DNA from: Terriglobales bacterium
GTDB taxonomy: Bacteria > Acidobacteriota > Terriglobia > Terriglobales > Acidobacteriaceae
Length of the DNA: 64,000 nt
Assembly: GCA_025980765.1 (NCBI GenBank)
Contig: JAICXB010000013.1
Location: forward strand, 1 to 64,000
Direction: 5' to 3'
A program made the position numbers and the translations under genes. The notes below the pieces were generated by a model. It searched no databases. It was not told the origin of the DNA and worked only from the letters and a program-made list of their open reading frames with translations. The first letter of the stretch is position 1. Each line of letters opens with the position of its first letter. Shown here piece by piece: positions 1 through 64,000 of this stretch.

Positions 1-159
1 GTCTACATGCAGGAGATTCCAGAAAGCGTGCGGGCCACAGTTGAGGCTGTCAGCAAGGAACTGAGAAAGAAGCCGAAACTGCGCGCGGCGGGCAAGAAAG
101 TTGTGAGTTTGCGCCCAAATGCGCCCAAACTGCAAGAGGGAATCGCCGTAAGTCATTGA
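1..159 (+). CDS. C-terminal tail of probable tyrosine recombinase/integrase (partial)
   Basis: The frame is open from the left edge for 52 codons and stops at 157-159. The tail begins VYMQEIPESVRATVEA and ends in a basic stretch. Tyrosine recombinases of acidobacterial mobile elements, as I recall them, end with a very similar Y-x-Q-x-I/V-P-E segment, in which the Tyr is the catalytic nucleophile; the rest of the catalytic domain lies outside the window. The stop codon is only 5 nt from the CCA end of the convergent tRNA-Ala gene, the usual place for an integrase next to its attachment site. The family call rests on a short tail and is moderate. Confidence 0.55.
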   Translation, partial: VYMQEIPESVRATVEAVSKELRKKPKLRAAGKKVVSLRPNAPKLQEGIAVSH

Positions 160-164
160 TTTAA

Positions 165-240
165 TGGTGGACCTGGTCGGGATCGAACCGACGACCTCTT
201 CCATGCCATGGAAGCGCGCTCCCAGCTGCGCCACAGGCCC
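165..240 (-). tRNA. tRNA-Ala (GGC anticodon)
   Basis: The minus strand folds as a complete 76-nt cloverleaf. The acceptor stem GGGCCTG/CAGGTCC contains a G3-U70 wobble pair, the classic alanine identity element. The anticodon stem is CTTCC/GGAAG with loop ATGGCAT, giving anticodon GGC. The T-arm loop is GTTCGATCC and CCA is encoded at 165-167. A possible promoter lies upstream: TTGACG at 288-293 and an AT-rich -10 near 264-269, but it is weak. The 3' end faces the recombinase tail, so this gene may be an integration site. Confidence 0.95.
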
Positions 241-584
241 ACTTTTCACATCGGGACAGTTCTTATTCTCGCCTGCGAATGGGCTTCCGTCAATTCTGGC
301 TCCTGAAGTTTCCGGGGTGCTTCATTATTGAGCATGAGCCTTTGTGGTAACGGGGCCAAAGTTGCCGCGTGCAGGCCGCCGGCGCTCGCGTGGGCAAGGG
401 CGAAGGTCAAAATTCCTGACGCTCCACTCGTATGCAGTCGCTCCTGTCGAAGCTGGAATTGAGCTTGCAAATCAGGTGAAGCTCTCTTACTATCGGCAAA
501 GTCAATGGAAACAAGCAGTAAGGTGGTGGAAATCCCGCCTGCTGCTGTTATCAACCCCCGAGAAAACCAGCTCCTGCCGGGACT
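241..584. other. Intergenic region, no gene seen
   Basis: This 344-nt stretch between the tRNA and the penicillin-binding protein gene has short overlapping reading frames on both strands, but none has a recognisable product or ribosome binding site. I see no inverted array here, unlike most other gaps in the window. It may hold the promoters of the two divergent genes. Confidence 0.5.
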
Positions 585-1916
585 ATGAAAAAGACCCAGT
601 TATCCAGCTATCTTATTCTGGTAATTGCAGTTACACTCTACGGCGCCAACCTTTCGGCGACTTCAGGCGCTGACTCCAGCACTCCGACCAGCCCTGCGAG
701 CAAGCGGTCTGCGCGCAAGGTGAACGAATCACCGAGTGCAGCGAGAAAGATGAGTCGGCTGCGCCACAGCCGGCGTGTTCGCCGCAGTCGCCCGGTCAAT
801 CACAGTCGCCGTGTTAGCCAGAGTCGGGCGACCCAGAGCCGCCGGATCAGCCCCGTCCATCGCGTTAGCTATAACCCCAGGGTCAGCCGGCATGTCAGCT
901 ACCACCGGCGGCGACACTACTATTACGAGCGTTTCACCACCAGTTCCTATGCCGACAATGTGACCGATGGCGACATCACCGCGGGTGAAGATCCGGTGGT
1001 ACGCCAGGCAGCGATTGACGCTCTCGGCAACATGAACGGCACCGTCGTTGCCATTGACCCGACCAACGGCCGCATCCTGGCCATGGTGAACCAGAAGCTG
1101 GCGCTCTCAGAGGGAGCTACGCCTTGTTCCACCATCAAGCTTTCGGTGGGACTGGCGGCGTTGAGCGAAGGCATCATCACGCATAACACCCCGGTAAAAG
1201 TGGGTCCTCATGCGTATATGACGCTGACGCAAGCACTGGCTAAATCGAACAATGCCTATTTCGAGGCCCTCGGGCGTGAGTTGGGTTTCGAGCGGGTGAA
1301 GCGCTACGCCAACGAGTTCGGACTGGGCGAGTTGGCCGGCTACAACATCGAAGGGGAGCATCTCGGCGTCTATCCCGACGAGGAACTCGACGCGAAGCTG
1401 GGCGGCGTGGGGCGCATGTGCTCTTTCGGCGACGGCATCTCGATGACGCCGCTGCAGCTTGGCGCTCTGGTTTCTGCCATGGCGAACGGCGGCACACTGT
1501 ACTATCTGCAACACCCAACCACCCCGGAAGAGATTCTCAACTTCCAGCCTAAGGTAAAACGCACGCTCGACATCGCGCGTTGGCTGCCGGAGATGTCGCA
1601 AGGCATGGCGGGAGCGGTGGAATACGGCACGGCGCGCGGGCTGCGCCTGAACTTCTCGGAAGAGCAGATCCTGGGCAAGACGGGCACGTGTTCCAAATCG
1701 GGAACTCGCTTCGGATGGTTCGCCTCCTACGCCAACACCGACTACGGTCACATCGTGACTGTAATATTTCTCGAAGGCGGCCGCGCCACCTACGGACCGA
1801 AAGCCGCCGAGCTCGCCGGACGCATGTACCGCGGCCTCTATGACCACAGCTTCTTCGCAGTGAAAGCCCCCGTGGAAAAAGCCGCCGGGGAAACCACGGT
1901 GGGAGCCTCACAGTAA
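585..1916 (+). CDS. Penicillin-binding protein transpeptidase with basic N-terminal region
   Basis: This 443-residue protein has a membrane anchor or signal segment (about residues 8-28), then a long Arg/Ser/His-rich region (about 40-115), then a transpeptidase domain. The three active-site motifs of penicillin-binding proteins are present: S-T-I-K at about 182-185 with Ser182 as nucleophile, S-N-N at about 221-223, and K-T-G-T at about 365-368. The family cross-links peptidoglycan stem peptides in the periplasm. The usual N-terminal pedestal domain of class B proteins and any glycosyltransferase domain are missing, so it is a minimal transpeptidase. The basic linker, with its repeated S-R-R words, is unusual. 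A DD-peptidase or regulatory role is also possible. Confidence 0.85.
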   Translation: MKKTQLSSYLILVIAVTLYGANLSATSGADSSTPTSPASKRSARKVNESPSAARKMSRLRHSRRVRRSRPVNHSRRVSQSRATQSRRISPVHRVSYNPRVSRHVSYHRRRHYYYERFTTSSYADNVTDGDITAGEDPVVRQAAIDALGNMNGTVVAIDPTNGRILAMVNQKLALSEGATPCSTIKLSVGLAALSEGIITHNTPVKVGPHAYMTLTQALAKSNNAYFEALGRELGFERVKRYANEFGLGELAGYNIEGEHLGVYPDEELDAKLGGVGRMCSFGDGISMTPLQLGALVSAMANGGTLYYLQHPTTPEEILNFQPKVKRTLDIARWLPEMSQGMAGAVEYGTARGLRLNFSEEQILGKTGTCSKSGTRFGWFASYANTDYGHIVTVIFLEGGRATYGPKAAELAGRMYRGLYDHSFFAVKAPVEKAAGETTVGASQ

Positions 1917-1927
1917 GGTCAGCTTAG

Positions 1928-1995
1928 GATTCCGTGATTTCGAGATGTCATGATTTCAATCACCCGATCACCCGATCGCGAAATCACCCGATCCC
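1928..1995. repeat. Family C/C2 inverted array
   Basis: GTGATTTCGAGATG words on the left face CACCCGAT and CGAAATCA words on the right. The arms are imperfect complements with an 8-nt period. It lies in the 359-nt gap between the penicillin-binding protein and pilB; the rest of that gap holds the candidate pil promoter and otherwise nothing I recognise. Confidence 0.75.
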
Positions 1996-2085
1996 TTCTA
2001 CATCTGCGTCGTGAACCCCGCCTCGCCAGTTCATGTCCTTTGGTAACTAAGTGCTTTTCTCTCCTACACATCCAGTGTTTCTGCA

Positions 2086-2115
2086 TTGACTGGGGCCCAA
2101 TCCGGGACATACGAT
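2086..2115 (+). promoter_or_regulatory. Candidate sigma-70 promoter of the pil cluster
   Basis: TTGACT at 2086-2091 is followed after 18 nt by TACGAT at 2110-2115. It lies 160 nt upstream of pilB in an otherwise unassigned region. Both hexamers are close to consensus, but this is a match by eye only. Confidence 0.4.
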
Positions 2116-2275
2116 TCGCGCATCCTTGCACCTCTACGTGTGCTTAGGTCCTGCATCCGCTATTCATCAGGTTACGAACGAGAGTTGATGAACTGGGTTC
2201 TGCCAGTTCTGTTCTGGGCCATTAACCGGGAAGATGTTGATCGAGGCTGAAAATACTCGATCGGGAAACAAGGCT

Positions 2276-3988
2276 ATGTCTTCAAGGCTGGGCGATCTTC
2301 TAGTTCGCTCCAAAGTCATCACCAACGAGCAACTCGAGCAGGCGCTGAAGAAGCAGAAGGAAGGCGGCGGGCGCCTGGGCTCCGTGCTGGTGAAGCTGGG
2401 CTTTCTTACAGACGAAGAGGTCACAAATTTTCTTAGCCGGCAATATGGTGTACCCGCGATCAATCTGCAGTTTTTCGAACTTGATCCCAACGTCGTAAAG
2501 CTGATTCCGCAGGAGACCGCGCGCAAGCACCAGATTCTTCCCCTCAGCCGCGTAGGCGCGTCGCTCACCATCGCCATGGTGGACCCGACCAACGTCTTCG
2601 CGATGGATGACATCAAGTTCATGACCGGCTTCAACATCGAGCCGGTTGTCGCCTCCGAGAGCTCCATTATGGAGTGCATCGAGAAGGCCTATGCCGCGCC
2701 TGACCAACAGGAAAACCTCGACGACATCATGGCTTCGATGGGCGACGAGACCGATATCGAACTGCAAGCCGAGGCCGAAGAGCTCGCAACTTCCGACCTG
2801 GAGAAAAGCGCGGAAGAAGCTCCCATCGTCAAGCTGGTGAACCTGATCCTCACCGACGCCGTAAAGCGCGGGGCCAGCGACATTCATATCGAGCCGTACG
2901 AAAAGGAATATCGCGTCCGTTTTCGCATTGACGGCCAGTTGCAGAACATCATGGCGCCCCCGCTGAAATTGAAAGATGCCATCACTTCGCGCATCAAGAT
3001 CATGTCGAAGCTCGACATCAGCGAAAAGCGCCTGCCGCAGGACGGACGCATCATGCTCAAGATGCAGCTTGGCGGCCGCAAGAAGCAGCTCGATTACCGC
3101 GTCAACTGCCTGCCCACGCTCTGGGGCGAGAAGATTGTGCTCCGCCTGCTCGATAAAGAAAACCTGCGCCTCGACATGACCAAATTGGGATTCGAGCCTG
3201 AGTCGCTGGAAAAGTTTCAGCGCGCAGTAAAGAAACCATATGGCATGGTGCTGGTCACCGGCCCGACCGGATCGGGAAAAACCAACACGCTCTACTCCGC
3301 GATCTCGCTGCTCAACAAGCCTGACACCAACATCATGACCGCCGAGGACCCGGTCGAATTCCAACTCGGCGGCGTGAACCAGGTGCAGATGAAGGAAGCC
3401 ATCGGGCTGAACTTTGCCGCGGCCTTGCGCGCTTTTTTGCGTCAGGACCCGAACACGATCCTGGTGGGCGAAATCCGCGACTTCGAGACGGCGGAAATCG
3501 CCATCAAAGCCGCGCTCACCGGTCACCTGGTGCTCTCCACGTTGCACACCAACGGCGCGCCCGAGACGATCAGCCGTTTGATGAATATGGGTATCGAGCC
3601 CTTCCTGGTAGCGACGGCCGTGCATCTGATTGTGGCCCAGCGCCTGATTCGCCGCATCTGCGCAGAATGCAAAGAGGAAGTGCAGTTGAACCCGCAAGCG
3701 CTGCTCGATGCGGGCTTCTCCCCGGAAGAATCGAAGACGGTGAAGGTTTACAAGGGCAAAGGCTGCGGTACCTGCAATAACAGCGGCTACAAGGGACGCG
3801 CCGGTCTCTATGAGGTGATGGAGATCGATGATGAGATCCGCGAGCTGATCCTGGTCGGCGCCTCGGCCGTGGAGTTGAAGAAGAAAGCGATCGAGCGCGG
3901 CATGATCACTCTGCGCCGCAGCGGATTGAGAAAAGTAATGGACGGCGCCACCACGCTGGAAGAAGTGGCGCGCGAGACAGTGCACTAA
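2276..3988 (+). CDS. pilB: Type IV pilus assembly ATPase PilB
   Basis: This protein powers pilin polymerisation at the inner membrane. The N-terminal region (about 1-150) is the GspE/PilB N domain (MSSRLGDLLVRSKVIT...). The ATPase core has Walker A GPTGSGKT at about 328-335, the Asp-box TAEDPVEFQ, Walker B ILVGEIRD and the His-box LSTLHTNGAPET. A tetracysteine zinc motif follows (CAEC...CGTC), typical of PilB/GspE and absent from PilT. I chose ATG 2276 over the in-frame ATG 2234 because the conserved N domain begins there; the protein is then 570 residues. It is the first gene of pilB-pilT-pilC-pilS-pilR. The gaps between the motor genes are filled by repeat arrays. Confidence 0.95.
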   Translation: MSSRLGDLLVRSKVITNEQLEQALKKQKEGGGRLGSVLVKLGFLTDEEVTNFLSRQYGVPAINLQFFELDPNVVKLIPQETARKHQILPLSRVGASLTIAMVDPTNVFAMDDIKFMTGFNIEPVVASESSIMECIEKAYAAPDQQENLDDIMASMGDETDIELQAEAEELATSDLEKSAEEAPIVKLVNLILTDAVKRGASDIHIEPYEKEYRVRFRIDGQLQNIMAPPLKLKDAITSRIKIMSKLDISEKRLPQDGRIMLKMQLGGRKKQLDYRVNCLPTLWGEKIVLRLLDKENLRLDMTKLGFEPESLEKFQRAVKKPYGMVLVTGPTGSGKTNTLYSAISLLNKPDTNIMTAEDPVEFQLGGVNQVQMKEAIGLNFAAALRAFLRQDPNTILVGEIRDFETAEIAIKAALTGHLVLSTLHTNGAPETISRLMNMGIEPFLVATAVHLIVAQRLIRRICAECKEEVQLNPQALLDAGFSPEESKTVKVYKGKGCGTCNNSGYKGRAGLYEVMEIDDEIRELILVGASAVELKKKAIERGMITLRRSGLRKVMDGATTLEEVARETVH

Positions 3989-3991
3989 TAA

Positions 3992-4072
3992 GCCGCCAGC
4001 TTTCAGCCACCAGCCCCCAGCTCGGTGCTTATCGGTGTGAGCTGATAGCTGGAAGCTGGAGGCTGGCAGCCA
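3992..4072. repeat. Family D inverted array between pilB and pilT
   Basis: The left arm (about 3992-4022) has GCCAGC, CACCAGC and CCCAGCT words; the right arm (about 4039-4072) has AGCTGATAGCTGGAAGCTGG, its approximate complement. The array fills almost the whole gap inside the pil cluster. Confidence 0.85.
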
Positions 4073-4084
4073 AGAAGGGGTTTT

Positions 4085-5194
4085 ATGGCCGCAACACTCA
4101 GCGATCTGTTAAAGAAGATGCTCGAACTCGGAGGCAGCGACCTCCACATCTCCACCAACTCGCCGCCACAGGTGCGCGTGCACGGACATCTGCAGCCCCT
4201 GGACATGCCTGCCCTGCAGCCGGCCGAGACCAAGCAGCTTGCTTACAGCGTGTTGACCGACGCGCAAAAGCATCGCTTCGAGGAGCATCTGGAACTCGAC
4301 TTCTCTTTCGGCTTGAAGAGCCTGGCGCGTTTTCGTGGCAACGTCTTCAACCAGCGCGGTGCGACCGGAGCGGTCTTCCGTGTGATTCCATTCGAGATCA
4401 GATCGTTTCAGCAGCTAAATCTGCCGCCAATCGTCGCCAAGCTGTGCGAAAAACCACGCGGCCTGATTCTGGTCACTGGGCCCACTGGCTCCGGCAAATC
4501 GACCACGCTGGCGGCAATGATCGACAAAATCAATACCGAGCGGCACGACCACATCATCACCATTGAAGACCCCATCGAGTTTGTGCACCAGAACAAGAAT
4601 TGTCTGGTGAACCAGCGCGAGGTGCACGCTGACACCAAGTCGTTCAGCGACGCATTGCGCGCGGCCCTGCGTGAAGATCCCGATGTGGTGCTGATCGGCG
4701 AAATGCGCGATCTGGAGACCATCGAGTCCGCGCTGCGCATTGCCGAGACAGGTCACCTCACTTTCGGCACCTTGCACACCAACTCGGCGGCATCCACTAT
4801 CAACCGTGTGATTGACGTTTTTCCTTCGCACCAGCAGTCGCAGATTCGCGCCCAGCTTTCGCTTGTACTCGAAGGCGTGCTCTGCCAGTCGTTGCTGGCG
4901 AAGATCGGCGGACAGGGCCGCGCCTGCGCCATGGAAATCCTGGTGCCCAATGCGGCAGTGCGAAACCTGATCCGCGAAGACAAGATTCACCAGATTTACT
5001 CCGCCATGCAGTCGGGACAGGACAAATACGGAATGCAGACATTCAACCAGTCGCTGGCGAGTTTGTACTTCAGCAAACAAATCTCGCTGGAAACTGCGAT
5101 GCTGCGCTCCTCGATGCCTGACGAGTTGCAGGAGATGATCAACCGCGGACAAGCCGCGGCCAAAGCTGCCGGCGCGCCGACGGGCCGTAAGTGA
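4085..5194 (+). CDS. pilT: Type IV pilus retraction ATPase PilT
   Basis: This 369-residue protein is close to the usual PilT length. It drives pilus disassembly and twitching motility. It has an N-terminal PAS-like region (LSDLLKKMLELGGSDLHIS), Walker A GPTGSGKST at about 131-139, the Asp-box ITIEDPIEFVH, Walker B VVLIGEMRDLETI and the AETGHL/GTLHTNSA His-box. It lacks the zinc tetracysteine of PilB, as expected. A purine-rich AAGAAGGGG precedes the start at a workable distance. It sits between pilB and pilC, so assembly and retraction motors are probably co-transcribed. Confidence 0.95.
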   Translation: MAATLSDLLKKMLELGGSDLHISTNSPPQVRVHGHLQPLDMPALQPAETKQLAYSVLTDAQKHRFEEHLELDFSFGLKSLARFRGNVFNQRGATGAVFRVIPFEIRSFQQLNLPPIVAKLCEKPRGLILVTGPTGSGKSTTLAAMIDKINTERHDHIITIEDPIEFVHQNKNCLVNQREVHADTKSFSDALRAALREDPDVVLIGEMRDLETIESALRIAETGHLTFGTLHTNSAASTINRVIDVFPSHQQSQIRAQLSLVLEGVLCQSLLAKIGGQGRACAMEILVPNAAVRNLIREDKIHQIYSAMQSGQDKYGMQTFNQSLASLYFSKQISLETAMLRSSMPDELQEMINRGQAAAKAAGAPTGRK

Positions 5195-5305
5195 AGCTGC
5201 TGGCTGCTAGCTACTAGCTGCTAGCTACGCCAAACAGCGTATGGAGCCTTGACTTTGCGGTTGTTTTTGATTCGCTAGCAGCCAGTAGCTAGCAGCTGGA
5301 AGCTA
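5195..5305. repeat. Family D inverted array between pilT and pilC
   Basis: The left arm at 5195-5228 has CTGCTAGCTACTAG-type words with a 7-nt period. The right arm at 5273-5305 has CTAGCAGCCAGTAG-type words. The loop is about 45 nt. The right arm runs almost into the AAGGAG ribosome binding site of pilC. Confidence 0.9.
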
Positions 5306-5317
5306 AGGAGAAACGCG

Positions 5318-6526
5318 ATGCCCGTATATAAATTTTCGGGAAAGGACGCCGGTGGAACCAAGGTCTCCGGCGAGCGCGAGGCGATCAACAAGCAAACCTT
5401 GCAGGCAGCGCTGCGCAAAGAGCGTATTGCCAGCCTGGTGATTAAGGAAAAGGGCAAAGAGTTCACGCTGCCCACCATCGGCTCGGGCAAGGTCGCGGTG
5501 AAGGATGTTGCCATCTTCTTCCGCCAGTTCTCCGTCATGATCGATGCCGGACTTCCCCTGGTGCAGTGTCTCGAAATTCTCGCGGCGAACCAGGAAAATC
5601 CCGCATTCCAGAAGACGCTCACCGGAGTGCGCGTGACCGTGGAAGGCGGATCGACGCTGGCCAACGCCATGCGCCAATTCCCAAAGGTGTTCGACGATCT
5701 CACCACCAACATGATCGAAGCCGGCGAAACCGGCGGTATTCTCGATCTGATTCTTCAGCGCCTGGCCGCGTATGTTGAAAAGGCGGTCAAACTCAAATCT
5801 GCGGTCAAGTCGGCGCTGATTTATCCCGTCTCGGTCATTAGCATCGCGGTAGTGGTGGTCGGGGCGCTGTTGAAGTTCGTCGTCCCCATCTTCCAAAAGC
5901 TGTTTGAAGGACTGGGGGTAGACCTGCCTTTGCCCACCCGCATCGTCATCGGCCTGAGCCAATTTGTGCAGAGCTTCTGGTGGCTGTTTGGCGTGGCCTT
6001 GATTGCGGCGGTCTTCGGGATCAAACAAATCCGCAAGGACCCGAAAGGCAAGTACTTCTTCGATAGTCTGCTGTTGAAGATGCCGATCGTGGGAAACTTG
6101 CTGCGAAAGATCGCTGTCGCTCGTTTCACCCGAACGCTGGGCACGCTGATCACCTCCGGCGTTCCCATTCTGGAAGGCCTGACCATTACCGCGCGCACCT
6201 CGGGCAACGCGGTGCTGGAGGAAGCGCTGATGAAGGTGCGAAAGGCGGTTGAAGAAGGCCGCACCATCATCGATCCCCTGAAGGAATGCGGCGTCTTTCC
6301 CAACATGGTCACGCAGATGATCGGCGTCGGCGAGGCCACGGGCGCCATGGACAGCATGCTGCAGAAGATCGCCGACTTCTACGAAGACGAAGTCGATGCC
6401 GCCACCAAAGACCTGCTCACCTTGCTGGAGCCGGTGATGATCGCCTTTCTCGGCGTCGCCGTCGGAGGCATCGTCATCTCGCTCTACATGCCGCTGTTTG
6501 CCATGATCGCCAAGCTGGCTGGCTAG
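5318..6526 (+). CDS. pilC: Type IV pilus inner-membrane platform protein PilC
   Basis: This 402-residue protein matches the GspF/PilC family. It has two T2SSF domains (about 70-190 and 270-395), each followed by hydrophobic membrane segments, with a third near residue 225. Conserved family features include FFRQFSVMIDAGLPLVQCLE in the first domain and the terminal LLEPVMI...GGIVISLYMPLF segment. PilC is the platform on which PilB and PilT act. AAGGAG lies 8 nt before the ATG. The order pilB-pilT-pilC is typical of Acidobacteriota and deltaproteobacterial clusters. Confidence 0.95.
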   Translation: MPVYKFSGKDAGGTKVSGEREAINKQTLQAALRKERIASLVIKEKGKEFTLPTIGSGKVAVKDVAIFFRQFSVMIDAGLPLVQCLEILAANQENPAFQKTLTGVRVTVEGGSTLANAMRQFPKVFDDLTTNMIEAGETGGILDLILQRLAAYVEKAVKLKSAVKSALIYPVSVISIAVVVVGALLKFVVPIFQKLFEGLGVDLPLPTRIVIGLSQFVQSFWWLFGVALIAAVFGIKQIRKDPKGKYFFDSLLLKMPIVGNLLRKIAVARFTRTLGTLITSGVPILEGLTITARTSGNAVLEEALMKVRKAVEEGRTIIDPLKECGVFPNMVTQMIGVGEATGAMDSMLQKIADFYEDEVDAATKDLLTLLEPVMIAFLGVAVGGIVISLYMPLFAMIAKLAG

Positions 6527-6535
6527 TCGCAGCCA

Positions 6536-6624
6536 AGTGGACGTGGTGGACGAAGTGGACTTGATGGACTGCCGGGCAGTCCACAACGTTCATTCCGTCC
6601 ATAAAGTCCACTGCGTCCACCAAG
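6536..6624. repeat. Family F inverted array (9-nt period)
   Basis: The right arm is five clean 9-mers in a row (GTCCACAAC, GTTCATTCC, GTCCATAAA, GTCCACTGC, GTCCACCAA) at about 6579-6623. The left arm at 6536-6573 carries the complementary GTGGACGAA and GTGGACTTG words. The arms meet with almost no loop at GCCGGGC. Confidence 0.9.
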
Positions 6625-6667
6625 TGCTCACTATGAATTTCGCCTAACCTGCGGCACAATGCCCGAA

Positions 6668-6698
6668 AGCTAGCAGCTAGAAGCCAGCAGCTAGCGGC
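6668..6698. repeat. Single family D arm
   Basis: CTAGCAGCTAGAAGCCAGCA-type words occur without a facing complementary arm. The segment lies just before the kinase start and looks like half of a broken array. Confidence 0.7.
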
Positions 6699-6703
6699 TC
6701 CCT

Positions 6704-8392
6704 ATGCTACGAACTTTCGACGAACGCACCTGGTTAAGCTGGTTGGTGAAGGTGAGGATCATCGTCATCACCTTCCTGCTCGGCATTGGGCTGGCGATCG
6801 TCGAATTCACGCATACCAACGTTGACGAGCGCGCCTTCGTCAGCGCCATCCTGCTTTGGTACACAGTCGCCGTCTTCTTCGTCGTCCTGCAATCGCTGTG
6901 GGAGGATGCGCGGCTGCAGGCGCGCATTCAGGTGCTGGCCGACCTCGCCCTCACCACCGCTATCATCTATGTCACCGGCGGCGTCGATACTTCATTCAAC
7001 TTCCTCTATCCGCTGGTCATCATTGTGGCCAGCATTTTATTGCCGCGATGGTGGGCGTATCTCACAGCAGCGCTCTCTTTCATTGCATTCGGCGCGATTC
7101 TGGATTTGTCGTATTACGGTGCGATCCGCTCTTTTTCCATTACCCGTCCTGACCTGAAGACGGTGCAGCTGATCGTCGGCGTCAACTTTTTCGCCTTCAT
7201 GACCATCGCTTACCTCGCCAGCAGCCTGAGCGCGAAGCTGCGCCAGGTAGGCGTGGAGCTGCACACCAAGAGTGACGAACTCCAGGACCTGCAGGCGATT
7301 CAGAACAACATTCTGCACTCCATGCGCGGCGGCCTTATCACCACCGATCTCGATGGGCGCATTACCCTGATCAACCAACCGGGATTGAATTTCTTCGGGC
7401 GCAGAGCGAGCGAAGTGCTCGGCGCCCACATCTCGTCGCTGTTTCGCGATCCGCTTCCCGAAGCGGGACACTTTGCGGTACAGGGCGAGCTGCGCGCCTG
7501 GACCTCGACTGGAGAAAAGATCTTCGGGATCACCGTCACGCCGCTCACCGTACACGATGGCGACGTAATCGGGTACGTTTATACCTTTACCGATCTCACC
7601 GACGTGCGCCGGCTGGAAAATGAGATCCGCTTGCGCGACCGTCTCTCCGCCGTGGGACGCCTCGCCGCCGGCATCGCCCATGAAATCCGCAACCCGCTCT
7701 CCTCCATTGCCGGATCGGTGCAGATGCTCTCCAAAATGGCGACCCTGAACGACGAGCAGCAGGTGCTGGTGGACATCGTGCGCCGCGAATCCGAGCGCCT
7801 GAACAACATCATCTCCGACTTCCTGCTGTACTCGCGCGACAAGAACTACAACTTCGGCCGCCACGATCTCCTGCTGCTGCTCGACGAAACCCTGCGCCTG
7901 CTGGAACATCGCCCTGCGCGCACCGAGGGGCAGCACCGCATCGTGCGCAATTTCGAAGCTCGCGAGGCCCTGGCCATGGTCGATCCCGATCGCATCAAGC
8001 AGGTCTTCTGGAACCTCTGCGACAACGCTTTGCGCGCCATGCCTGAAGGCGGCACCCTGAAAATTACCTTGCGCGGCCAGGGAGAACGATGGATGCTCTC
8101 ATTCAAAGACACCGGCGTCGGACTCCGCTCCGAGCAGGTGGAAAAGATCTTCGAACCATTTCAGTCCGCCTTCGAGGGAGGTACCGGTTTGGGACTCGCG
8201 CTGGTGTACCAGATCGTGCAGGCGCACAAGGGCCGGGTGCGGGCCGCGTCTCCTGCCGGGGATGGAGCGGAGTTCATTGTCGAGTTGCCACAATCCGAGG
8301 TCTCGCCGGTGAAAGGGCAGACGGAATCGCTAAGCATTGCCGAAATGCGGGTGCGCGCTGCGGTCGCCGCCGGAGAGCGCGATCGTGGCTAA
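6704..8392 (+). CDS. pilS: PilS-like membrane sensor histidine kinase
   Basis: This 562-residue kinase has about six hydrophobic membrane segments (residues 15-185), a PAS-type domain (about 205-305), then the kinase core. The H-box GIAHEIRNPLSSIAGSVQML carries the phosphorylated His; the N-box is WNLCDNALRAMPEGG; the G boxes are DTGVGL and GGTGLGLALVYQ. Six N-terminal membrane helices plus PAS are the plan of PilS, which senses pilin state and phosphorylates PilR. It overlaps the next gene by 8 nt, which supports a two-component pair. The symbol is by architecture and context. Confidence 0.85.
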   Translation: MLRTFDERTWLSWLVKVRIIVITFLLGIGLAIVEFTHTNVDERAFVSAILLWYTVAVFFVVLQSLWEDARLQARIQVLADLALTTAIIYVTGGVDTSFNFLYPLVIIVASILLPRWWAYLTAALSFIAFGAILDLSYYGAIRSFSITRPDLKTVQLIVGVNFFAFMTIAYLASSLSAKLRQVGVELHTKSDELQDLQAIQNNILHSMRGGLITTDLDGRITLINQPGLNFFGRRASEVLGAHISSLFRDPLPEAGHFAVQGELRAWTSTGEKIFGITVTPLTVHDGDVIGYVYTFTDLTDVRRLENEIRLRDRLSAVGRLAAGIAHEIRNPLSSIAGSVQMLSKMATLNDEQQVLVDIVRRESERLNNIISDFLLYSRDKNYNFGRHDLLLLLDETLRLLEHRPARTEGQHRIVRNFEAREALAMVDPDRIKQVFWNLCDNALRAMPEGGTLKITLRGQGERWMLSFKDTGVGLRSEQVEKIFEPFQSAFEGGTGLGLALVYQIVQAHKGRVRAASPAGDGAEFIVELPQSEVSPVKGQTESLSIAEMRVRAAVAAGERDRG

Positions 8393-9770
8393 CGTCCTCG
8401 TCTGCGACGATCAGCGCTCCATCTGCGAGCTGCTCGACATCGCTTTGCGCAAGGACGGACACAAAGTTGAAACCGTCACTTCCGCTGAAGTTGCGATGCG
8501 CAAAATCGATTCCGCGCGCTACGACGTGATCGTCAGCGACATCAAAATGCCGCGCGTGGACGGAATTGAGCTGCTGAAGCACGCCCGCGCCGTCTCGCCC
8601 GACTCCGCAGTTGTGCTCATCACCGCTGCCGGCGAATACGACACGGCAGTGCAGGCGGTCAAGTCTGGGGCCTTCGATTACATCCAAAAAACGCCCAATG
8701 GCCTGGTGGAAGAAGTCCGGGTGGCCATCGGACGCGCCACCGAAGTGATTGATCTGCGCCGGCAGAACCAGGCCTTCCGCCGCGACGCTGCCAGCCGCAA
8801 CTCGCTCGACAACATCATCGGTTCCAGTTCTGCGATCGGCCAGCTCAAAGACACCATTCGTACCGTCGCTGCAACCGGGAGCACCATCCTCATTCAAGGC
8901 GAGAGCGGCACCGGGAAAGAACTGGTCGCGCGCGCCATCCACAACTGCTCCCAACGCGCCGGCGAGCCGTTTGTCTCAGTCAACTGCGGGGCTTTTCCCG
9001 AAACGCTGCTCGAGACCGAACTGTTCGGCTACATGAAAGGCGCCTTCACCGGCGCGAACCAGAACAAACAGGGGCTGTTCGAAGTCGCGAATGGGGGAAC
9101 GATTTTTCTCGATGAAATCGGCGAGATGAGCCTGCCCATGCAGGTGAAGTTGTTGCGCGTGTTACAGGAGCGCACCATTCGGGCCGTCGGCGGCTCCACT
9201 GAGGTGCCGGTGGACGTACGCGTGATCGCCGCCACCAATCGCGCTCTTCAAGAGATGGTGGAGGACAAGAGCTTTCGGGAAGACCTGTACTACCGCATCT
9301 CTGTGATCCCGATCGATGTGCCGCCGCTGCGCGCGCGCCCGGAAGACATCCCGCTGCTTGCTAATCACTTCCTGAAACGGTACGCAACGGCCGCAGCCAA
9401 GAGCATCGATCGCGTCGCCGAGTCGTCGCTGAACGCGCTGATGGCCTACGACTGGCCAGGCAATGTGCGCCAACTCGAAAACACCATCGAGCGCGGCGTG
9501 GCCATGGAGAGCGGCGCAGAACTGAACGTCAACGCGCCCAGTGAACGCTCCAAAGCCCGCGCCGCCGCAGCCGCCATCGGCGCGGTGGCTCCCGATTCCT
9601 TCCACCTGCCCAGCGAAGGTATCGACATGGAGTCCTATATCCAGGACCTCGAACGCTCGCTGCTGCAATCTGCCCTGCGCCAGACCGGGGGCGTGCAAAC
9701 CAAGGCCGCCGAAGTCCTGAAGCTCTCCTACCGCTCGTTTCGCCATTTAGCCAAGAAGTACAACCTGTAG
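8385..9770 (+). CDS. pilR: PilR-like sigma-54-dependent response regulator
   Basis: The 461-residue protein has a receiver domain (NVLVCDDQRS... with phospho-acceptor Asp in IVSDIKMP), an AAA+ sigma-54 activator domain with Walker A GESGTGKE and the sigma-54-contacting GAFTGA loop, and a C-terminal Fis-type helix-turn-helix (TKAAEVLKLSYRSFRHLAKK). I chose GTG 8385 because GGAGAG lies 8 nt upstream and the receiver domain begins immediately after; longer frames start inside the kinase gene. It probably activates pilin and related sigma-54 promoters in response to the kinase. Confidence 0.9.
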   Translation: MANVLVCDDQRSICELLDIALRKDGHKVETVTSAEVAMRKIDSARYDVIVSDIKMPRVDGIELLKHARAVSPDSAVVLITAAGEYDTAVQAVKSGAFDYIQKTPNGLVEEVRVAIGRATEVIDLRRQNQAFRRDAASRNSLDNIIGSSSAIGQLKDTIRTVAATGSTILIQGESGTGKELVARAIHNCSQRAGEPFVSVNCGAFPETLLETELFGYMKGAFTGANQNKQGLFEVANGGTIFLDEIGEMSLPMQVKLLRVLQERTIRAVGGSTEVPVDVRVIAATNRALQEMVEDKSFREDLYYRISVIPIDVPPLRARPEDIPLLANHFLKRYATAAAKSIDRVAESSLNALMAYDWPGNVRQLENTIERGVAMESGAELNVNAPSERSKARAAAAAIGAVAPDSFHLPSEGIDMESYIQDLERSLLQSALRQTGGVQTKAAEVLKLSYRSFRHLAKKYNL

Positions 9771-9806
9771 CTCGCCTTTTCTTAATCGCGCTCTATCGCT
9801 GATTGG

Positions 9807-10184
9807 TTACCGCAGCGCTTTTCCACGCGTGCGCACATATGCCATGACAAAGACCAGGCCCAGAAATAAATCCACCGGCGCCGGCCAGATGCTCGCGGCC
9901 GGCAGCCTGCCGCGCGAGAACTCTATGAACACCGGCACCGCGAAAACAATCTTTTCCAAGATGGTCACCAGCATGATCGGACGATAGCGCTGCGGATCGG
10001 CTGCGATGAGGCAAAAAACCACTTGCCACAACAGCGCCAGGCCGATAAATCCGAAATAGAACTCGGCATGAGTAATCGCCGGCGGCGTATCTCGTCCAAT
10101 TTTGTCGATCAGGAAATACAGCGGAACCAGCACCACAAAGCCGTAGGCTGCGGCAATTCCGTACACCGTCCGTGCGAATTTCAA
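9807..10184 (-). CDS. Small four-helix membrane protein, function unknown
   Basis: This 125-residue protein has about four hydrophobic segments and few charged residues between them. The start is the TTG at 10184 because GGAGG lies 5 nt before it and the product then begins MKFARTVYGIAAAYG; a TTG 12 nt earlier has no such site. I recognise no domain. It is convergent with pilR and divergent from the EamA-type transporter gene, so it is probably a single-gene unit. Confidence 0.7.
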   Translation of the reverse strand: MKFARTVYGIAAAYGFVVLVPLYFLIDKIGRDTPPAITHAEFYFGFIGLALLWQVVFCLIAADPQRYRPIMLVTILEKIVFAVPVFIEFSRGRLPAASIWPAPVDLFLGLVFVMAYVRTRGKALR

Positions 10185-10278
10185 CGGGTCCTCCAAAACA
10201 ACGTTTTACTTTTTTCGCGAAACCTGAATCTGCTCTTCCGGACGCGCATCATAGCACTCATCGAAAATTACCCAGACA

Positions 10279-11205
10279 ATGCCAACTGCAACCGAAGACC
10301 TCAAACCTTCCCGGCAGATCGGCGCGAAATCGCCGCTTGCCACGCTTTCGCTTGCCGCTGCCGGCTCGCTGTGGGGCACCGGGTTCCTTTTCGGGAAGAT
10401 TGCCTTCACACAGATGACAGTCTCGGAAAACGTGGCGTTCCGCTTCCTGGTTGGCGGTCTTTGCCTTTCGCCCATCCTGTTCCGGAGAGCGAAGCGATTC
10501 GCATCCCGAGATCTCTGGCTGCTTGCATTCGCCGGGCTGGTCGGAGTCCCCGTGCAGTTTCTCGTCCAGTTCAAAGGCCTGCAATTGACTACGGTTTCAC
10601 ACGCCTCGCTCATGGTCGGCACATTGCCGATGCTGTTGGCGCTCAGCTCCGCGCTGTTCCTTCACGAGCGCCTGAAGTGGCGTGAATGGGGAGTGCTGTC
10701 GCTGTCGGCAGTCGGCGCCATTCTCATCGCGCTCTCCAGTTCACGTGCCGGGCATGCTGCTTCGACCGCCCGAGGAGATCTGCTGGTGCTGGTCTCGATG
10801 ATTGCCGCGGTGGTCATGATCCTCACCACCAAGCGGCTGATGGCAGAATACGATCCGCTGCAGGTCACCGCCGCCATGATCATCATGGGCACGGCTCTGC
10901 TGCTCGTCTGGGTGGAAGTCACCCACCCGGTGCGCTTCCATTTCTCTGTCAAGGCGTGGCTCGCGGTTGTGGCGCAAGGGGTTTTGGCCACCACCATGGC
11001 TTACGTGCTGTGGAACTGGGGACTGGCGCGAGTGCCGGCCGCGCGCGCCGGAGTCTTTCTGAATATGGAACCGCTGATCGGCGCCATTTTGGGATTGACA
11101 TTCCTGCACGAGTCTCTCGGCCCGCTGGCGATTCTGGGCGGCGCTATGATCATCGGCTCCGCGGCCTATTTCAGCACGCGAACGCACGCGCAGAGCCGCG
11201 ACTAA
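10279..11205 (+). CDS. EamA/DMT-family transporter
   Basis: This 308-residue protein has about ten hydrophobic segments arranged as two related halves, the plan of drug/metabolite transporters with paired EamA domains. Supporting features include the first-half start AAAGSLWGTGFLFGKI and the second-half LWNWGLARVPAARAGVFLNMEPLIGAILG, with the glutamate and proline typical of EamA repeats. Substrates of this family vary widely, so none is assigned. It stands alone; a hairpin that could end its transcript follows 24 nt after the stop. Confidence 0.85.
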   Translation: MPTATEDLKPSRQIGAKSPLATLSLAAAGSLWGTGFLFGKIAFTQMTVSENVAFRFLVGGLCLSPILFRRAKRFASRDLWLLAFAGLVGVPVQFLVQFKGLQLTTVSHASLMVGTLPMLLALSSALFLHERLKWREWGVLSLSAVGAILIALSSSRAGHAASTARGDLLVLVSMIAAVVMILTTKRLMAEYDPLQVTAAMIIMGTALLLVWVEVTHPVRFHFSVKAWLAVVAQGVLATTMAYVLWNWGLARVPAARAGVFLNMEPLIGAILGLTFLHESLGPLAILGGAMIIGSAAYFSTRTHAQSRD

Positions 11206-11228
11206 GCGCCTTCGCCGAAGCATAGAGA

Positions 11229-11256
11229 AAAGCCGGAGCCCTCCATGCCCGGCTTT
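11229..11256. terminator. Candidate transcription terminator hairpin
   Basis: AAAGCCGG at 11229-11236 pairs perfectly with CCGGCTTT at 11249-11256. The loop is 12 nt. The T-run on the plus strand is short, so termination is plausible but not certain. Confidence 0.4.
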
Positions 11257-11399
11257 CTGGTGTTCTCTAACGCAGCTTGGGATCTTGCGGCTTGGCACAT
11301 TAACATCCGTGTCATCCGTGCGAGCCATTGCTTTTTCAGCGGCGCCCGATGCCAACTTGCTCTTTCTGCGCCGCATCTTCTCTTAGAAGGAGCCTACTC

Positions 11400-11825
11400 A
11401 TGCCGATCTCGACCAAAGTCACTGAACTTGTGACCAAGCCGTTGCCCAAGGTAATCAGCCCACGCATTCATTCCATGATCGATTACGGCACAGCCGCCGC
11501 CTTCTTTGCTGCCGGTGCGCTGCTCTGGAACAAGAACAAACGCGCCTCACTGGCCGCGTATTTATGCGCCGACATTATCGGCAGCCTCATGTTCCTCACC
11601 GACGCTCCCGGAGGAGTGTGGAAGAAGATCAGCTTTGAGACCCACGGGAAAATCGATCCCGGCCTGGCAGCTCTGGCGGCCTCGGCGCCAAACTTCCTCG
11701 GCTTCACCGACGAGAAAGAATCAAAGTTCTTCCAAAGCATGGGAGTCGCGCTGGCTGCGGTCGGCAGCATGACCCATTACGAGCAAGGCTCCAGCAATGC
11801 CGATACCCGGCGCAGAGCGGCCTGA
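11400..11825 (+). CDS. Small membrane protein, function unknown
   Basis: The 141-residue product has two or three hydrophobic stretches (AAAFFAAGALLW, LAAYLCADIIGSLMF and FQSMGVALAAVGSM) and the conserved-looking opening HSMIDYGTAAAFF. AGAAGGAG lies 7 nt before ATG 11400, which fixes the start; longer frames begin upstream without such a site. I recall similar short proteins in Acidobacteriota but cannot name a domain. The 5' region (11206-11399) contains the hairpin above and a scrap of family H (CATCCGTGTCATCCGTG at about 11302). Confidence 0.7.
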   Translation: MPISTKVTELVTKPLPKVISPRIHSMIDYGTAAAFFAAGALLWNKNKRASLAAYLCADIIGSLMFLTDAPGGVWKKISFETHGKIDPGLAALAASAPNFLGFTDEKESKFFQSMGVALAAVGSMTHYEQGSSNADTRRRAA

Positions 11826-11829
11826 ACAG

Positions 11830-11910
11830 AACGGCCTGCGGTAGCGGGCCGTGTCTTTCGTTTCCCAGTATCTTTCCAGCAAAAGGCACGGCCCGCTACC
11901 GCAGGCCGTT
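11830..11910. repeat. Family I perfect inverted repeat
   Basis: Two arms of 24 nt, at 11830-11853 and 11887-11910, are exact complements around the core CTGCGGTAGCGGGCC. The loop is 33 nt. It begins 5 nt after the preceding stop codon and could act as a terminator or a stable RNA hairpin. Confidence 0.95.
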
Positions 11911-11983
11911 CCGCTAACCTCCTCAGCTACTCGCGCTTGTCCATTCTCAGAATCTCGTGCCACACTTAGGCATCTACTAAGGC

Positions 11984-12850
11984 ATGGGAAACAACTTTAA
12001 GACGCTGGTGCTGCTTACCGGCCTGACGCTGGTGCTGATGTTTGCCGGACAGGCAATTGCCGGCACCCGCGGCATGGAATGGGGTCTGGGGATTGCGGCG
12101 GTCAGTAACTTCGTCAGCTACTTCTTCTCCGACAAGATTGCTCTGGCCATGTACCGCGCTCAGCCGGTTACCCGCGAAGAGCTGCCCCGGGTTTATGGCG
12201 TGGTCGAGCGCATGACCCAGCGCATCGGGCTGCCCATGCCCAAGATCTTTGTGATTCCCAGTGATTCTCCCAACGCATTCGCTACCGGACGCAATCCGGC
12301 GCATGCTTCAGTTGCTGTGACTCAGGGTATCCTCAATCTGCTCGACGACGAGGAACTTGAAGGCGTGTTGGCGCACGAGCTTGGCCACGTGCGCAATCGC
12401 GACATCCTGACCAGCTCGATTGCGGCCACGCTCGCCGGAGCCATCACTCTCCTGGCACGCATGGGAATGTTTGCCGGCATGTTTGGTGGATACGGCGGCC
12501 GTGACGACCGTGATCGCGGCGGCGGCTTCGAAGCGCTGCTGATGATTATCCTGGCGCCCATTGCCGCGCTGCTCATTCAAATGGCAGTCTCGCGCTCGCG
12601 TGAGTACGAAGCCGACCATACCGGCGCGAACTTTACCGGCAATCCCTATGCTCTGGCTCGGGCGCTGGAGAAGCTGGATGCCTGGTCAAAGCGGCGTCCG
12701 CTGATCGCGTCTCCCTCGACCGCACATCTGTTCATTGTCCAGCCAATGCTCGGTGGCGAGACCTTGGGAAACCTCTTTTCCACGCACCCGCCAATCGCCA
12801 AGCGCATCGAGCGGTTGACTGGACATTCCCCGTCAGGCTTAATCGGCTGA
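11984..12850 (+). CDS. htpX: HtpX-like M48 membrane metalloprotease
   Basis: This 288-residue protein has the M48 zinc motif HELGH (in VLAHELGHVRNRDIL, about residues 131-135) with a downstream Glu in SREYEADHTGANF as the third ligand. There are two N-terminal hydrophobic segments and two more after the HELGH motif, which is the HtpX plan. A Gly/Asp/Arg-rich loop (GGYGGRDDRDRGGG) sits between the later two. HtpX degrades misfolded inner-membrane proteins. It stands alone between repeat arrays. Confidence 0.92.
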   Translation: MGNNFKTLVLLTGLTLVLMFAGQAIAGTRGMEWGLGIAAVSNFVSYFFSDKIALAMYRAQPVTREELPRVYGVVERMTQRIGLPMPKIFVIPSDSPNAFATGRNPAHASVAVTQGILNLLDDEELEGVLAHELGHVRNRDILTSSIAATLAGAITLLARMGMFAGMFGGYGGRDDRDRGGGFEALLMIILAPIAALLIQMAVSRSREYEADHTGANFTGNPYALARALEKLDAWSKRRPLIASPSTAHLFIVQPMLGGETLGNLFSTHPPIAKRIERLTGHSPSGLIG

Positions 12851-12935
12851 TTCCGTGATCCTGTGATTTTCGGCGGTACTGTGGGCTCTGTACCTCTGTT
12901 TCGTCACCGGTGTGCTGAGCAAGTCTCAACATCAA

Positions 12936-13030
12936 TTTTCACCACAGAGGCACGGAGTCCAGGGAGAAGAAAGCTTCAGAAGAGCTTCCTTGTGATTTTC
13001 TCCGTGTTCTCCGTGACTCCGTGGTGAAAA
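12936..13030. repeat. Family A inverted array
   Basis: TTTTCACCACAGAGGCACGG on the left faces TCCGTGACTCCGTGGTGAAA on the right. In the loop, GAAAGCTTC and GAAGAGCTTCC form a small inner palindrome. Nothing recognisable lies in the remaining 250 nt before the MoxR start. Confidence 0.9.
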
Positions 13031-13270
13031 AGGCTCTAGGTGCGGCTCTGCCGATTTGTGCCCCCTGTCCTCTGTCGACCCTTCTGCAGAGCCCAATGTA
13101 GGTGGAGCATCACCAGTCTCCCAGCGGTCGCTCATATCGAATGTGCGCGGGGCGCACAGGGTTCCTACGAAACCATCAGAGTGCCTGAATCTGCCGGGCG
13201 ACGACTCTGTAACCCAAAAACCACGGTTTTTCGCCTTAGAAACTGCTCAGAGTCTCCCGCCACAAACCGG

Positions 13271-13276
13271 GTACAA
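13271..13276 (+). promoter_or_regulatory. -10-like TACAAT close to the MoxR start
   Basis: TACAAT lies 10 nt before ATG 13287, with no Shine-Dalgarno sequence between. This would give a leaderless or nearly leaderless mRNA. Confidence 0.45.
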
Positions 13277-13286
13277 TCAGCCTTGG

Positions 13287-14258
13287 ATGGCTCACCAGGC
13301 CCTGCAATCTGACGTGGGTTCTCTGCATCGCCAGGCAGAGCGCCTGGAGAGAGCGTTGCGCAGCATCATTCGCGGCAACGACGAGGTTGTCCGCCTGGCG
13401 CTGGTCGCCGTCTTTGCCCGCGGACACCTGCTGATTGAAGGCGTTCCCGGAGTGGGTAAGACCACTTTGGGACAAACCCTTGCCCGCTGCCTCGATTGCA
13501 GCTTCCAGCGTGTACAGTTCACCAGCGACATGCTGCCCAGCGACCTGCTGGGGACCTCGATTTATTCCGCGGCGGAAGAGCGCTTCGAGTTCAAGCCAGG
13601 GCCGGTCTTTACCAACATCCTGCTGGCCGACGAAATCAACCGTACCACTCCGAAGACGCAGTCGGCGCTGCTTGAAGTAATGAGCGAAGGCCAGGTCACC
13701 TTCGATGGCCAGCCGCGCGAGGTTCCACATCCCTTTCTGGTGATCGCCACGCAGAACCCCGTGGAGCATCACGGGACGTATCCTCTGCCGGAATCGCAGA
13801 TGGACCGCTTTCTGGTGCGGGCGCAGATGACCTATCCTGCCGCCGAGAGCGAGCGCGAGATCCTGCGCGCCGAAGCCGGCGCCGCGCGCCTCGATGAAGT
13901 GCGTCCGGTACTCACTGGCGATGAAGTGATCGCCATGCAGGAGGAAATCAAGAACATTCGCGTGGATGAGGCGCTGGTGAACTACACTCTGGCCATTGTC
14001 GCCAGAACGCGCGAATTCGAACAGCTTTCCCTCGGCGTCTCCCCGCGCGGCTCATTGATGCTCTACCGCGCCGCGCAGGCGATGGCATTCGTTGAAGGCC
14101 GCAGCTTCACCACTCCACACGATTTCAAGCGCCTCGCCGTGCCGGTCTTTGCCCACCGCGTAGTCGTGAATGCGCGTTATTCCTCAACGCTCAAAAGCTC
14201 CCAGCAGGCAGAACACATCATCCGCGAAATCGTGGACAACGTGCCAGTGCCGTCATAA
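13287..14258 (+). CDS. MoxR-family AAA+ ATPase
   Basis: This 323-residue protein is the standard MoxR length if ATG 13287 is used. Walker A is GVPGVGKTT at about residues 53-61, Walker B is NILLADEINR, and the sensor region ATQNPVEHHGTYPLPESQMDRF is characteristic of the family. The C-terminal lid has GVSPRGSLMLYRAAQA. MoxR ATPases usually act as chaperones in metal insertion or complex assembly, often with DUF58 and VWA proteins. No DUF58 gene follows here; the next gene encodes a DUF4149-type membrane protein. A longer frame upstream reads through non-conserved sequence and was not used. Confidence 0.92.
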   Translation: MAHQALQSDVGSLHRQAERLERALRSIIRGNDEVVRLALVAVFARGHLLIEGVPGVGKTTLGQTLARCLDCSFQRVQFTSDMLPSDLLGTSIYSAAEERFEFKPGPVFTNILLADEINRTTPKTQSALLEVMSEGQVTFDGQPREVPHPFLVIATQNPVEHHGTYPLPESQMDRFLVRAQMTYPAAESEREILRAEAGAARLDEVRPVLTGDEVIAMQEEIKNIRVDEALVNYTLAIVARTREFEQLSLGVSPRGSLMLYRAAQAMAFVEGRSFTTPHDFKRLAVPVFAHRVVVNARYSSTLKSSQQAEHIIREIVDNVPVPS

Positions 14259-14261
14259 CAG

Positions 14262-14379
14262 GCGAAAAGGCGTTTCAGGTTTCAGGTTTAGAGTTTCAGG
14301 TTTTGGGCCAAGACTGACATGCAAATGCCGATGCGGCTTTAAACTGGAAACCTGAAAGTCGAAACCTGAAACGCCTTTG
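14262..14379. repeat. Family E inverted array
   Basis: The left arm has AAAGGCGTTTCAGGTTTCAG and more GTTTCAG words (7-nt period). The right arm has GAAACCTGAAACGCCTTT. The loop is about 40 nt. The array fills the gap between the MoxR gene and the next gene. Confidence 0.92.
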
Positions 14380-14385
14380 CGCCTC

Positions 14386-14847
14386 ATGCAATCCTTCTCC
14401 CGTTTCCTCCAACTCCTAACCTTGGTCCTCTGGATCGGTGGCATTGTCTTCTTTTCTTTCGTGGTTGCGCCGGCGCTGTTCTCGATTTTGCCCGATCCCG
14501 AGCTGGCGGGACGCGTTGTCAGCCGCGCGCTGGCCGGCCTGCACTATCTTGGGCTAGTTTGCGGGGCGGTCTTCCTCGTGGCCTCGGCGTTCTCCGAAGG
14601 GAAGCGGCAGAAAGCCATGCGCGGCCTGATCGTGCTGATGATGCTGCTGACCGCTATTTCCCAATTCGGCATCATTCCGCAGATGCAGCATCTGCGCCAG
14701 GCGATTGGGTCGATTCAGGCTTTGCCCGCAAAAGACGCAGGTCGCGCCGCCTTCGACCGCCTGCACCAGATTTCGGTAATTCTGGAAGCAATTGTGCTGT
14801 CGTGCGGTGTGGCCGTGGTTGGGCTGATTTCGCCGGACAAAAATTAG
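14386..14847 (+). CDS. DUF4149-type membrane protein
   Basis: This 153-residue protein has four hydrophobic segments and the opening SFSRFLQLLTLVLWIGGI, typical of DUF4149 proteins. It probably sits in the inner membrane; its function is unknown. I chose ATG 14386 over a TTG three codons earlier that lies at the end of the repeat. It directly follows the MoxR gene on the same strand, 127 nt away across a family E array, so the two may be co-transcribed. Confidence 0.75.
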   Translation: MQSFSRFLQLLTLVLWIGGIVFFSFVVAPALFSILPDPELAGRVVSRALAGLHYLGLVCGAVFLVASAFSEGKRQKAMRGLIVLMMLLTAISQFGIIPQMQHLRQAIGSIQALPAKDAGRAAFDRLHQISVILEAIVLSCGVAVVGLISPDKN

Positions 14848-14988
14848 TTTCACTACGGAGACACAGAGAACACGGAGAAGAATTTTGAATGCTTGAATGT
14901 TGAGTTTTGGATGCAAAGCGTTCTGGTTTGCAATCAAAATTCAAGATTCAGAATTCCTCCGTGCTCTCTGTGTCTCCGTGGTGAAAAG
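14847..14988. repeat. Family A array enclosing a family J array
   Basis: The outer arms are GTTTCACTACGGAGACACAG and CTCTGTGTCTCCGTGGTGAA. Inside lie TTTGAATGCTTGAATGTTGA and TCAAAATTCAAGATTCAGAA, which are J words with a 7-nt period. The loop of one hairpin thus contains another of different sequence. Confidence 0.9.
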
Positions 14989-14993
14989 TGGGT

Positions 14994-15422
14994 TTATTGC
15001 CGGTTGCCAATCGCGGGGATTTTCTCGCGAATTTCCGCCGGCAACTTTTCCTGGATGCGGCGCGCGCCCAGCTTGGCGGCATCCTGAATCACGATGGGAG
15101 CGGGCGTGGCCAAGGCAACAATCAGCCATACCAGGCTGGAGAAGGCAAAGCCGGCCAGGGCGATGAATTCGAGCAGGTGGGCGTGATTTGGATCGTAGTG
15201 TCGGATAGCGCCGAAAGCGATGAGAAACAACAGCGCCGAGATGCTGGCGACCACGATCAATCCAATATCGATGGTGCGATGCAAACGCTGCCACCAGCGG
15301 CAATGAGGGCAATCCAGGAGATGCTGCTCGTAGTCGGTGCGCATTTCCGGAGCAATGCCGGAGATGTCGTATCGCCATCCTGCGAGGATGTCTCCGACGA
15401 CCTGATCTACGCACTTTGCCAT
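14994..15422 (-). CDS. Membrane protein with N-terminal zinc-finger-like motif
   Basis: This 142-residue protein has an N-terminal segment DYEQHLLDCPHC (about residues 30-41) resembling the H-x3-C-x2-C of anti-sigma-factor zinc fingers. Two hydrophobic helices follow (IDIGLIVVASISALLFLIAFG and LLEFIALAGFAFSSLVWLIV). The C-terminal tail is charged and ends in the family A/J-flanked gap. Its ATG overlaps the stop of the upstream hydrolase gene by one base (TGATG), so it is translationally coupled. No adjacent sigma factor gene is present, so a sigma-regulating role is only a guess. Confidence 0.75.
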   Translation of the reverse strand: MAKCVDQVVGDILAGWRYDISGIAPEMRTDYEQHLLDCPHCRWWQRLHRTIDIGLIVVASISALLFLIAFGAIRHYDPNHAHLLEFIALAGFAFSSLVWLIVALATPAPIVIQDAAKLGARRIQEKLPAEIREKIPAIGNRQ

Positions 15423-16249
15423 CAGAAACGAATCGCTTCCATCGCCTCAGTCTGTGAGGCGAGTACCAGCCGATTCTGCACCAGGTTCAGGCGGTCGCCG
15501 AGAGCGCGTTCCGCCGCCTGCCGCGCCAACTCGGGATGATTGTTGGCCTCCGACAGGTGCGCCAGCACCAGAAAGGCTGCACTCCCATCATAGTCGGTGG
15601 AGAGGAATTCCGCGAGAGAGTCATTGGATAGATGGCCAACCCGCGACATCACTCGCTGCTTCACTGACCACGGATACGGCCCCCCACGCAGCATTTCCAC
15701 ATCGTGATTGGACTCGATGACCAGCGCGTCGCAGCCGCGCAGATGCATCTTCACGTTCGCGGCCAGATAGCCCAGGTCGGTAGCCATGCCGATACGCAAG
15801 CCTTCCAGCCGAAAAATGAAACCGACAGGGTCAACGGCGTCATGAGGAATCGTAAATGGCAGAATTTCGATGTCACCGACTTGAAACTTCTCTCCCGCAC
15901 GGAAGTGCTCGCAACGATCGAGGTACGCCTTGTCATCGTCTTTATAGAGTGGAACCTGACGCGTAGCCGGACCACGTACCCAGCGCTGCCACTCGTGATG
16001 TGTGCCAACGGTGATGTACACCGGGATCTTGAGCTTGCGCGCCAGCACCGCCAGGCCATTCACATGGTCCTGGTGCTCGTGGGTAATGACAATCGCAGAG
16101 AGTCGCGCCGGATCTTCGCCCGCTCGAATCATGCGCCGCAACGTCTCGCGGCAGGAGAGGCCGGCATCGATGAGAATGGTGGTGCCGGAGCTGGACAGTA
16201 CCGCGCTGTTGCCGCGTGAACCCGACGCCAGCACCGTCATGCGCACCAT
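15422..16249 (-). CDS. WalJ/YycJ-like metallo-beta-lactamase-fold hydrolase
   Basis: This 275-residue protein carries the metal motif HEHQDH (in IVITHEHQDHVNGL, about residues 57-62), further ligand regions MATDLGYL and VIESNHDVEML, and VLAHLSEANNHPE near the C terminus. The opening VLASGSRGNSAVL is typical of the YycJ/WalJ group. Members are exonuclease-like hydrolases linked to DNA metabolism and, in Firmicutes, to WalKR. A TATTCT hexamer at 16257-16262 lies 7 nt upstream of the ATG with no ribosome binding site, so the mRNA may be nearly leaderless. Confidence 0.88.
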   Translation of the reverse strand: MVRMTVLASGSRGNSAVLSSSGTTILIDAGLSCRETLRRMIRAGEDPARLSAIVITHEHQDHVNGLAVLARKLKIPVYITVGTHHEWQRWVRGPATRQVPLYKDDDKAYLDRCEHFRAGEKFQVGDIEILPFTIPHDAVDPVGFIFRLEGLRIGMATDLGYLAANVKMHLRGCDALVIESNHDVEMLRGGPYPWSVKQRVMSRVGHLSNDSLAEFLSTDYDGSAAFLVLAHLSEANNHPELARQAAERALGDRLNLVQNRLVLASQTEAMEAIRF

Positions 16250-16290
16250 ACGGCGAAGAATAGCCGAAAAAGCTGTGCAGACGCGAGTAA

Positions 16291-16563
16291 CTAATCGGTT
16301 AACAGATCGCCATTCGCGGGTGGTCCGGTTTCATCCGGCTGGAAGTTGTAGTCCTTAAGCAGTTCGCCGACGCTGCGTACCAGTTCAAAGCGCACCCGGT
16401 CACCGCACTGATTGCAGTGCGGAAATTTTTTCAGCGCAAGAATCGCAGTCTCATGCGGCAGGCGATGAGCGTAGTGAATCACGCGGTACAAGCCTTTGAT
16501 CTGCACAGCTTCGCCGGCTCGAAATATTTCAGAGCCCGTGCCTGTGATGGCCGGTGGAACCAA
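16291..16563 (-). CDS. Small zinc-ribbon protein, function unknown
   Basis: The 90-residue product has the segment GLYRVIHYAHRLPHETAILA followed by a C-x2-C pair in FPHCNQCGDRVRFEL, a likely zinc knuckle. I chose TTG 16563 because AGGAG lies 7 nt upstream and the conserved-looking part begins there; the longer frame to 16764 runs antisense-like through the neighbouring gene. Similar short proteins are, as I recall, common in Acidobacteriota. No function is assigned. Confidence 0.7.
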   Translation of the reverse strand: MVPPAITGTGSEIFRAGEAVQIKGLYRVIHYAHRLPHETAILALKKFPHCNQCGDRVRFELVRSVGELLKDYNFQPDETGPPANGDLLTD

Positions 16564-16610
16564 TGGAATTCTCCTGAGTGGATTTTTTCGTTCTGGGCCA
16601 AACAGGAATG

Positions 16611-16874
16611 TCAGCAGCGAAGAATGGAAGTATTCAGAGCAGCCAGCGCACCTGGCGGAGCGGTCGCCGAGACGTTTTCCCACTGACGCCGGAGAAGATC
16701 CAGTGCGATGGGAATAACGGAAGCAACGGCGAGCAGGGCGAATACCAGCATCTGCACCTGCCACTGCACATCGCGCAACACTCCGTCGTCAAGGTCCACC
16801 TGGGGCAGAACGCACACCAGAAAGACCAGCACCGCCAGGGAGAGCGCGATCAGAATCAACGCGCGCTTCGACAT
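16611..16874 (-). CDS. Small two-helix membrane protein
   Basis: This 87-residue product starts MSKRALILIALSLAVLVFLV and has two predicted membrane helices (about 5-23 and 42-62). The longer frame to 16976 begins inside the family B repeat, where the repeat itself reads as hydrophobic residues, so I rejected it. It lies 47 nt upstream of the zinc-ribbon gene on the same strand. No known family is recognised. Confidence 0.6.
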   Translation of the reverse strand: MSKRALILIALSLAVLVFLVCVLPQVDLDDGVLRDVQWQVQMLVFALLAVASVIPIALDLLRRQWENVSATAPPGALAALNTSILRC

Positions 16875-16899
16875 TGCAGTAGAGGATAGCAGAAGGACA

Positions 16900-17090
16900 A
16901 GCGATAAGCGAAATAGGCAATAAGCGATAGGCAATAAGCGATAGGCAATAAGCGATAGGCAATAAGCGATAGGCAATAAGCGATAGGCAATAAGCAGGGG
17001 CTTTCCTGGTTTTCCTCGCGCCCGTTGCTTTCGCTTAATCGCTTTTCAGTTCGGGTTTCGCTTATTGCTTACTGCTTATCGCTTATTGCT
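16900..17090. repeat. Family B inverted array with a 14-nt tandem core
   Basis: GCGATAG recurs at 16924, 16938, 16952, 16966 and 16980, exactly 14 nt apart, within repeated AATAAGCGATAGGC units. The right arm at about 17059-17090 has CGCTTATTGCTTACTGCTTA-type words. A further partial arm lies at 17023-17048. There are no CRISPR-like spacers. Confidence 0.95.
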
Positions 17091-17095
17091 GCTTT

Positions 17096-17944
17096 TTAGT
17101 ACTGATAGAAGCCACGACCGCTCTTCCTGCCCAGCCAGCCGGCATCGACCATCTTGATCAGCAGTGGGCAAGGCCGGTACTTTGGGTCGCCCAGGCCGTC
17201 GTGCAGCACGCGCATGATGTCGAGGCATACGTCGAGGCCGATAAAGTCCGCCAGCGTCAACGGGCCCATGGGATGCGCCATTCCCAATTTGAAAACTTCG
17301 TCCACCGCCTGCGGTGTTGCCACCCCCTCCATTACCGCGTACATGGCCTCATTGAGCAGCGGCATCAGCACCCGGTTGGAGACAAATCCCGGAGCATCGT
17401 TCACTTCTACCGGGGTCTTGCCCAGCTTCTCGGCCAGCGATTTCACCGTAGCGTAGGTTTCGTCCGAAGTGGCCAGCCCACGGATGACTTCCACCAGCTT
17501 CATCACCGGAACAGGATTGAAGAAGTGCATGCCGATCACTTTGTCAGGACGCTTGGTCAGGGCGGCAATCTTTGTAATGGAAATCGAGGAAGTGTTGGAA
17601 GAGAGGATGACCCCAGGATGGCAAATGCGGTCGATGTCGCGAAAAATTTCCGCTTTGATCTCGAACTTCTCCGTTGCGGCTTCAATGACGAAATCGCATT
17701 CCGCGAGTGCCTGACGCTCCAGCGATCCGCGAATCCGAGCGATGGCCTGCGCGCTCTCGCCGGCAGTGATCTTGTTCCTGGCCACCTCGCGTTCCAGGTT
17801 CTGGCGCACCGTGGCCATGCCGCGATCGAGATACTGCTGCGCGACTTCGCAGAGCACAACTTCGAACCCGCTGCGGGCAAAGACGTGCGCGATGCCATTG
17901 CCCATAGTGCCCGCGCCGATGACTCCAATTTTGTTGATGTCCAT
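17096..17944 (-). CDS. hbd: 3-hydroxybutyryl-CoA / 3-hydroxyacyl-CoA dehydrogenase
   Basis: This 282-residue protein has the usual length of single-domain 3-hydroxyacyl-CoA dehydrogenases. The N-terminal Rossmann motif is [13 protein letters not shown], binding NAD(P). Catalytic region residues are visible in [13 protein letters not shown] and [17 protein letters not shown] (catalytic His and the following Asn-Pro). The C-terminal domain has [18 protein letters not shown] and ends [11 protein letters not shown]. It interconverts 3-hydroxyacyl-CoA and 3-oxoacyl-CoA in fatty acid or butyrate metabolism. No other beta-oxidation gene is adjacent, so the pathway cannot be narrowed. It lies between two large repeat arrays. 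Confidence 0.92.
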
Positions 17945-17960
17945 GAGAGTTTAGAAACTG

Positions 17961-18159
17961 CGCTTCAGGTTTCAGGTTTCGGACCTCGCCCGCGCCTTTG
18001 GAAAGGCTTTTACCACGGAGGGCACGGAGGGCACAGAGGAATACAACACAATATTTGACCTGCCTCTGTGTCCTCTGTGTCCTCTGTGTCCTCTGTGGTA
18101 AATGGTCATGCGAAAGGCGCGAGCGAGCGCCGAAAACCCGAAACTTGAAACCTGAAACC
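17961..18159. repeat. Family A array nested inside a family E array
   Basis: The outer arms are CTTCAGGTTTCAGGTTTCGG plus CTCGCCCGCGCCTTT on the left, and AAAGGCGCGAGCGAG plus GAAACTTGAAACCTGAAACC on the right. Within the loop, 18011-18100 is a complete family A hairpin from TACCACGGAG to CTCTGTGGTA. The right inner arm has three identical TCCTCTGTG 9-mers. Confidence 0.93.
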
Positions 18160-18172
18160 CAAAACCCCTTTC

Positions 18173-19114
18173 CTATGTTGCCGGTTCCGGCGGCGGAAGC
18201 GTCGGCGGCGGCGTGACCACTACCTCTGGCTCTGTAACCAGCACTGGTTCCTGGGCGGGCACTCGGCTTTCCCACCAGGCCACTGCCAGGGCGCGTTGCC
18301 ACCAGCGAATCGCGAGAATGCAGAACAGAATCGCCTGCAGAATGAGGAAGCTCGCCCATACCTGCGAGGCTGGCGCAATGCTCCACCAGAACCAGCTGCC
18401 GAGCACGATCACCGCGACCGTCAGAACTGCCAGCGCGAAGTACGCGCGGTAAAGGCCGGCGGCGCGCGCATATCTCCAGCCTTGTCGTGCCGAGCGGCGA
18501 ATGGCGCGCTCTCCGCTGGCCACGGTGTGCGTCTGCGCCAGGTCAAACCACATGCGCACCCACAGCAGCGCCAGAGCTTCGATGAACAGGACCAGGCACT
18601 GCACCGCGAATGCCCAGCGTTCGCGCGGCGAGTACTCGAACGCATTTCCCAATCCGGTACGAATTCCATGGAAGATGGCGGCAGTAATTGCGGCCGCAAT
18701 GGCAAACAGGATGGCCAGCCGCACCATCTTCCAAAAATTTTCTCCGCAAGCGGCGTAGAAGCGGCCGCGCTCCAGACGTGCGGCGGCGAGATACTCCGCC
18801 AGAATTCCGCCAACAAAGAAGATCTCAACCACCAGGAAGGCGATGGCCAGCAGCAGCGATGCCGGCATCTGTGCGCCTCTCGCCGTCTCCGGCTTGGCGG
18901 CAAGCTCCATGAACACGCCCAAATCAAAGCCGTGCACCAGACGGCCGGAATAGAGGCTGGAATCGAGAATGCTGCCGATTCGCGGGCCCAGACTTGCCGT
19001 GGCTGCAAGGCCCAGAGCGAGATTGATGACATACAGCCAGATGATGTAACGCTTGGCGAGCAGCAGCCGCCGCCATCCTGCGCGAAGCAACGAGTCATTG
19101 CGTGTGTCGGTCAT
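18173..19114 (-). CDS. Multi-pass membrane protein, function unknown
   Basis: This 313-residue protein has about six hydrophobic segments and a C-terminal Pro/Glu/Val-rich tail (PTLPPPEPAT). I used ATG 19114 (MTDTRNDSLLRAGWRRLLL) because the longer frame starts in the repeat array. Alternating amphipathic charged loops such as RSARQGWRYARAAGLYR suggest a DUF-type integral protein rather than a transporter with known motifs. It is followed, on the same strand, by the hydroxyacyl-CoA dehydrogenase gene after the nested repeat. Confidence 0.75.
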   Translation of the reverse strand: MTDTRNDSLLRAGWRRLLLAKRYIIWLYVINLALGLAATASLGPRIGSILDSSLYSGRLVHGFDLGVFMELAAKPETARGAQMPASLLLAIAFLVVEIFFVGGILAEYLAAARLERGRFYAACGENFWKMVRLAILFAIAAAITAAIFHGIRTGLGNAFEYSPRERWAFAVQCLVLFIEALALLWVRMWFDLAQTHTVASGERAIRRSARQGWRYARAAGLYRAYFALAVLTVAVIVLGSWFWWSIAPASQVWASFLILQAILFCILAIRWWQRALAVAWWESRVPAQEPVLVTEPEVVVTPPPTLPPPEPAT

Positions 19115-19119
19115 GGTAA

Positions 19120-19178
19120 TTCTGTGATTTCGTGATCGGGTGATTTCGCGATTCGAAATCGCCAATCACGAAATCGTT
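19120..19178. repeat. Family C2 inverted array
   Basis: TGATTTCGTGATCGGGTGAT on the left faces CGAAATC and CACGAAATCG on the right, with GATTCGAAATC as the turn. It fills the 64 nt between the M1 peptidase stop and the next start. Confidence 0.85.
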
Positions 19179-21098
19179 CTATGAAATCCACCCCAGCATC
19201 TGTGACAGCAATTCGGAAAAGGTTAGCCAGTAGTTGCTCAGCTTGCGCCGCGCGCGGCCATCACCGCGTTCCGCCAGTTTGCTGTTGTTGAAGAAGTCCA
19301 CATCCAGCCAGACTTTGTGGTCGGGATCCACTTCGGCAGAAACCAGCTTGGCCTTCTTGTCATAGGTGAAGCGATGCCAGCGGTCTTGTCCGTCCCAATG
19401 CTCGCGGACCATGGAGCCATCGTCGAATCTGACTTCGATCTCACAGGGAAAGATGAAGTTGCCTTTGCGATGTACGGTGACTTCGCTGTGATAGGTCGCG
19501 TTCTTCTCATCGCGTTTGGCCTCGTACCAGTCGCTTGGCCAATACGCCGCGTCGGAAATTTCGTAGTCAAGGACCGCGGTCCCGGTGACCGCCTGGTTGA
19601 AATACCAGCTCAGGTCCTTGCCCGAAACCTCTTCGATGGTCTTGAGGAAATCAGTTCCGGTGGGATGCGTGAACTTATAGCGCTGAAACCAGGTGCGCAC
19701 CGCGTGCTGCATGGTGTCTTCGCCGATTAAGCTCTCGAGCGTCAGCAGCACGCTGGCGGTCTTGCCGTAAGTGACGCCACCATAGGAAGCGTCGCCGGCA
19801 AACTGCCACGCTTTGCGCGTCATGGGATCGAAAGTTGCAGTCTGGGAGTAGCCAAAGCGTTGTTCTTCGCGATCGCCGAAGGTGACGTGCTTGCCATTCA
19901 CCACGCTACGATATTCGCCATAGAGCGACTCCAGCACCTTGACTTCGGTATAGCTGTTGATGCCTTCGTCGAGCCAGGCTTCCTCGAACTCGTTGGTTGC
20001 GACTATGCCATACCAGTACTGGTGTCCGAATTCGTGTTCGGTGACTCCTTCGGGCAGCAGCAATGAATCCGGCGCCCACCAGGTGGTGCCGGCGGTGATG
20101 AACATGGGATATTCCATGCCGCCGGCCTGCAGCGCCGCCGGATCGACGACCGTGATCTGCGGATAGGGATACGTTCCATACCACTGATCGAAACGCTGCA
20201 TCGTGTTCTTGACGATCGCGATCTCGCGCGGCCCTTGCGCGGCGTTTGCCGGCTGCATCAGCACGCGAATGTGTACCGGCTGGCCGCTGCCCTGGAACGT
20301 ATCCTCGAAGACCTTGTAATAAGGATCGGCGGTCCAGGCAAAGTCGTGGACATCTTCGGCGTGGAATGTGACGGTCTTAGTGCCGTCGGAATTTTCGGCT
20401 GAGGCAGTCTGCATTCCGGTAGCGCCCACCACTTCCGCTTTTGGCAAAGTGAGCTTTACGTCAAACACGCCGAAATCGGCAAAGAACTCGGTGTCGGCGT
20501 GGAATTGATGGCAGTTCCACGCGCCGTGCCACCACACTCCTACTTTGGGAAACCACTGCCCTCCGAGAATGAAGTCGCCATAGTGGCCGGTGCGCGCCAC
20601 CACCTGGGGAAACTTGTCGTGAAATTGAATGTGAAACTCGACCGACTGGCCCGGTGCGATGGGCTTCGGCAACTGCACCTCGACGACAGTTTTGTCGTCG
20701 GGATTGCCGTCGTCCGGCGAGATGAATTTCAGCTGAGAAGTCAGATCGCCTTGTCCGGCAACTTCAAATTTCTTGATGTCGATCGCGCCGTAATCTTTCG
20801 CATCCCATTCGTCCAGCCCCGCCCGGCCTCCCTGCCCAGCCTGGCGATGCGCCTCGCGAATCCATGTCGCCTTGGGCTCGAAGGCATTGAGATAGAGGTG
20901 GAAGGGAAAGCTAGAGAGTGGCTGGCCGGTGAGGTTCTTGTAGGTCAGCACTTCGGCGGCATCGAGCGTCTTCGCTTTCGCGTCGTATTTGGCATCAATT
21001 TGATAGTGCACCACTCGCTGCGATAATGGCGGATGCGAGGGTTGCGGCTGCGCCACTGCCAAGGCGGAGAACAGAAGCAGCATTCCGAAGAATTTCAT
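19179..21098 (-). CDS. Secreted M1-family aminopeptidase
   Basis: This 639-residue protein starts with a signal peptide (MKFFGMLLLFSALAVAQP). The M1 zinc motif HEFGH lies near residue 355 (EHEFGHQYWYG) and the third ligand Glu is 18 residues later in EEAWLDEG. The substrate-binding GGMEYPM motif, equivalent to GAMEN, precedes it. It removes N-terminal residues from peptides in the periplasm or outside the cell. ATG 21098 is chosen for the signal peptide; TACAAT at 21108-21113 is 9 nt upstream with no Shine-Dalgarno sequence. The region between the peptidase core and the C terminus lacks the long helical domain of full-size M1 enzymes. Confidence 0.9.
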   Translation of the reverse strand: MKFFGMLLLFSALAVAQPQPSHPPLSQRVVHYQIDAKYDAKAKTLDAAEVLTYKNLTGQPLSSFPFHLYLNAFEPKATWIREAHRQAGQGGRAGLDEWDAKDYGAIDIKKFEVAGQGDLTSQLKFISPDDGNPDDKTVVEVQLPKPIAPGQSVEFHIQFHDKFPQVVARTGHYGDFILGGQWFPKVGVWWHGAWNCHQFHADTEFFADFGVFDVKLTLPKAEVVGATGMQTASAENSDGTKTVTFHAEDVHDFAWTADPYYKVFEDTFQGSGQPVHIRVLMQPANAAQGPREIAIVKNTMQRFDQWYGTYPYPQITVVDPAALQAGGMEYPMFITAGTTWWAPDSLLLPEGVTEHEFGHQYWYGIVATNEFEEAWLDEGINSYTEVKVLESLYGEYRSVVNGKHVTFGDREEQRFGYSQTATFDPMTRKAWQFAGDASYGGVTYGKTASVLLTLESLIGEDTMQHAVRTWFQRYKFTHPTGTDFLKTIEEVSGKDLSWYFNQAVTGTAVLDYEISDAAYWPSDWYEAKRDEKNATYHSEVTVHRKGNFIFPCEIEVRFDDGSMVREHWDGQDRWHRFTYDKKAKLVSAEVDPDHKVWLDVDFFNNSKLAERGDGRARRKLSNYWLTFSELLSQMLGWIS

Positions 21099-21118
21099 GA
21101 ATGCGGAATTGTAAATTA

Positions 21119-21289
21119 GCGGCTGGCTGCTCGCTACTGGTTGCTGGCAAGAACCAAAAGCAAAATCACGAACGGATGACACAGATGGAACGGATCGTAC
21201 GGATCGACAAAGTGATCCGCGCGATCCGTCACATCCGTCTCATTCGTCCGAGATTTTGGTTTTTGCTAGCAGCCAGCAGCTAGCAGCTA
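21119..21289. repeat. Family H array nested inside a family D array
   Basis: The outer arms are family D words extended by GAACCAAAAGCAAAATC and GATTTTGGTTTTTGC. The inner part at 21168-21250 is family H with exact 9-nt steps: ACGGATGAC, ACAGATGGA, ACGGATCGT, ACGGATCGA, facing CGATCCGTC, ACATCCGTC, TCATTCGTC. The right outer arm contains the stop codon of the methyltransferase gene. Confidence 0.93.
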
Positions 21290-22389
21290 AACAGATAATG
21301 CGACACCAGCCACTCCGTTCCATTCCGATACGCCCACAGCTCGGCGCAGGCCATGAAGAAGACGCGCCAGCGCACCCACCAGGTACGGGCAAGCCGCTTT
21401 GAATCGGCAGCTCCCACCCCATAAGTCTGTAGGAACAGATCGAGGATCTCCTCACGTTGCGCGTCCATGTTGCGCAGCCAGGCTTCGGCGGTGCGGGCGT
21501 AGTGCGTGCCGCTTACCTGCCAGTGCTCGCGAATGCTCAGGTCACGCTGGAAATAAAGCAGCAGGTCGTCCGAGGGCATGATGCCGCCGGTAAAGAAGTA
21601 CTGCGCCATCCAGTCGCTGGCATCGCGGACCACAAAGGGATAGGCAAAGCGGGAATGGGTGAAGATGTGAATGAAGAGCGTAGCGCCGGAATTCGTCTTC
21701 ATCCATGAGGCGATGCGGGCCATGAGCAACTCGTAGTTACGCATGTGCTCGAACATCTCGACCGAGACCACGCGATCGAAGCGCCGCTCGGTCGTAAAGT
21801 CGTTGATGTTGGCGGTGATGATCTCAATGTTCCCAAGTCCACGCTGCCGCGCCTGAGCGTCAATGAATTCCTTTTGCGAACGCGAATTCGAGATGCCGAC
21901 GATGCGGCTCTGTGGGTAGCGCTCGGCCATGAACAGCGACAGCGATCCCCACCCGCAGCCCAGTTCCAGAATGGAATCGCCATCGCGAAGCCGCGCCCGC
22001 TCGCAGGTGAGCGCCAGCATGGCCTCTTCCGCCGCGTCGAGCGAGTTGCATCCCGGCGGCCAATATGCGCAGCTGTACTTCAGCCGCTTGCCCAGGCACA
22101 GCTCATAAAATCGCGTTGGAACTTCATAGTGCTGCGCGTTGGCGGCAGCAGTCTCGATGGCGATGGGGCTGTTCTTGAGTTCCGCGATGACCTGCATCAA
22201 ATGCGCCTGCTGCGGCTCAGGCCCGCCTTTCTCTTCTTCTCGCAATCGCTGCGGCAGCAGCCGCCGAATCTGCCGGCGAATGACCCAATCGGGAACCAGA
22301 TCGCGTTCCAGCAAACGCAATTTCCAGCCAGCTTCGAAAGGCGCGCTAGCAGCGATAGCCGGCTCGCTGGCTGAGTAAGTAGTGCTCAA
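21280..22389 (-). CDS. SAM-dependent methyltransferase of the cyclopropane-fatty-acid synthase superfamily
   Basis: This 369-residue protein has the SAM-binding motif [15 protein letters not shown] (about residues 141-155), followed by [26 protein letters not shown]-type motif regions. The N-terminal helical part and [21 protein letters not shown] are typical of CFA synthase-like and coclaurine N-methyltransferase-like enzymes. The substrate is probably a lipid or small amine and is not decided by sequence. The start is TTG 22389, with AAGGAG 5 nt upstream. The stop TAG is provided by the CTAGCAG repeat. The C terminus (VSHYLFSC) therefore ends at the repeat boundary. Confidence 0.85.
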
Positions 22390-22535
22390 TAGATCTCCTT
22401 TTCTACGAAAGACAGTTTACGCAACCCCTGTCTCCTGTGGCTGCGGCCGCCCCGGCCACGTGGTTTGTCACGAGTCTCGAGAATTCCACGGAACACACGC
22501 AGCGTGCTGCTTCTCCACGAAGTTAATCTTGAATT

Positions 22536-22541
22536 TACAAT
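22536..22541 (+). promoter_or_regulatory. -10-like TACAAT close to the formamidase start
   Basis: TACAAT lies 8 nt before ATG 22550, with no ribosome binding site between. Transcription from it would give an almost leaderless mRNA. Confidence 0.45.
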
Positions 22542-22549
22542 GCTCTTCC

Positions 22550-23599
22550 ATGTCTTCACTACAACGAACTTCGACTGTTTTGGCCATCCTGTGTTCGCTG
22601 ACCGTTGCCCTTGCTCAGCCCGTTCCCAATCCGGGAATTGCTCACATTCCCGCCACTCCCAAAACCGTAGCGTGGGGCTACTACGATGCGGCAGCCCCGC
22701 CAGTTCTTCACATTCACTCCGGCGATACCGTGCAATTCGACACTCTGATCACCAGCAGTCCCAAGCGGCTGGAAGAGGCCGGGGTAGCTCCCGCCGACGT
22801 GCAGCAGAGCCTGCGGGACATCTATAAAGAGGTCACGAACAAGGGTCCGGGAGGACACATCCTTACCGGGCCGGTGTTCATCGAGGGCGCCGAACCGGGC
22901 GACACGCTCGAAATCCGCATTCAGAAGATCGAACTGGCAATCCCCTACGCTTACAACGGTTTTTCTCCCGGCCGCGGATTTCTGCCGGAAGACTTTCCTT
23001 ATCCACGCATGAAGATTATCCCGCTGGATCGTCAACGCATGGTGGCGAAGTTCGCTCCGGGGATTGAGATTCCGCTGCATCCCTTCTTCGGCAGCATGGG
23101 AGTGGCGCCGCCGGAGATCTCCGGCCGCATCAGCAGCGCCCCACCCTGGATCCAGGGCGGCAACATGGACAACAAAGAGCTGGTCGCGGGTACCACGCTG
23201 TTCCTGCCGGTGCATGCCCCCGGCGCACTGTTCTTTATCGGCGATGGACATGCGGGTCAAGGCAATGGCGAAGTGGACATCACCGCGCTGGAAACTTCGC
23301 TCACCGGGACCCTGCAATTCGTCTTGCACAAGAAAGAAAAGATACTGTGGCCGCGTGCGGAGACCCCCACCCACTTCATCAGCATGGGATTCAACGAAGA
23401 TCTGAATGAAGCGACGAAGCTTGCAGTCCGCGAGATGATCGCGTTCTTGATGGAGCAGAAGCATCTCAGCCGCGATGACGCTTACATGCTCACCAGCGTC
23501 GCGGCGGATGTGGACATCACGCAGCTAGTGGATGGCAATAAAGGAGTGCACGTGATGATGCCAAAGGATGTGTTTGAGGAAAGCAGCGATAAGCGATAG
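22550..23599 (+). CDS. Exported acetamidase/formamidase family protein
   Basis: This 349-residue protein has a signal peptide (about 1-25, TVLAILCSLTVALAQP) and an acetamidase/formamidase domain. Family-typical segments are LHIHSGDTVQFDT, TGPVFIEGAEPGDTLEI, HPFFGSMGVAPPE and the metal-site region GDGHAGQGNGEVDITALE. The family hydrolyses short amides to ammonia and acid; an exported version could act on periplasmic amides. ATG 22550 was chosen because the signal peptide starts there. The last codons, AGC GAT AAG CGA TAG, including the stop, are family B repeat sequence. Confidence 0.88.
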   Translation: MSSLQRTSTVLAILCSLTVALAQPVPNPGIAHIPATPKTVAWGYYDAAAPPVLHIHSGDTVQFDTLITSSPKRLEEAGVAPADVQQSLRDIYKEVTNKGPGGHILTGPVFIEGAEPGDTLEIRIQKIELAIPYAYNGFSPGRGFLPEDFPYPRMKIIPLDRQRMVAKFAPGIEIPLHPFFGSMGVAPPEISGRISSAPPWIQGGNMDNKELVAGTTLFLPVHAPGALFFIGDGHAGQGNGEVDITALETSLTGTLQFVLHKKEKILWPRAETPTHFISMGFNEDLNEATKLAVREMIAFLMEQKHLSRDDAYMLTSVAADVDITQLVDGNKGVHVMMPKDVFEESSDKR

Positions 23600-23612
23600 G
23601 CAATAAGCAAAA
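23580..23612. repeat. Single family B arm overlapping the formamidase stop
   Basis: GCAGCGATAAGCGATAGGCA and AATAAGC words occur with no facing arm. A short relative of family I (CCGCCCGCGATAGCGGGTGG) follows at about 23630-23650. It looks like a decayed array. Confidence 0.75.
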
Positions 23613-23719
23613 CCTGAGTATCAGTCAGTACCGCCCGCGATAGCGGGTGGGTGGATGCTCTCACCCAACCCCTACGCGGATCTTACAGACTGCTGACCTT
23701 CGTGTTCACCCCTCGAGGT

Positions 23720-24331
23720 CTAGCTCTTGGGCCGCGGACGGCTTTCCGGCGGCACGATGCTGTTCATGCGCATGTACTCGATGAGCTGCCCGTAATGATT
23801 GTTGGAGTGTCCAATCATGCCTACGGCCAGCGCCAGGCGCGTGATCTTGCGGTTGCCGAAGGGAGCGGCAATCTCTTCCGTAGCGTTCTGTTCGGTGATG
23901 GTCTTGATGGCGCTGTGCGCTTTGGCAAATGCGCCCTTGAGATAACTCACCACATCGGATTTGGTCTTGACGTTGGTGGGACCACTGTCATCTCCAGCAC
24001 GCTTCTCGCCGAGAATGGCTGACGAATATAGTTCTAAAGCCCCTCCCAGGTGAGTGAACTGCTGCGCGACAGTGCGCACTGGTTCCGGCGTCTTGAAATC
24101 GCCGGGAATGTTGGAGGTTGCCGGCGAGAAGTCATATTTATCTTCCGGAATCGCCTCTGCCGCGCCCATCACCTCCTTCTCAATGCCGCTGAGTTGCCGG
24201 TCCAAAATGGACGAAATCGTCGGATGGCCTTCCGAACTTGTCTTGGAAGATTTGCTTGCCTGCGCCAGACTCACGCCGCTCATCAACACAAACGCACACG
24301 CTAATACCACTAGGTTTCTACATGTATTCAC
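23720..24331 (-). CDS. Exported DinB-family protein
   Basis: This 203-residue protein has a signal peptide (LVVLACAFVLMSGVSLAQA) and a DinB-type four-helix bundle. Helix-borne His residues that would bind a metal occur in QQFTHLGGA and in MIGHSNNHYGQLIEYMRM. DinB proteins are related to DNA-damage-induced and thiol-transferase-like metalloenzymes, but exported members are of unknown role. The start is uncertain: GTG 24331 has AGGAG 5 nt upstream, while ATG 24337 is only 1-2 nt from it. Similar exported DinB proteins are, as I recall, common in Acidobacteriota. Confidence 0.8.
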   Translation of the reverse strand: MNTCRNLVVLACAFVLMSGVSLAQASKSSKTSSEGHPTISSILDRQLSGIEKEVMGAAEAIPEDKYDFSPATSNIPGDFKTPEPVRTVAQQFTHLGGALELYSSAILGEKRAGDDSGPTNVKTKSDVVSYLKGAFAKAHSAIKTITEQNATEEIAAPFGNRKITRLALAVGMIGHSNNHYGQLIEYMRMNSIVPPESRPRPKS

Positions 24332-24400
24332 ACGCATTCTCCTGGAGGAATTCAAACCAATCAGCATACGCCGTAGGGGAGGGACTTCACAAACTACAGA

Positions 24401-24485
24401 GATCCCCCAATCGGGCCATGGGGCGATCGGTTCATCGGGTGATTTTCACTTCGCCCGATGGCCCGATCACCCGATCACCCGATTT
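24401..24485. repeat. Family C inverted array overlapping the permease 3' end
   Basis: The left arm has ATCGGGCC and ATCGGGTGAT words; the right arm has CCCGATGGCCCGATCACCCG with an 8-nt period. The permease stop codon at 24432-24434 lies in the left arm. Confidence 0.9.
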
Positions 24486-25916
24486 AAAAGGCCATTCCTG
24501 CCGCGAGCGCGCCCGCAGCATATATGCTGCCGTTCCCGCCACCGTCAGCACCGCCGCGAACAGCAATTCGCGCTGGAAATTGGCGCGGGAGATCAGGATG
24601 TAAACAAATCCGGCAAGCGCAGCCAGCGCTGGGATGGGATACAGCCACATGCGAAATGGCCGCACCACCTCCGGCCGGCGCGCGCGAAAGATCATGACTC
24701 CAATCGCCTGCAGGATGAACTGCATCAGGATGCGCACCACCACCAGCGCGGCAATGAGGTCGGCCAGGCGAAACATGCAGAGCACGCAAGTGATTCCCCC
24801 CATCCATAACAGCGCAACTGCGGGAAATTTGCCGCTGGGATTCAGCCGGGCGAAGGTGCGGAAGAAATTTCCATCGAGAGCAGCGGCATAGGGAATGCGT
24901 GATGCGCCCAGGAGCACAGAAAAAACCGAAGCAAATGCCGTCCAGATAATCAGGACCGCCGCAATCTGGCCGGCTCGCGTGCCGTAGACGCGCTGCATCA
25001 TCGTGGAAACCACATAGAAGCGGCTCTCAATCGCCGCGGCGCGATCGAGTTCGCGCCACGGCACCACGCCCAGAATGCTGATGTTCATCACGATATAGAT
25101 CGCGGCAACGATCAGAATCGCGAAAAGAATGGAGCGCGGAATGTTGCGTCCCGGCTCGCGCACTTCCGCGCCGAGGTAGGCGATGTTGTAGTAGCCCCAA
25201 TAATCGTAAGTGGCGACCAGCATCGCCGAGCCCAGACCGAGAAAAAATGCATGATTGGGTTGGAATGCACCCGCGGGAAAGTCGAAGGCCCGGGCCGCGC
25301 TGAAGTGACTGACGCCCGCCCAGATCACCCAGCCAATTGCTGCGAAGACACCCACCAGCAGCCAGGTAGAAATCTTTCCCGCCATGCTCACGCGACGATA
25401 GCCCAGCGCAACCGCAATTATGCAGCCGCATATCGCGACCGCGGTTCCGTGCGAGACCGCGATGGTGGCGCTGAGATTCCCAAACCAGGAAGATGTCCCG
25501 TGATGGCTAAACCACACCTTCTGCAGTGACGGGAAAATGAATCCTGCATATTGCGCGATGCCAACGCAGCCGGATGCCGCCGACAGCGGCGCGCTCAACA
25601 TGAGCTGCCAAACATAGAGAAACGACAGCAGACGACCGAAGCTTCTCGGCCCGTAAATCTCTTTCAAATATTCATAAGATCCGCCCGCGCGCGGCAGCGC
25701 TGCGCCCAGCTCCGCCCAGACCAGGCCATCGCAGATCGCGAGCAACGCGCCGAGGATCCAGCCCAGCATGGCTTGCGGACCGCCGCTGGCGTGCACGATC
25801 AGAGGAATGGTGATGAACGGCCCCACGCCGATCATCTCGGTCACATTGAGGGCAATGCTCTCGCGCAGACCAATTCCGCGCACGAGTTGTTCGGGCGAAG
25901 AGCTAGCTTTCACCAC
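24432..25916 (-). CDS. APC-family amino acid permease
   Basis: This 494-residue protein has about twelve hydrophobic segments. The opening EMIGVGPFITIPLIVHASGG matches the substrate-site helix 1 of APC transporters. Other family features are ELGAALPRAGGSYEYLKEIYG and the amphipathic YWGYYNIAYLGAEVREPGRN loop. It probably imports or exchanges an amino acid or polyamine. The start is unusual: GTG 25916 or 25913 lies in a family A arm (CCGTGGTGAAAG) and no Shine-Dalgarno sequence precedes it. The last 18 or so residues, ending GPSGEVKITR, and the stop TGA are encoded by a family C arm. The gene is therefore bounded by repeats at both ends. Confidence 0.85.
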   Translation of the reverse strand: MVKASSSPEQLVRGIGLRESIALNVTEMIGVGPFITIPLIVHASGGPQAMLGWILGALLAICDGLVWAELGAALPRAGGSYEYLKEIYGPRSFGRLLSFLYVWQLMLSAPLSAASGCVGIAQYAGFIFPSLQKVWFSHHGTSSWFGNLSATIAVSHGTAVAICGCIIAVALGYRRVSMAGKISTWLLVGVFAAIGWVIWAGVSHFSAARAFDFPAGAFQPNHAFFLGLGSAMLVATYDYWGYYNIAYLGAEVREPGRNIPRSILFAILIVAAIYIVMNISILGVVPWRELDRAAAIESRFYVVSTMMQRVYGTRAGQIAAVLIIWTAFASVFSVLLGASRIPYAAALDGNFFRTFARLNPSGKFPAVALLWMGGITCVLCMFRLADLIAALVVVRILMQFILQAIGVMIFRARRPEVVRPFRMWLYPIPALAALAGFVYILISRANFQRELLFAAVLTVAGTAAYMLRARSRQEWPFKSGDRVIGPSGEVKITR

Positions 25917-26067
25917 GGAGACACGGAGGCACGGAGGATTACGGGATGGAATTGAAGATTAGTACTCACGATTCATCGCAGATGGCAAAGATATTTGAAA
26001 TCACAAACGCTGCTATCGCGCGTGGTCTTACGCATTACTCCGTGTCTCCGTGCCTCCGTGGTGAAAG
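25908..26067. repeat. Family A inverted array overlapping two genes
   Basis: The left arm 25908-25937 and right arm 26038-26067 are 30 nt each and complementary at 28 positions. The two mismatches reflect a swap in the order of the ACACGGAG and GCACGGAG units. The left arm contains the permease start; the right arm encodes the last ten residues and stop region of the PIG-L gene. The 100-nt loop holds nothing recognisable. Confidence 0.93.
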
Positions 26068-28788
26068 CGGTTCGGTCCCCGCGCTGATCAGGTTCACAAA
26101 TAACCGAATCGCACCGGGCACGCCCGCGGGCAGTTGCCGGAAGAAAGCATAACCAGTGTAGATGTACGTGCCTTTGCCGTAGCTCGCGACCAGAAGCCCG
26201 CCTTTTCGGGGCGGTTCGTTGGGATCATGACACGATAGCAGCGGATGAAAATGTGGGTCCCACTCGCCCATGAAATACAGTCCACGCTCCTGCACCCAAC
26301 CGTCGAAGTCGCGAGCGGAGATCTTGTTGGGGAAGTTCAAAACGGGATTTTGCGGATCGAGTATCTCGACGGGAGCCTCTTCCACACTCACGCGTTCATT
26401 GGCTTCGGTAGCAGGAAATGGGGTGTAGTGCCCGTTGTTGAAGGAGGTATAACTCTGGTTGTATTGCACCACCAGCGTGCCGCCGCGTGAGACGAAGTCG
26501 AGTAGCCTCGCATTCTGGCTGCGTACCTCAGTGCTGACGTCATACGCGCGAATGCCGAGGACGATTGTATGGAAGCGGCTAAGGTCGATCGAATCCAGCT
26601 CGGCAGGCGAGATCATCTCGACATCGAGTCCGAGTTGTTTGAGCGTGGCGGGAATTTCGTCGCCTGCGCCCATGATGTAGCCAATGCGCATCTTCGGCGG
26701 CAGCTGCACGTCGACTGCGCTGATGTCGAGCGTCGCCGGATGATAGTAGTAAAAGGTGTCGAGATCGGGACGCGTGACCACGTCGAAACCCTGGCTGTAG
26801 CGCTTGCCTGCGTAGTCGGCAATCGCTGTCAGGTTGTAATGGGCTTCGCGGCTGGTCTTCGGTGTAAGCGAAAAATTCAGCTCGGCAACATCGCCTTCGT
26901 GCTCCACATGAATGGGCCGGCTGGGCGGAGCGACGGTCCAACCCTCAGGCGCGGCAAAATGCAGAGTCGCATCCGCAGGCGTCGTAAGCTGGCTGCGCAC
27001 GCGTACGCTCAGCGGAATCGACGCTCCCGACTGCGTGCGCACCACCTGAGACGCATCCGCAAATTCTACCGAGAGCGGCGGCGCGATAGAGAGCTCGCGC
27101 TGGCCTTGTCCCGCCACCGGATCGATGTACTTGACCATAGCAACGGCGTGCGCGCTGCCGTCCCCTTCCACTGCGCGATAGATTGCATGCGCCTGCACCG
27201 GCCAGGGCGGAAGCGGCAACGTGTTGTATGCAGGATCGATGAGCATTTCCACCGATTCGTGATAGGGATCTTTGCGTTCCCAATATGGTTCAGTGTACTG
27301 CGCATTGTCAGGCACGGTCACCCGGAACTGCACCGTTGCCTCGTCGCCGGAATGCAGCGGCTTCAAATCGCTCTTTACGATTTCGGACTTGTACCCAGGA
27401 GGAAGGTCGAGTTCGATCTTCTGCGCTTCCAAATCCTCTTTTCCGCGATCGTAAAAGCGGGCAGTCATCGTGAATGTCTGCCCCGGCACCGCGCTCTGAA
27501 AAGTTTGTTCCAAACGGAAAAAGCCCTGCTGCGCTCCTGCCGGAGGATCGACTGAGAGTGTGAGCAGAACGCCCAGGGCCAGGTTCGCGGCACGCTCGAA
27601 TTGCGCCTGCTTGGTATCCAAATTGGTGAGCAATTCCAGTTTTTCCGCCGGCGTAAGCTGCGACTGCTGCACTTTGGCGATCAGGTCGCGGGTCGCTCGC
27701 AGCCCCTCAATAAGCGACGCGGCTGCCGGCGAGGTATCGCGGGGGCTGGCGGCCTGGGCTGCCTCGGCGACATCTTTATTTATGTCCTCAAGCGCCGCGC
27801 GCAGGAATGGGACTTTACTTTCATCGGCGCCGAGTCGAGCCGCCAGTCCGGGCAGGGTTACGTCAATGCCGTCGAAGAAATCCTGCTCTTCGTCCTTCAA
27901 TTCCGCCGCAGGCAGGACGGAGTCAATGCGCTTGTAATAAGTGAAGCGATGTCCTGGCGGAAGGCGAAATCCGCCGGTCCCCTGGGAGGTCTGATGCGCC
28001 AGTCCTTCGACTGCGAACTGGGTGTATGACATTCCCAAAAGGGGAGAATAGGTCCCGACATCGAAGCGGAGGGTCGGATTTTCGTTCTGCCGAACGTTGT
28101 CCATGTACAGCTTTTTTGGCTGCCAGGGCAGCAGGCCTTCTTTGATTTGGTCGGGAAACTGATTGGGATCTCCGGCTGCGCGAAACGCCTCGCGAGTAAC
28201 AATTCCAGAAGCCTGATGATGGCCATGGCCGTCGCGGGAGGTGCCTTGAAAGCGCGCAATCAGCACATCAGGGCGGAAGGTGCGGATCACTCGCACCATG
28301 TCGGCCAGCGCAATTTGGTGTCCGCCCCACTTCTCGAAGGTCTCATCTGCGTTTTTGGAGAAACCGAAATCGGCAACCCGGGTGAAGCGCTGCTCGACGC
28401 CGTAGTACTCGTCAGCGGCCAGCAATTCCAGAGTGCGCAGCACGCCGAGCTCGCCGGAGAAGGCGTCGCCGGACTTGTTCTGCCCGCCTTCGCCGCGAGT
28501 GAGCGTGCAAAGCAGTGCAGTAGCGCCTTTGCCGCGCGATTCCAATGTGAGCATGCCACCATCTTCGTCATCGGGATGGGCGGTGGTATGCATCAGGCGC
28601 GCAGTGGTGCGCAACCTTTGGAGCTCCTGCTGCAGCGCAACATAGCCTTGGTCCTGCGCGAGAGCAGGTTTTTCGGCGCGCGCGCGCTCCAAAAGGCAGA
28701 CAAAGACGCAAGAGACCGCGATAAGAACGGTAATGATGTATGACAGAAAGTCGCGCGAAGACGGTTTCAAGGAGCGGATTGATGTCAT
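26035..28788 (-). CDS. Large exported PIG-L family deacetylase
   Basis: This 917-residue protein has an N-terminal membrane or signal segment (about 15-32) and a PIG-L/LmbE deacetylase domain (about 60-330) with the metal motif HPDDE in TTAHPDDEDGG and a second motif HGHHQASG. The long C-terminal half (about 400-917) looks like beta-sandwich domains followed by a ThuA/GATase-like region (FHTIVLGIRAYDVS, GGTLVVQYNQ). Such proteins remove N-acetyl groups from sugars; the substrate is unknown. The last ten codons, LSPRRHGDTE, and the stop come from the family A repeat arm. Only the first domain is a confident family assignment. Confidence 0.85.
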   Translation of the reverse strand: MTSIRSLKPSSRDFLSYIITVLIAVSCVFVCLLERARAEKPALAQDQGYVALQQELQRLRTTARLMHTTAHPDDEDGGMLTLESRGKGATALLCTLTRGEGGQNKSGDAFSGELGVLRTLELLAADEYYGVEQRFTRVADFGFSKNADETFEKWGGHQIALADMVRVIRTFRPDVLIARFQGTSRDGHGHHQASGIVTREAFRAAGDPNQFPDQIKEGLLPWQPKKLYMDNVRQNENPTLRFDVGTYSPLLGMSYTQFAVEGLAHQTSQGTGGFRLPPGHRFTYYKRIDSVLPAAELKDEEQDFFDGIDVTLPGLAARLGADESKVPFLRAALEDINKDVAEAAQAASPRDTSPAAASLIEGLRATRDLIAKVQQSQLTPAEKLELLTNLDTKQAQFERAANLALGVLLTLSVDPPAGAQQGFFRLEQTFQSAVPGQTFTMTARFYDRGKEDLEAQKIELDLPPGYKSEIVKSDLKPLHSGDEATVQFRVTVPDNAQYTEPYWERKDPYHESVEMLIDPAYNTLPLPPWPVQAHAIYRAVEGDGSAHAVAMVKYIDPVAGQGQRELSIAPPLSVEFADASQVVRTQSGASIPLSVRVRSQLTTPADATLHFAAPEGWTVAPPSRPIHVEHEGDVAELNFSLTPKTSREAHYNLTAIADYAGKRYSQGFDVVTRPDLDTFYYYHPATLDISAVDVQLPPKMRIGYIMGAGDEIPATLKQLGLDVEMISPAELDSIDLSRFHTIVLGIRAYDVSTEVRSQNARLLDFVSRGGTLVVQYNQSYTSFNNGHYTPFPATEANERVSVEEAPVEILDPQNPVLNFPNKISARDFDGWVQERGLYFMGEWDPHFHPLLSCHDPNEPPRKGGLLVASYGKGTYIYTGYAFFRQLPAGVPGAIRLFVNLISAGTEPLSPRRHGDTE

Positions 28789-28856
28789 TTTGGTCTGAAC
28801 AACAGTAGATTCCGTTACACAGGACTCGGCTGCGATTTGTTTTGAGTATAAACAGA

Positions 28857-28943
28857 ACCCGCTGCGCTAGCGGCGGGCGCTGTTCGAGGATGTGGTCGGA
28901 TAGGCCATGAAAGCCAAGAGCACCCGCCGCTACCGCAGCGGGT
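28857..28943. repeat. Family I inverted repeat
   Basis: ACCCGCTGCGCTAGCGGCGG near 28857-28880 faces CCGCCGCTACCGCAGCGGGT at about 28924-28943. The core CTGCGGTAGCGG is shared with 11830-11910, but the flanks differ. The rest of the 28789-29006 gap shows a TATAAA-like box near 28847 and nothing else. Confidence 0.9.
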
Positions 28944-29006
28944 CCCGCTATTTCTGCGTCGATTTGCCGCGCAAAATCATCAGAAGCATGTCATCCTGAA
29001 CCCCAT

Positions 29007-30902
29007 ATGGCCACTGCAGCCATTGCCACAGTCAAGCCGAAGCCGCCAAAGATGCAGCGTCTAAAGGGCGTTCTACCCGACGTACTCGAACTAGTGCGTC
29101 CGCATCGCGCGTTAATGCTTGGCGGGCTAGGACTGATGGCTATCAATCGCGTTGCCGGACTGGTCCTGCCCGCGTCTACCAAGTTCCTTGTCGACGACGT
29201 GATCATGAAAAAGCACCTCTGGCGGCTGCACCAGATCCTGCTGGCAGTGATCGCGGCGACCATCATTCAGGGCCTGACGTCATTCGCTCTTACGCAATTA
29301 TTGTCAAAAGCCGCGCAGCGGATGATCGCGGAGATGCGCCGCAAAGTGCAGGAGCACGTCGGTCGCCTGCCGGTTGCCTACTACGATTCCACCAAAACCG
29401 GCACTTTAGTCGCGCGAATTCTGTCCGATGTCGAAGGCATTCGCAACCTGATTGGCACCGGCATGATCGATTTTCTCGGTGGCGTGCTCACCGCAGTGCT
29501 CGCATTTGTAGTTCTTATGCGCATCAGCGTGATCATGACGACGGTCGCGTTCGTCTGCCTGCTGGTTTTCTCGCTGGCTTTGAAGCAGGCATTTGGCACG
29601 ATTCGTCCGATTTTCCGCGAGCGCAGCAAGATTTTTGCCGAGGTTAGTGGACGCCTGACCGAATCTCTTGGCGGCGTGCGCGTGATCAAGGGGTACCACG
29701 CCGAAGATCGCGAGCATCAAGTCTTCTCTTCCGGCGTGCAGCGGCTGCTGAACAACGTTTTGCGCGCGCTGACGGCCACTTCTCTGATGAGTTTGTCTTC
29801 TACTGTGCTGCTGGGAATGGTGGGCGCAGTAGTGATGTACCTGGGCGCGCGGCAGATTATTGCCGGCACCATGACCCTTGGCGGCTTCTTTACCTACACC
29901 ATGTTCATGGGATTTCTCATCGCGCCGGTGCTGCAGATCGTTAATATCGGCACGCAAATTACCGAAGCACTCGCCGGACTGGAGCGCACGCGCGAGGTGT
30001 TAAACGAAAATCCGGAGGATGTCGATCCACAAAGGACCACCGAATTGCCGGAGATCATCGGCAATATCGACTTCGAGAGCGTGAGTTTCGCGTACGAGAA
30101 CGGCAAAGAGGTGCTGCACAACATCTCCTTTCAGTCCGTTCCGGGAATGGTGACCGCCCTGGTAGGGCCGTCCGGATCTGGGAAATCGACAATCATCGGC
30201 CTGATTGCCGGCTTTTATAAGCCGCAGAGTGGACGCATCCTCGTCGATGGCATCGATCTCAGCGAGGTGCGGCTCGATTCTTACCGCAACCGGCTGGGTG
30301 TAGTGCTGCAGGAATCTTTTCTGTTTGATGGAACCATCCGCGAAAACGTGGCGTTTTCGCGTCCGAATGCGACGGAAGAAGAGATTCTCCGCGCCTGTCG
30401 CATCTCCCGCGTGGACGAATTCGCCGAACGTTTTGCCGACAAATACGACACTGTCGTTGGCGAACGCGGGGTAAAACTCTCCGGCGGACAACGCCAGCGC
30501 ATCTCCATTGCGCGCGCAATTCTCGCCGATCCGCGCATTTTGATCCTCGATGAAGCCACTTCCAGCCTCGATTCCGAGTCGGAAGCGCTCATTCAGGAAG
30601 GGCTTGCCTACCTGATGCGCGGGCGCACGACATTTGTTATTGCGCATCGCCTGAGCACAATCCGCCGCGCCGAGCAAATTCTGGTGGTGGAAGAAGGCCA
30701 AATCATCGAGCGCGGCACTCACGAGCAGCTATATGAGCGCGGCGGACGCTATTTCGATCTCTACACCAAGCAGCACGGCCTGGAAGAAAACCTGTTTCTC
30801 GCGCCAGGGGAAGGCGATTCCATCGCCGAAAGCGAAGAAGCAGCCACACGCGCAGCGCGCATTCCCAATTCGGTCGACATTCTTCGCGGGAACGTTACGT
30901 GA
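29007..30902 (+). CDS. ABC exporter (fused permease and ATPase)
   Basis: This 631-residue half-transporter has an ABC type-1 transmembrane domain (about 25-330, six helices) and an ATPase domain (about 350-590). Walker A is GPSGSGKST, the Q-loop region is VVLQESFLFDGTIRENV, the signature is LSGGQRQR and Walker B is ILILDEATSSLD, followed by the H-loop IAHRLST. It works as a homodimer or with a partner and resembles MsbA-type lipid or drug exporters, but the cargo is not decided. The stop codon lies at the left edge of a family B array. It stands alone. Confidence 0.93.
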   Translation: MATAAIATVKPKPPKMQRLKGVLPDVLELVRPHRALMLGGLGLMAINRVAGLVLPASTKFLVDDVIMKKHLWRLHQILLAVIAATIIQGLTSFALTQLLSKAAQRMIAEMRRKVQEHVGRLPVAYYDSTKTGTLVARILSDVEGIRNLIGTGMIDFLGGVLTAVLAFVVLMRISVIMTTVAFVCLLVFSLALKQAFGTIRPIFRERSKIFAEVSGRLTESLGGVRVIKGYHAEDREHQVFSSGVQRLLNNVLRALTATSLMSLSSTVLLGMVGAVVMYLGARQIIAGTMTLGGFFTYTMFMGFLIAPVLQIVNIGTQITEALAGLERTREVLNENPEDVDPQRTTELPEIIGNIDFESVSFAYENGKEVLHNISFQSVPGMVTALVGPSGSGKSTIIGLIAGFYKPQSGRILVDGIDLSEVRLDSYRNRLGVVLQESFLFDGTIRENVAFSRPNATEEEILRACRISRVDEFAERFADKYDTVVGERGVKLSGGQRQRISIARAILADPRILILDEATSSLDSESEALIQEGLAYLMRGRTTFVIAHRLSTIRRAEQILVVEEGQIIERGTHEQLYERGGRYFDLYTKQHGLEENLFLAPGEGDSIAESEEAATRAARIPNSVDILRGNVT

Positions 30903-31004
30903 CGAGCGATAAGCAATAGGCAGTAGGCGATAAGCAAGAGGTAAGCAATAAGTAAGCAATAAGCGACTGCCTATTGCTTACCGCCTATTGCTTATTGCCT
31001 CGTT
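30903..31004. repeat. Family B inverted array between convergent genes
   Basis: The left part has GCGATAAGCAATAGGCAGTA and related words; the right part has TGCCTATTGCTTACCGCCTA. It exactly fills the gap between the stops of the ABC exporter and the cyclase, where a bidirectional terminator would be useful. Confidence 0.93.
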
Positions 31005-32753
31005 TTACTTGCTGCTGAGCTGCCAAACGCCGTCCCAATCCTGCGCTGGAGGCGTGCTGATGAGGGTGCGAATGCGCCCGAGATACACTTCGCTGGGCTT
31101 GTCCGCGGGTTCAATGCGCAGACACTGCTCGAAACTAGCCTGCGCGCGCTGCCAATCGCGCTCCTGATACGCCTGCAGCGCCGACTCGAAGAAGTGTTTC
31201 AATTCGAAACGGGATGCGCTCAGCGCTCCTTTTGCGCCCATCAACTCGAATACCCGCACCGGTTCCGACTTGCCGACGACCTTTATGCGATCGATCTCGC
31301 GGGTTTCAAACCATTCCTGCGCCAGCCGATGCGTCTCTTCGCTGATCAATACCCGGGTTCCATACTGTTTATTGGCGCCTTCGAGACGCGAGGCGGTGTT
31401 TACGGTGTCTCCCATCACGGTAAAAGACTTCGAAACTGTGGATCCCACGGTGCCTACCAGCACTTCCCCAGTGCACAAACCGATGCGAACATTCACCGGC
31501 GGAACGGCCTTTCGTATGCCGGTAAGCTCCGGCAAACGCCGTTTCAGCTCCTCGATTTTGTCGAATTGTTCCAGTGTGGCTGCGCAGGCGAGGCGCGCAT
31601 GGCTTCCCGAATCGGTAAACGGAGGCCCCCAGAACGCCATTACTGCATCGCCAATGTACTTATCGATCACACCCTGATGGCGCACAATGGGTTCCGTAGC
31701 CAGCGAAAAGTACTCGTTCATTACGTTGACCAGGCCCGCCGGCGTAAGCATTTCGCCGAGATTGCTGAATCCCTGCACGTCAGAGAAGAACACGGTCATC
31801 ACCTGACGTTGCCCTTCCACCGCCTGCCCGTCTTCTGCAATCAACTTTTCCACGATTCTGGGGTCGAGATACTTGCCGAACGTGCTCTTGATCTGCTCTT
31901 TTACGCGCAGTTCGCGCACCATAGAGTTGAAGGATTTCGACAAATCGCCGATCTCATCGGCGCTGCTGACGAGCACCTGCACGCCCAAATCGCCGCCTTC
32001 GACTGCCTTGGCGCCGTCGCGCAGCGTGTGAATGGGCCTGACTAAGCGCCGGGTGATCGACGAGGCGACCAGTACTCCTGCCAAAAACGCCAGCATTGCC
32101 AGCAGAAAGTTCTCCGCAGCGAGGCGGAGTAGTCCGGATTCGGCACTTTCCAGAGCGCGTCCCGAGCCTTGCTCCACCTCTTCAATGCGGCTTCGAACTC
32201 CGTCGAGCGCGGAATCGAACTCATCCTGCTGACTTTCGATGTTATCGCGCAGCATGGAGAGAGACATTTGCCGGCCTGCAGTCGCCATTTCGAGCAGTTT
32301 TGTCCCCTGCTGATGCAGCATGCGATGCTGGCTGGCGAGACCTTGCAGCGCCGTATCCACTCGCGCCAGCGCCACAGCTTCATTCTTGGACGTGGTATTC
32401 GCGATTCCGCGCGCCAGAATCGCCTGCGCCCGGCCCACTTGCGCGTCCACTTCCGCCAGCTTCGCGCGATACAGCGCGGTTTCGGCAGCAATTTGCACGG
32501 GTTCCAGCGGACGCTCCTCCGCCATTCGCTGCACCCGCTCGAGGTATAACTCCTGTTCCAGGGCCGCAGCTTCGACGTTGTCCACGCAATCGGTGACCGG
32601 ATCGAGGGTTTCGGTGAGATCTACTACGGCCCGGTTCGCCAAGCGAATGCGCAAATATGAGTGCAACGCGGCGGCAACCATGATCACCAGCGTGATGGTG
32701 ACCAGTCCTACAATCTTTTTGCCGATTGAAAGCCGGCTAAGAACGTCCCGCAT
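31005..32753 (-). CDS. Membrane-bound class III adenylate/guanylate cyclase
   Basis: This 582-residue protein has a membrane helix (about 15-35), a periplasmic four-helix-like sensor with a run of Gln/Glu-rich coils (about 40-215), a second helix (about 220-240), HAMP (about 240-295) and a class III cyclase domain (about 320-500). Metal-binding Asp residues are in FFSDVQGFS and KYIGDAVMAFWG; the transition-state Asn and Arg are in GDTVNTASRLE. Lys in DKYIGD and Asp in MGDTVN match the adenine-selecting pair of adenylate cyclases, so cAMP is the likelier product. The C-terminal tail resembles one TPR motif. ATG 32753 is chosen; a TTG frame upstream adds an unlikely basic leader. Confidence 0.87.
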   Translation of the reverse strand: MRDVLSRLSIGKKIVGLVTITLVIMVAAALHSYLRIRLANRAVVDLTETLDPVTDCVDNVEAAALEQELYLERVQRMAEERPLEPVQIAAETALYRAKLAEVDAQVGRAQAILARGIANTTSKNEAVALARVDTALQGLASQHRMLHQQGTKLLEMATAGRQMSLSMLRDNIESQQDEFDSALDGVRSRIEEVEQGSGRALESAESGLLRLAAENFLLAMLAFLAGVLVASSITRRLVRPIHTLRDGAKAVEGGDLGVQVLVSSADEIGDLSKSFNSMVRELRVKEQIKSTFGKYLDPRIVEKLIAEDGQAVEGQRQVMTVFFSDVQGFSNLGEMLTPAGLVNVMNEYFSLATEPIVRHQGVIDKYIGDAVMAFWGPPFTDSGSHARLACAATLEQFDKIEELKRRLPELTGIRKAVPPVNVRIGLCTGEVLVGTVGSTVSKSFTVMGDTVNTASRLEGANKQYGTRVLISEETHRLAQEWFETREIDRIKVVGKSEPVRVFELMGAKGALSASRFELKHFFESALQAYQERDWQRAQASFEQCLRIEPADKPSEVYLGRIRTLISTPPAQDWDGVWQLSSK

Positions 32754-32902
32754 GGCAGTCGGAAGGGCCTTTCGCGCGCGGAAATGCCTAGCGCTGAACG
32801 ATTCTAAGCCGGAGATCGCGCGCAAAACCTCGCAATCTGCATGTCACTAGTAACTCTTTCGGCCATCCCTGGCGCAGCGCGCTGCACCAAATACGTCAAC
32901 GG

Positions 32903-33030
32903 CTTGCAATAAGCGATAAGCAACAGGCAATAAGCAACGACCGAAACAAGACCATTCCGACCGGTAATTTGTTCTTGTGCGTCGCTTTTGAGGTTTTTGC
33001 CTGTCGCTTATGGCCTGTCGATTATTGCTG
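32903..33030. repeat. Family B inverted array, partly decayed
   Basis: GCAATAAGCGATAAGCAACA and GCAATAAGC words face TTGCCTGTCGCTTATGGCCT and TATTGCTG. The 75-nt loop holds nothing recognisable. It fills most of the gap before the small basic protein gene. Confidence 0.85.
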
Positions 33031-33049
33031 AAGCTCCCCTGGAGGTCCC

Positions 33050-33304
33050 ATGAAGCAGCTCATTCGCCACGCCGTACTGGCATTTTTCGTCTCAGGAATG
33101 CTCCTGGGAGTGTCCGCGCACGCGCAAAGCGCTGGACAAGACATGAAGAACGCCGGCCACGACACTGCCCACGCCACGAAAAAAACGACTCACAAGGTAG
33201 TTCGCGGCACCAAAAAGGGCGTCCACAAGACCGCACATGCGACCAAACGTGGCGCGCGAAAAGTGGAAAGAAAGACGCAACCGCAGCCGGAACAGCCGCA
33301 ATAA
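33050..33304 (+). CDS. Small secreted Lys/His-rich repeat protein
   Basis: This 84-residue protein has a signal peptide (about 1-26, ending SAHAQ). The mature part contains three 11-residue repeats: HATKKTTHKVV, RGTKKGVHKTA and HATKRGARKVE. The composition (Lys, Arg, His, Thr, Ala, no Trp or Cys) recalls histone H1-like tails and the 11-mer periodicity of group 3 LEA proteins. GGAGG lies 6 nt before the ATG, so it is well expressed by that measure. A periplasmic, envelope-binding or desiccation-linked role is possible; none is shown. Confidence 0.75.
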   Translation: MKQLIRHAVLAFFVSGMLLGVSAHAQSAGQDMKNAGHDTAHATKKTTHKVVRGTKKGVHKTAHATKRGARKVERKTQPQPEQPQ

Positions 33305-33306
33305 CG

Positions 33307-33338
33307 CGCAATTAGCGATACGCAACAAGCGATAAGCC
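33307..33338. repeat. Single family B arm
   Basis: GCAATTAGCGATACGCAACA and AGCGATAAGC words follow the small basic protein stop without a facing arm. The remainder of the gap to 33474 has no gene. Confidence 0.7.
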
Positions 33339-33474
33339 GTTGTCCAGTGACAACAGTGCGTGGCTTTCCTGCCTTGCTGTGTGCGTATGGGCGATCGCGG
33401 CTCCTTTCCGTCAGATGAGGGGCCGACTCGATCCAGCATTGTGGTGGCAAAAAATGCGCGTTACTGCCAACTGC

Positions 33475-35277
33475 TCATTTTTCGGGAACGTCTGCAGTTG
33501 CAGTGACTGTGCCGATCAATCCGCTGTGCTGGTCGAGCACTCCGATTTTCAGGGCGTATTTTCCGGGAGCAAGCTTCAGTTGCTGGGTAAAGTGAAGCCC
33601 GTTCTGCATCATGTGCTCGTAGGCATCAGGCTTCAGGTCGGCGGTAACAGTGCTGGATTTGCCGCCGGCAGGTTTGCCTTTCGTATTGAATGCCTGCACC
33701 AGAACTCCGAATGATCCGTGCTCCAGCCCGTCAGCGCTGGTGGAGAACGAAAGCGTGGTGGGATCGAGGCCGTAAACCAGCGTCAGCGGAGTTCCCGGCG
33801 CTTTCGGCGGGAAGAGCCTTACGACAAACGGCAGAGCGGTAGATTCGGGAGCATGTAATTCCAACGACTGCTGAAATTGTCGCTCCAACTGCTCTTTTTC
33901 CGCCGCAGTCTGCTGCCCGGCGGTATCGAGCGCGTAGTATCCACTGCGCGCGCGCACGCGGGCATTGCTGGTGTCGAGCAGCTTCACCTCGATCTTGCGA
34001 AAGTGCCCATTCCAGTTGTTATCTGCCGGATAGTAGCCCAGCGTGTAATAGGTGGAACCGTCGGCGATGCTGCGCGCGATGGCATTGTTGATGTCGTTGA
34101 CATTGTAGAAAGCCCTGCCGCCGGTCGCCTCGGCCAGGTGGTTCATTGTCTGATGAGCGCTTTGCAGCGCGTCGTCGCGCGTCGCGGCGGCCCTGGCAAA
34201 TTCGTCGCCTTGCATCATGGAACCATCGAGATTATGGCCATTGGCGAAAACATCATCGAACATCGATCCCGTGAGGCCTTCAGCACCGACAGGATAGACA
34301 GCAACCTGCGCATTGGTGAGCTGGTCTGCGGTGTCGCGCATTTCGCGAGAGTAGTCGCGCGCCATGATCTGCGTTCGCACCATCGCCGGGGTGACCCCGT
34401 CCTGGGTGTGGCGAGGGGCGGTCTGCGCGCCGGGATCCAGTCCGATGGCGAGTGGAAACGCCGATGAAACCCAAACCAGGTTCTTGCGGCCGGGATATCC
34501 GGCTACATTGCGTGCAATCGCGCGCAGTGCCTCCAGCGTCGTCATCACGCGATAATCGGTCTTCATCGCTTCAGTGTCATTTTCGAAATCTTCCAGCGCC
34601 GCCTGCACTACCTTCCCATTCTTGAAGATTCCCGCCGCGGCCAGGAAATCGCTGTCGCCGGCAGCGTCTTTGACCACCGGCGAGCTCTTCGCCCCCACTT
34701 TGGACAGCGCCGCCTGCAAGACCTGCGGATCGGTGGTGAAGTCCTGCACCATGCGCAGCGATGTTCCGAGGAGATAGACCGCGACGCGCGCGCCCGGGTT
34801 GAGGGTCTTCAGATACTTCAGCATCTGCTGGCGCGCATACTTCTGGTCGGTAACAGGCGTATTCAGCGCGTCCAGCAAGAGCACGGTTGGCGTATCACCG
34901 TTGGCAGGAGCGCTGGGCACGTTGGTGAATGCGCCTTGCGGCAATGCGGGTTTATTCTCCGGCGCCGCCGCCTTGTCCGGCGTGTGCACGGAAAAAAAGT
35001 GGATCTTCTGCGGCACGCCATCCTCGGTCAGCTCAAAGTTGGTGGCTTTCAGATCTGTGAGTGGATGTCCGGAGCGGTCAGTCACGATCGTGTCTACCAG
35101 CACCAGGCGCGTGGTGGCCTTCAGGATGGTTGCCGGAACCTCGCGCTCGGCGGTCGAAGCGGGCGTGTTTTGCGGCGCAGTTGAGGGACTGGTTGTCGGA
35201 GTTGAGGAGCTCTGGGCCAGTAATCCGATCGGAAAAAGGAACAATACGATGACTACAATACGGGTAATCCGATGCAT
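33475..35277 (-). CDS. Secreted VWFA-related protein
   Basis: This 600-residue protein has a signal peptide (ITRIVVIVLFLFPIGLLAQ) and a Pro/Ser/Thr linker. Next come the segment TTRLVLVDTIVTDRSGHPLTDL that opens the acidobacterial VWFA-related family and a von Willebrand A-like domain (about 130-330) with TVLLLDALNTP and the NLVWVSSAFPLAIG region. The usual DxSxS metal site is not intact (DALNT), so metal binding may differ. These proteins are abundant in Acidobacteriota and are thought to mediate surface interactions. GATAAT at 35289-35294 is 11 nt before the ATG and no Shine-Dalgarno sequence is present. Confidence 0.85.
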   Translation of the reverse strand: MHRITRIVVIVLFLFPIGLLAQSSSTPTTSPSTAPQNTPASTAEREVPATILKATTRLVLVDTIVTDRSGHPLTDLKATNFELTEDGVPQKIHFFSVHTPDKAAAPENKPALPQGAFTNVPSAPANGDTPTVLLLDALNTPVTDQKYARQQMLKYLKTLNPGARVAVYLLGTSLRMVQDFTTDPQVLQAALSKVGAKSSPVVKDAAGDSDFLAAAGIFKNGKVVQAALEDFENDTEAMKTDYRVMTTLEALRAIARNVAGYPGRKNLVWVSSAFPLAIGLDPGAQTAPRHTQDGVTPAMVRTQIMARDYSREMRDTADQLTNAQVAVYPVGAEGLTGSMFDDVFANGHNLDGSMMQGDEFARAAATRDDALQSAHQTMNHLAEATGGRAFYNVNDINNAIARSIADGSTYYTLGYYPADNNWNGHFRKIEVKLLDTSNARVRARSGYYALDTAGQQTAAEKEQLERQFQQSLELHAPESTALPFVVRLFPPKAPGTPLTLVYGLDPTTLSFSTSADGLEHGSFGVLVQAFNTKGKPAGGKSSTVTADLKPDAYEHMMQNGLHFTQQLKLAPGKYALKIGVLDQHSGLIGTVTATADVPEK

Positions 35278-35327
35278 TCCAGAATGAAATTATCTGCTCT
35301 GGAGGGCTGACCTGTCCATCGCGCAGG

Positions 35328-36389
35328 TCACACGCTCGCGGTGGAAAGCTCGACGGAATTTGCCAGCTTCTGCAATGCTTCCGAATATGGGGTTTTCGCG
35401 ATGCCGCGCTCGGTGATGATGGCCGCGATGTAGCGATTCGGAGTCACATCGAAGGCGGGATTCTCAACCGCGATGCCGTCCGGCGCAATTTGCTTGCCGG
35501 CAAAGTGCGTGACCTCGCGAGCAGCGCGCTGCTCGATTGGTATGTGATCGCCGTTGGGAGTGGCGAGATCGACCGTGGACCAAGGCGCGGCCACGTAAAA
35601 GGGAATGCCGTGCTCCCGCGCCAACACTGCCACTGTGTATGTACCGATTTTGTTGGCGACATCGCCATTAGCGGCAATGCGGTCGGCGCCGACGACTACG
35701 GCGCGAATCTTGCCCTGCTTCATCATGGCTCCGGCCATGTTGTCGGAGATTACCGTTGTGGGAATACCATCCTTGGTCAGCTCCCAGGCGGTGAGGCGCG
35801 AACCTTGCAGGAAGGGACGTGTTTCGTCGGCGAAGACGTGAATCTTCTTGCCCGCTTCTACCGCGGCACGAATCACGCCCAAGGCCGTGCCGTAGCCGCA
35901 AGTTGCCAAGGCGCCGGCGTTGCAGTGCGTCAGCACGCCGCCTGACGACGGCATGAGGACCGCGCCATTGCGGCCCATGGCCTCGCAAGCGGCGATGTCG
36001 GCGAGGTACATCAGTTGCGCTTCGTCGATCAGCGCGCGCTTGATCTGCTCCACGGGTTCGGCTGCAAGGGAGTCAAAGCGCTCCCGCATTCTGCGGATTG
36101 CCCAAAATAAATTGACAGCAGTGGGCCGCGTCCTGGCCAGCGTGTCACAGATCAGTTCCAGTTCGGGACGGAGCTCGGAGTAGGATCCGGCCTGCGAGTC
36201 CCGAATCCCGAGAGCAATGCCCATGGCTGCGGCCACGCCAATAGCCGGCGCGCCGCGCACAATCATGTCGCGAATCGCAGTCGCAACCTCGCGGTAATTG
36301 CCGCAGGTGACGTAAATCTCCTCCGTCGGTAAGCGCCTCTGATCGATGAAGCGCACGCCCGCGTTGGTCCATTCCAGGGTCTTGATCAT
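35328..36389 (-). CDS. mtnA: Methylthioribose-1-phosphate isomerase
   Basis: This 353-residue protein matches MtnA, which converts methylthioribose-1-phosphate to methylthioribulose-1-phosphate in the methionine salvage pathway. The catalytic Cys is in [17 protein letters not shown] and the catalytic Asp in [20 protein letters not shown]. The N-terminal segment [13 protein letters not shown] is typical. No other methionine-salvage gene is adjacent. TAGAAT at 36399-36404, 9 nt before ATG 36389, with no ribosome binding site, suggests a nearly leaderless mRNA. The eIF2B-alpha-like relatives share the fold, but the motifs favour MtnA. Confidence 0.93.
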
Positions 36390-36414
36390 CTGATTGAAAT
36401 TCTAAATGAATGCA

Positions 36415-36507
36415 GATCGGGTCATCGGGTGAAGTAAAAGTTGCCTCGCACCCGTTTTGGAATTCTTTTTTCACTTCACCCGATGACCCGATGACCCGAT
36501 CAGCCGA
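36415..36507. repeat. Family C inverted array
   Basis: GATCGGGTCATCGGGTGAAG on the left faces CTTCACCCGATGACCCGATG on the right. The loop is about 45 nt and itself contains CACCCGTTTTGG. Confidence 0.92.
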
Positions 36508-36527
36508 TTTTCCCAATTCCGCAAAAT

Positions 36528-37178
36528 TCAGTGAGACCCCTGCGCCAGATGCGCCGCCCTCACCTCGCTTGCTTTAAAGATCGAAATAAACTCCGCACCG
36601 GCCGCGGCTTGCTCGACTGCCGGGCGTCCGCCGGCTTCTTCGCGTTCCACCAGACAGGCCACACCGGCAACCTCGAAGCCAAACTCGCGAGCGGCTTCGA
36701 TGGCTTGAACAGTGGACGAGCCGGTGGTGCAGACATCGTCCACGATCACCACGCGCGCGCCTTTTTCGTGGAAGCCCTCAATGCGCTGCGCGGTGCCGTG
36801 CGCCTTTTCTTGCTTGCGGACGAGAAAACCGTGAATGAGGAATTCGCTCACGTCCATCGGCTTGGTGCGGGCCGGAGCGCGCGTCTGAGTCTGCTGAGAG
36901 GTGAGCAAGGCGACGGCCACGACGATGGGATCGGCGCCCAACGTGAGTCCGCCAATGGCGCGCGGTTTCCAGCGCTTTGCCTGAATCAGGTCGAGGAAGA
37001 CGCGGCCGGTAAGGCGAGCGCCTTCGGCATCGAGCGTGGTAGTGCGGCAATCGATGTAGTAATCGCTGCTGCCGCCGGAGGAAAGCTTGAAATCTCCCAG
37101 CCGAAATGACTGGCGCGCCAGCATGTTCAGCAGGAGTTCGCGGGAGTTGGGCATGGGGAATACATTAGCACTGGCCAT
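36528..37178 (-). CDS. pyrE: Orotate phosphoribosyltransferase
   Basis: This 216-residue protein catalyses the PRPP-dependent conversion of orotate to OMP in pyrimidine synthesis. The PRPP loop is VVIVDDVCTTGSST. The N-terminal substrate region is FKLSSGGSSDYYIDCRTTT and GGLTLGADPIVVAVA follows. The start could be ATG 37178 or ATG 37154; neither has a Shine-Dalgarno sequence. No other pyr gene is adjacent. A 25-residue insertion around TSQQTQTRAPARTKPMD makes it a little longer than E. coli PyrE. Confidence 0.92.
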   Translation of the reverse strand: MASANVFPMPNSRELLLNMLARQSFRLGDFKLSSGGSSDYYIDCRTTTLDAEGARLTGRVFLDLIQAKRWKPRAIGGLTLGADPIVVAVALLTSQQTQTRAPARTKPMDVSEFLIHGFLVRKQEKAHGTAQRIEGFHEKGARVVIVDDVCTTGSSTVQAIEAAREFGFEVAGVACLVEREEAGGRPAVEQAAAGAEFISIFKASEVRAAHLAQGSH

Positions 37179-37181
37179 TTG

Positions 37182-37266
37182 AGTTTTCAGTCTTCAGTAT
37201 TCAGTAAAGGCAGCCTCGAGCTTTAATGACTGACAACTGATAACTGATAACTGACAACTGACAACT
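37182..37266. repeat. Family G inverted array (7-nt period)
   Basis: The right arm has GACTGAC, AACTGAT, AACTGAT, AACTGAC and AACTGAC in unbroken 7-nt steps. The left arm has CAGTCTT, CAGTATT and CAGTAAA. The array fills the gap between pyrE and the CPBP gene. Confidence 0.93.
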
Positions 37267-37271
37267 ACTTG

Positions 37272-38093
37272 TCACGCCGTCAGCTTCTCCATGTGCCGGA
37301 AGCCGCCGGTGACGACGAAGATCGAGCCAAAAAGGAATGCGTTGTAGGCGGCGTGGACGACGAAGCTGCAGGCCACCGATCCTGATTTGGCGCGCACCAG
37401 CGTCAGCACGCAGCCAACGATAAAAAGCACCAGCAGTGGGGCCCAGGCATGGGCGAGCTGTCCTTCATGGAAGAGGGCGAAGACCAGGGAATTGACAACG
37501 ACTGCGGCAAATAATCCCATGCGGCGATACAGAGCCGGATAGAAAAACCCGCGAAAGAAAAGTTCCTCAAAAAATGGAGCAATAAAGATTCCAAACACTG
37601 CCAGCAGCCAGGCCGCACGAGTCGTTTTGAAAAATTGATCGATGGGCAGCGATTTAGGAATGGGTAAGTATGCTGACCCGAGCTGGATGGAGAGCGACAG
37701 CAGCAGCCCGCCGAGAATAAACGGCCATACATTCGCCGGCCACCGCCAATGGACAGCATCCCAAAACGGTTCAAAACTTTCGCGCCGCACCACCAGCATC
37801 ATGAAAAACAATGTCGCCACGTAAGCCAGAGTTTGAGGCGGCAGAACTACCAGCGGCTCCTGCGATAGCTGCGAGACATCCATGTGCCGCAGCCCAGGAA
37901 TGAAGTGCATCACCACAAATCCGATCGCCGTCAGAAAGAACATCGCAATAACGCCAAATACCGCGATCAGAAGAACATCCAGCAATCCCCACGCCGGGTT
38001 CTCCCCGGGAGCCGGAGCGATGGTGGCCGGCAAAGAGGGTGCGGCATCGGGTTGGGGAAGGGAATCGAGGGGTGAATTGGGCGGGAGAGACAC
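37272..38093 (-). CDS. CPBP-family intramembrane glutamic protease
   Basis: This 273-residue protein has about seven hydrophobic segments and the three CPBP (Abi) motifs: EELFFRGFF (Glu-Glu and Arg), FALFHEGQ and FVVHAAYNAF with a His/Asn pair. The N-terminal part is Pro-rich. Family members cleave membrane proteins, including prenylated proteins and anti-sigma factors. The start is GTG 38093; TATACT at 38100-38105 is 6 nt upstream, giving a leaderless-like arrangement. It may be alone or co-transcribed with pyrE across the family G array. Confidence 0.87.
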   Translation of the reverse strand: MSLPPNSPLDSLPQPDAAPSLPATIAPAPGENPAWGLLDVLLIAVFGVIAMFFLTAIGFVVMHFIPGLRHMDVSQLSQEPLVVLPPQTLAYVATLFFMMLVVRRESFEPFWDAVHWRWPANVWPFILGGLLLSLSIQLGSAYLPIPKSLPIDQFFKTTRAAWLLAVFGIFIAPFFEELFFRGFFYPALYRRMGLFAAVVVNSLVFALFHEGQLAHAWAPLLVLFIVGCVLTLVRAKSGSVACSFVVHAAYNAFLFGSIFVVTGGFRHMEKLTA

Positions 38094-38128
38094 GGTTGCA
38101 GTATATCGGGTGGAGAAAACCTAAAGAA

Positions 38129-38223
38129 TGGGTCATCGGGCCATCGGGTGATCGGGTCAACTAAAACCAAGGAACACCAAACAATTTTGGCACCTCGGCT
38201 TCTTACTTGGCCCGATGACCCGA

Positions 38224-38240
<17 letters not shown>
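38129..38240. repeat. Family C inverted array containing the uvrA stop codon
   Basis: GGTCATCGGGCCATCGGGTG on the left faces CCCGATGACCCGATCACCCG on the right. An inner AAACCAAGG...CCTCGGCTT region is weakly paired. The right arm overlaps the last three codons and stop of uvrA. Confidence 0.93.
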
Positions 38241-41046
<2,806 letters not shown>

Positions 41047-41097
41047 GCCCAAAAAAGTGTGGATCTACAGGAGATGTCGTTGCGATTAAGACGGAAC

Positions 41098-41122
41098 GAT
41101 ACGTCCGTATCTTATTTGTCAA
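41098..41122 (-). promoter_or_regulatory. Candidate uvrA promoter with operator-like palindrome
   Basis: On the minus strand a consensus -35 box TTGACA (41117-41122) is followed by the perfect palindrome GATACG-GA-CGTATC (41098-41111). TATCGT could serve as a -10 box at a short 15-nt spacing. A second overlapping inverted repeat, ACGGA...TCCGT, covers 41091-41108. A palindrome inside a promoter is what a repressor such as LexA would use. Confidence 0.4.
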
Positions 41123-41179
41123 CATCGGGCAGCGTCAATGCGAGTTACATTGGGCTTCCGAGCGGAAACGCAAAATCCT

Positions 41180-41309
41180 TTAACACGGAGGGCACAGAGG
41201 TCACGAAGGAAGCAAGGCGATTATGCTAGCGGGGCCCTTATCAAATTAGTAAATAGAAATCTTCGCGGTGATTGTTCCTTTGTGTCCTTCGTGTCCTCCG
41301 TGTTCACCC
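41180..41309. repeat. Family A/A2 inverted array
   Basis: TAACACGGAGGGCACAGAGG and CACGAAGG on the left face CCTTTGTGTCCTTCGTGTCC and TCCGTGTTCACC on the right. The rest of the 41047-41497 gap has no gene that I can support. Confidence 0.9.
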
Positions 41310-41497
41310 GAATTTTTGGGATGAGATTACCTGCGTAATCTGGCCGCAGTGCGGGTTATAGCGGATAAACGTGGTAGCGGAAGTACATGGACCAGCGAGA
41401 CTTTATGAGTTTCGGGTCCTGAAGCAGAATAGGCCAGCTCAGCAGAGATAAACAACTGGCCTCTGCGGTTCGACATCATATAAGGCGGACACGGGAA

Positions 41498-41698
41498 GTG
41501 AATCCCCAACTGGTGAGTTCGGCCACTTTGAACAGTCTGATCCTCAGCGTAACCGTTTTCCTGACCATCATCTCCGCCATGTTTTTCGGTATCTATTCAG
41601 GATATCTCGCGGCCAGCGGCATTTTGCGCGCGATGAGCCGCCGTCCAGCCAAGGCCCCGGCCGCCGTGCTGCAGTTTCCGGCAAACGTCACCCGGTAA
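41498..41698 (+). CDS. Small single-helix membrane protein
   Basis: This 66-residue product starts at GTG 41498 with GGGA a few nt upstream. One strong membrane helix (about 14-38, LILSVTVFLTIISAMFFGIYSGYL; middle region) is followed by a basic Arg-rich cytoplasmic tail (MSRRPAK). A clear rho-independent terminator 70 nt after the stop supports a real short transcript. The family is not recognised. Confidence 0.65.
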   Translation: MNPQLVSSATLNSLILSVTVFLTIISAMFFGIYSGYLAASGILRAMSRRPAKAPAAVLQFPANVTR

Positions 41699-41769
41699 GC
41701 TGCTGGATTCTGCTTCTGGCTGCCAGCCAAACCCAAAAAACATCAACAATTTTTCCTCCCCAAAAGATC

Positions 41770-41793
41770 AAGCTCCCATTTTGGGAGCTTTTT
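41770..41793 (+). terminator. Rho-independent terminator
   Basis: The stem AAGCTCCCA (41770-41778) pairs with TGGGAGCTT (41782-41790) around a 3-nt loop and is followed by a run of T. It would end the transcript of the small membrane protein gene. Confidence 0.85.
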
Positions 41794-41798
41794 CTTTA

Positions 41799-42018
41799 TC
41801 AGCTGCTAGCTTCTAGCTGCTGGCTTAAGTCAAAAGCTAACAACTTGCACGAACGAGACGAGACAAAGGGAGTCGGCCCAAGCCGTATTTTCCTGAATAA
41901 TCCATCATCCCTCGAAATATCCGTCCGATCCGTAACATCTGTTTCATCAGTGTGAGTTTTTTTTGGGCTTTTAGCTAGCAGCTAGCAGCCAGCAGCTAGC
42001 AGCCCGGAGCCAGCAGCT
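41799..42018. repeat. Family D inverted array with family H remnant in the loop
   Basis: The left arm at 41801-41827 has CAGCTGCTAGCTTCTAGCTG; the right arm at 41971-42018 has TAGCTAGCAGCTAGCAGCCA and more. A single-arm family H remnant (ATCCGTCCGATCCGTAACAT) lies at about 41918-41940. The right arm provides the stop codon of the STN-type gene. Confidence 0.9.
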
Positions 42019-43030
42019 ATTGAGGATTCTGCTGCGGCTGCTGCCCCTGCTGATTTTGTTGCTGTTGCTGCTGCTGACGTAGCCGCTGCAGCTCCTGCAG
42101 CAGTTGTTCCGGGGTCTTGATCTGGTTTGGTTGCTGCTGCCCATTGGGCTGGTTGGCGTTGTTTTCTGGCTGCGCCTGCGGCTGAGGCTCCGGCTGTGGC
42201 GGCGGCTCGGTCTCCGGCACATTGGCAGAGTTGTCGCCATTATCATCGGCGTTATTTTCTTCTTCCACCGCCTGCTGCGGCGGATTCGGATTGTAGCTGG
42301 GTCGCGCCTGCTGGTTGGGAACTCCGGCCACGGCGGTTCCGTTGGCCGCTCCTGGGGAATGCGGGCTGAGCACGATGCGATCCACGCTTCCCGGGGCATC
42401 GAGCGAACCCAACAAGATGTAATCGTAGCGTGATCCGGTGAGCAGGGAATTGAGCACATCCCGGGTGCTTCCTGGGCCGAACTGGCCAAAAACCCGCTCC
42501 GAATCCGGCGGGCTGCCTTCGAGATGAGCTCCGGTGGTGCGTCCAACCGCATGCAGAATGTCAGACAACTGGGAGTTGTCCGCAATGACCGTAAGCTGTC
42601 CGCTGGCATAGCTGATGCGTGGCGGATTTGCCGGCCGCGTTGCCGCGCCCATGACCCCTGATCCGGCGGGCTGAACTGCCTGCTGCTGCGGTACTTGTGC
42701 GGTATTTGCCTGCACTGGGCTAGTGGAACCCTGGCCTTGGGCTTGCGATCGCTCCCGGGCCGGCATCTGCGGCGTTTGGTTGGGGTTGATTCTCAGGGCG
42801 CCGCGCCGCTGCATCTCTTCCATGGACGGAGGAATCGGCGCCGATTGCTCTGGAACCTGCTGCTGGCCGCCCGGCTGCTGCCCGCGCTGGATCCGTGTGG
42901 AATAAGCGCCATTCGTCCGCGGAGTTTGCCGGAAAACTGGAGGCTGCGGGCGAGTATCGATCTGCTGCTGGCCTAACATCGGGCTACCCAGAAGCAGTGA
43001 CAGGCCGGTGATGAAGATGATTCGGGACAC
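42017..43030 (-). CDS. Secreted STN-domain protein with Gln/Pro-rich ends
   Basis: This 337-residue protein has a signal peptide (IIFITGLSLLLGSPMLGQQ) and a Gln/Pro/Arg-rich region (about 20-125). A segment resembling the secretin/TonB short N-terminal domain follows (SGQLTVIADNSQLSDILHAV to about residue 210), then a long Pro/Gln/Asn-rich tail with runs of Gln. STN domains occur in pilus secretins (PilQ) and TonB receptors. No secretin pore domain is present, so this may be a periplasmic accessory. The start is GTG 43030. The stop TAG is in the family D arm. Poly-Gln tracts may vary in length. Confidence 0.65.
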   Translation of the reverse strand: MSRIIFITGLSLLLGSPMLGQQQIDTRPQPPVFRQTPRTNGAYSTRIQRGQQPGGQQQVPEQSAPIPPSMEEMQRRGALRINPNQTPQMPARERSQAQGQGSTSPVQANTAQVPQQQAVQPAGSGVMGAATRPANPPRISYASGQLTVIADNSQLSDILHAVGRTTGAHLEGSPPDSERVFGQFGPGSTRDVLNSLLTGSRYDYILLGSLDAPGSVDRIVLSPHSPGAANGTAVAGVPNQQARPSYNPNPPQQAVEEENNADDNGDNSANVPETEPPPQPEPQPQAQPENNANQPNGQQQPNQIKTPEQLLQELQRLRQQQQQQQNQQGQQPQQNPQ

Positions 43031-43077
43031 GACTACGATTTATGCTACTCCAATAAAGTCCGGAAAACAGCGTTACT

Positions 43078-43222
43078 TTTCACCACTGAGCCACAGAGGA
43101 GACGGAGAAATGCTTTCATTTGCTGTGCCGATCCGCGGTCAGCTATCGACTGCCTCGTCCCAGACTTTGAAACTTCAAGCCTGGAACCTGAAACGCCTTG
43201 TACCTTCTCCGTGCTCTCGGTA
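43078..43222. repeat. Degenerate family A array with family E words inside
   Basis: TTTCACCACTGAGCCACAGA on the left loosely faces CTTCTCCGTGCTCTCGG on the right; AACCTGAAACGCC and a GAAACTTC word lie between. The complementarity is poor, which suggests an older copy. Confidence 0.6.
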
Positions 43223-43292
43223 TTACTAACGTTTGATTTCTTGTCATTTTGCGCAAAGTTTTTGGTTTGCCGATTAGAGTTCTCAAAAATCA

Positions 43293-43465
43293 TTTCACCA
43301 CGGAGACACGGAGAACACGGAGAAACCTTGAGTTGAATACGAAGGCGCAAAGATAAGGGTGATCTTCCCCCCCCCGTTTTCTGGTCTTCTCCGTGTGCTC
43401 CGTGCCTCCGTGGTGAACAGGTTTTGGTTGCGGCTCGGCTGCTCCGTGCCTCCGTGGTAAAAAGG
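43293..43465. repeat. Family A array with one left arm and two right arms
   Basis: The left arm TTCACCACGGAGACACGGAG (43293 onward) faces a right arm at 43386-43417 and a second right arm at 43441-43464 (CTCCGTGCCTCCGTGGTAAA). The loop contains a run of nine C at 43367-43375. The remaining 43466-43566 has no gene. Confidence 0.9.
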
Positions 43466-43566
43466 GCTCTATAAGAACGCGCAAAACCATCCGAGTTGCG
43501 GGAATTCGCATCTATAAACCCAAGGGGCTGCTCGCCTATTGCGCTGTCGCTCGTCCTGAGAGGTAT

Positions 43567-44571
43567 ATGAACCGTCTTTTCACGCGCTTTCTGACCGTAT
43601 TTGCTTTGGCCGTTCCGCTCGCGCTCACGCTCCCTGCGAAGGCCGCCGAGCAGTGTTACACGCAGCAGGACATGGATGCCGCAACCCGGTCCGGCATCGA
43701 AGCTGCCGCCCAGCAGTTCTTCACCGACGCGGTCCAGGGCAACAGTGCAGCCATGCAACAAAATGCCATCCCAAACGTAGCCCAGAATTTCCAATCCATT
43801 GCCGGCGCCGTCACCGAAAATAAGGACAAAATTGCCGGCGGACAGGCCCATATCCGCAACGAATGGCTGCTCGATGCGCCGGGAACTCAGACTTACGAGC
43901 GTGCCGAATTCTTCTGCGGATTGGTGAACGCGCCCGGCAGCACCTCATTCGTGATTCCCGGCTTGCCTCCGGGAAAATATGCCGTCGCGATTCAGGACGT
44001 AACTGGCTCGAAGCAGCCCTTCACGATCACTTACGTCCTGCAGCAGGAAGGTCCACAGTGGAAGCTGGCGGGCTACTTCCCCAAAGAGCACCAGATCGGG
44101 CCGCATGACGGTTTGTGGTACTGGGTGCAGGCGCGAGACCTGAAAAAGAAAGGCGATCAGCACACTTCGTACTTCTATTACGTCACGGCCGCCAACCTGA
44201 TCGCGCCCGCCCCGTTTGTGAACACCGCGCAAATTGAGAAGCTGTATGAGGAACAGCAGGCGGCAATGCCAAAAGACGTGCCGCAAAACCCGCAGCAGCC
44301 CGCCGCATTAACCCTGAATGGCACCACTTATCAGATTGTGCAGGCATTTCCGGTTACCGATCCGAAGGGTGGATTGGACCTGGTGTACAAGTATTCAACG
44401 CCCGACATCTCCGATACCGGCAAAACCTTTCAGCAGAACATGGCCTTTATCAAAGCATTGGTCGCGCAATATCCGGAATACAAGCAGGCTTTCAGCGCGA
44501 TTGTCGCCCGCGCCGTAGCGCCGTCAGGCCAGGACTTCGGCACCATGCTGCCGGTGAGTGAGATTAAATAG
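43567..44571 (+). CDS. Secreted protein of unknown function
   Basis: This 334-residue protein has a signal peptide (about 1-26, ending LPAKAAEQ) and no domain I recognise. The mature part has a SnoaL-like opening (AAQQFFTDAVQGNSAAMQQN) and a beta-rich centre (GLPPGKYAVAIQDVTGSK...QQEGPQWKLAGYF). A helical C-terminal half follows (TGKTFQQNMAFIKALVAQYP). GAGAGG precedes the ATG by 6 nt. It is followed directly by a large family E array. A lipid- or envelope-linked role is a guess. Confidence 0.8.
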   Translation: MNRLFTRFLTVFALAVPLALTLPAKAAEQCYTQQDMDAATRSGIEAAAQQFFTDAVQGNSAAMQQNAIPNVAQNFQSIAGAVTENKDKIAGGQAHIRNEWLLDAPGTQTYERAEFFCGLVNAPGSTSFVIPGLPPGKYAVAIQDVTGSKQPFTITYVLQQEGPQWKLAGYFPKEHQIGPHDGLWYWVQARDLKKKGDQHTSYFYYVTAANLIAPAPFVNTAQIEKLYEEQQAAMPKDVPQNPQQPAALTLNGTTYQIVQAFPVTDPKGGLDLVYKYSTPDISDTGKTFQQNMAFIKALVAQYPEYKQAFSAIVARAVAPSGQDFGTMLPVSEIK

Positions 44572-44577
44572 GCGAGT

Positions 44578-44771
44578 GAAGCGTTTCAGGTAAAGCGTTT
44601 CAGGTAAAGCGTTTCGAGAAAAGCGTTTCAAGAAACCGCGTTTCAGAAACCGCGTTTCAAAACTCCAACAGGGTTTGTTGCTATTGGGTTTGAAACGCCC
44701 TTTCTTGAAACGGTTCTTCTGAAACGGTTTACCTGAAACGGTTCTTCAGGAAACGCCTTACCTCAAACGCC
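44578..44771. repeat. Large family E inverted array (14-nt period)
   Basis: The left arm has six GCGTTTC units about 14 nt apart (GCGTTTCAGGTAAA and variants). The right arm has six GAAACG units (TGAAACGGTTCTTC and variants). The loop is about 35 nt. This is the largest uninterrupted array in the window. Confidence 0.95.
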
Positions 44772-44829
44772 TTCTTTGCCGTCATTTTCCGGATAGCGCG
44801 CATCTTTTCGCTAGCATTATCCTCGTCAC

Positions 44830-45912
44830 ATGAACAGCGCAGCTATTCCGACCAGCGATTCAGCCCAGCTTTGGGACGCCATTGTTGCCCGCAACCGCCG
44901 CTTCGATGGGGCTTTGTTCTACGCGGTGACTTCCACGAATATCTATTGCCGTCCTTCATGCCCATCGCGGCGGCCTCGGCCGGAGAACGTGCAGTTCTTT
45001 TTCGATCCTGAGAGCGCCGAACAGGCGGGATTTCGGGCTTGCAAGCGCTGCCACCCGCGTGAAATCGATGCCAGCAAAGTGGAACTGGTACGCAATGTGT
45101 GCCGGCGAGTGGAGAAGAATGTCGATTCGCCGCTGCCGCTGAAGCAGTTGAGCGCTGAGTTGAAGATGCATCCGGCGACGCTGGATCGGGCGTTCAAGCA
45201 GAGCACCGGCATCACCATCAAGCAATATGCGGACGCCCGCCGGCTGTCGCTGTTCAAAACCGCGCTGCGTTTCGGCCGCGATGTCACTACCGCGCTCTAT
45301 GAGGCGGGATACAACTCCAGCAGCCGGGTGTACGAAAAATCAAATTCCAAACTGGGAATGACGCCGGCAGCCTACGGCAAAGGCGGCACTGGAACGCGAA
45401 TTCGATACGCTCTAGCTCCCTATTCCGCGGGCAACGCGCTCTTGGCAGTAACCGATAAGGGCGTCTGCAGCGTCAAGTTGGGCGACGATGTCTCTCGTCT
45501 GGTGCGGGAACTTGAGGGTGAGTATCCCAAAGCCGAAGTGGTACAGGCCGGCAATGAGTTGAAAGATTGGATGAGCAACCTCTTGCGCCGCCTCGAGGGT
45601 GAGGTCAATTTGCCGGAATTGCCTGTGGATGTGCGCACCACCGCGTTTCAACGGCGGGTTTACGACCAGTTGAACCGGATTCCTGCAGGTGAAACCCGCA
45701 CGTATTCCGAGATCGCCAAGCGCCTGGGCGGGGAGTCCGGACGCCGCGCTGTGGCGCGCGCCTGCGCCACTAATGAAGTCGCAGTGCTGATTCCATGCCA
45801 TCGCGTCGTGCGCTCCGACGGCGGCCTCGGCGGATATCGCTGGGGCTTAGAACGGAAAGTAGAGCTGTTGCGGCAAGAGAAATCGAAAACCAACCTCAAA
45901 ACCAACAGCTAG
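44830..45912 (+). CDS. ada: Ada: DNA methyltransferase repair protein and regulator
   Basis: This 360-residue protein is a full Ada. The N-terminal Ada zinc domain has four Cys (YCRPSCPS and ACKRCHP); the first accepts methyl groups from methylphosphotriesters. An AraC-type helix-turn-helix region follows (about 95-180, LKMHPATLDRAFKQSTGITI). The C-terminal O6-alkylguanine transferase domain has the acceptor Cys in VLIPCHRVVRSDGGLGGYRWG. Methylated Ada activates alkylation-response genes, usually including itself. TATCCT at 44818-44823 lies 6 nt upstream of the ATG and no ribosome binding site is visible. Confidence 0.95.
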   Translation: MNSAAIPTSDSAQLWDAIVARNRRFDGALFYAVTSTNIYCRPSCPSRRPRPENVQFFFDPESAEQAGFRACKRCHPREIDASKVELVRNVCRRVEKNVDSPLPLKQLSAELKMHPATLDRAFKQSTGITIKQYADARRLSLFKTALRFGRDVTTALYEAGYNSSSRVYEKSNSKLGMTPAAYGKGGTGTRIRYALAPYSAGNALLAVTDKGVCSVKLGDDVSRLVRELEGEYPKAEVVQAGNELKDWMSNLLRRLEGEVNLPELPVDVRTTAFQRRVYDQLNRIPAGETRTYSEIAKRLGGESGRRAVARACATNEVAVLIPCHRVVRSDGGLGGYRWGLERKVELLRQEKSKTNLKTNS

Positions 45913-45916
45913 ACCG

Positions 45917-45994
45917 CGGATTACACGGATGTGCACGGATCGCACGGATAATTATTAAGGAGAAATCCGTGAAATCCGTGCTCATCCGTGGTAG
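45917..45994. repeat. Family H inverted array between convergent genes
   Basis: TTACACGGATGTGCACGGAT and CGCACGGAT face AAATCCGTGAAATCCGTGCT and CATCCGTGG with 9-nt steps. It lies between the ada and rpsT stops. Confidence 0.92.
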
Positions 45995-46011
45995 AGCTTT
46001 TGTCTTTGCTT

Positions 46012-46281
46012 CTACTTCGTGGCGATTGCCCGGACGCGGGCATTGAGGCGGGATTTGTAGCGTGCAGCCGTGTTTTTGTGGATGCTGCCTTTTTGAATCG
46101 CCTTATCGATCACCGAAACGGTCTCCCGATAATTTGTTTCCGCTGCTTTGCGGTCGCCGGCAGCAATCGATTCGCGCAGTCCGCGCAGAGCTGTGCGCAG
46201 GCGCGACTTGTTGGCGCGGTTGGCGGTAGTACGTTTTTCAGTCTGACGAGTGCGCTTCAGCGCGGAAAAATGGTTGGCCAT
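46012..46281 (-). CDS. rpsT: 30S ribosomal protein S20
   Basis: This 89-residue protein starts [20 protein letters not shown] and is rich in Lys and Arg, matching S20 in length and pattern. It binds 16S rRNA in the small subunit. A strong promoter is present 70 nt upstream (see 46351-46380). AAAGGA lies 15 nt before the ATG, further than usual, which may relate to the low translation and autoregulation known for S20 in other bacteria. Confidence 0.97.
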
Positions 46282-46350
46282 GAGTGCAGTAAGCGTCCTT
46301 TAAGTGGCTGGAATTGCCTAAATCGGTGGGATTTAGTGCGTAAACACCTG

Positions 46351-46380
46351 ATTTTAGCTGGCACAAGGCGAGCGGGTCAA
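46351..46380 (-). promoter_or_regulatory. rpsT promoter
   Basis: On the minus strand, TTGACC (46375-46380) is followed after 18 nt by TAAAAT (46351-46356). Both are near sigma-70 consensus and the position suits rpsT. Confidence 0.6.
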
Positions 46381-46414
46381 ACGAGCATATTATCGGTAGT
46401 GTGTCAGTTTGAAT

Positions 46415-46606
46415 TTAGGCGAGACTTGTACAGGATTCCGCGCGTCCTTTGACGAAGAGTGCAACGAACACGATGCTGGCGAAAAATATACTCACCGTAA
46501 GCGGAAACCAAGGCGATCTCCCTTGGGATTTTGCAAGTCTCCAAACCCCGTACATGAAGGCCGCTTTGCCACCCACGAAAATCAGGTAGAACGCCAGATA
46601 CGCCAT
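46415..46606 (-). CDS. Small two-helix membrane protein
   Basis: This 63-residue product has two hydrophobic helices (about 2-19 and 36-54) with a basic loop AKSQGRSPWFPLT between, a common small-membrane-protein layout. TAGAAT at 46618-46623 lies 11 nt before the ATG and fits the leaderless pattern seen elsewhere in this window. The family is unknown; it is supported by composition and promoter only. Confidence 0.55.
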   Translation of the reverse strand: MAYLAFYLIFVGGKAAFMYGVWRLAKSQGRSPWFPLTVSIFFASIVFVALFVKGRAESCTSLA

Positions 46607-46642
46607 GCTGATCCTATATTCTACGTCGCTGATCGTTTGTTC

Positions 46643-46679
46643 CGCTTAGCGGCTTAGAAGCTTAGCAGCTTAGGAGCTC
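46643..46679. repeat. Family K short tandem array (8-nt period)
   Basis: CTTAGCGG, CTTAGAAG, CTTAGCAG and CTTAGGAG follow in 8-nt steps. The array is partly self-complementary around AAGCTT and lies just before the nuoB start. Confidence 0.85.
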
Positions 46680-46716
46680 TTCTTTGCCGCCGGGGCGTAC
46701 AATGAACTTAACAGCC

Positions 46717-47277
46717 ATGAACGAAACCGAGCGCTATGCAGAATCGCTGAAGATGCAGGACAACCGCAACCGAGTGCGGGAGGTGAACTTTGGCCAGGAA
46801 GAGCATGAAGGCATTGTTTTCACCACGCTGGATGCGGCCGTCAATTGGGTGCGGAAAAGCTCGATTTGGCCGATGACTTTTGGCCTGGCCTGCTGCGCCA
46901 TCGAGATGATGTCGATGGGCGCTTCCCGATTTGACATTGCCCGTTTCGGCGCGGAAGTGTTTCGTCCGTCGCCGCGCCAGTCTGATCTGATGATCATCGC
47001 AGGTCGCGTCTCGCAGAAGATGGCGCCGGTAATTCGCCGCCTCTACGAGCAAATGCCCGAGCCCAAGTGGGTGATCTCCATGGGCGCCTGCGCAACTTCC
47101 GGCGGCGTCTTCAACAACTACGCTCTGGTGCAAGGCGTAAACCAGGTGATTCCGGTAGATATCTATGTCCCCGGTTGCCCGCCGCGTCCTGAACAGCTTA
47201 TCTACGCGATCACGCTGCTGCAGGAAAAAATCATGAACGATAAGGGATCGTTCAAGCGGGCGCTGAACCTCGACTGA
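46717..47277 (+). CDS. nuoB: NADH-quinone oxidoreductase subunit B (orphan)
   Basis: This 186-residue protein is NuoB, which carries the N2 iron-sulfur cluster of complex I. The cluster ligands are the tandem Cys in [10 protein letters not shown], Cys in GACATSGG and Cys in [12 protein letters not shown] 46717 is preferred because TACAAT at 46698-46703 overlaps the alternative ATG 46702 and would act as the -10 box. It stands alone, without the usual nuoA and nuoC neighbours, so the rest of complex I must be encoded elsewhere. Confidence 0.95.
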
Positions 47278-47303
47278 CGGAGTTTGGCAAGAGCGGATCG
47301 CGC

Positions 47304-47392
47304 ACAATTGTGAGTTGTGAATTTTGATTGTTGAATAAGACCGTCTGCCACGGCAACAAAACTCAAAAATCGAAACTCAAGAATTTACAATT
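47304..47392. repeat. Family J inverted array between convergent genes
   Basis: CAATTGTGAGTTGTGAATTT on the left faces AAACTCAAGAATTTACAATT on the right, with 7-nt-like words. It lies between the nuoB stop and the VWA gene stop. Confidence 0.85.
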
Positions 47393-47397
47393 GCTTT

Positions 47398-48642
47398 TCA
47401 GTGGATCGTCTTCGTCTTCCTCGACATGTAATCCATAAGCAGATATTGGCCGAGTGTATGCGGGGTGGTGAAGTAGGCTTTGCCGCGGCACATCTCGCTG
47501 ACCTTCTGCACAAATTGAATCAGCCCAAAATCTGACGCCAGCATGAAGGTGTTGATCATCACGCCTGCACGCTTGCAGCGGGAAACTTCTTCCAAAGTTT
47601 GACTCACGACCAGGGGATCAAGTCCGAACGCGTTCTTATAAATGCGGCCATCTTCGAGAGTCAGCGCCGAGGGCTTGCCGTCGGTGATCATGATGATCTG
47701 CTTCATGTCTTTGCGCTGGCGATCGAGGATGCGCTGCGCCATGCGCAGGCCTTCGCGGGTGTTGGTGTAATAGGGTCCCACTTTGACACGCGCCAGTTGG
47801 GACAGCGGCAGCTCCTCCGCGGAATCGTGAAAGAGCACCAGCGACAGCGAGTCGCCGGGATATTGCGTGCGGATAAGCTGCGAAAGCGCCATGGCGACTT
47901 TCTTCGCCGGAGTGAACCGGTCTTCGCCGTAGAGGATCATCGAATGCGAGCAGTCGAGCATGAGCACGGTTGCGCATGACGACTGATACTCGCACTGATG
48001 CACCTGCAGATCGGAGTATTCCAGCTCCAACGGGACTTTCAGCCCTTCGCGCTGAATCGCGTTGGACAGGGTGCTGGTGATGTCGAGATTCAGAGTGTCG
48101 CCGAATTCGTAGCTGCGCGATGCGCCGCTGGACTCGATGCCAGTGGCGAGATCGCGGGTGTCATGGCGTCCGAAGCTTGATTTGCCTAAAGAACCGAGCA
48201 GGTCGCGCAGCGCGCGATAGCCGAGGAAGTCCAGACCTTTATCGGTGACCTCGAACTTCACTTGCGGCTGTTGCTGCTCGCCGGTTTGTCCGGGAACGGT
48301 GGATTGTTTGGAGCGGTCGAAGGGCTGATCGACGCTGATGTAATTCTCCTGCTGCATGCGCTCGATGAGTTTTTCAATCAGCTCATCGAGTTGGCCATCG
48401 GCCTGCATTTGTTCGATCTGCTGGCGCATGTTCTCGTCGAGCATCTCGCCGGCTTCGAGCGCCTGCTGAATGGCCTGGCGAAGCGCGTCCAGCGTCTGCT
48501 CGCCTTCGTTAAACTCGTAGAAGTACCAGGAATCCTGAAAGCCGCTCTGCAGCAGGTAGTCGGAGAGCGTGTTGAGCAGGTCTTCCATGCTCATCTCCGA
48601 AGCCGGATCGGCAACGTATTTGGAGTAACGGATGAACTTCAT
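47398..48642 (-). CDS. VWA-domain partner of a ChlI-like ATPase
   Basis: This 414-residue protein has an N-terminal helical region rich in Glu/Gln (about 20-115) and a von Willebrand A domain (about 205-400). The metal site is intact: DCSHSM (DxSxS) and [12 protein letters not shown] 48642 ([17 protein letters not shown]) is chosen because the longer frame starts in the repeat. Together with the upstream ATPase it forms a pair like those in Actinobacteria annotated as magnesium-chelatase-like. No chlorophyll gene is near, so a chaperone or metal-insertion role is more likely. Confidence 0.87.
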
Positions 48643-48649
48643 GGGTGAA

Positions 48650-48750
48650 AATTTCGTGATTTCGTGATTTCGAGATTTCGTAATTTGAAACCGATGCGAT
48701 CGACGGATCAACAAATCACGAAATCACCCGATCACGAAATCACCAAATCA
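48650..48750. repeat. Family C2 inverted array inside an operon
   Basis: Repeated GTGATTTC words with an 8-nt period on the left face CACGAAATCACCCGATCACG on the right. The array separates the ATPase and VWA genes and provides the ATPase stop codon TGA at 48748-48750. Confidence 0.93.
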
Positions 48751-50247
48751 GTTATAGGGTCTTCTCCCCCGCCCGGGAAATTCTTCCCGTTCTGGGGCTT
48801 TCTCGATGCGGCGCTGCTTTTCCGGGGCGGTGAACACCCGCTCCTCGGTGCGGCCGATGCGCTTGTGCGCGTACAGCCCTTCCAGAAGGAACTCGGCGGC
48901 AGACACCAGAACTTCAGCCTTGTCTTTGGCCTTCACGCCGACGGAATTCAATTTTTCCGCTAATCCCTGAATGCTCTTTAATCCTTCCAGCAATTCCGCG
49001 GAAGGCGCGGTGTCGCTGAACTTGAGTTGGCCACCAAGATCAAACCATTGCGTGATCTGCTGCATGTTGGCGTCTTTGAAGTACGTGTCGAACGTACGCG
49101 CAACCGCCAGGCGAATTAAATCGCGGACCACCGTGTCGGCGCCGCGCAACTCACCTTCATATTCGAGTTCGAGCTTGCCGGTGATGGAAGGCATCGCGCT
49201 GTAGATATCGCCAACGCGGGGAACGACGGTGGTTTCTCCGTTGCGCAGGGCTCGCCGTTCGGCATTGGAGATCACGTTTTCCATGGTCGAAATGGGCAGG
49301 CGCTGGCTTACGCCGGAACGCCTGTCTACGCGTTTGTCCTCGCGTGCGCCGAAGGCGATCTGCTCGACGATCTCGCGGATATATTGCGGCACGTGCAGCG
49401 CGTGTCCGTTGCGCTCAGCCCAGGCTTCCTGCTGGGTGATGGCAATGCCTTCTTCCAGCGTGCCGGCGTAATGCGTGCGGATTTCAGAACCGATTCGGTC
49501 CTTGAGCGGTGTAACGATTTTGCCGCGCGCGGTGTAGTCCTCAGGATTGGCGCTAAAGAGCAGAGCAACATCGAGATTCAAGCGCACGGGATAGCCCTTA
49601 ATTTGCACGTCGCCTTCCTGCATGATGTTGAATAGCGCCACCTGGATTTTTCCTGCCAGGTCGGGAAGCTCGTTGATGGCGAAGATGCCGCGATTGGCGC
49701 GTGGCAGCAGGCCGTAATGAATGGTCAATTCGCTGGCGAGATCGAGACCCCCGCGCGCGGCCTTGATGGGATCGATGTCGCCTACCAGATCGGCGACGGT
49801 TACGTCTGGCGTCGCGAGTTTTTCCACGTAGCGATTGTCGGGCGTGAGATACGCGATCGGAGTTGCGTCGCCTTTCTCGGCGATCAGCGTTCTGCAGCGG
49901 CGGCAGATAGGCTCGTACGGATTGTCGTGGATCTCGCAGCCCTGCACATAGGGCAGGTGCGCATCGAGCAGGCCAGTGAGCGCGCGCAGAATGCGACTCT
50001 TCGCCTGTCCACGCAAGCCGAGCAGAATGAAATTGTGGCGCGACAGCACGGCATTGACGATCTGCGGTACGACGGTGTCGTCGTATCCGACAATGCCCTG
50101 AAAAACCGGCTCGTTGGCCCGCAACCTGGCAATCAGGTTGTCGCGGAGTTCGTCTTTCACTCGCCGCGTACGCAGCCGCTGTTCACTAAATTCGCTCTTT
50201 CTAAGTTCTCCGAGAGTGGTTGGAAGGTTCATTACCGATGAGATCAC
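48748..50247 (-). CDS. ChlI/MoxR-like AAA+ ATPase
   Basis: This 499-residue protein has an AAA+ domain with Walker A GLRGQAKSR (the GxxGxAKS form of MoxR proteins) and the Walker B-like FAINELPDL. A characteristic SANPEDYTARGKIVTPLKDR region follows. A Cys pair in EPICRRCRTL may bind metal. The C-terminal part has Lys/Glu-rich coils and ends RRPYN just before a repeat-derived stop. Start GTG 50247 follows a perfect TATAAT (50256-50261) by 8 nt; ATG 50232 is an alternative. It works with the downstream VWA protein. Confidence 0.88.
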   Translation of the reverse strand: MISSVMNLPTTLGELRKSEFSEQRLRTRRVKDELRDNLIARLRANEPVFQGIVGYDDTVVPQIVNAVLSRHNFILLGLRGQAKSRILRALTGLLDAHLPYVQGCEIHDNPYEPICRRCRTLIAEKGDATPIAYLTPDNRYVEKLATPDVTVADLVGDIDPIKAARGGLDLASELTIHYGLLPRANRGIFAINELPDLAGKIQVALFNIMQEGDVQIKGYPVRLNLDVALLFSANPEDYTARGKIVTPLKDRIGSEIRTHYAGTLEEGIAITQQEAWAERNGHALHVPQYIREIVEQIAFGAREDKRVDRRSGVSQRLPISTMENVISNAERRALRNGETTVVPRVGDIYSAMPSITGKLELEYEGELRGADTVVRDLIRLAVARTFDTYFKDANMQQITQWFDLGGQLKFSDTAPSAELLEGLKSIQGLAEKLNSVGVKAKDKAEVLVSAAEFLLEGLYAHKRIGRTEERVFTAPEKQRRIEKAPEREEFPGRGRRPYN

Positions 50248-50255
50248 CTGGAGAA

Positions 50256-50261
50256 ATTATA
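50256..50261 (-). promoter_or_regulatory. -10 box TATAAT 8 nt before the ATPase start
   Basis: A consensus -10 box lies 8 nt upstream of GTG 50247 (minus strand). No clear -35 box is visible; the upstream DNA is a family B array. Confidence 0.5.
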
Positions 50262-50279
50262 CGCGGCAGGAAAAAGCAC

Positions 50280-50489
50280 GCGATAAGCAATAGGCGATAA
50301 GCAATAAGCAAACGCACGAAACTAGCGACAAGCGGTAAGTGATAAGCAGGAAGCTGGGATTTCGTAGCTGGAAGCGCTTCGTCTATTTTGACGGCCCCGC
50401 CTATTGCCTACTGCCTATTGCTTATCGCTTACCGCTTATTGCTAATTGCTTATCGCTAATTGCTTATCGCGTATTGCTTATTGCTCGCG
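50280..50489. repeat. Family B inverted array between divergent genes
   Basis: The left arm has GCGATAAGCAATAGGCGATA-type words; the right arm at 50400-50489 has CTATTGCCTACTGCCTATTG and TTATCGCTAATTGCTTATCG. The loop holds a short family D-like pair (GAAGCTGG...TAGCTGGAAGC). It is one of the longest arrays. Confidence 0.95.
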
Positions 50490-50509
50490 AAGCGAATACA
50501 ACCAGCCTC

Positions 50510-51298
50510 ATGCAATTGCGCGATCGCATCGTAGTTATCACCGGCGCGTCCATGGGGATTGGCGAGGCTTTGAGCCGCGAGTTTCTCGCGCATGGCGCTC
50601 GCGTGATGATGAGTTCCCGCGACCTCTCCCGGCTGAAGGAAGCACAGGCGCGAGTTGGCAGCCTGGATCGCAGCGTGGTATTTGCGTGCGATGTCGGAAA
50701 ACGGGCTGACATCGACGCTCTCGTGTCTAGGACGCGGGAACGCTTCGGCAGAATCGATGTTTGGGTGAACAATGCCGGCTACGGAATTCTTGATTCCATT
50801 TCGGTAATGTCCATGGACGAATGCCGCCGCATGTTCGACACCAACCTCTTCGGCGCGATCGAGTGCATGCAAGCCGTGGTTGCCATAATGAAAGCGCAAG
50901 GCGGCGGCACAATCATTAATGTATCGAGCATTGTCGGACATCTGCCGATGCCGCACATGGGCGCCTACTCAGCGACGAAGCACGCGCTCAATGCCATCAG
51001 CCAGGCCGCGCGTCTGGAGCTTGAACCCGTCGGCATTCGCGTGATCTCTGTGTGTCCGGGACGCATTCGCACCAACTTCGGCGCGAACACCGTTCTTGGC
51101 AGAGAAGGCAAGCGGCTGGCCGAATCGTTCAATCAGGGAATCAGCGCCGAGCGCTGCGCTCGCGCCATCGTTCGCGGATGCGAGCGCGACGCCCGCGAGA
51201 TCTTTGTCCCCTGGCACGGATGGTGGCTTAGCCATCTTTACGAGATGGCTCCACAGGTGGTGGAGTTTGGTATGCGACGTTATTTGAAGAAAAATTAG
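50510..51298 (+). CDS. Short-chain dehydrogenase/reductase
   Basis: This 262-residue protein has the NAD(P)-binding TGASMGIGEA motif (about 11-20), NNAG in VWVNNAGYGI and catalytic Ser/Tyr/Lys in NVSSIVG and YSATKHA. An Arg after the first beta strand (SSRDLSRL) suggests NADPH. The substrate is not decided. ATG 50510 is chosen because the family motif begins 10 residues later; the longer frame reads through the repeat as hydrophobic residues. TACAAC at 50497-50502 lies 7 nt upstream. Confidence 0.9.
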   Translation: MQLRDRIVVITGASMGIGEALSREFLAHGARVMMSSRDLSRLKEAQARVGSLDRSVVFACDVGKRADIDALVSRTRERFGRIDVWVNNAGYGILDSISVMSMDECRRMFDTNLFGAIECMQAVVAIMKAQGGGTIINVSSIVGHLPMPHMGAYSATKHALNAISQAARLELEPVGIRVISVCPGRIRTNFGANTVLGREGKRLAESFNQGISAERCARAIVRGCERDAREIFVPWHGWWLSHLYEMAPQVVEFGMRRYLKKN

Positions 51299-51314
51299 CT
51301 CCGAAGCTTCGAAG

Positions 51315-53375
51315 CTATTGCTTTACCGACTGCACCAGCTTTTCCACTGGCGCGACCGCCATTAACAGCAGTTCTGATTGCGGCTTCTTCATCGGTTCGA
51401 GTTGCGCGATCTGCTGTTCGCGCCAGCCCGGCGGCGCAGCCTGATTTGCAGCGAACAACTCGAGTGCCTGAAGACCGATATCTCCAATAGCCGACAGATT
51501 GCGCGAGATGGCTGCGTCTTCACTCAGCAAGCTCGATTGCAATGCCGGCGCGAGCCGCTCGTCGTTGTATTTCCAGGCCGTCATCCACTGGCGCGCCGCC
51601 GCAATCTGGTCGGGCGAAGCAGTTCCGGCGACAATCTGGTCAATCAGCGCGGAAAAATCGCGGGCTACGCGGCTCTCCGGGGGTATCGAATCGGGAAGCC
51701 GGTTAAGGGGGATATCGGCGTTATATCGTCCGGAGCTGGAGCGAGCGTAGCGCTTGACTGGCTCGACCATGTCGGCGAGCACGCTCAGCGGATCTACTCG
51801 ACCTGGCGCGAGCCGCTCGCGCATCTCCCGCAGCGCCGAGTGATGTGTCAGGCCCACCGAATCGAGCCAGTCGCTTATCACCTCAAGTCTGCGGTACATC
51901 GAAGCTACATCATTGACCTCCCCAGGGGACCAAAGCCGCTCGGCAATAGCGGCATTGCGCGGCCAGATGCGCGAGTCCACGTTTTCTGCCGTAACCATCT
52001 CTGACCACATGCAGGCCTCACCGCCAAGAACCATCTTCTGCTGTTCTGGAGACAACGTTGCCGCGTCTCCGCTCAGCGGGTCGACCATGTAATGTTTCGC
52101 CGCCGGTTCGACAAGGTCCAGGTAGTAGCCGTTTGAGAGCAGGGCCCGATGCCCATTTCGCACTGCCGTGGCCTCGGATTCCTGCCCGCGCCAGGATTGC
52201 ACCACCACGTCTTTCGGCAGCCCTGGGTTGAGGACCTCATCCCAGCCTATCGGCGTCTTCTTGTATTTCTTGATGATTTTCACCACGTGCTGATTGAAAT
52301 AGGTCTGAAGATCAGCATTGGAGTTGAGCTCGTGCGATTTCATGAACGCCTGAATCTTCGGGTTGGCGTCCCACTGTTTGCCGTTCACCTCATCTCCCCC
52401 GAGGTGGAAGAACTCGTCGGGAAAAAGATGCGCCATTTCACCAATGAATTTGTCGAGAAACTTGTAAGTCGATTCTCGAGTGGGATCCATTGCCGGATCG
52501 AAGACTCCCCAGCGCTTCTCGATTTGGTAAGGGCCGGGGCCGGAAGCCAGCTCGGGATAACCAACGAACCAGCTCTGGCTATGTCCGGGCATATCGAATT
52601 CCGGCACTATGCGAATGCCGCGCTCGCGCGCGTAGGCGATGAGATCTTTAATTTCGTCCTGCGTGTAGTACTGGCCATTGGAGCCGAGTTCCTGCAGTTT
52701 CGGATACTTCTTACTCTCCACCCGAAAGCCCTGATATTCGCTGAGATGAAAGTGCAGCACGTTCATCTTCACGGCTTCCATTCCGTCAAGCGTGCGCTCT
52801 ACAACCGGGACCGGCATCCAATGACGTCCGGCATCCAGCAGCAGACCCCGCCAGGGGAAGCGCGGTGCATCTTCGATGTGGACTGCGGGAAAAGCGAATC
52901 CTTGCGGCCCCGGAGCAGCCAATTGCAGCAGCGTCTGCAAACCGTGAATTACGCCCAGGGGATTCGGCGCGGTGAGCTTTGCGCCCGCCTGGTTCACATC
53001 AAGGACATAGGATTCGTCTTCGCCGAGTTCTTGAATTTTTTTTCCATTGTGTTCGGCGCGGATGGTGAGGGTCGCAGCCCCGGATTTTGCCGGCGTGAAG
53101 CGCAACGGAATGCCAGTTTCTTGGGAGAGACGGTGCACAAATCGCTCCGCCGCACCGCGCACCCGCGCGTCACCGGACCCGGAGATCGCTATTGTGAAGT
53201 CCGAATTGATGACTAATTGGCCGGAGCCGGTCTGAATGTTTGCCGGCCAGGGCATCAGGTTGAGCTGTGGCTGCTGCGAGGCTCGAGGAGTTTGCTGGGG
53301 GTGCGCGACGGGGGTTAACACGAAGGTCACTAGGGCAACACAGAAGGACACAAGGAGTGAACTGAGCTTAGGCAT
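51315..53375 (-). CDS. Secreted GH20 beta-N-acetylhexosaminidase
   Basis: This 686-residue protein has a signal peptide, a GH20b N-terminal domain (about 35-150) and a GH20 TIM barrel (about 155-500). The catalytic Asp-Glu pair is in FHLGGDEVNGKQW. Substrate-site features FPWRGLLLDAGRHWMPV and MWSEMVTAENVDSR are typical. A C-terminal helical region (about 520-686) follows. It releases terminal GlcNAc or GalNAc from glycans or chitin. Residues about 6-21 (SLLVSFCVALVTFVLT), the hydrophobic core of the signal peptide, are encoded by a family A2 repeat arm. No Shine-Dalgarno sequence is visible. Confidence 0.92.
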   Translation of the reverse strand: MPKLSSLLVSFCVALVTFVLTPVAHPQQTPRASQQPQLNLMPWPANIQTGSGQLVINSDFTIAISGSGDARVRGAAERFVHRLSQETGIPLRFTPAKSGAATLTIRAEHNGKKIQELGEDESYVLDVNQAGAKLTAPNPLGVIHGLQTLLQLAAPGPQGFAFPAVHIEDAPRFPWRGLLLDAGRHWMPVPVVERTLDGMEAVKMNVLHFHLSEYQGFRVESKKYPKLQELGSNGQYYTQDEIKDLIAYARERGIRIVPEFDMPGHSQSWFVGYPELASGPGPYQIEKRWGVFDPAMDPTRESTYKFLDKFIGEMAHLFPDEFFHLGGDEVNGKQWDANPKIQAFMKSHELNSNADLQTYFNQHVVKIIKKYKKTPIGWDEVLNPGLPKDVVVQSWRGQESEATAVRNGHRALLSNGYYLDLVEPAAKHYMVDPLSGDAATLSPEQQKMVLGGEACMWSEMVTAENVDSRIWPRNAAIAERLWSPGEVNDVASMYRRLEVISDWLDSVGLTHHSALREMRERLAPGRVDPLSVLADMVEPVKRYARSSSGRYNADIPLNRLPDSIPPESRVARDFSALIDQIVAGTASPDQIAAARQWMTAWKYNDERLAPALQSSLLSEDAAISRNLSAIGDIGLQALELFAANQAAPPGWREQQIAQLEPMKKPQSELLLMAVAPVEKLVQSVKQ

Positions 53376-53448
53376 TGGCTACAGGGTAATTTTCTGGGGC
53401 TCTCCGTGACCTTAGATTTTGTCCTTTGTGCCCTTCGTGTTAACCCGC
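53311..53448. repeat. Family A2 inverted array whose arms are coding at both ends
   Basis: The left arm (53311-53357, GGTTAACACGAAGGTCACTA and following words) is translated on the minus strand as the GH20 signal peptide core. The right arm (53401-53448) encodes the last 12 residues and stop of the DUF190 gene. The arms are clear complements with scattered mismatches. Confidence 0.93.
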
Positions 53449-53780
53449 TCATAAACATACTTAATGACTTCCACGTCCGAGACGACGATCAGGCCTTCCT
53501 TCAGCATTGGTTCAAGCGCCGGAATGAGTTCGTCAATCTTCTCTTGCGTATCGATGATGATCACGGTTATGGGAGCGTCGGAGGAGAACGACAAAAGATG
53601 GCGTTCGCGGCGGATTCGGGTGCTGGCGCCGTATCCACCGATCCCGCGATAGACGGTGGCGCCGGCGATGTCGAGCTTGCGACAGGTTTCCAGAATGGCA
53701 TGATGCAGTGGCTTGCCTTCGCAGCGATCGTTCTCGCCAAAGTGGATGCGAATCATCTTGCCTCTGCCTTCCAGCTTCAT
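53412..53780 (-). CDS. DUF190 protein (single domain)
   Basis: This 122-residue protein has one DUF190 domain, a PII-like fold associated with fluoride exporters. The core is IRIHFGENDRCEGKPLHHAI and ATVYRGIGGYGAS. AAGGAG lies 6 nt before ATG 53780, which overlaps the stop of the previous gene (ATGA), so it is translationally coupled. The last residues (RVNTKGTKDKI) and stop come from the repeat arm. Its N-terminal KLEGRGKM resembles the linker before the second domain of the upstream protein, suggesting duplication. Confidence 0.88.
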   Translation of the reverse strand: MKLEGRGKMIRIHFGENDRCEGKPLHHAILETCRKLDIAGATVYRGIGGYGASTRIRRERHLLSFSSDAPITVIIIDTQEKIDELIPALEPMLKEGLIVVSDVEVIKYVYERVNTKGTKDKI

Positions 53781-54505
53781 CGCGGCTCCTTGCGTCGTTC
53801 CTGGCGATGAAAATCGTGGGTGTACTTGATGATGTCCACGTCGGAGAGCACGACCAGGCCTTGCGTGATCATGTCGTCGAGCACGGGAAGAAAGCGGCGC
53901 AGCTTTTCTTCGGTATCCACTGCACTTAGCACGACAGGATTGTCCTGGGAAAGACCGAGAGGCGCGTCTTTGCGGACGCGGCGATTGGCGCCGTATCCCA
54001 TGATCCCGCGATATACGGTCACACCGGCGATGTCGTTGGCGCGAAAACTTTCCAGTACTGCCTGATGCAGCGGCTTATCGCGCCAGCGGTCGCTCTCGCC
54101 GATAAAGACGCGCATCATCTTCGCTTTGCCCTGGAGCTTCAGCGCCGGCGGCGGAGCTTGCTTCCCGGCCTTGGACGGACCGGCGGGTTTGAGGACGGTC
54201 GTGTCTTGAACATCGATGAGTCCGCTGCCCACCATTTCGTAGAGTTTTGGCAGCAATGCTTCAAGCTTTTCCGCTTCCTCAGTGAACTCGATCTTGATGG
54301 GCAGATTTTCGCTGAGACGCAGGATGCGGGTGGTGTGCAGATGATGGTCGGCGCCGAATCCCGCAAGTCCACGAACGACAGTCGCCCCGGCCACGCCGCG
54401 ATAGAACAGATAATCGAGGACCGCGGCATAGAGTGCGTTGCCGTGATATTGCTGGTCCTCGCTCACGTAGACGCACACCTTCTTCGCTGGTCCAGGCTTC
54501 AGCAC
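53777..54505 (-). CDS. Tandem DUF190 protein (two domains)
   Basis: This 242-residue protein has two DUF190 domains: about 10-105 (CVYVSEDQQYHGNALYAAVL, GATVVRGLAGFGADH) and about 132-235 (MMRVFIGESDRWRDKPLHQA, GVTVYRGIMGYGANR). A Pro/Lys/Ala linker joins them. The start is GTG 54505 with GGAGG 4 nt upstream. It follows crcB by 19 nt and is probably controlled by the same fluoride riboswitch. The role of DUF190 proteins in fluoride resistance is not established; they may sense or gate CrcB. Confidence 0.9.
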   Translation of the reverse strand: MLKPGPAKKVCVYVSEDQQYHGNALYAAVLDYLFYRGVAGATVVRGLAGFGADHHLHTTRILRLSENLPIKIEFTEEAEKLEALLPKLYEMVGSGLIDVQDTTVLKPAGPSKAGKQAPPPALKLQGKAKMMRVFIGESDRWRDKPLHQAVLESFRANDIAGVTVYRGIMGYGANRRVRKDAPLGLSQDNPVVLSAVDTEEKLRRFLPVLDDMITQGLVVLSDVDIIKYTHDFHRQERRKEPR

Positions 54506-54524
54506 TCATCCTCCGAGGAAATCT

Positions 54525-54896
54525 TCATACGGCCCTCCCACACATCATTCCTACCCAAACGCAAATGAATCCCAGCGCCACGCTCAGTCCCAGGTTCAGG
54601 AAGCCGATCATCAGAGCGCCATCGCGCATGGCCATCAGGGTTTCATATTCGAAACTGGAGAAGGTGGTGTAGCCGCCGATAAATCCGATAGGAATGAAAT
54701 AGCGCCAGTTGGGGCTGAGATGGGTCCGCTCGGTGAGAATGGCCATAGTTAGTCCGATCAGAAAACAGCCCGAGCAGTTGACGACGAAAGTGCCGTACGG
54801 AAATCGAGTTCCCGTGCGGTCGTAAACCAGACCGCCGATCCAGAAGCGCGCAACCGCGCCGAGAAAGCCGCCCAATCCTACAATGAGGTATCTCAA
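54525..54896 (-). CDS. crcB: Fluoride channel CrcB (Fluc)
   Basis: This 123-residue protein has four membrane helices and CrcB/Fluc features: GGFLGAVARFWIGG, FPYGTFVVNCSGCFLIG (the conserved Gly-Thr-x-x-x-Asn) and GFIGGYTTFSSFEYET with the twin Phe pathway residues. It exports fluoride as a dimer. The start is TTG 54896 because AAGGAG lies 6 nt upstream and the product then begins MRYLIVGLGG like other CrcB proteins; the frame from TTG 54914 would put that site inside the gene. It is first in a fluoride operon. Confidence 0.93.
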   Translation of the reverse strand: MRYLIVGLGGFLGAVARFWIGGLVYDRTGTRFPYGTFVVNCSGCFLIGLTMAILTERTHLSPNWRYFIPIGFIGGYTTFSSFEYETLMAMRDGALMIGFLNLGLSVALGFICVWVGMMCGRAV

Positions 54897-54971
54897 GAGT
54901 TGCTCCTTCGACAACCACTGAAATGGAGCGAATCGCGGGAGGCTGGAAACGACACACCTACCGTGAAATCG

Positions 54972-55023
54972 CAGTAGGAGTCATCTTCCCGATGAGGGCG
55001 GTTAAGGGTGAACTCCAACACCC
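54972..55023 (-). ncRNA. Fluoride riboswitch (crcB motif)
   Basis: On the minus strand, GGGTG and CACCC form the first stem with loop TTGGAGTT. CCGCCC...CGGG forms the second stem, and GATGACTCCTACTG closes the motif. GGAGT in the first loop pairs with ACTCC downstream, the pseudoknot of the fluoride riboswitch. The order and spacing closely follow the Thermotoga petrophila example. It lies in the crcB leader, 7-10 nt after the promoter. Confidence 0.92.
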
Positions 55024-55032
55024 GTCAATTGA

Positions 55033-55061
55033 ATTATCGGAAGTGCGGTGCCGGCAGTCAA
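55033..55061 (-). promoter_or_regulatory. crcB promoter
   Basis: On the minus strand TTGACT (55056-55061), a 17-nt spacer and GATAAT (55033-55038) form a near-consensus sigma-70 promoter. Transcription would start at about the first base of the riboswitch. Confidence 0.8.
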
Positions 55062-55071
55062 ATGCTCCGAA

Positions 55072-55215
55072 CCCCAGGGACTAACACGAAGGTCACGAAG
55101 TTAGACTTCAGGGTCACGGAGAAACTGGGGGAAATGTTACGGATTGTGAATTTACTACTATCTTGTTCTCCGTGTCCTTATGTGTTGCCTTCGTGGCCTT
55201 CGTGTTAACCCCGGG
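55072..55215. repeat. Family A2 inverted array between TPR gene and crcB promoter
   Basis: ACTAACACGAAGGTCACGAA and GGGTCACGGAG on the left face CTCCGTGTCCTTATGTGTTG and CCTTCGTGTTAACCCC on the right. It starts 2 nt after the TPR gene stop and ends about 10 nt before the crcB -35 box, so it may insulate the two units. Confidence 0.92.
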
Positions 55216-55217
55216 TT

Positions 55218-55526
55218 TTATGCCAGCTCATCCAACATCGCTTCCATTTCGGAACGAGCGTGCTGGTTTCCGGTACGCTGCGCGCAGGCGATTCCATTCT
55301 GCAGCATGGCACGGGCTTCATCCTCACGTGCAGATTTGATCAGAGTTTGCGCCGCCATCTGATAACCGGCAGTGTAGTCGGGATTGGCTTCGAGCAGTTT
55401 GGAAAATTCGACGAGAGAAGTCTCAGTTTGACCGCGGTTGGCGTATTCCATCGCCAACCCGTAACGCGCGAACGCGTCGGTCGGATTTTGCGCGAGAACT
55501 TCCTGCAGCATGGCAATGCGGTCCAT
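55218..55526 (-). CDS. Small TPR protein
   Basis: This 102-residue protein has two TPR-like helix pairs (AFARYGLAMEYANRGQTETS and PDYTAGYQMAAQTLIKSARE). TPR proteins mediate protein contacts. It follows purQ by 2 nt on the same strand and is probably co-transcribed. The 3' end abuts a family A2 array. Confidence 0.82.
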   Translation of the reverse strand: MDRIAMLQEVLAQNPTDAFARYGLAMEYANRGQTETSLVEFSKLLEANPDYTAGYQMAAQTLIKSAREDEARAMLQNGIACAQRTGNQHARSEMEAMLDELA

Positions 55527-55528
55527 GG

Positions 55529-56224
55529 TTATTTGTGCGCCAGCGCACCGGCCATGGCTTGAAAAATCTTGAGTCCATCGGCGGAGCCGAGCAGCGATTC
55601 ACTACAGCGGTCTGGATGAGGCATCATGCCGAGTACGTTGCGGCCTTCATTGCAGATGCCGGCAATATTGTCGAGCGAGCCATTGGGATTCGCCTCGGCG
55701 ATCACTTTGCCGTCGAGAGTCGCATAGCGGAAAACAACGCGGTGATCGCGCCGGAGCTGCGCCAGCGTCTCGGTCTCGCAAAAGTAGTTGCCTTCCATGT
55801 GCCCGATGGGGATTTCGAGCACTTCGCCTTCCTGGCAGGTATGAGTAAATGGCGTGTCGGAGCTCTCTACCCGCAGATGCACCGGTTTGCAGACGTACTT
55901 CAATCCGGCATTGCGCAGCAGCGCCCCGGGGAGCAGTCCGGCCTCGCAGAGGATCTGAAATCCGTTGCAGATACCCAGCACCAGCCCACCACCCGCGGCG
56001 AAGCGCTTCACTGGCTGCATGATCGATGCAAATTTGGCGATAGCGCCGGTGCGCAGGTAGTCTCCATAGGCAAAGCCGCCGGGGACCACGATCGCATCGC
56101 AGTTCTCGAGATCGTGACTCTCGTGCCAGAGAAATGTGACCGGCTGTTTGGCCGCGTGCTCGATGGAGTAAAACGCGTCGTGATCGCAGTTCGAACCGGG
56201 AAAGACGAGTACGCCGAATTTCAT
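55529..56224 (-). CDS. purQ: Phosphoribosylformylglycinamidine synthase subunit PurQ
   Basis: This 231-residue protein is the glutaminase subunit of FGAM synthase in purine synthesis. The glutamine-amidotransferase nucleophile is Cys in [10 protein letters not shown]; the oxyanion region is [12 protein letters not shown]; the catalytic His-Glu region is [11 protein letters not shown]. It works with PurL and PurS, which are not in the window. TAGACT at 56233-56238 lies 8 nt upstream of ATG 56224 with no ribosome binding site. Confidence 0.96.
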
Positions 56225-56319
56225 TTGTAATCAGTCTAGCATCGAGAACTTCATCAGTTAAGCTGTACTCGCGGGTTGCTGGCGAATGAAATTACAGACA
56301 CTTTCGCAGGAGAACTGAA

Positions 56320-57693
56320 GTGCTTCGCAAATGGATCCAGCAGCCCATCAGCTCCTGGCGTTATCTCATATTGGGCTTCGTGTTGTTCGCAGTAAAGTTT
56401 GAGCTCGATCGGGTAATTGCCCTCTTCTTTCATCGTCCCTGGTCGCTCAATGATTACTGGCGCGCCGGCAGTTACGAAGCATTGATCGCTGGGCAGCCCG
56501 CCTGGAGTTTTCTGTTGTCAATGGCTGCGGTTGCATTGCCTTTCATAGCGATCGGAATTGTATTGACCATTCGCCGACTTCGGACAATCGATTGGCCACT
56601 GTGGCTTTCCATCCTGTTCTTCGTACCTGCGGTCAACCTGCTGCTCTTTTTGCTCTTGCTTGCGTGGCCAACTCACCCGAAGAGCTATGCCGAATTGTCC
56701 GCACTGGACCCGAACTGGCTTCGAGATCGGCTGCCCGAAAAACAGCTCGGCGCAGCCATGGCTGGAGTCCTCGCAACCGTTCCCTATGCGGTCGTCATCG
56801 TGATGTTTTCGACCACGCTGCTGAAGCAGTACAGTTCAGGACTGTTTCTTGGATTGCCGTTTGTAATGGGCTTCGTTGCGACTGCTGTCTACAACGCGAA
56901 GCACCGCCACGGACTGGGATCTTCGCTGTTCGTTAGTGTCTGTTCGGTGATGCTGCTGGGGATGGTGCTCACTATGGTCGCAATCGAAGGAGTTTTGTGT
57001 CTGCTGATGGCGATTCCCATTGCGGTTCCATTGGCGCTCGGCGGCTCACTGGTTGCGTACGCCTTGTGTGGCGTGCATCGGCCTGCGGCCCCTGATCTTG
57101 CTGTGGGAATGGTTCTTCTGCTGCCAGGGATGCTGGTAATGCAGCATGCTTGGCGACCAAATCCAGAGTTGGCCGTGCGCACCTCGGTAATTGTTCATGC
57201 CGCTCCCGAAACAGTGTGGAGGAATCTGATCGGGTTTGCATTGCTGCCGCCGCCGACGGAATGGATGTTCCGTGCCGGAATCGCCTATCCGACACGAGCG
57301 CAAATTGAAGGGATTGGAGCCGGAGCGATCCGCCGATGCGTATTCTCGACTGGCGCCTTCGTGGAACCCATCCGCGTGTGGGATGAGCCACATCTGCTGG
57401 CATTCGACGTGGCATCCCAGCCTCCGGCGTTGCAAGAGCTGAGTCCGTACCACAGCCTTGATCCAGTCCATCTTCAGGGAAACTACTTGCGCTCTCGCCA
57501 TGGGCAGTTCCTGCTTAAGCCGCTTCCGGGAGGCGACACAGAACTCGAGGGTACCACCTGGTACGAGCTGCGCTTCTGGCCTTCAGGTTATTGGCATCTC
57601 TGGTCGGATGCCATCATTCATAGAATCCATCGGCGAGTGCTCGATCATATAAAACTGCAGGCAGAACGAGCGCCACGCGACAATTTCGATTGA
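56320..57693 (+). CDS. Multi-pass membrane protein with C-terminal SRPBCC-like domain
   Basis: This 457-residue protein has about seven hydrophobic segments (residues 15-285) and a soluble C-terminal half (about 290-450) that resembles the START/SRPBCC (polyketide cyclase-like) fold: SVIVHAAPETVWRNLIGFA and TWYELRFWPSGYWHLWSDAI. The N-terminal half has DUF805-like loops. SRPBCC domains bind hydrophobic ligands, so a membrane-ligand role is possible. GCAGGAG lies about 8 nt before the GTG at 56320. The combination is uncommon. It stands alone. Confidence 0.75.
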   Translation: MLRKWIQQPISSWRYLILGFVLFAVKFELDRVIALFFHRPWSLNDYWRAGSYEALIAGQPAWSFLLSMAAVALPFIAIGIVLTIRRLRTIDWPLWLSILFFVPAVNLLLFLLLLAWPTHPKSYAELSALDPNWLRDRLPEKQLGAAMAGVLATVPYAVVIVMFSTTLLKQYSSGLFLGLPFVMGFVATAVYNAKHRHGLGSSLFVSVCSVMLLGMVLTMVAIEGVLCLLMAIPIAVPLALGGSLVAYALCGVHRPAAPDLAVGMVLLLPGMLVMQHAWRPNPELAVRTSVIVHAAPETVWRNLIGFALLPPPTEWMFRAGIAYPTRAQIEGIGAGAIRRCVFSTGAFVEPIRVWDEPHLLAFDVASQPPALQELSPYHSLDPVHLQGNYLRSRHGQFLLKPLPGGDTELEGTTWYELRFWPSGYWHLWSDAIIHRIHRRVLDHIKLQAERAPRDNFD

Positions 57694-57713
57694 TCCGATC
57701 GCCAGAGCAATGG

Positions 57714-58082
57714 TCAGCCTTTTGGCCTGGTTTTTCTGGATCCGCGTTTCTTACTTCCGGTCTTCGCGTTCTTCTCCATCCGTAGCCTCCATGCCACATG
57801 GAGCGCTCCTGCCAGAACTGCTTCGTTGGCGGCGGCTAATCGAATATGTGTCGCTCCCATTCTTCCCCAACCGCCTGCAACTGGCACAAACATTTCCGGC
57901 TGCTCTTCCACAAACGCCGACTGCTGCTCCTGTGTCAGCATCAGATTGCCGTAGCCCTGATCCTGCGAGGCAAGGGTGGCGAAGATTTTTCCGCCAACAC
58001 GGAAATCGGGAGCGCCCATATGCGACCCTTCTTTTGCGCCTTCAAGGCTCAATGCAATGCGGCGAAAGTCTGCGGCTTTCAT
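57714..58082 (-). CDS. MmcQ/YjbR-family protein
   Basis: This 122-residue protein matches the YjbR/MmcQ fold: MKAADFRRIALSLEGAKEGS, HMGAPDFRVGGKIFATLA and the central beta strands. Members are small cytosolic proteins of uncertain, possibly DNA-binding, function. The C terminus has an extra basic tail (KKRGSRKTRPKG). It follows rluB on the same strand 43 nt later. No Shine-Dalgarno sequence is obvious. Confidence 0.85.
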   Translation of the reverse strand: MKAADFRRIALSLEGAKEGSHMGAPDFRVGGKIFATLASQDQGYGNLMLTQEQQSAFVEEQPEMFVPVAGGWGRMGATHIRLAAANEAVLAGALHVAWRLRMEKNAKTGSKKRGSRKTRPKG

Positions 58083-58125
58083 GTTTTTGAACTCATGAGT
58101 TCTTCAGTTCCAAGGATGCGGAGCC

Positions 58126-59091
58126 TCAGCCTCGCTGCTTGCGCCGCGAGTCGCCTCGTTCCCGGAAGGACTTACCTGTGGCGCGCTTGGCTGGGCCAAA
58201 GCTGCGCTTGGAGTTTTGCTCCTGGCCTCGGCGATCGTCTCGCCGAGTTGAAGTGCTCCTGAAGGGCCGCCTTGCGGCAGCCCGACTCGCGCGCTCCGGA
58301 CGGTTGGATTGGCGTTCTGGGCGACGGTCGACAGCTTTCGGCGCCCGCCCCGGCTCCGCAGAGATCGCGTACTTCAAACGCGAAACTTCCTGTGGCGATA
58401 ACGCGCGCGATTCGCCGGGTGGAATATCCAGCTCCAGCGGGCCGTAGCGAACGCGGCGAATCTTCTCGGCATGATGTCCGATCTCTTCAAACATTTTGCG
58501 GATTTGCCGGTTGCGGCCCTCGTGCAGGACAACTTCCAGCCAGGGATTGTCGGCTTCTTTGATTACGCGGATCTGCGCTGGAGCGGTGCGCACGCGCTTT
58601 CTTGGATCGCGTTCTTCGGAGATCGAAACCCCGGCGCGCAGTCGCCGAAGTTGCTCCGGCGCGGGCTGGCCGGCGACCTTCACCAGATAAGTTTTCGGAA
58701 TGTGCGAGGCAGCTTTCATCAGCTTGTGCGCGAGATCGCCGTCGTTCGTGAGCAGCAGCAGGCCTTCGGAGTTGAAGTCAAGCCGGCCAATGGGATACAC
58801 GCGCGCTTTGCTGCGAACCAGTTCCATCACCGTGGGGCGTCCCTCCGGATCGGAGACCGTCGTCACGTAGCCGCGAGGCTTATTGAGGGCGATGTATTCG
58901 TGGCGCTCCGCGCCGGCAAGCAGCTTGCCGTTTACGCGAATGGAATCGGTTTCGGGATCCGCTTTGCTTCCCAACTCGGTAATGACTACGCCATTGACGC
59001 TGACCTGTCCGCTCGCAATCAGTTCTTCGGATTTGCGGCGCGAGGCGATGCCGGCAGCGGCGATGATCTTTTGCAATCGTTCGGCGGTCAT
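58126..59091 (-). CDS. rluB: RluB/RsuA-type 16S/23S rRNA pseudouridine synthase
   Basis: This 321-residue protein has an N-terminal S4 RNA-binding domain (ERLQKIIAAAGIASRRKSEE) and a pseudouridine synthase domain. The catalytic Asp is in GRLDFNSEGLLLLTNDG; KTYLVKV and EGRNRQIRKMFEEIGH follow. A long basic tail (about 245-321, Arg/Ser/Lys-rich) extends past the catalytic domain, longer than in E. coli RluB. It lies 6 nt after scpB, a conserved pairing in many bacteria. RluB modifies 23S rRNA; RsuA modifies 16S, so the exact target is inferred. Confidence 0.9.
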   Translation of the reverse strand: MTAERLQKIIAAAGIASRRKSEELIASGQVSVNGVVITELGSKADPETDSIRVNGKLLAGAERHEYIALNKPRGYVTTVSDPEGRPTVMELVRSKARVYPIGRLDFNSEGLLLLTNDGDLAHKLMKAASHIPKTYLVKVAGQPAPEQLRRLRAGVSISEERDPRKRVRTAPAQIRVIKEADNPWLEVVLHEGRNRQIRKMFEEIGHHAEKIRRVRYGPLELDIPPGESRALSPQEVSRLKYAISAEPGRAPKAVDRRPERQSNRPERASRAAARRPFRSTSTRRDDRRGQEQNSKRSFGPAKRATGKSFRERGDSRRKQRG

Positions 59092-59097
59092 GTCGAG

Positions 59098-59877
59098 CTA
59101 TTCCGTGTTCGTGGACTCGACCGCTTTCTCTCGAAAGTGGCCTTGGGCATCGGCGCTCTCCGCGCCCGGAGCTGCGATGTGCTCTCCGGCAGATTGGGTC
59201 GGTTCGGGCTCGCTATCCGGCACGCCGGTAGCGTCGGCCACGGCCCCTGCAGGGAAGAGGTCGCTCTGTGCGGCTGAGGTGAGCTTCTCGAATTCCTCGA
59301 TGCTGGGCAGTTCGTTCAGGTCTTTCAATCCGAAGCGCAGGAGGAAATCCTTCGTCGTCTTATAGAGGATAGGCCGGCCAATCACCTGCTTGCGACCTGC
59401 AGTGGTGATGAGCTTGCGCGAGATCAGGCTGGCCAGCACTCCGCTGGAATCCACTCCGCGAATTTCCGAGATCTCCGGCGCCGTGACCGGTTGCTTGTAG
59501 GCGATGACTGCCAGCGTTTCCAGCGCCTGCAATGAGAGTTTGATCGGTGCTTTCAGACTCTTGGCGAAGGCGCGAACCGCGTCGTGATGTTCGGGCTTGG
59601 TGGACATGCGATATCCACCGGCAATCTGGCGAATCTCCAGCCCATGGTCCGCCGAGTCGTACTCGGCGGCGAGTTGCTCGATAATTTCCCGAACGCGCTT
59701 GCGCCCGCGGTCTCGTTGCTGTTTAGCTTCCGCGGGTTGTGCCTCGCTGGCCTCCGGTGTGGATTCCGACGATTGCTCGGATGCGATGTCATCCGCCACC
59801 ACGCCGAGAATCTGATCAACCGTGACGGGTTCTTCGGCGGCGTAAATAATGGCTTCGATTTTTGCTTTCAAGCTCAT
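59098..59877 (-). CDS. scpB: Segregation and condensation protein B
   Basis: This 259-residue protein is ScpB, a winged-helix partner of Smc and ScpA in chromosome condensation. ATG 59877 (MSLKAKIEAIIYAAEEPVTV) is chosen; the longer frame starts in a family J remnant. Core features are SLQALETLAVIAYKQPVTAPEIS and LGRPILYKTTKDFL-like IGRPILYKTTKDFLLRFGL. An acidic insert (about 40-65, EQSSESTPEASEAQPAEAK) and an acidic C-terminal tail are additions. It lies between scpA and rluB. Confidence 0.93.
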   Translation of the reverse strand: MSLKAKIEAIIYAAEEPVTVDQILGVVADDIASEQSSESTPEASEAQPAEAKQQRDRGRKRVREIIEQLAAEYDSADHGLEIRQIAGGYRMSTKPEHHDAVRAFAKSLKAPIKLSLQALETLAVIAYKQPVTAPEISEIRGVDSSGVLASLISRKLITTAGRKQVIGRPILYKTTKDFLLRFGLKDLNELPSIEEFEKLTSAAQSDLFPAGAVADATGVPDSEPEPTQSAGEHIAAPGAESADAQGHFREKAVESTNTE

Positions 59878-59879
59878 TG

Positions 59880-59950
59880 GAAAATTGCGAATGCCCGAAT
59901 TTTGAATTCTTGAATTTTTATGCCACTCAGAATTCAAGACTCATCATTCA
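59880..59950. repeat. Degenerate family J array between scpA and scpB
   Basis: AATTTTGAATTCTTGAATTT and CAGAATTCAAGACTC words form a weak inverted pair. It separates scpA and scpB, which are usually adjacent. Confidence 0.65.
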
Positions 59951-59958
59951 ACCCTTGT

Positions 59959-60774
59959 CTATCTCCAATCATCCATCACTGCCGAGCCTTCGCCCAGAAC
60001 GGTATCGAAATTCTCGTGCTTTTTGATGAATATTTCGCCGAAGACCGCGTCTTGTCGCAACAGAATCGCCTGCAGGCGGACCAGTTCAAGCAATGCAAGA
60101 AAGGTACAAACTAGCGCACGTCTGGATTGCACCGGCTGCAGCAGTCGTTTCAGACGCAATGGTCGATCTTCAAGCAGCAGCCGGCGGCGTAGATAATCGA
60201 TCATCTGACCCACGGTCACCGTTTCCTCATCTACTTTGAGGACCGGCCGCTCGCGCACGCGATCGAGTATTTGCTGAAAGGTGCGCACCAGGTCCACCAC
60301 GTCGGCGGCCATCTCCGGCTCAGTGCCTTCGTCTTCCTTGAACTCCTTCAGCGCCGGATTACTCCAGACAGCCTCTTCAATCTGCTGCTTTTGATGCAGC
60401 ATTTGGGCGGCATTTTTGAACTTCTCATGCTCGAGTAGCCGCTCGACCAATTCGCTGCGCGGATCCTCCTGCGCCTCAGCCGGATTGTCGGTATCGCGCG
60501 GCAGCAGCATCTTTGACTTGATGTGGATCAACAGCGATGCCATGTAGATGAACTCAGCTGCGACATTCACGTCGAGCTGTTTCAGATTCTCGACGTATCC
60601 CAGATATTGCGCGGTGATTTTGGCGATTGGAATGTCATAGATGTCGATGTCCTGCTTGCGGATGAGATCGAGCAGCAGATCGAGCGGGCCGTCATAGACC
60701 TCGCCGACAGTGACTGCGAAGGGGAACTCACTGGATGGTTCGCGCGCCGGGTTGGATTGTATGTCTGGCATCAC
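59959..60774 (-). CDS. scpA: Segregation and condensation protein A
   Basis: This 271-residue protein is ScpA, the kleisin that bridges Smc heads and binds ScpB. The N-terminal core is YDGPLDLLLDLIRKQDIDIYDI and the adjacent IAKITAQYLGYV. A region with LNVAAEFIYMASLLIHIKSKML follows and the C-terminal winged-helix has LVCTFLALLELVRLQAILLRQD. It lies downstream of trpS in the same direction, 68 nt away. Confidence 0.95.
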   Translation of the reverse strand: MMPDIQSNPAREPSSEFPFAVTVGEVYDGPLDLLLDLIRKQDIDIYDIPIAKITAQYLGYVENLKQLDVNVAAEFIYMASLLIHIKSKMLLPRDTDNPAEAQEDPRSELVERLLEHEKFKNAAQMLHQKQQIEEAVWSNPALKEFKEDEGTEPEMAADVVDLVRTFQQILDRVRERPVLKVDEETVTVGQMIDYLRRRLLLEDRPLRLKRLLQPVQSRRALVCTFLALLELVRLQAILLRQDAVFGEIFIKKHENFDTVLGEGSAVMDDWR

Positions 60775-60842
60775 TCAGGATCACTGACAAAGAACACAAT
60801 TCGAAATCATTAGCGAACGAAGGTTCCTTCGGCCAAATGGCC

Positions 60843-61967
60843 TCAGGATGACCCGACTTTAATTTCCGCAGATTCTTGATATCCCTTCGTCATCTTCATC
60901 GCTGCGCGCACTTCTTTCATTGTCGCTTCGCTCGCCGTCCGAGCCTTCTCAGCGCCGTTCTCGAGGATCTCCCACGCCTCTTTCGGATGCTGTTCGTAAT
61001 GTTCCCGGCGCTCCCGGATGGGATTCAGGATTTTCAGCAGCGCGTCGGCGGCCCAACTCTTGCACTCGATGCATCCAATTCCCGCGCTGCGGCACCCCGC
61101 ATACACCTCCTGAAGTGTAGCTCCGGAACTAAAAATCTTATGCACATCTCCGACTGGACAGACGTCGGGATTCCCGGGATCGTTTCGCCGCACCCGCGCC
61201 GGGTCGGTGACCATGGTCTTGAGCTTCTGCCGGACCACCGGCTCAGAGTCGCTCATGAGAATGGAATTGTCATACGACTTCGACATCTTGCGCCCATCGG
61301 TTCCGGGCAGCTTCGGCGAGGGTGTCAGTAGCGCCTGCGGTTCGGGGAAGACATAGGTGTGCTGCGGCTCGCGATCTCCTTGTCTGCCCAGTTTGGGATA
61401 GAAGCTGTTGAAGCGCCGCGCAATCTCGCGGGTGATCTCGATGTGCGGCACCTGGTCTTCGCCTACCGGAACAAAGTGAGCCTGGTAGAGCATGATGTCC
61501 GCCGATTGCAGCAGCGGGTAGCCCAGGAATCCGTAGGTGTTCAAATCCTTATCGCGGATATTCTGCTGCTGCTCCTTGTAGCTGGGCACGCGCTCCAGCC
61601 AGCCCAGAGGCGTGATCATTGAGAGCAGAAGATGCAGCTCCGCGTGCTGTGGCACGTGCGACTGAATAAACATCGTGCACTTCTTCGGATCGAGACCGGC
61701 GGCCAGATAATCGAGCATCACCTCCACCGAATTCTGCTTCACTTGCGAAGTATCGGCGTAATCGGTGGTCAGCGCGTGCCAATCGGCAATGAAGAAGAAG
61801 CAATCGTAGCTGTCCTGCAGCTTCACCCAGTTAGCGAGTGCGCCCACGTAATTGCCGAGGTGGAGCTTGCCGGTAGAACGCATGCCGCTGAGGATGCGCT
61901 GCTTTCCTTGGGACGCGTTCTGCTTCGGAGTAGATGAATTCCGTGCGGGGGCCTGAGTATCTTGCAT
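60843..61967 (-). CDS. trpS: Tryptophanyl-tRNA synthetase
   Basis: This 374-residue class I synthetase charges tRNA-Trp. The HIGH-type motif is in GKLHLGNYVGAL and the KMSKS motif in GRKMSKSYDNS. The N-terminal 25 residues (QAPARNSSTPKQNASQGKQ) are an extension beyond the usual start of IleRS-like TrpRS. ATG 61967 overlaps the stop of the M50 protease gene by one base (TGATG), so the two are translationally coupled. The C-terminal helical region contains two Cys (GCRSAGIGCIECKSW). Confidence 0.96.
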   Translation of the reverse strand: MQDTQAPARNSSTPKQNASQGKQRILSGMRSTGKLHLGNYVGALANWVKLQDSYDCFFFIADWHALTTDYADTSQVKQNSVEVMLDYLAAGLDPKKCTMFIQSHVPQHAELHLLLSMITPLGWLERVPSYKEQQQNIRDKDLNTYGFLGYPLLQSADIMLYQAHFVPVGEDQVPHIEITREIARRFNSFYPKLGRQGDREPQHTYVFPEPQALLTPSPKLPGTDGRKMSKSYDNSILMSDSEPVVRQKLKTMVTDPARVRRNDPGNPDVCPVGDVHKIFSSGATLQEVYAGCRSAGIGCIECKSWAADALLKILNPIRERREHYEQHPKEAWEILENGAEKARTASEATMKEVRAAMKMTKGYQESAEIKVGSS

Positions 61968-62653
61968 CAGAGTCTCATGAGCTGCGAGTTGAACAGGTTC
62001 ATTGTGCTTCCCAACATGGGACCAAGAATATGCAAGCGCCCGTCGAACAGCACCAGGATCCAGAGAAGAGCGATGCCCGAAATATCGTACACGCGCAGCA
62101 CACTCTGGGGCAGGAAGTGGCGGACTACGTGGCTGCCATCGAGCGGCGGCAGCGGAATGAGATTGAAGAGTCCGAGCAAGAGATTCAGCAACAGCGCTTC
62201 ATAGACGATCAGCGCAATCGGCATGATGGATGACGACGTGTTCACCAGCGCGTTCTGCGCCAGCGCCTGCACTACGTAATGTCCGACAGGCGAGGCCTTT
62301 GCAATGAGCGCCAGGACGACGAAGCATCCCACCGCGACGACGAAGTTGCTGATCGGACCAACCACCGCGGTGAGGATGTCGTCCATCACTTTGTTCTTGA
62401 AGTTGCGCGGATCGACTGGAGTCGGCTTTGCCCATCCCAACAGCGGCGCACCCGAGATCATGGCGATGGCTGGCAGCAGAATCGTGCCTACGAGGTCAAT
62501 GTGTTTGATGGGATTGAGGGTGACGCGTCCGAGCATGCGCGCTGTGGGATCGCCCAGACGATTCGCCATCCAGGCGTGCGAAGATTCGTGCACGCTGATC
62601 GCGAACAGAAACACGATGATCTCAAAAATGATGATGACTACTTTGAGGTCCAT
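61967..62653 (-). CDS. Site-2-type M50 zinc metalloprotease
   Basis: This 228-residue membrane protein has the M50 zinc motif HESSHAW (in ISVHESSHAWMANRLGD) at about residues 23-27 and the second ligand region NLIPLPPLDGSHV (Asp). Four or five hydrophobic helices surround them. It resembles the rhomboid-like S2P group encoded next to trpS and scpA in many bacteria; its substrate is unknown. TACCAT lies 13 nt before the ATG, weakly like a -10 box. Confidence 0.92.
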   Translation of the reverse strand: MDLKVVIIIFEIIVFLFAISVHESSHAWMANRLGDPTARMLGRVTLNPIKHIDLVGTILLPAIAMISGAPLLGWAKPTPVDPRNFKNKVMDDILTAVVGPISNFVVAVGCFVVLALIAKASPVGHYVVQALAQNALVNTSSSIMPIALIVYEALLLNLLLGLFNLIPLPPLDGSHVVRHFLPQSVLRVYDISGIALLWILVLFDGRLHILGPMLGSTMNLFNSQLMRL

Positions 62654-62710
62654 TGCGGAATGTTCGATGGTAGCACGCGCAGATTTGCGCGCCGGAAGCT
62701 CTCAAAATCT

Positions 62711-62803
62711 TTACCACTGAGGACACGGAGGGTCACAGAGGAAAAAAAGCCAGCTACAGGACAACGAATTCATCCGCTTTCCTCCGTGTCCTCTGTGGCC
62801 AAA
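62711..62803. repeat. Family A inverted array
   Basis: TTACCACTGAGGACACGGAG on the left faces CTCCGTGTCCTCTGTGGCC on the right with a 38-nt loop. The right end lies 3 nt from the acyltransferase stop. Confidence 0.9.
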
Positions 62804-62806
62804 CAC

Positions 62807-63640
62807 CTATTTCACTTCGCCGGCTTGTCTCACGGATGCTGGCGCGATGGTCTTTACCTTTACCGTCTTCGCCGGAACACCGGCCACCACATTGAACGAT
62901 GGCACATCCTTCGAGGCCACTCCCATCGATCCAACTAATCCATGTTCCGCAACGGTGACGCCGCTGAGCACGGTGGCGTGATACGTAATGCGGGCCTTTG
63001 GGCCGATGACCGTCTTGTGATTGGTCACGATCATGGCGTCATTCAGATCGTGAGAGTGCGAATAGATGTTGGCGTAATCGGAAACCGAGCTGCCTTCGCG
63101 AATGATCAGCTCGCCGCGATCGTCGAGCAGAACATATTTATGGATGACGCAGTTGTCCTCGATGATCAGGTTGTAGCCGAACGATATCTCAATTCCGTGG
63201 AACAACTTTACGTTCTCGCCAATATGTTTCAGCACGTGTTTGGCGATCATGTGTCGCATGCGATAGCCCAGCCAATGGTTGAGGCCTAACGGAGATCGGT
63301 CAAACATCATCCAGAACCAGATCAGCGGCTTGCGCGGCTCGTAGCGTGCAGCGTCGACGTCTCCGTAGTACTCCGGCTCAAGGGTGATGTTCCGTGGATC
63401 GAAAGAATGGGTGAGCGCGCGCGCGGCCAATTGCGATGTTACCGATGCATTGTCGTACTGCTCGTTTTCGTTCTCCGGACGATACGGGCGGCCAAGATAG
63501 ATCTGATGCAGAGCGTCGCGAACCACTTCGCATCGGTTCACGAAGTCGGGAATAGCGAACTGCCGGTCGAGATGATCGATCCAGGCAAGAAAGCTCTGCT
63601 CGGCGTCAGGATGAAGCGTGCGGTATTCGTAGCGAGGCAT
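62807..63640 (-). CDS. Left-handed beta-helix acyltransferase-like protein
   Basis: This 277-residue protein has an N-terminal helical region (about 1-90) and a hexapeptide-repeat beta-helix (about 135-265) with repeats such as IEDNCVIHKYVLLDDRGELI and AEHGLVGSMGVASKDVP. Such proteins are O- or N-acetyltransferases acting on sugars or lipids; catalytic His may lie in SHSHDLND. It lies between trpD and the M50 gene on the same strand, so it may belong to the same transcript. The substrate is unknown. Confidence 0.82.
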   Translation of the reverse strand: MPRYEYRTLHPDAEQSFLAWIDHLDRQFAIPDFVNRCEVVRDALHQIYLGRPYRPENENEQYDNASVTSQLAARALTHSFDPRNITLEPEYYGDVDAARYEPRKPLIWFWMMFDRSPLGLNHWLGYRMRHMIAKHVLKHIGENVKLFHGIEISFGYNLIIEDNCVIHKYVLLDDRGELIIREGSSVSDYANIYSHSHDLNDAMIVTNHKTVIGPKARITYHATVLSGVTVAEHGLVGSMGVASKDVPSFNVVAGVPAKTVKVKTIAPASVRQAGEVK

Positions 63641-63674
63641 GGCGGTCTGGGCTTTGATTCTATAGGAGGACTGA

Positions 63675-63822
63675 TTTCACCACGGAGGCACGGAGAACAC
63701 GGAGCAAAGGGTTTTGAATTCTTGATTTTTGAATATAAAACAAGGGACGACAGTGCCCAATCAACATTCAAAATTCAACATTCACGATCTTCCTCCGTGT
63801 TCTCCGTGCCTCCGTGGTGAAT
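63675..63822. repeat. Family A array enclosing a family J array
   Basis: The outer arms are TTTCACCACGGAGGCACGGA and CTCCGTGCCTCCGTGGTGAA. The inner part has TTTTGAATTCTTGATTTTTG facing ATTCAAAATTCAACATTCA in 7-nt steps. It ends exactly at the trpD stop. Confidence 0.93.
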
Positions 63823-64000
63823 TCAATTCTTTCGCGTGCTCGTGAACTCGATCAGTTTCGCCAGCTTCGCTTGGGCAGCGCCGGAATCGAGGGACTCTGC
63901 TGCGAGCGGGATCCCCTCGGCGATGGAATCGGTTTTGCCCGCAACGACCAGAGCAGCGGCTGCATTGAGCAGCACCACATCACGTCGCGCCGATTTCTCG
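63823..64000 (-). CDS. trpD: Anthranilate phosphoribosyltransferase, C-terminal part (partial)
   Basis: The frame runs off the right edge. The visible 58 residues, including [39 protein letters not shown] and the end STRKN, match the C terminus of TrpD, which joins anthranilate and PRPP in tryptophan synthesis. It heads the leftward cluster that includes trpS. Confidence 0.88.

Follow-up and report, generated by a model that had tools for sequence, protein, structure and literature searches.

The window, a 64,000-nt stretch of a 3.5-Mb draft acidobacterial genome (G000; 95 contigs, 83.8% complete), contains a gene for a GH20 enzyme next to a fluoride operon, with a palindromic repeat of the A2 family at their junction (Table 1). 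The GH20 catalytic domain retains its GGDE motif, and those of the enzyme's relatives that carry organism names come mostly from Acidobacteriota subdivision 1/Terriglobales. The operon is identified by the presence of both a crcB riboswitch and crcB. Between the TPR gene and GH20 it comprises the riboswitch, crcB, the double-DUF190 gene, and a single DUF190 gene. Because one A2 element lies at 53311–53448 and another at 55078–55212, the operon is bracketed by A2 at exactly both junctions. The window also holds at least five further palindrome families made from tandem 7–9 bp words (ATAAGC, CACGGAG, CCCGATCA, AGCTAGC, and GTTTCAG types).

Table 1. Features at the GH20/fluoride-operon locus and further word-palindromes in the window
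Feature	Position	Strand	Remarks
GH20 beta-N-acetylhexosaminidase	51315–53375	-	686 aa; Pfam PF00728, E 8.6e-98; HLGGDE intact
Putative GH20 signal peptide, MPKLSSLLVSFCVALVTFVLTPVA	53304–53375	-	n- and h-region from A2, c-region ancestral
A2 palindromic element, GH20 side	53311–53448	.	inverted arms, RNA fold; 1 of 42 paired own-genome elements
GH20-side arm	53311–53351	-	minus-strand translation VSFCVALVTFVLTP, putative signal-peptide h-region
DUF190-side arm	53423–53448	-	encodes RVNTKGTK of the DUF190 C-terminus (translation)
DUF190 protein	53412–53780	-	PF02641, E 8.4e-33; last 11 residues repeat-encoded
Double-DUF190 protein, fluoride operon	53777–54505	-	PF02641 twice
crcB fluoride exporter	54525–54914	-	PF02537, E 8.4e-29
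Fluoride riboswitch	54968–55031	-	RF01734, 40.5 bits vs gathering score 34
Second A2 element, TPR/fluoride-operon junction	55078–55212	.	inverted orientation vs first element
TPR protein	55218–55526	-	directly precedes GH20 in 4/5 congeners
Further word-palindromes, group 1	16899–17104, 30895–31013, 32888–33029, 50269–50485		
Further word-palindromes, group 2	12929–13039, 43070–43472, 63667–63832		
Further word-palindromes, group 3	24442–24493, 36460–36526, 48650–48757		
Further word-palindromes, group 4	5193–6698, 41785–42019		
Further word-palindromes, group 5	14264–14377, 44578–44769		

Two gene ends within one repeat

The GH20-side element has inverted arms of 24 nt (53312–53335 and 53423–53446) that are 88% complementary. 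Its RNA fold has a computed energy of −50.4 kcal/mol, 15 kcal/mol below the level of dinucleotide shuffles (z = −4.0, 0/200), and no promoter above chance was found within it. The initial annotation had proposed that a noncoding-type repeat was taken into coding sequence at both ends of this array. Indeed, conserved ORFs are predicted to enter the repeat in frame at the N-terminus of GH20 and at the C-terminus of DUF190, and both gene ends are written in A2. The DUF190 ORF ends ...KYVYE|RVNTKGTKDKI*, and the tail after KYVYE is repeat, while DUF190 relatives have KYVHQEGVRSQP-like ends without it. The right arm thus encodes the DUF190 end as proposed, but 11 residues plus one base lie in the element rather than the 12 residues first counted.

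On the GH20 side, the predicted start (ATG 53375) is in the loop of the element, and an in-frame TAG stands two codons upstream. Residues 1–21, MPKLSSLLVSFCVALVTFVLT, form the n-region (MPK, with one Lys at position 3) and the putative h-region, all written in the element. That the left arm supplies the hydrophobic core of a predicted signal peptide was borne out: residues 6–21, SLLVSFCVALVTFVLT, derive from 53313–53360, the loop-side flank plus the left arm. The putative h-region reaches a Kyte-Doolittle 12-residue maximum of 2.73, within the range of the orthologue N-regions (median 2.36 over 59 segments, a few of which are false motif hits). By eye, the best candidate cleavage site is TPVA|HP, with Pro at −3, and no canonical AxA site is seen; orthologues have LFA|Q. 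No Shine-Dalgarno sequence is visible at ATG 53375, and the congeners also have no strong one. Random sequences act fairly often as secretion signals, as was reportedly found in a classic study of yeast invertase. A hydrophobic core of 2.7 preceded by Lys3 is therefore a plausible signal, and we regard the A2-encoded stretch as a putative Sec signal by which GH20 would be exported.

All candidate GH20 starts before M41 (ATG 1 and GTG 9, 16, and 19) lie inside the element. A search for a start downstream of the repeat, which would speak against a repeat-encoded N-terminus, returned only M41, the Met of the NLMPxPA motif conserved in orthologues.

The A2 family and its hydrophobic frame

The arm motif TTAACACRAAGGNCAC occurs in 68 exact copies in the genome, 34 on each strand, compared to 0 for the reversed control, so the A2 array is not a product of chance. 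Across 60 relatives, more than one copy is found only in congeners (0 to 16, versus 68 here). We located 42 paired elements in the genome, four of them inside the window. Their consensus, GGGGTTAACACGAAGG...CCTTCGTGTTAACCCC, is 109 nt long and near-palindromic, and elements of the family span about 80–130 bp made of 9-bp words. A2 shares with MITEs the terminal inverted repeats of a short multicopy element. However, none of the 42 elements is flanked by direct repeats of 5 nt or more (mismatched flanks, 1.5%), and without such target-site duplications an assignment to MITEs is not supported. Repeat-type sequence strings of A2 had no match in the literature searched; within it, the family is apparently undescribed, as are apparently many short palindromic families of the phylum Acidobacteriota.

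From both ends outward, the consensus translates as FSVTL(F/C)FSFVTFVLT in one of three frames, which predisposes A2 to make hydrophobic cores. A second outward frame gives LRDLRVN, and stop codons block the third. A Kyte-Doolittle 12-residue maximum of at least 2.2 occurs in 7.6% of A2 reading frames versus 0.7% (0.73%) in shuffles, an approximately tenfold excess. The favored frame combines a start codon with a core of at least 2.0 in 16% of readouts, compared to 2.5% of random genomic stretches, and the core stays at or above 2.0 in 80% of trials after four random substitutions. Because hydrophobicity is a default property of this frame, as the 80% retention indicates, it is not in itself evidence of selection. 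In a test for selection on the GH20-side arm, its hydrophobicity was as expected by default.

Coding use of the repeat appears exceptional. In a census of overlaps with gene ends (59 elements at retrieved loci of G000), the GH20 element alone lacks a plausible alternative start beyond the repeat, so that A2 arrays seldom give rise to export signals. At the other N-terminal overlaps, a better start lies downstream; at locus L087, a second signal peptide, MKLPYSRTKFFLPCLFLCLL, follows the overlap. The initial annotation held that words of A2 and of a second family, B, read as hydrophobic residues in some frames, so that arrays could create export signals by chance. For A2, the bias of one outward frame agrees with the first half of this claim, but the second half was overstated, given 1/59 elements. 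For the B family, the candidate N-terminus, in an SDR ORF at 50339, looks over-extended. About 57 residues at the beginning of this ORF (50339–50512) come from a GCTTATTGCC array, whereas MQLRDRIVVITGAS is the probable conserved start. The ORF has therefore likely been extended too far, with its true start lying downstream, and its N-terminus is probably not made from repeat.

A2 also leaves a recurrent C-terminal tail. Unrelated proteins at four loci (L037, L043, L050, and L051) end GVNTKVT... or GVNTKVTK because A2 overlaps the stop region of their genes. Separately, one orthologous intergenic site carries A2 in G000 (L088 1981–2091, G000:C84:24984), a diverged A2-like palindrome in congener G001, and an unrelated AGCTTAG-word palindrome in congener G003 (L211, L212), as if it had been rewritten with different word families.

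Ancestral state and rearrangement of the locus

GH20 is 67–72% identical in five congeners, all of which have a native signal peptide from non-repeat DNA (for example, MRFLVLLCVFSATSLFA|TQ and MKFLCVLLLFPAALLFA|QQ, then PWNLMPVPAK). None of the orthologues shares the N-terminus of the GH20 in the window, and its N-terminal 37 residues gave no significant tblastn match among the searched GH20 loci. Comparison with the congeners thus shows the ancestral start codon, n-region, and h-region to be missing from the junction. We rejected an A2 insertion into an intact signal peptide, as the DUF190 flank of the element contains no remnant of the native n-region. The pN/pS against congeners is 0.22–0.27 for the mature part, which points to purifying selection on this part of the enzyme. 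The value spans the whole divergence and is therefore no proof that the enzyme has stayed functional since the rearrangement.

The TPR gene and GH20 are adjacent in G001, G002, G004, and G005, with a spacing of about 42 nt in G004. The DUF190 proteins of the fluoride operon are present in 92/300 family genomes, and no close homologue of them was found in any of the five congeners. The complete fluoride-resistance operon (53412–55031), absent from congeners, is a possible A2-bracketed gain. Compared with 117 other arms, the GH20-side arm is most similar to the outer arm of the TPR-side element (37/41). Across the genome, 21 arm pairs between different elements score at least 37, and this match therefore does not decide whether a single element was split to give the two outer arms.

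Only the GH20 side clearly recurs, among located elements, as an A2 site common to G000 and the congeners. In 108 orthologues for which the N-terminal side is available, A2 words occur near GH20 only in G003, where 48 nt separate the end of an element (L069 7282–7379) from the GH20 start downstream, and both this start and the signal peptide are intact. The TPR neighbor is gone from GH20 in G003 and lies on another contig. With A2 by GH20 and a displaced TPR gene in G003 as well, the TPR-GH20 linkage is broken next to A2 in two species.

We consider it probable that A2 came to occupy the 5′ end of GH20 in a rearrangement that brought in the A2-bracketed fluoride operon, and that the A2-encoded stretch is a Sec signal sequence. 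Such an event would differ from simple capture: the element appears to sit at the rearrangement breakpoint, the ancestral signal peptide is missing, and the fluoride operon has come in. In this soil acidobacterium, an intergenic palindromic repeat would have overwritten the front of a sugar-cleaving GH20 gene. The rearrangement would have put the A2-bracketed operon between the TPR gene and GH20, moving the latter from downstream of purQ-TPR to downstream of the fluoride operon. As it stands, the GH20 ORF begins in the A2 loop, follows the arm in the (F/L)V-rich frame, and continues without a frame break into the ancestral c-region and the mature enzyme. At the other end, DUF190 has lost its final codons and its stop to this element. 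Lys3 and the 18 mostly hydrophobic residues after it could then act as a Sec signal, leaving the enzyme exported or membrane-tethered. GH20 may be read from the fluoride-operon transcript. Ribosomes finishing DUF190 might open the 5′ arm of the hairpin, exposing the GH20 start in the loop, and ribosomes at that start would go on through the 3′ arm, translating it into the signal core. An extended version of this scheme seems to us unlikely. It casts A2 elements as bidirectional donors of signal-peptide cores and as recombination seams, with the operon moving as an A2-bracketed unit and the seam rebuilding the GH20 export signal and bringing fluoride-riboswitch control through hairpin-dependent translational coupling to DUF190.

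The rearrangement may instead have destroyed the signal peptide, the A2 frame being incidental and the enzyme either unmade or cytoplasmic. We judge this somewhat unlikely. A cytoplasmic form could be made from M41, whose ATG is in frame and opens the mature domain; the lack of a Shine-Dalgarno sequence at 53375 and of a good AxA site fits a destroyed signal peptide, and the other ORFs reaching into A2 elements look over-extended. However, M41 belongs to a motif conserved in orthologues and is not a new start, and initiation there would truncate GH20b, a domain beginning at about residue 38. Moreover, the 686-aa frame is intact, the catalytic motif is kept, and the GH20 branch is not unusually long and shows no acceleration.

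If the stretch instead targets the membrane uncleaved, a released enzyme would have become N-terminally anchored. The long hydrophobic stretch (residues 4–21), the Pro22 that follows, and the missing AxA site, in contrast to LFA|Q in orthologues, would fit an anchor, but a cut at A24 (PVA|H) is still possible, and we hold permanent anchoring to be quite unlikely. A false join of short reads at a repeated element is conceivable in a fragmented, incomplete draft with a multicopy A2. Yet exact matches between the junction elements and any other element reach only 26–28 nt (26 for the GH20 element, median 19), and neither the DUF190 nor the GH20 frame is broken at the junction, which makes misassembly extremely unlikely; A2 also occurs independently at the 5′ side of GH20 in G003.

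Relation to known repeats in coding sequence

Repeats inside signal peptides have precedent. In enterobacteria, they form parts of predicted signal peptides and membrane segments (Delihas; PMC2759123, PMC2229807). The Yersinia RU-2/YPAL element forms part of the signal peptide of YPO1552, which SignalP calls strongly; the protein is putatively exported, and its function is unknown (Delihas 2007, PMC2759123; PMC2229807). At the GH20 locus, where the rearrangement junction is mapped, an unrelated acidobacterial repeat would give a conserved enzyme its start codon, n-region, and h-region. In the RU-1f (ERIC frame shift) membrane-protein fusions (PMC2759123), as in A2, one frame is rich in hydrophobic residues and favors transmembrane predictions. 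A2 is a different element, and because it is near-palindromic, its hydrophobic run reads outward from both ends.

Rickettsia palindromic elements are insertions of roughly 150 bp inside many ORFs and are translated in phase with the conserved proteins that carry them (Ogata 2000/2002, reviewed in PMC10969869). A2, likewise a palindromic repeat, is predicted to be read in frame in the conserved GH20 and DUF190 ORFs, but it lies at gene ends and is only exceptionally coding. A2 also resembles REP/GTAG palindromes, whose class of transposase genes is listed in Acidobacteria (PMC3733652), in being a high-copy palindrome between genes, and differs from them in its about 80–130 bp of 9-bp words. What is new here is the repeat family and the orthologue-polarised replacement of an enzyme's signal peptide. 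Compared to the Yersinia and Rickettsia cases, proof of signal function is weaker and the before-and-after comparison is cleaner. Signal peptides are seldom observed to arise or be replaced while the ancestral state can still be seen. At this locus, five congeners reveal the native state, and the putative replacement traces to a repeat whose consensus already encodes a hydrophobic core. The locus thus offers a concrete example of how repeats may seed export signals and mark the seams of gene gain.
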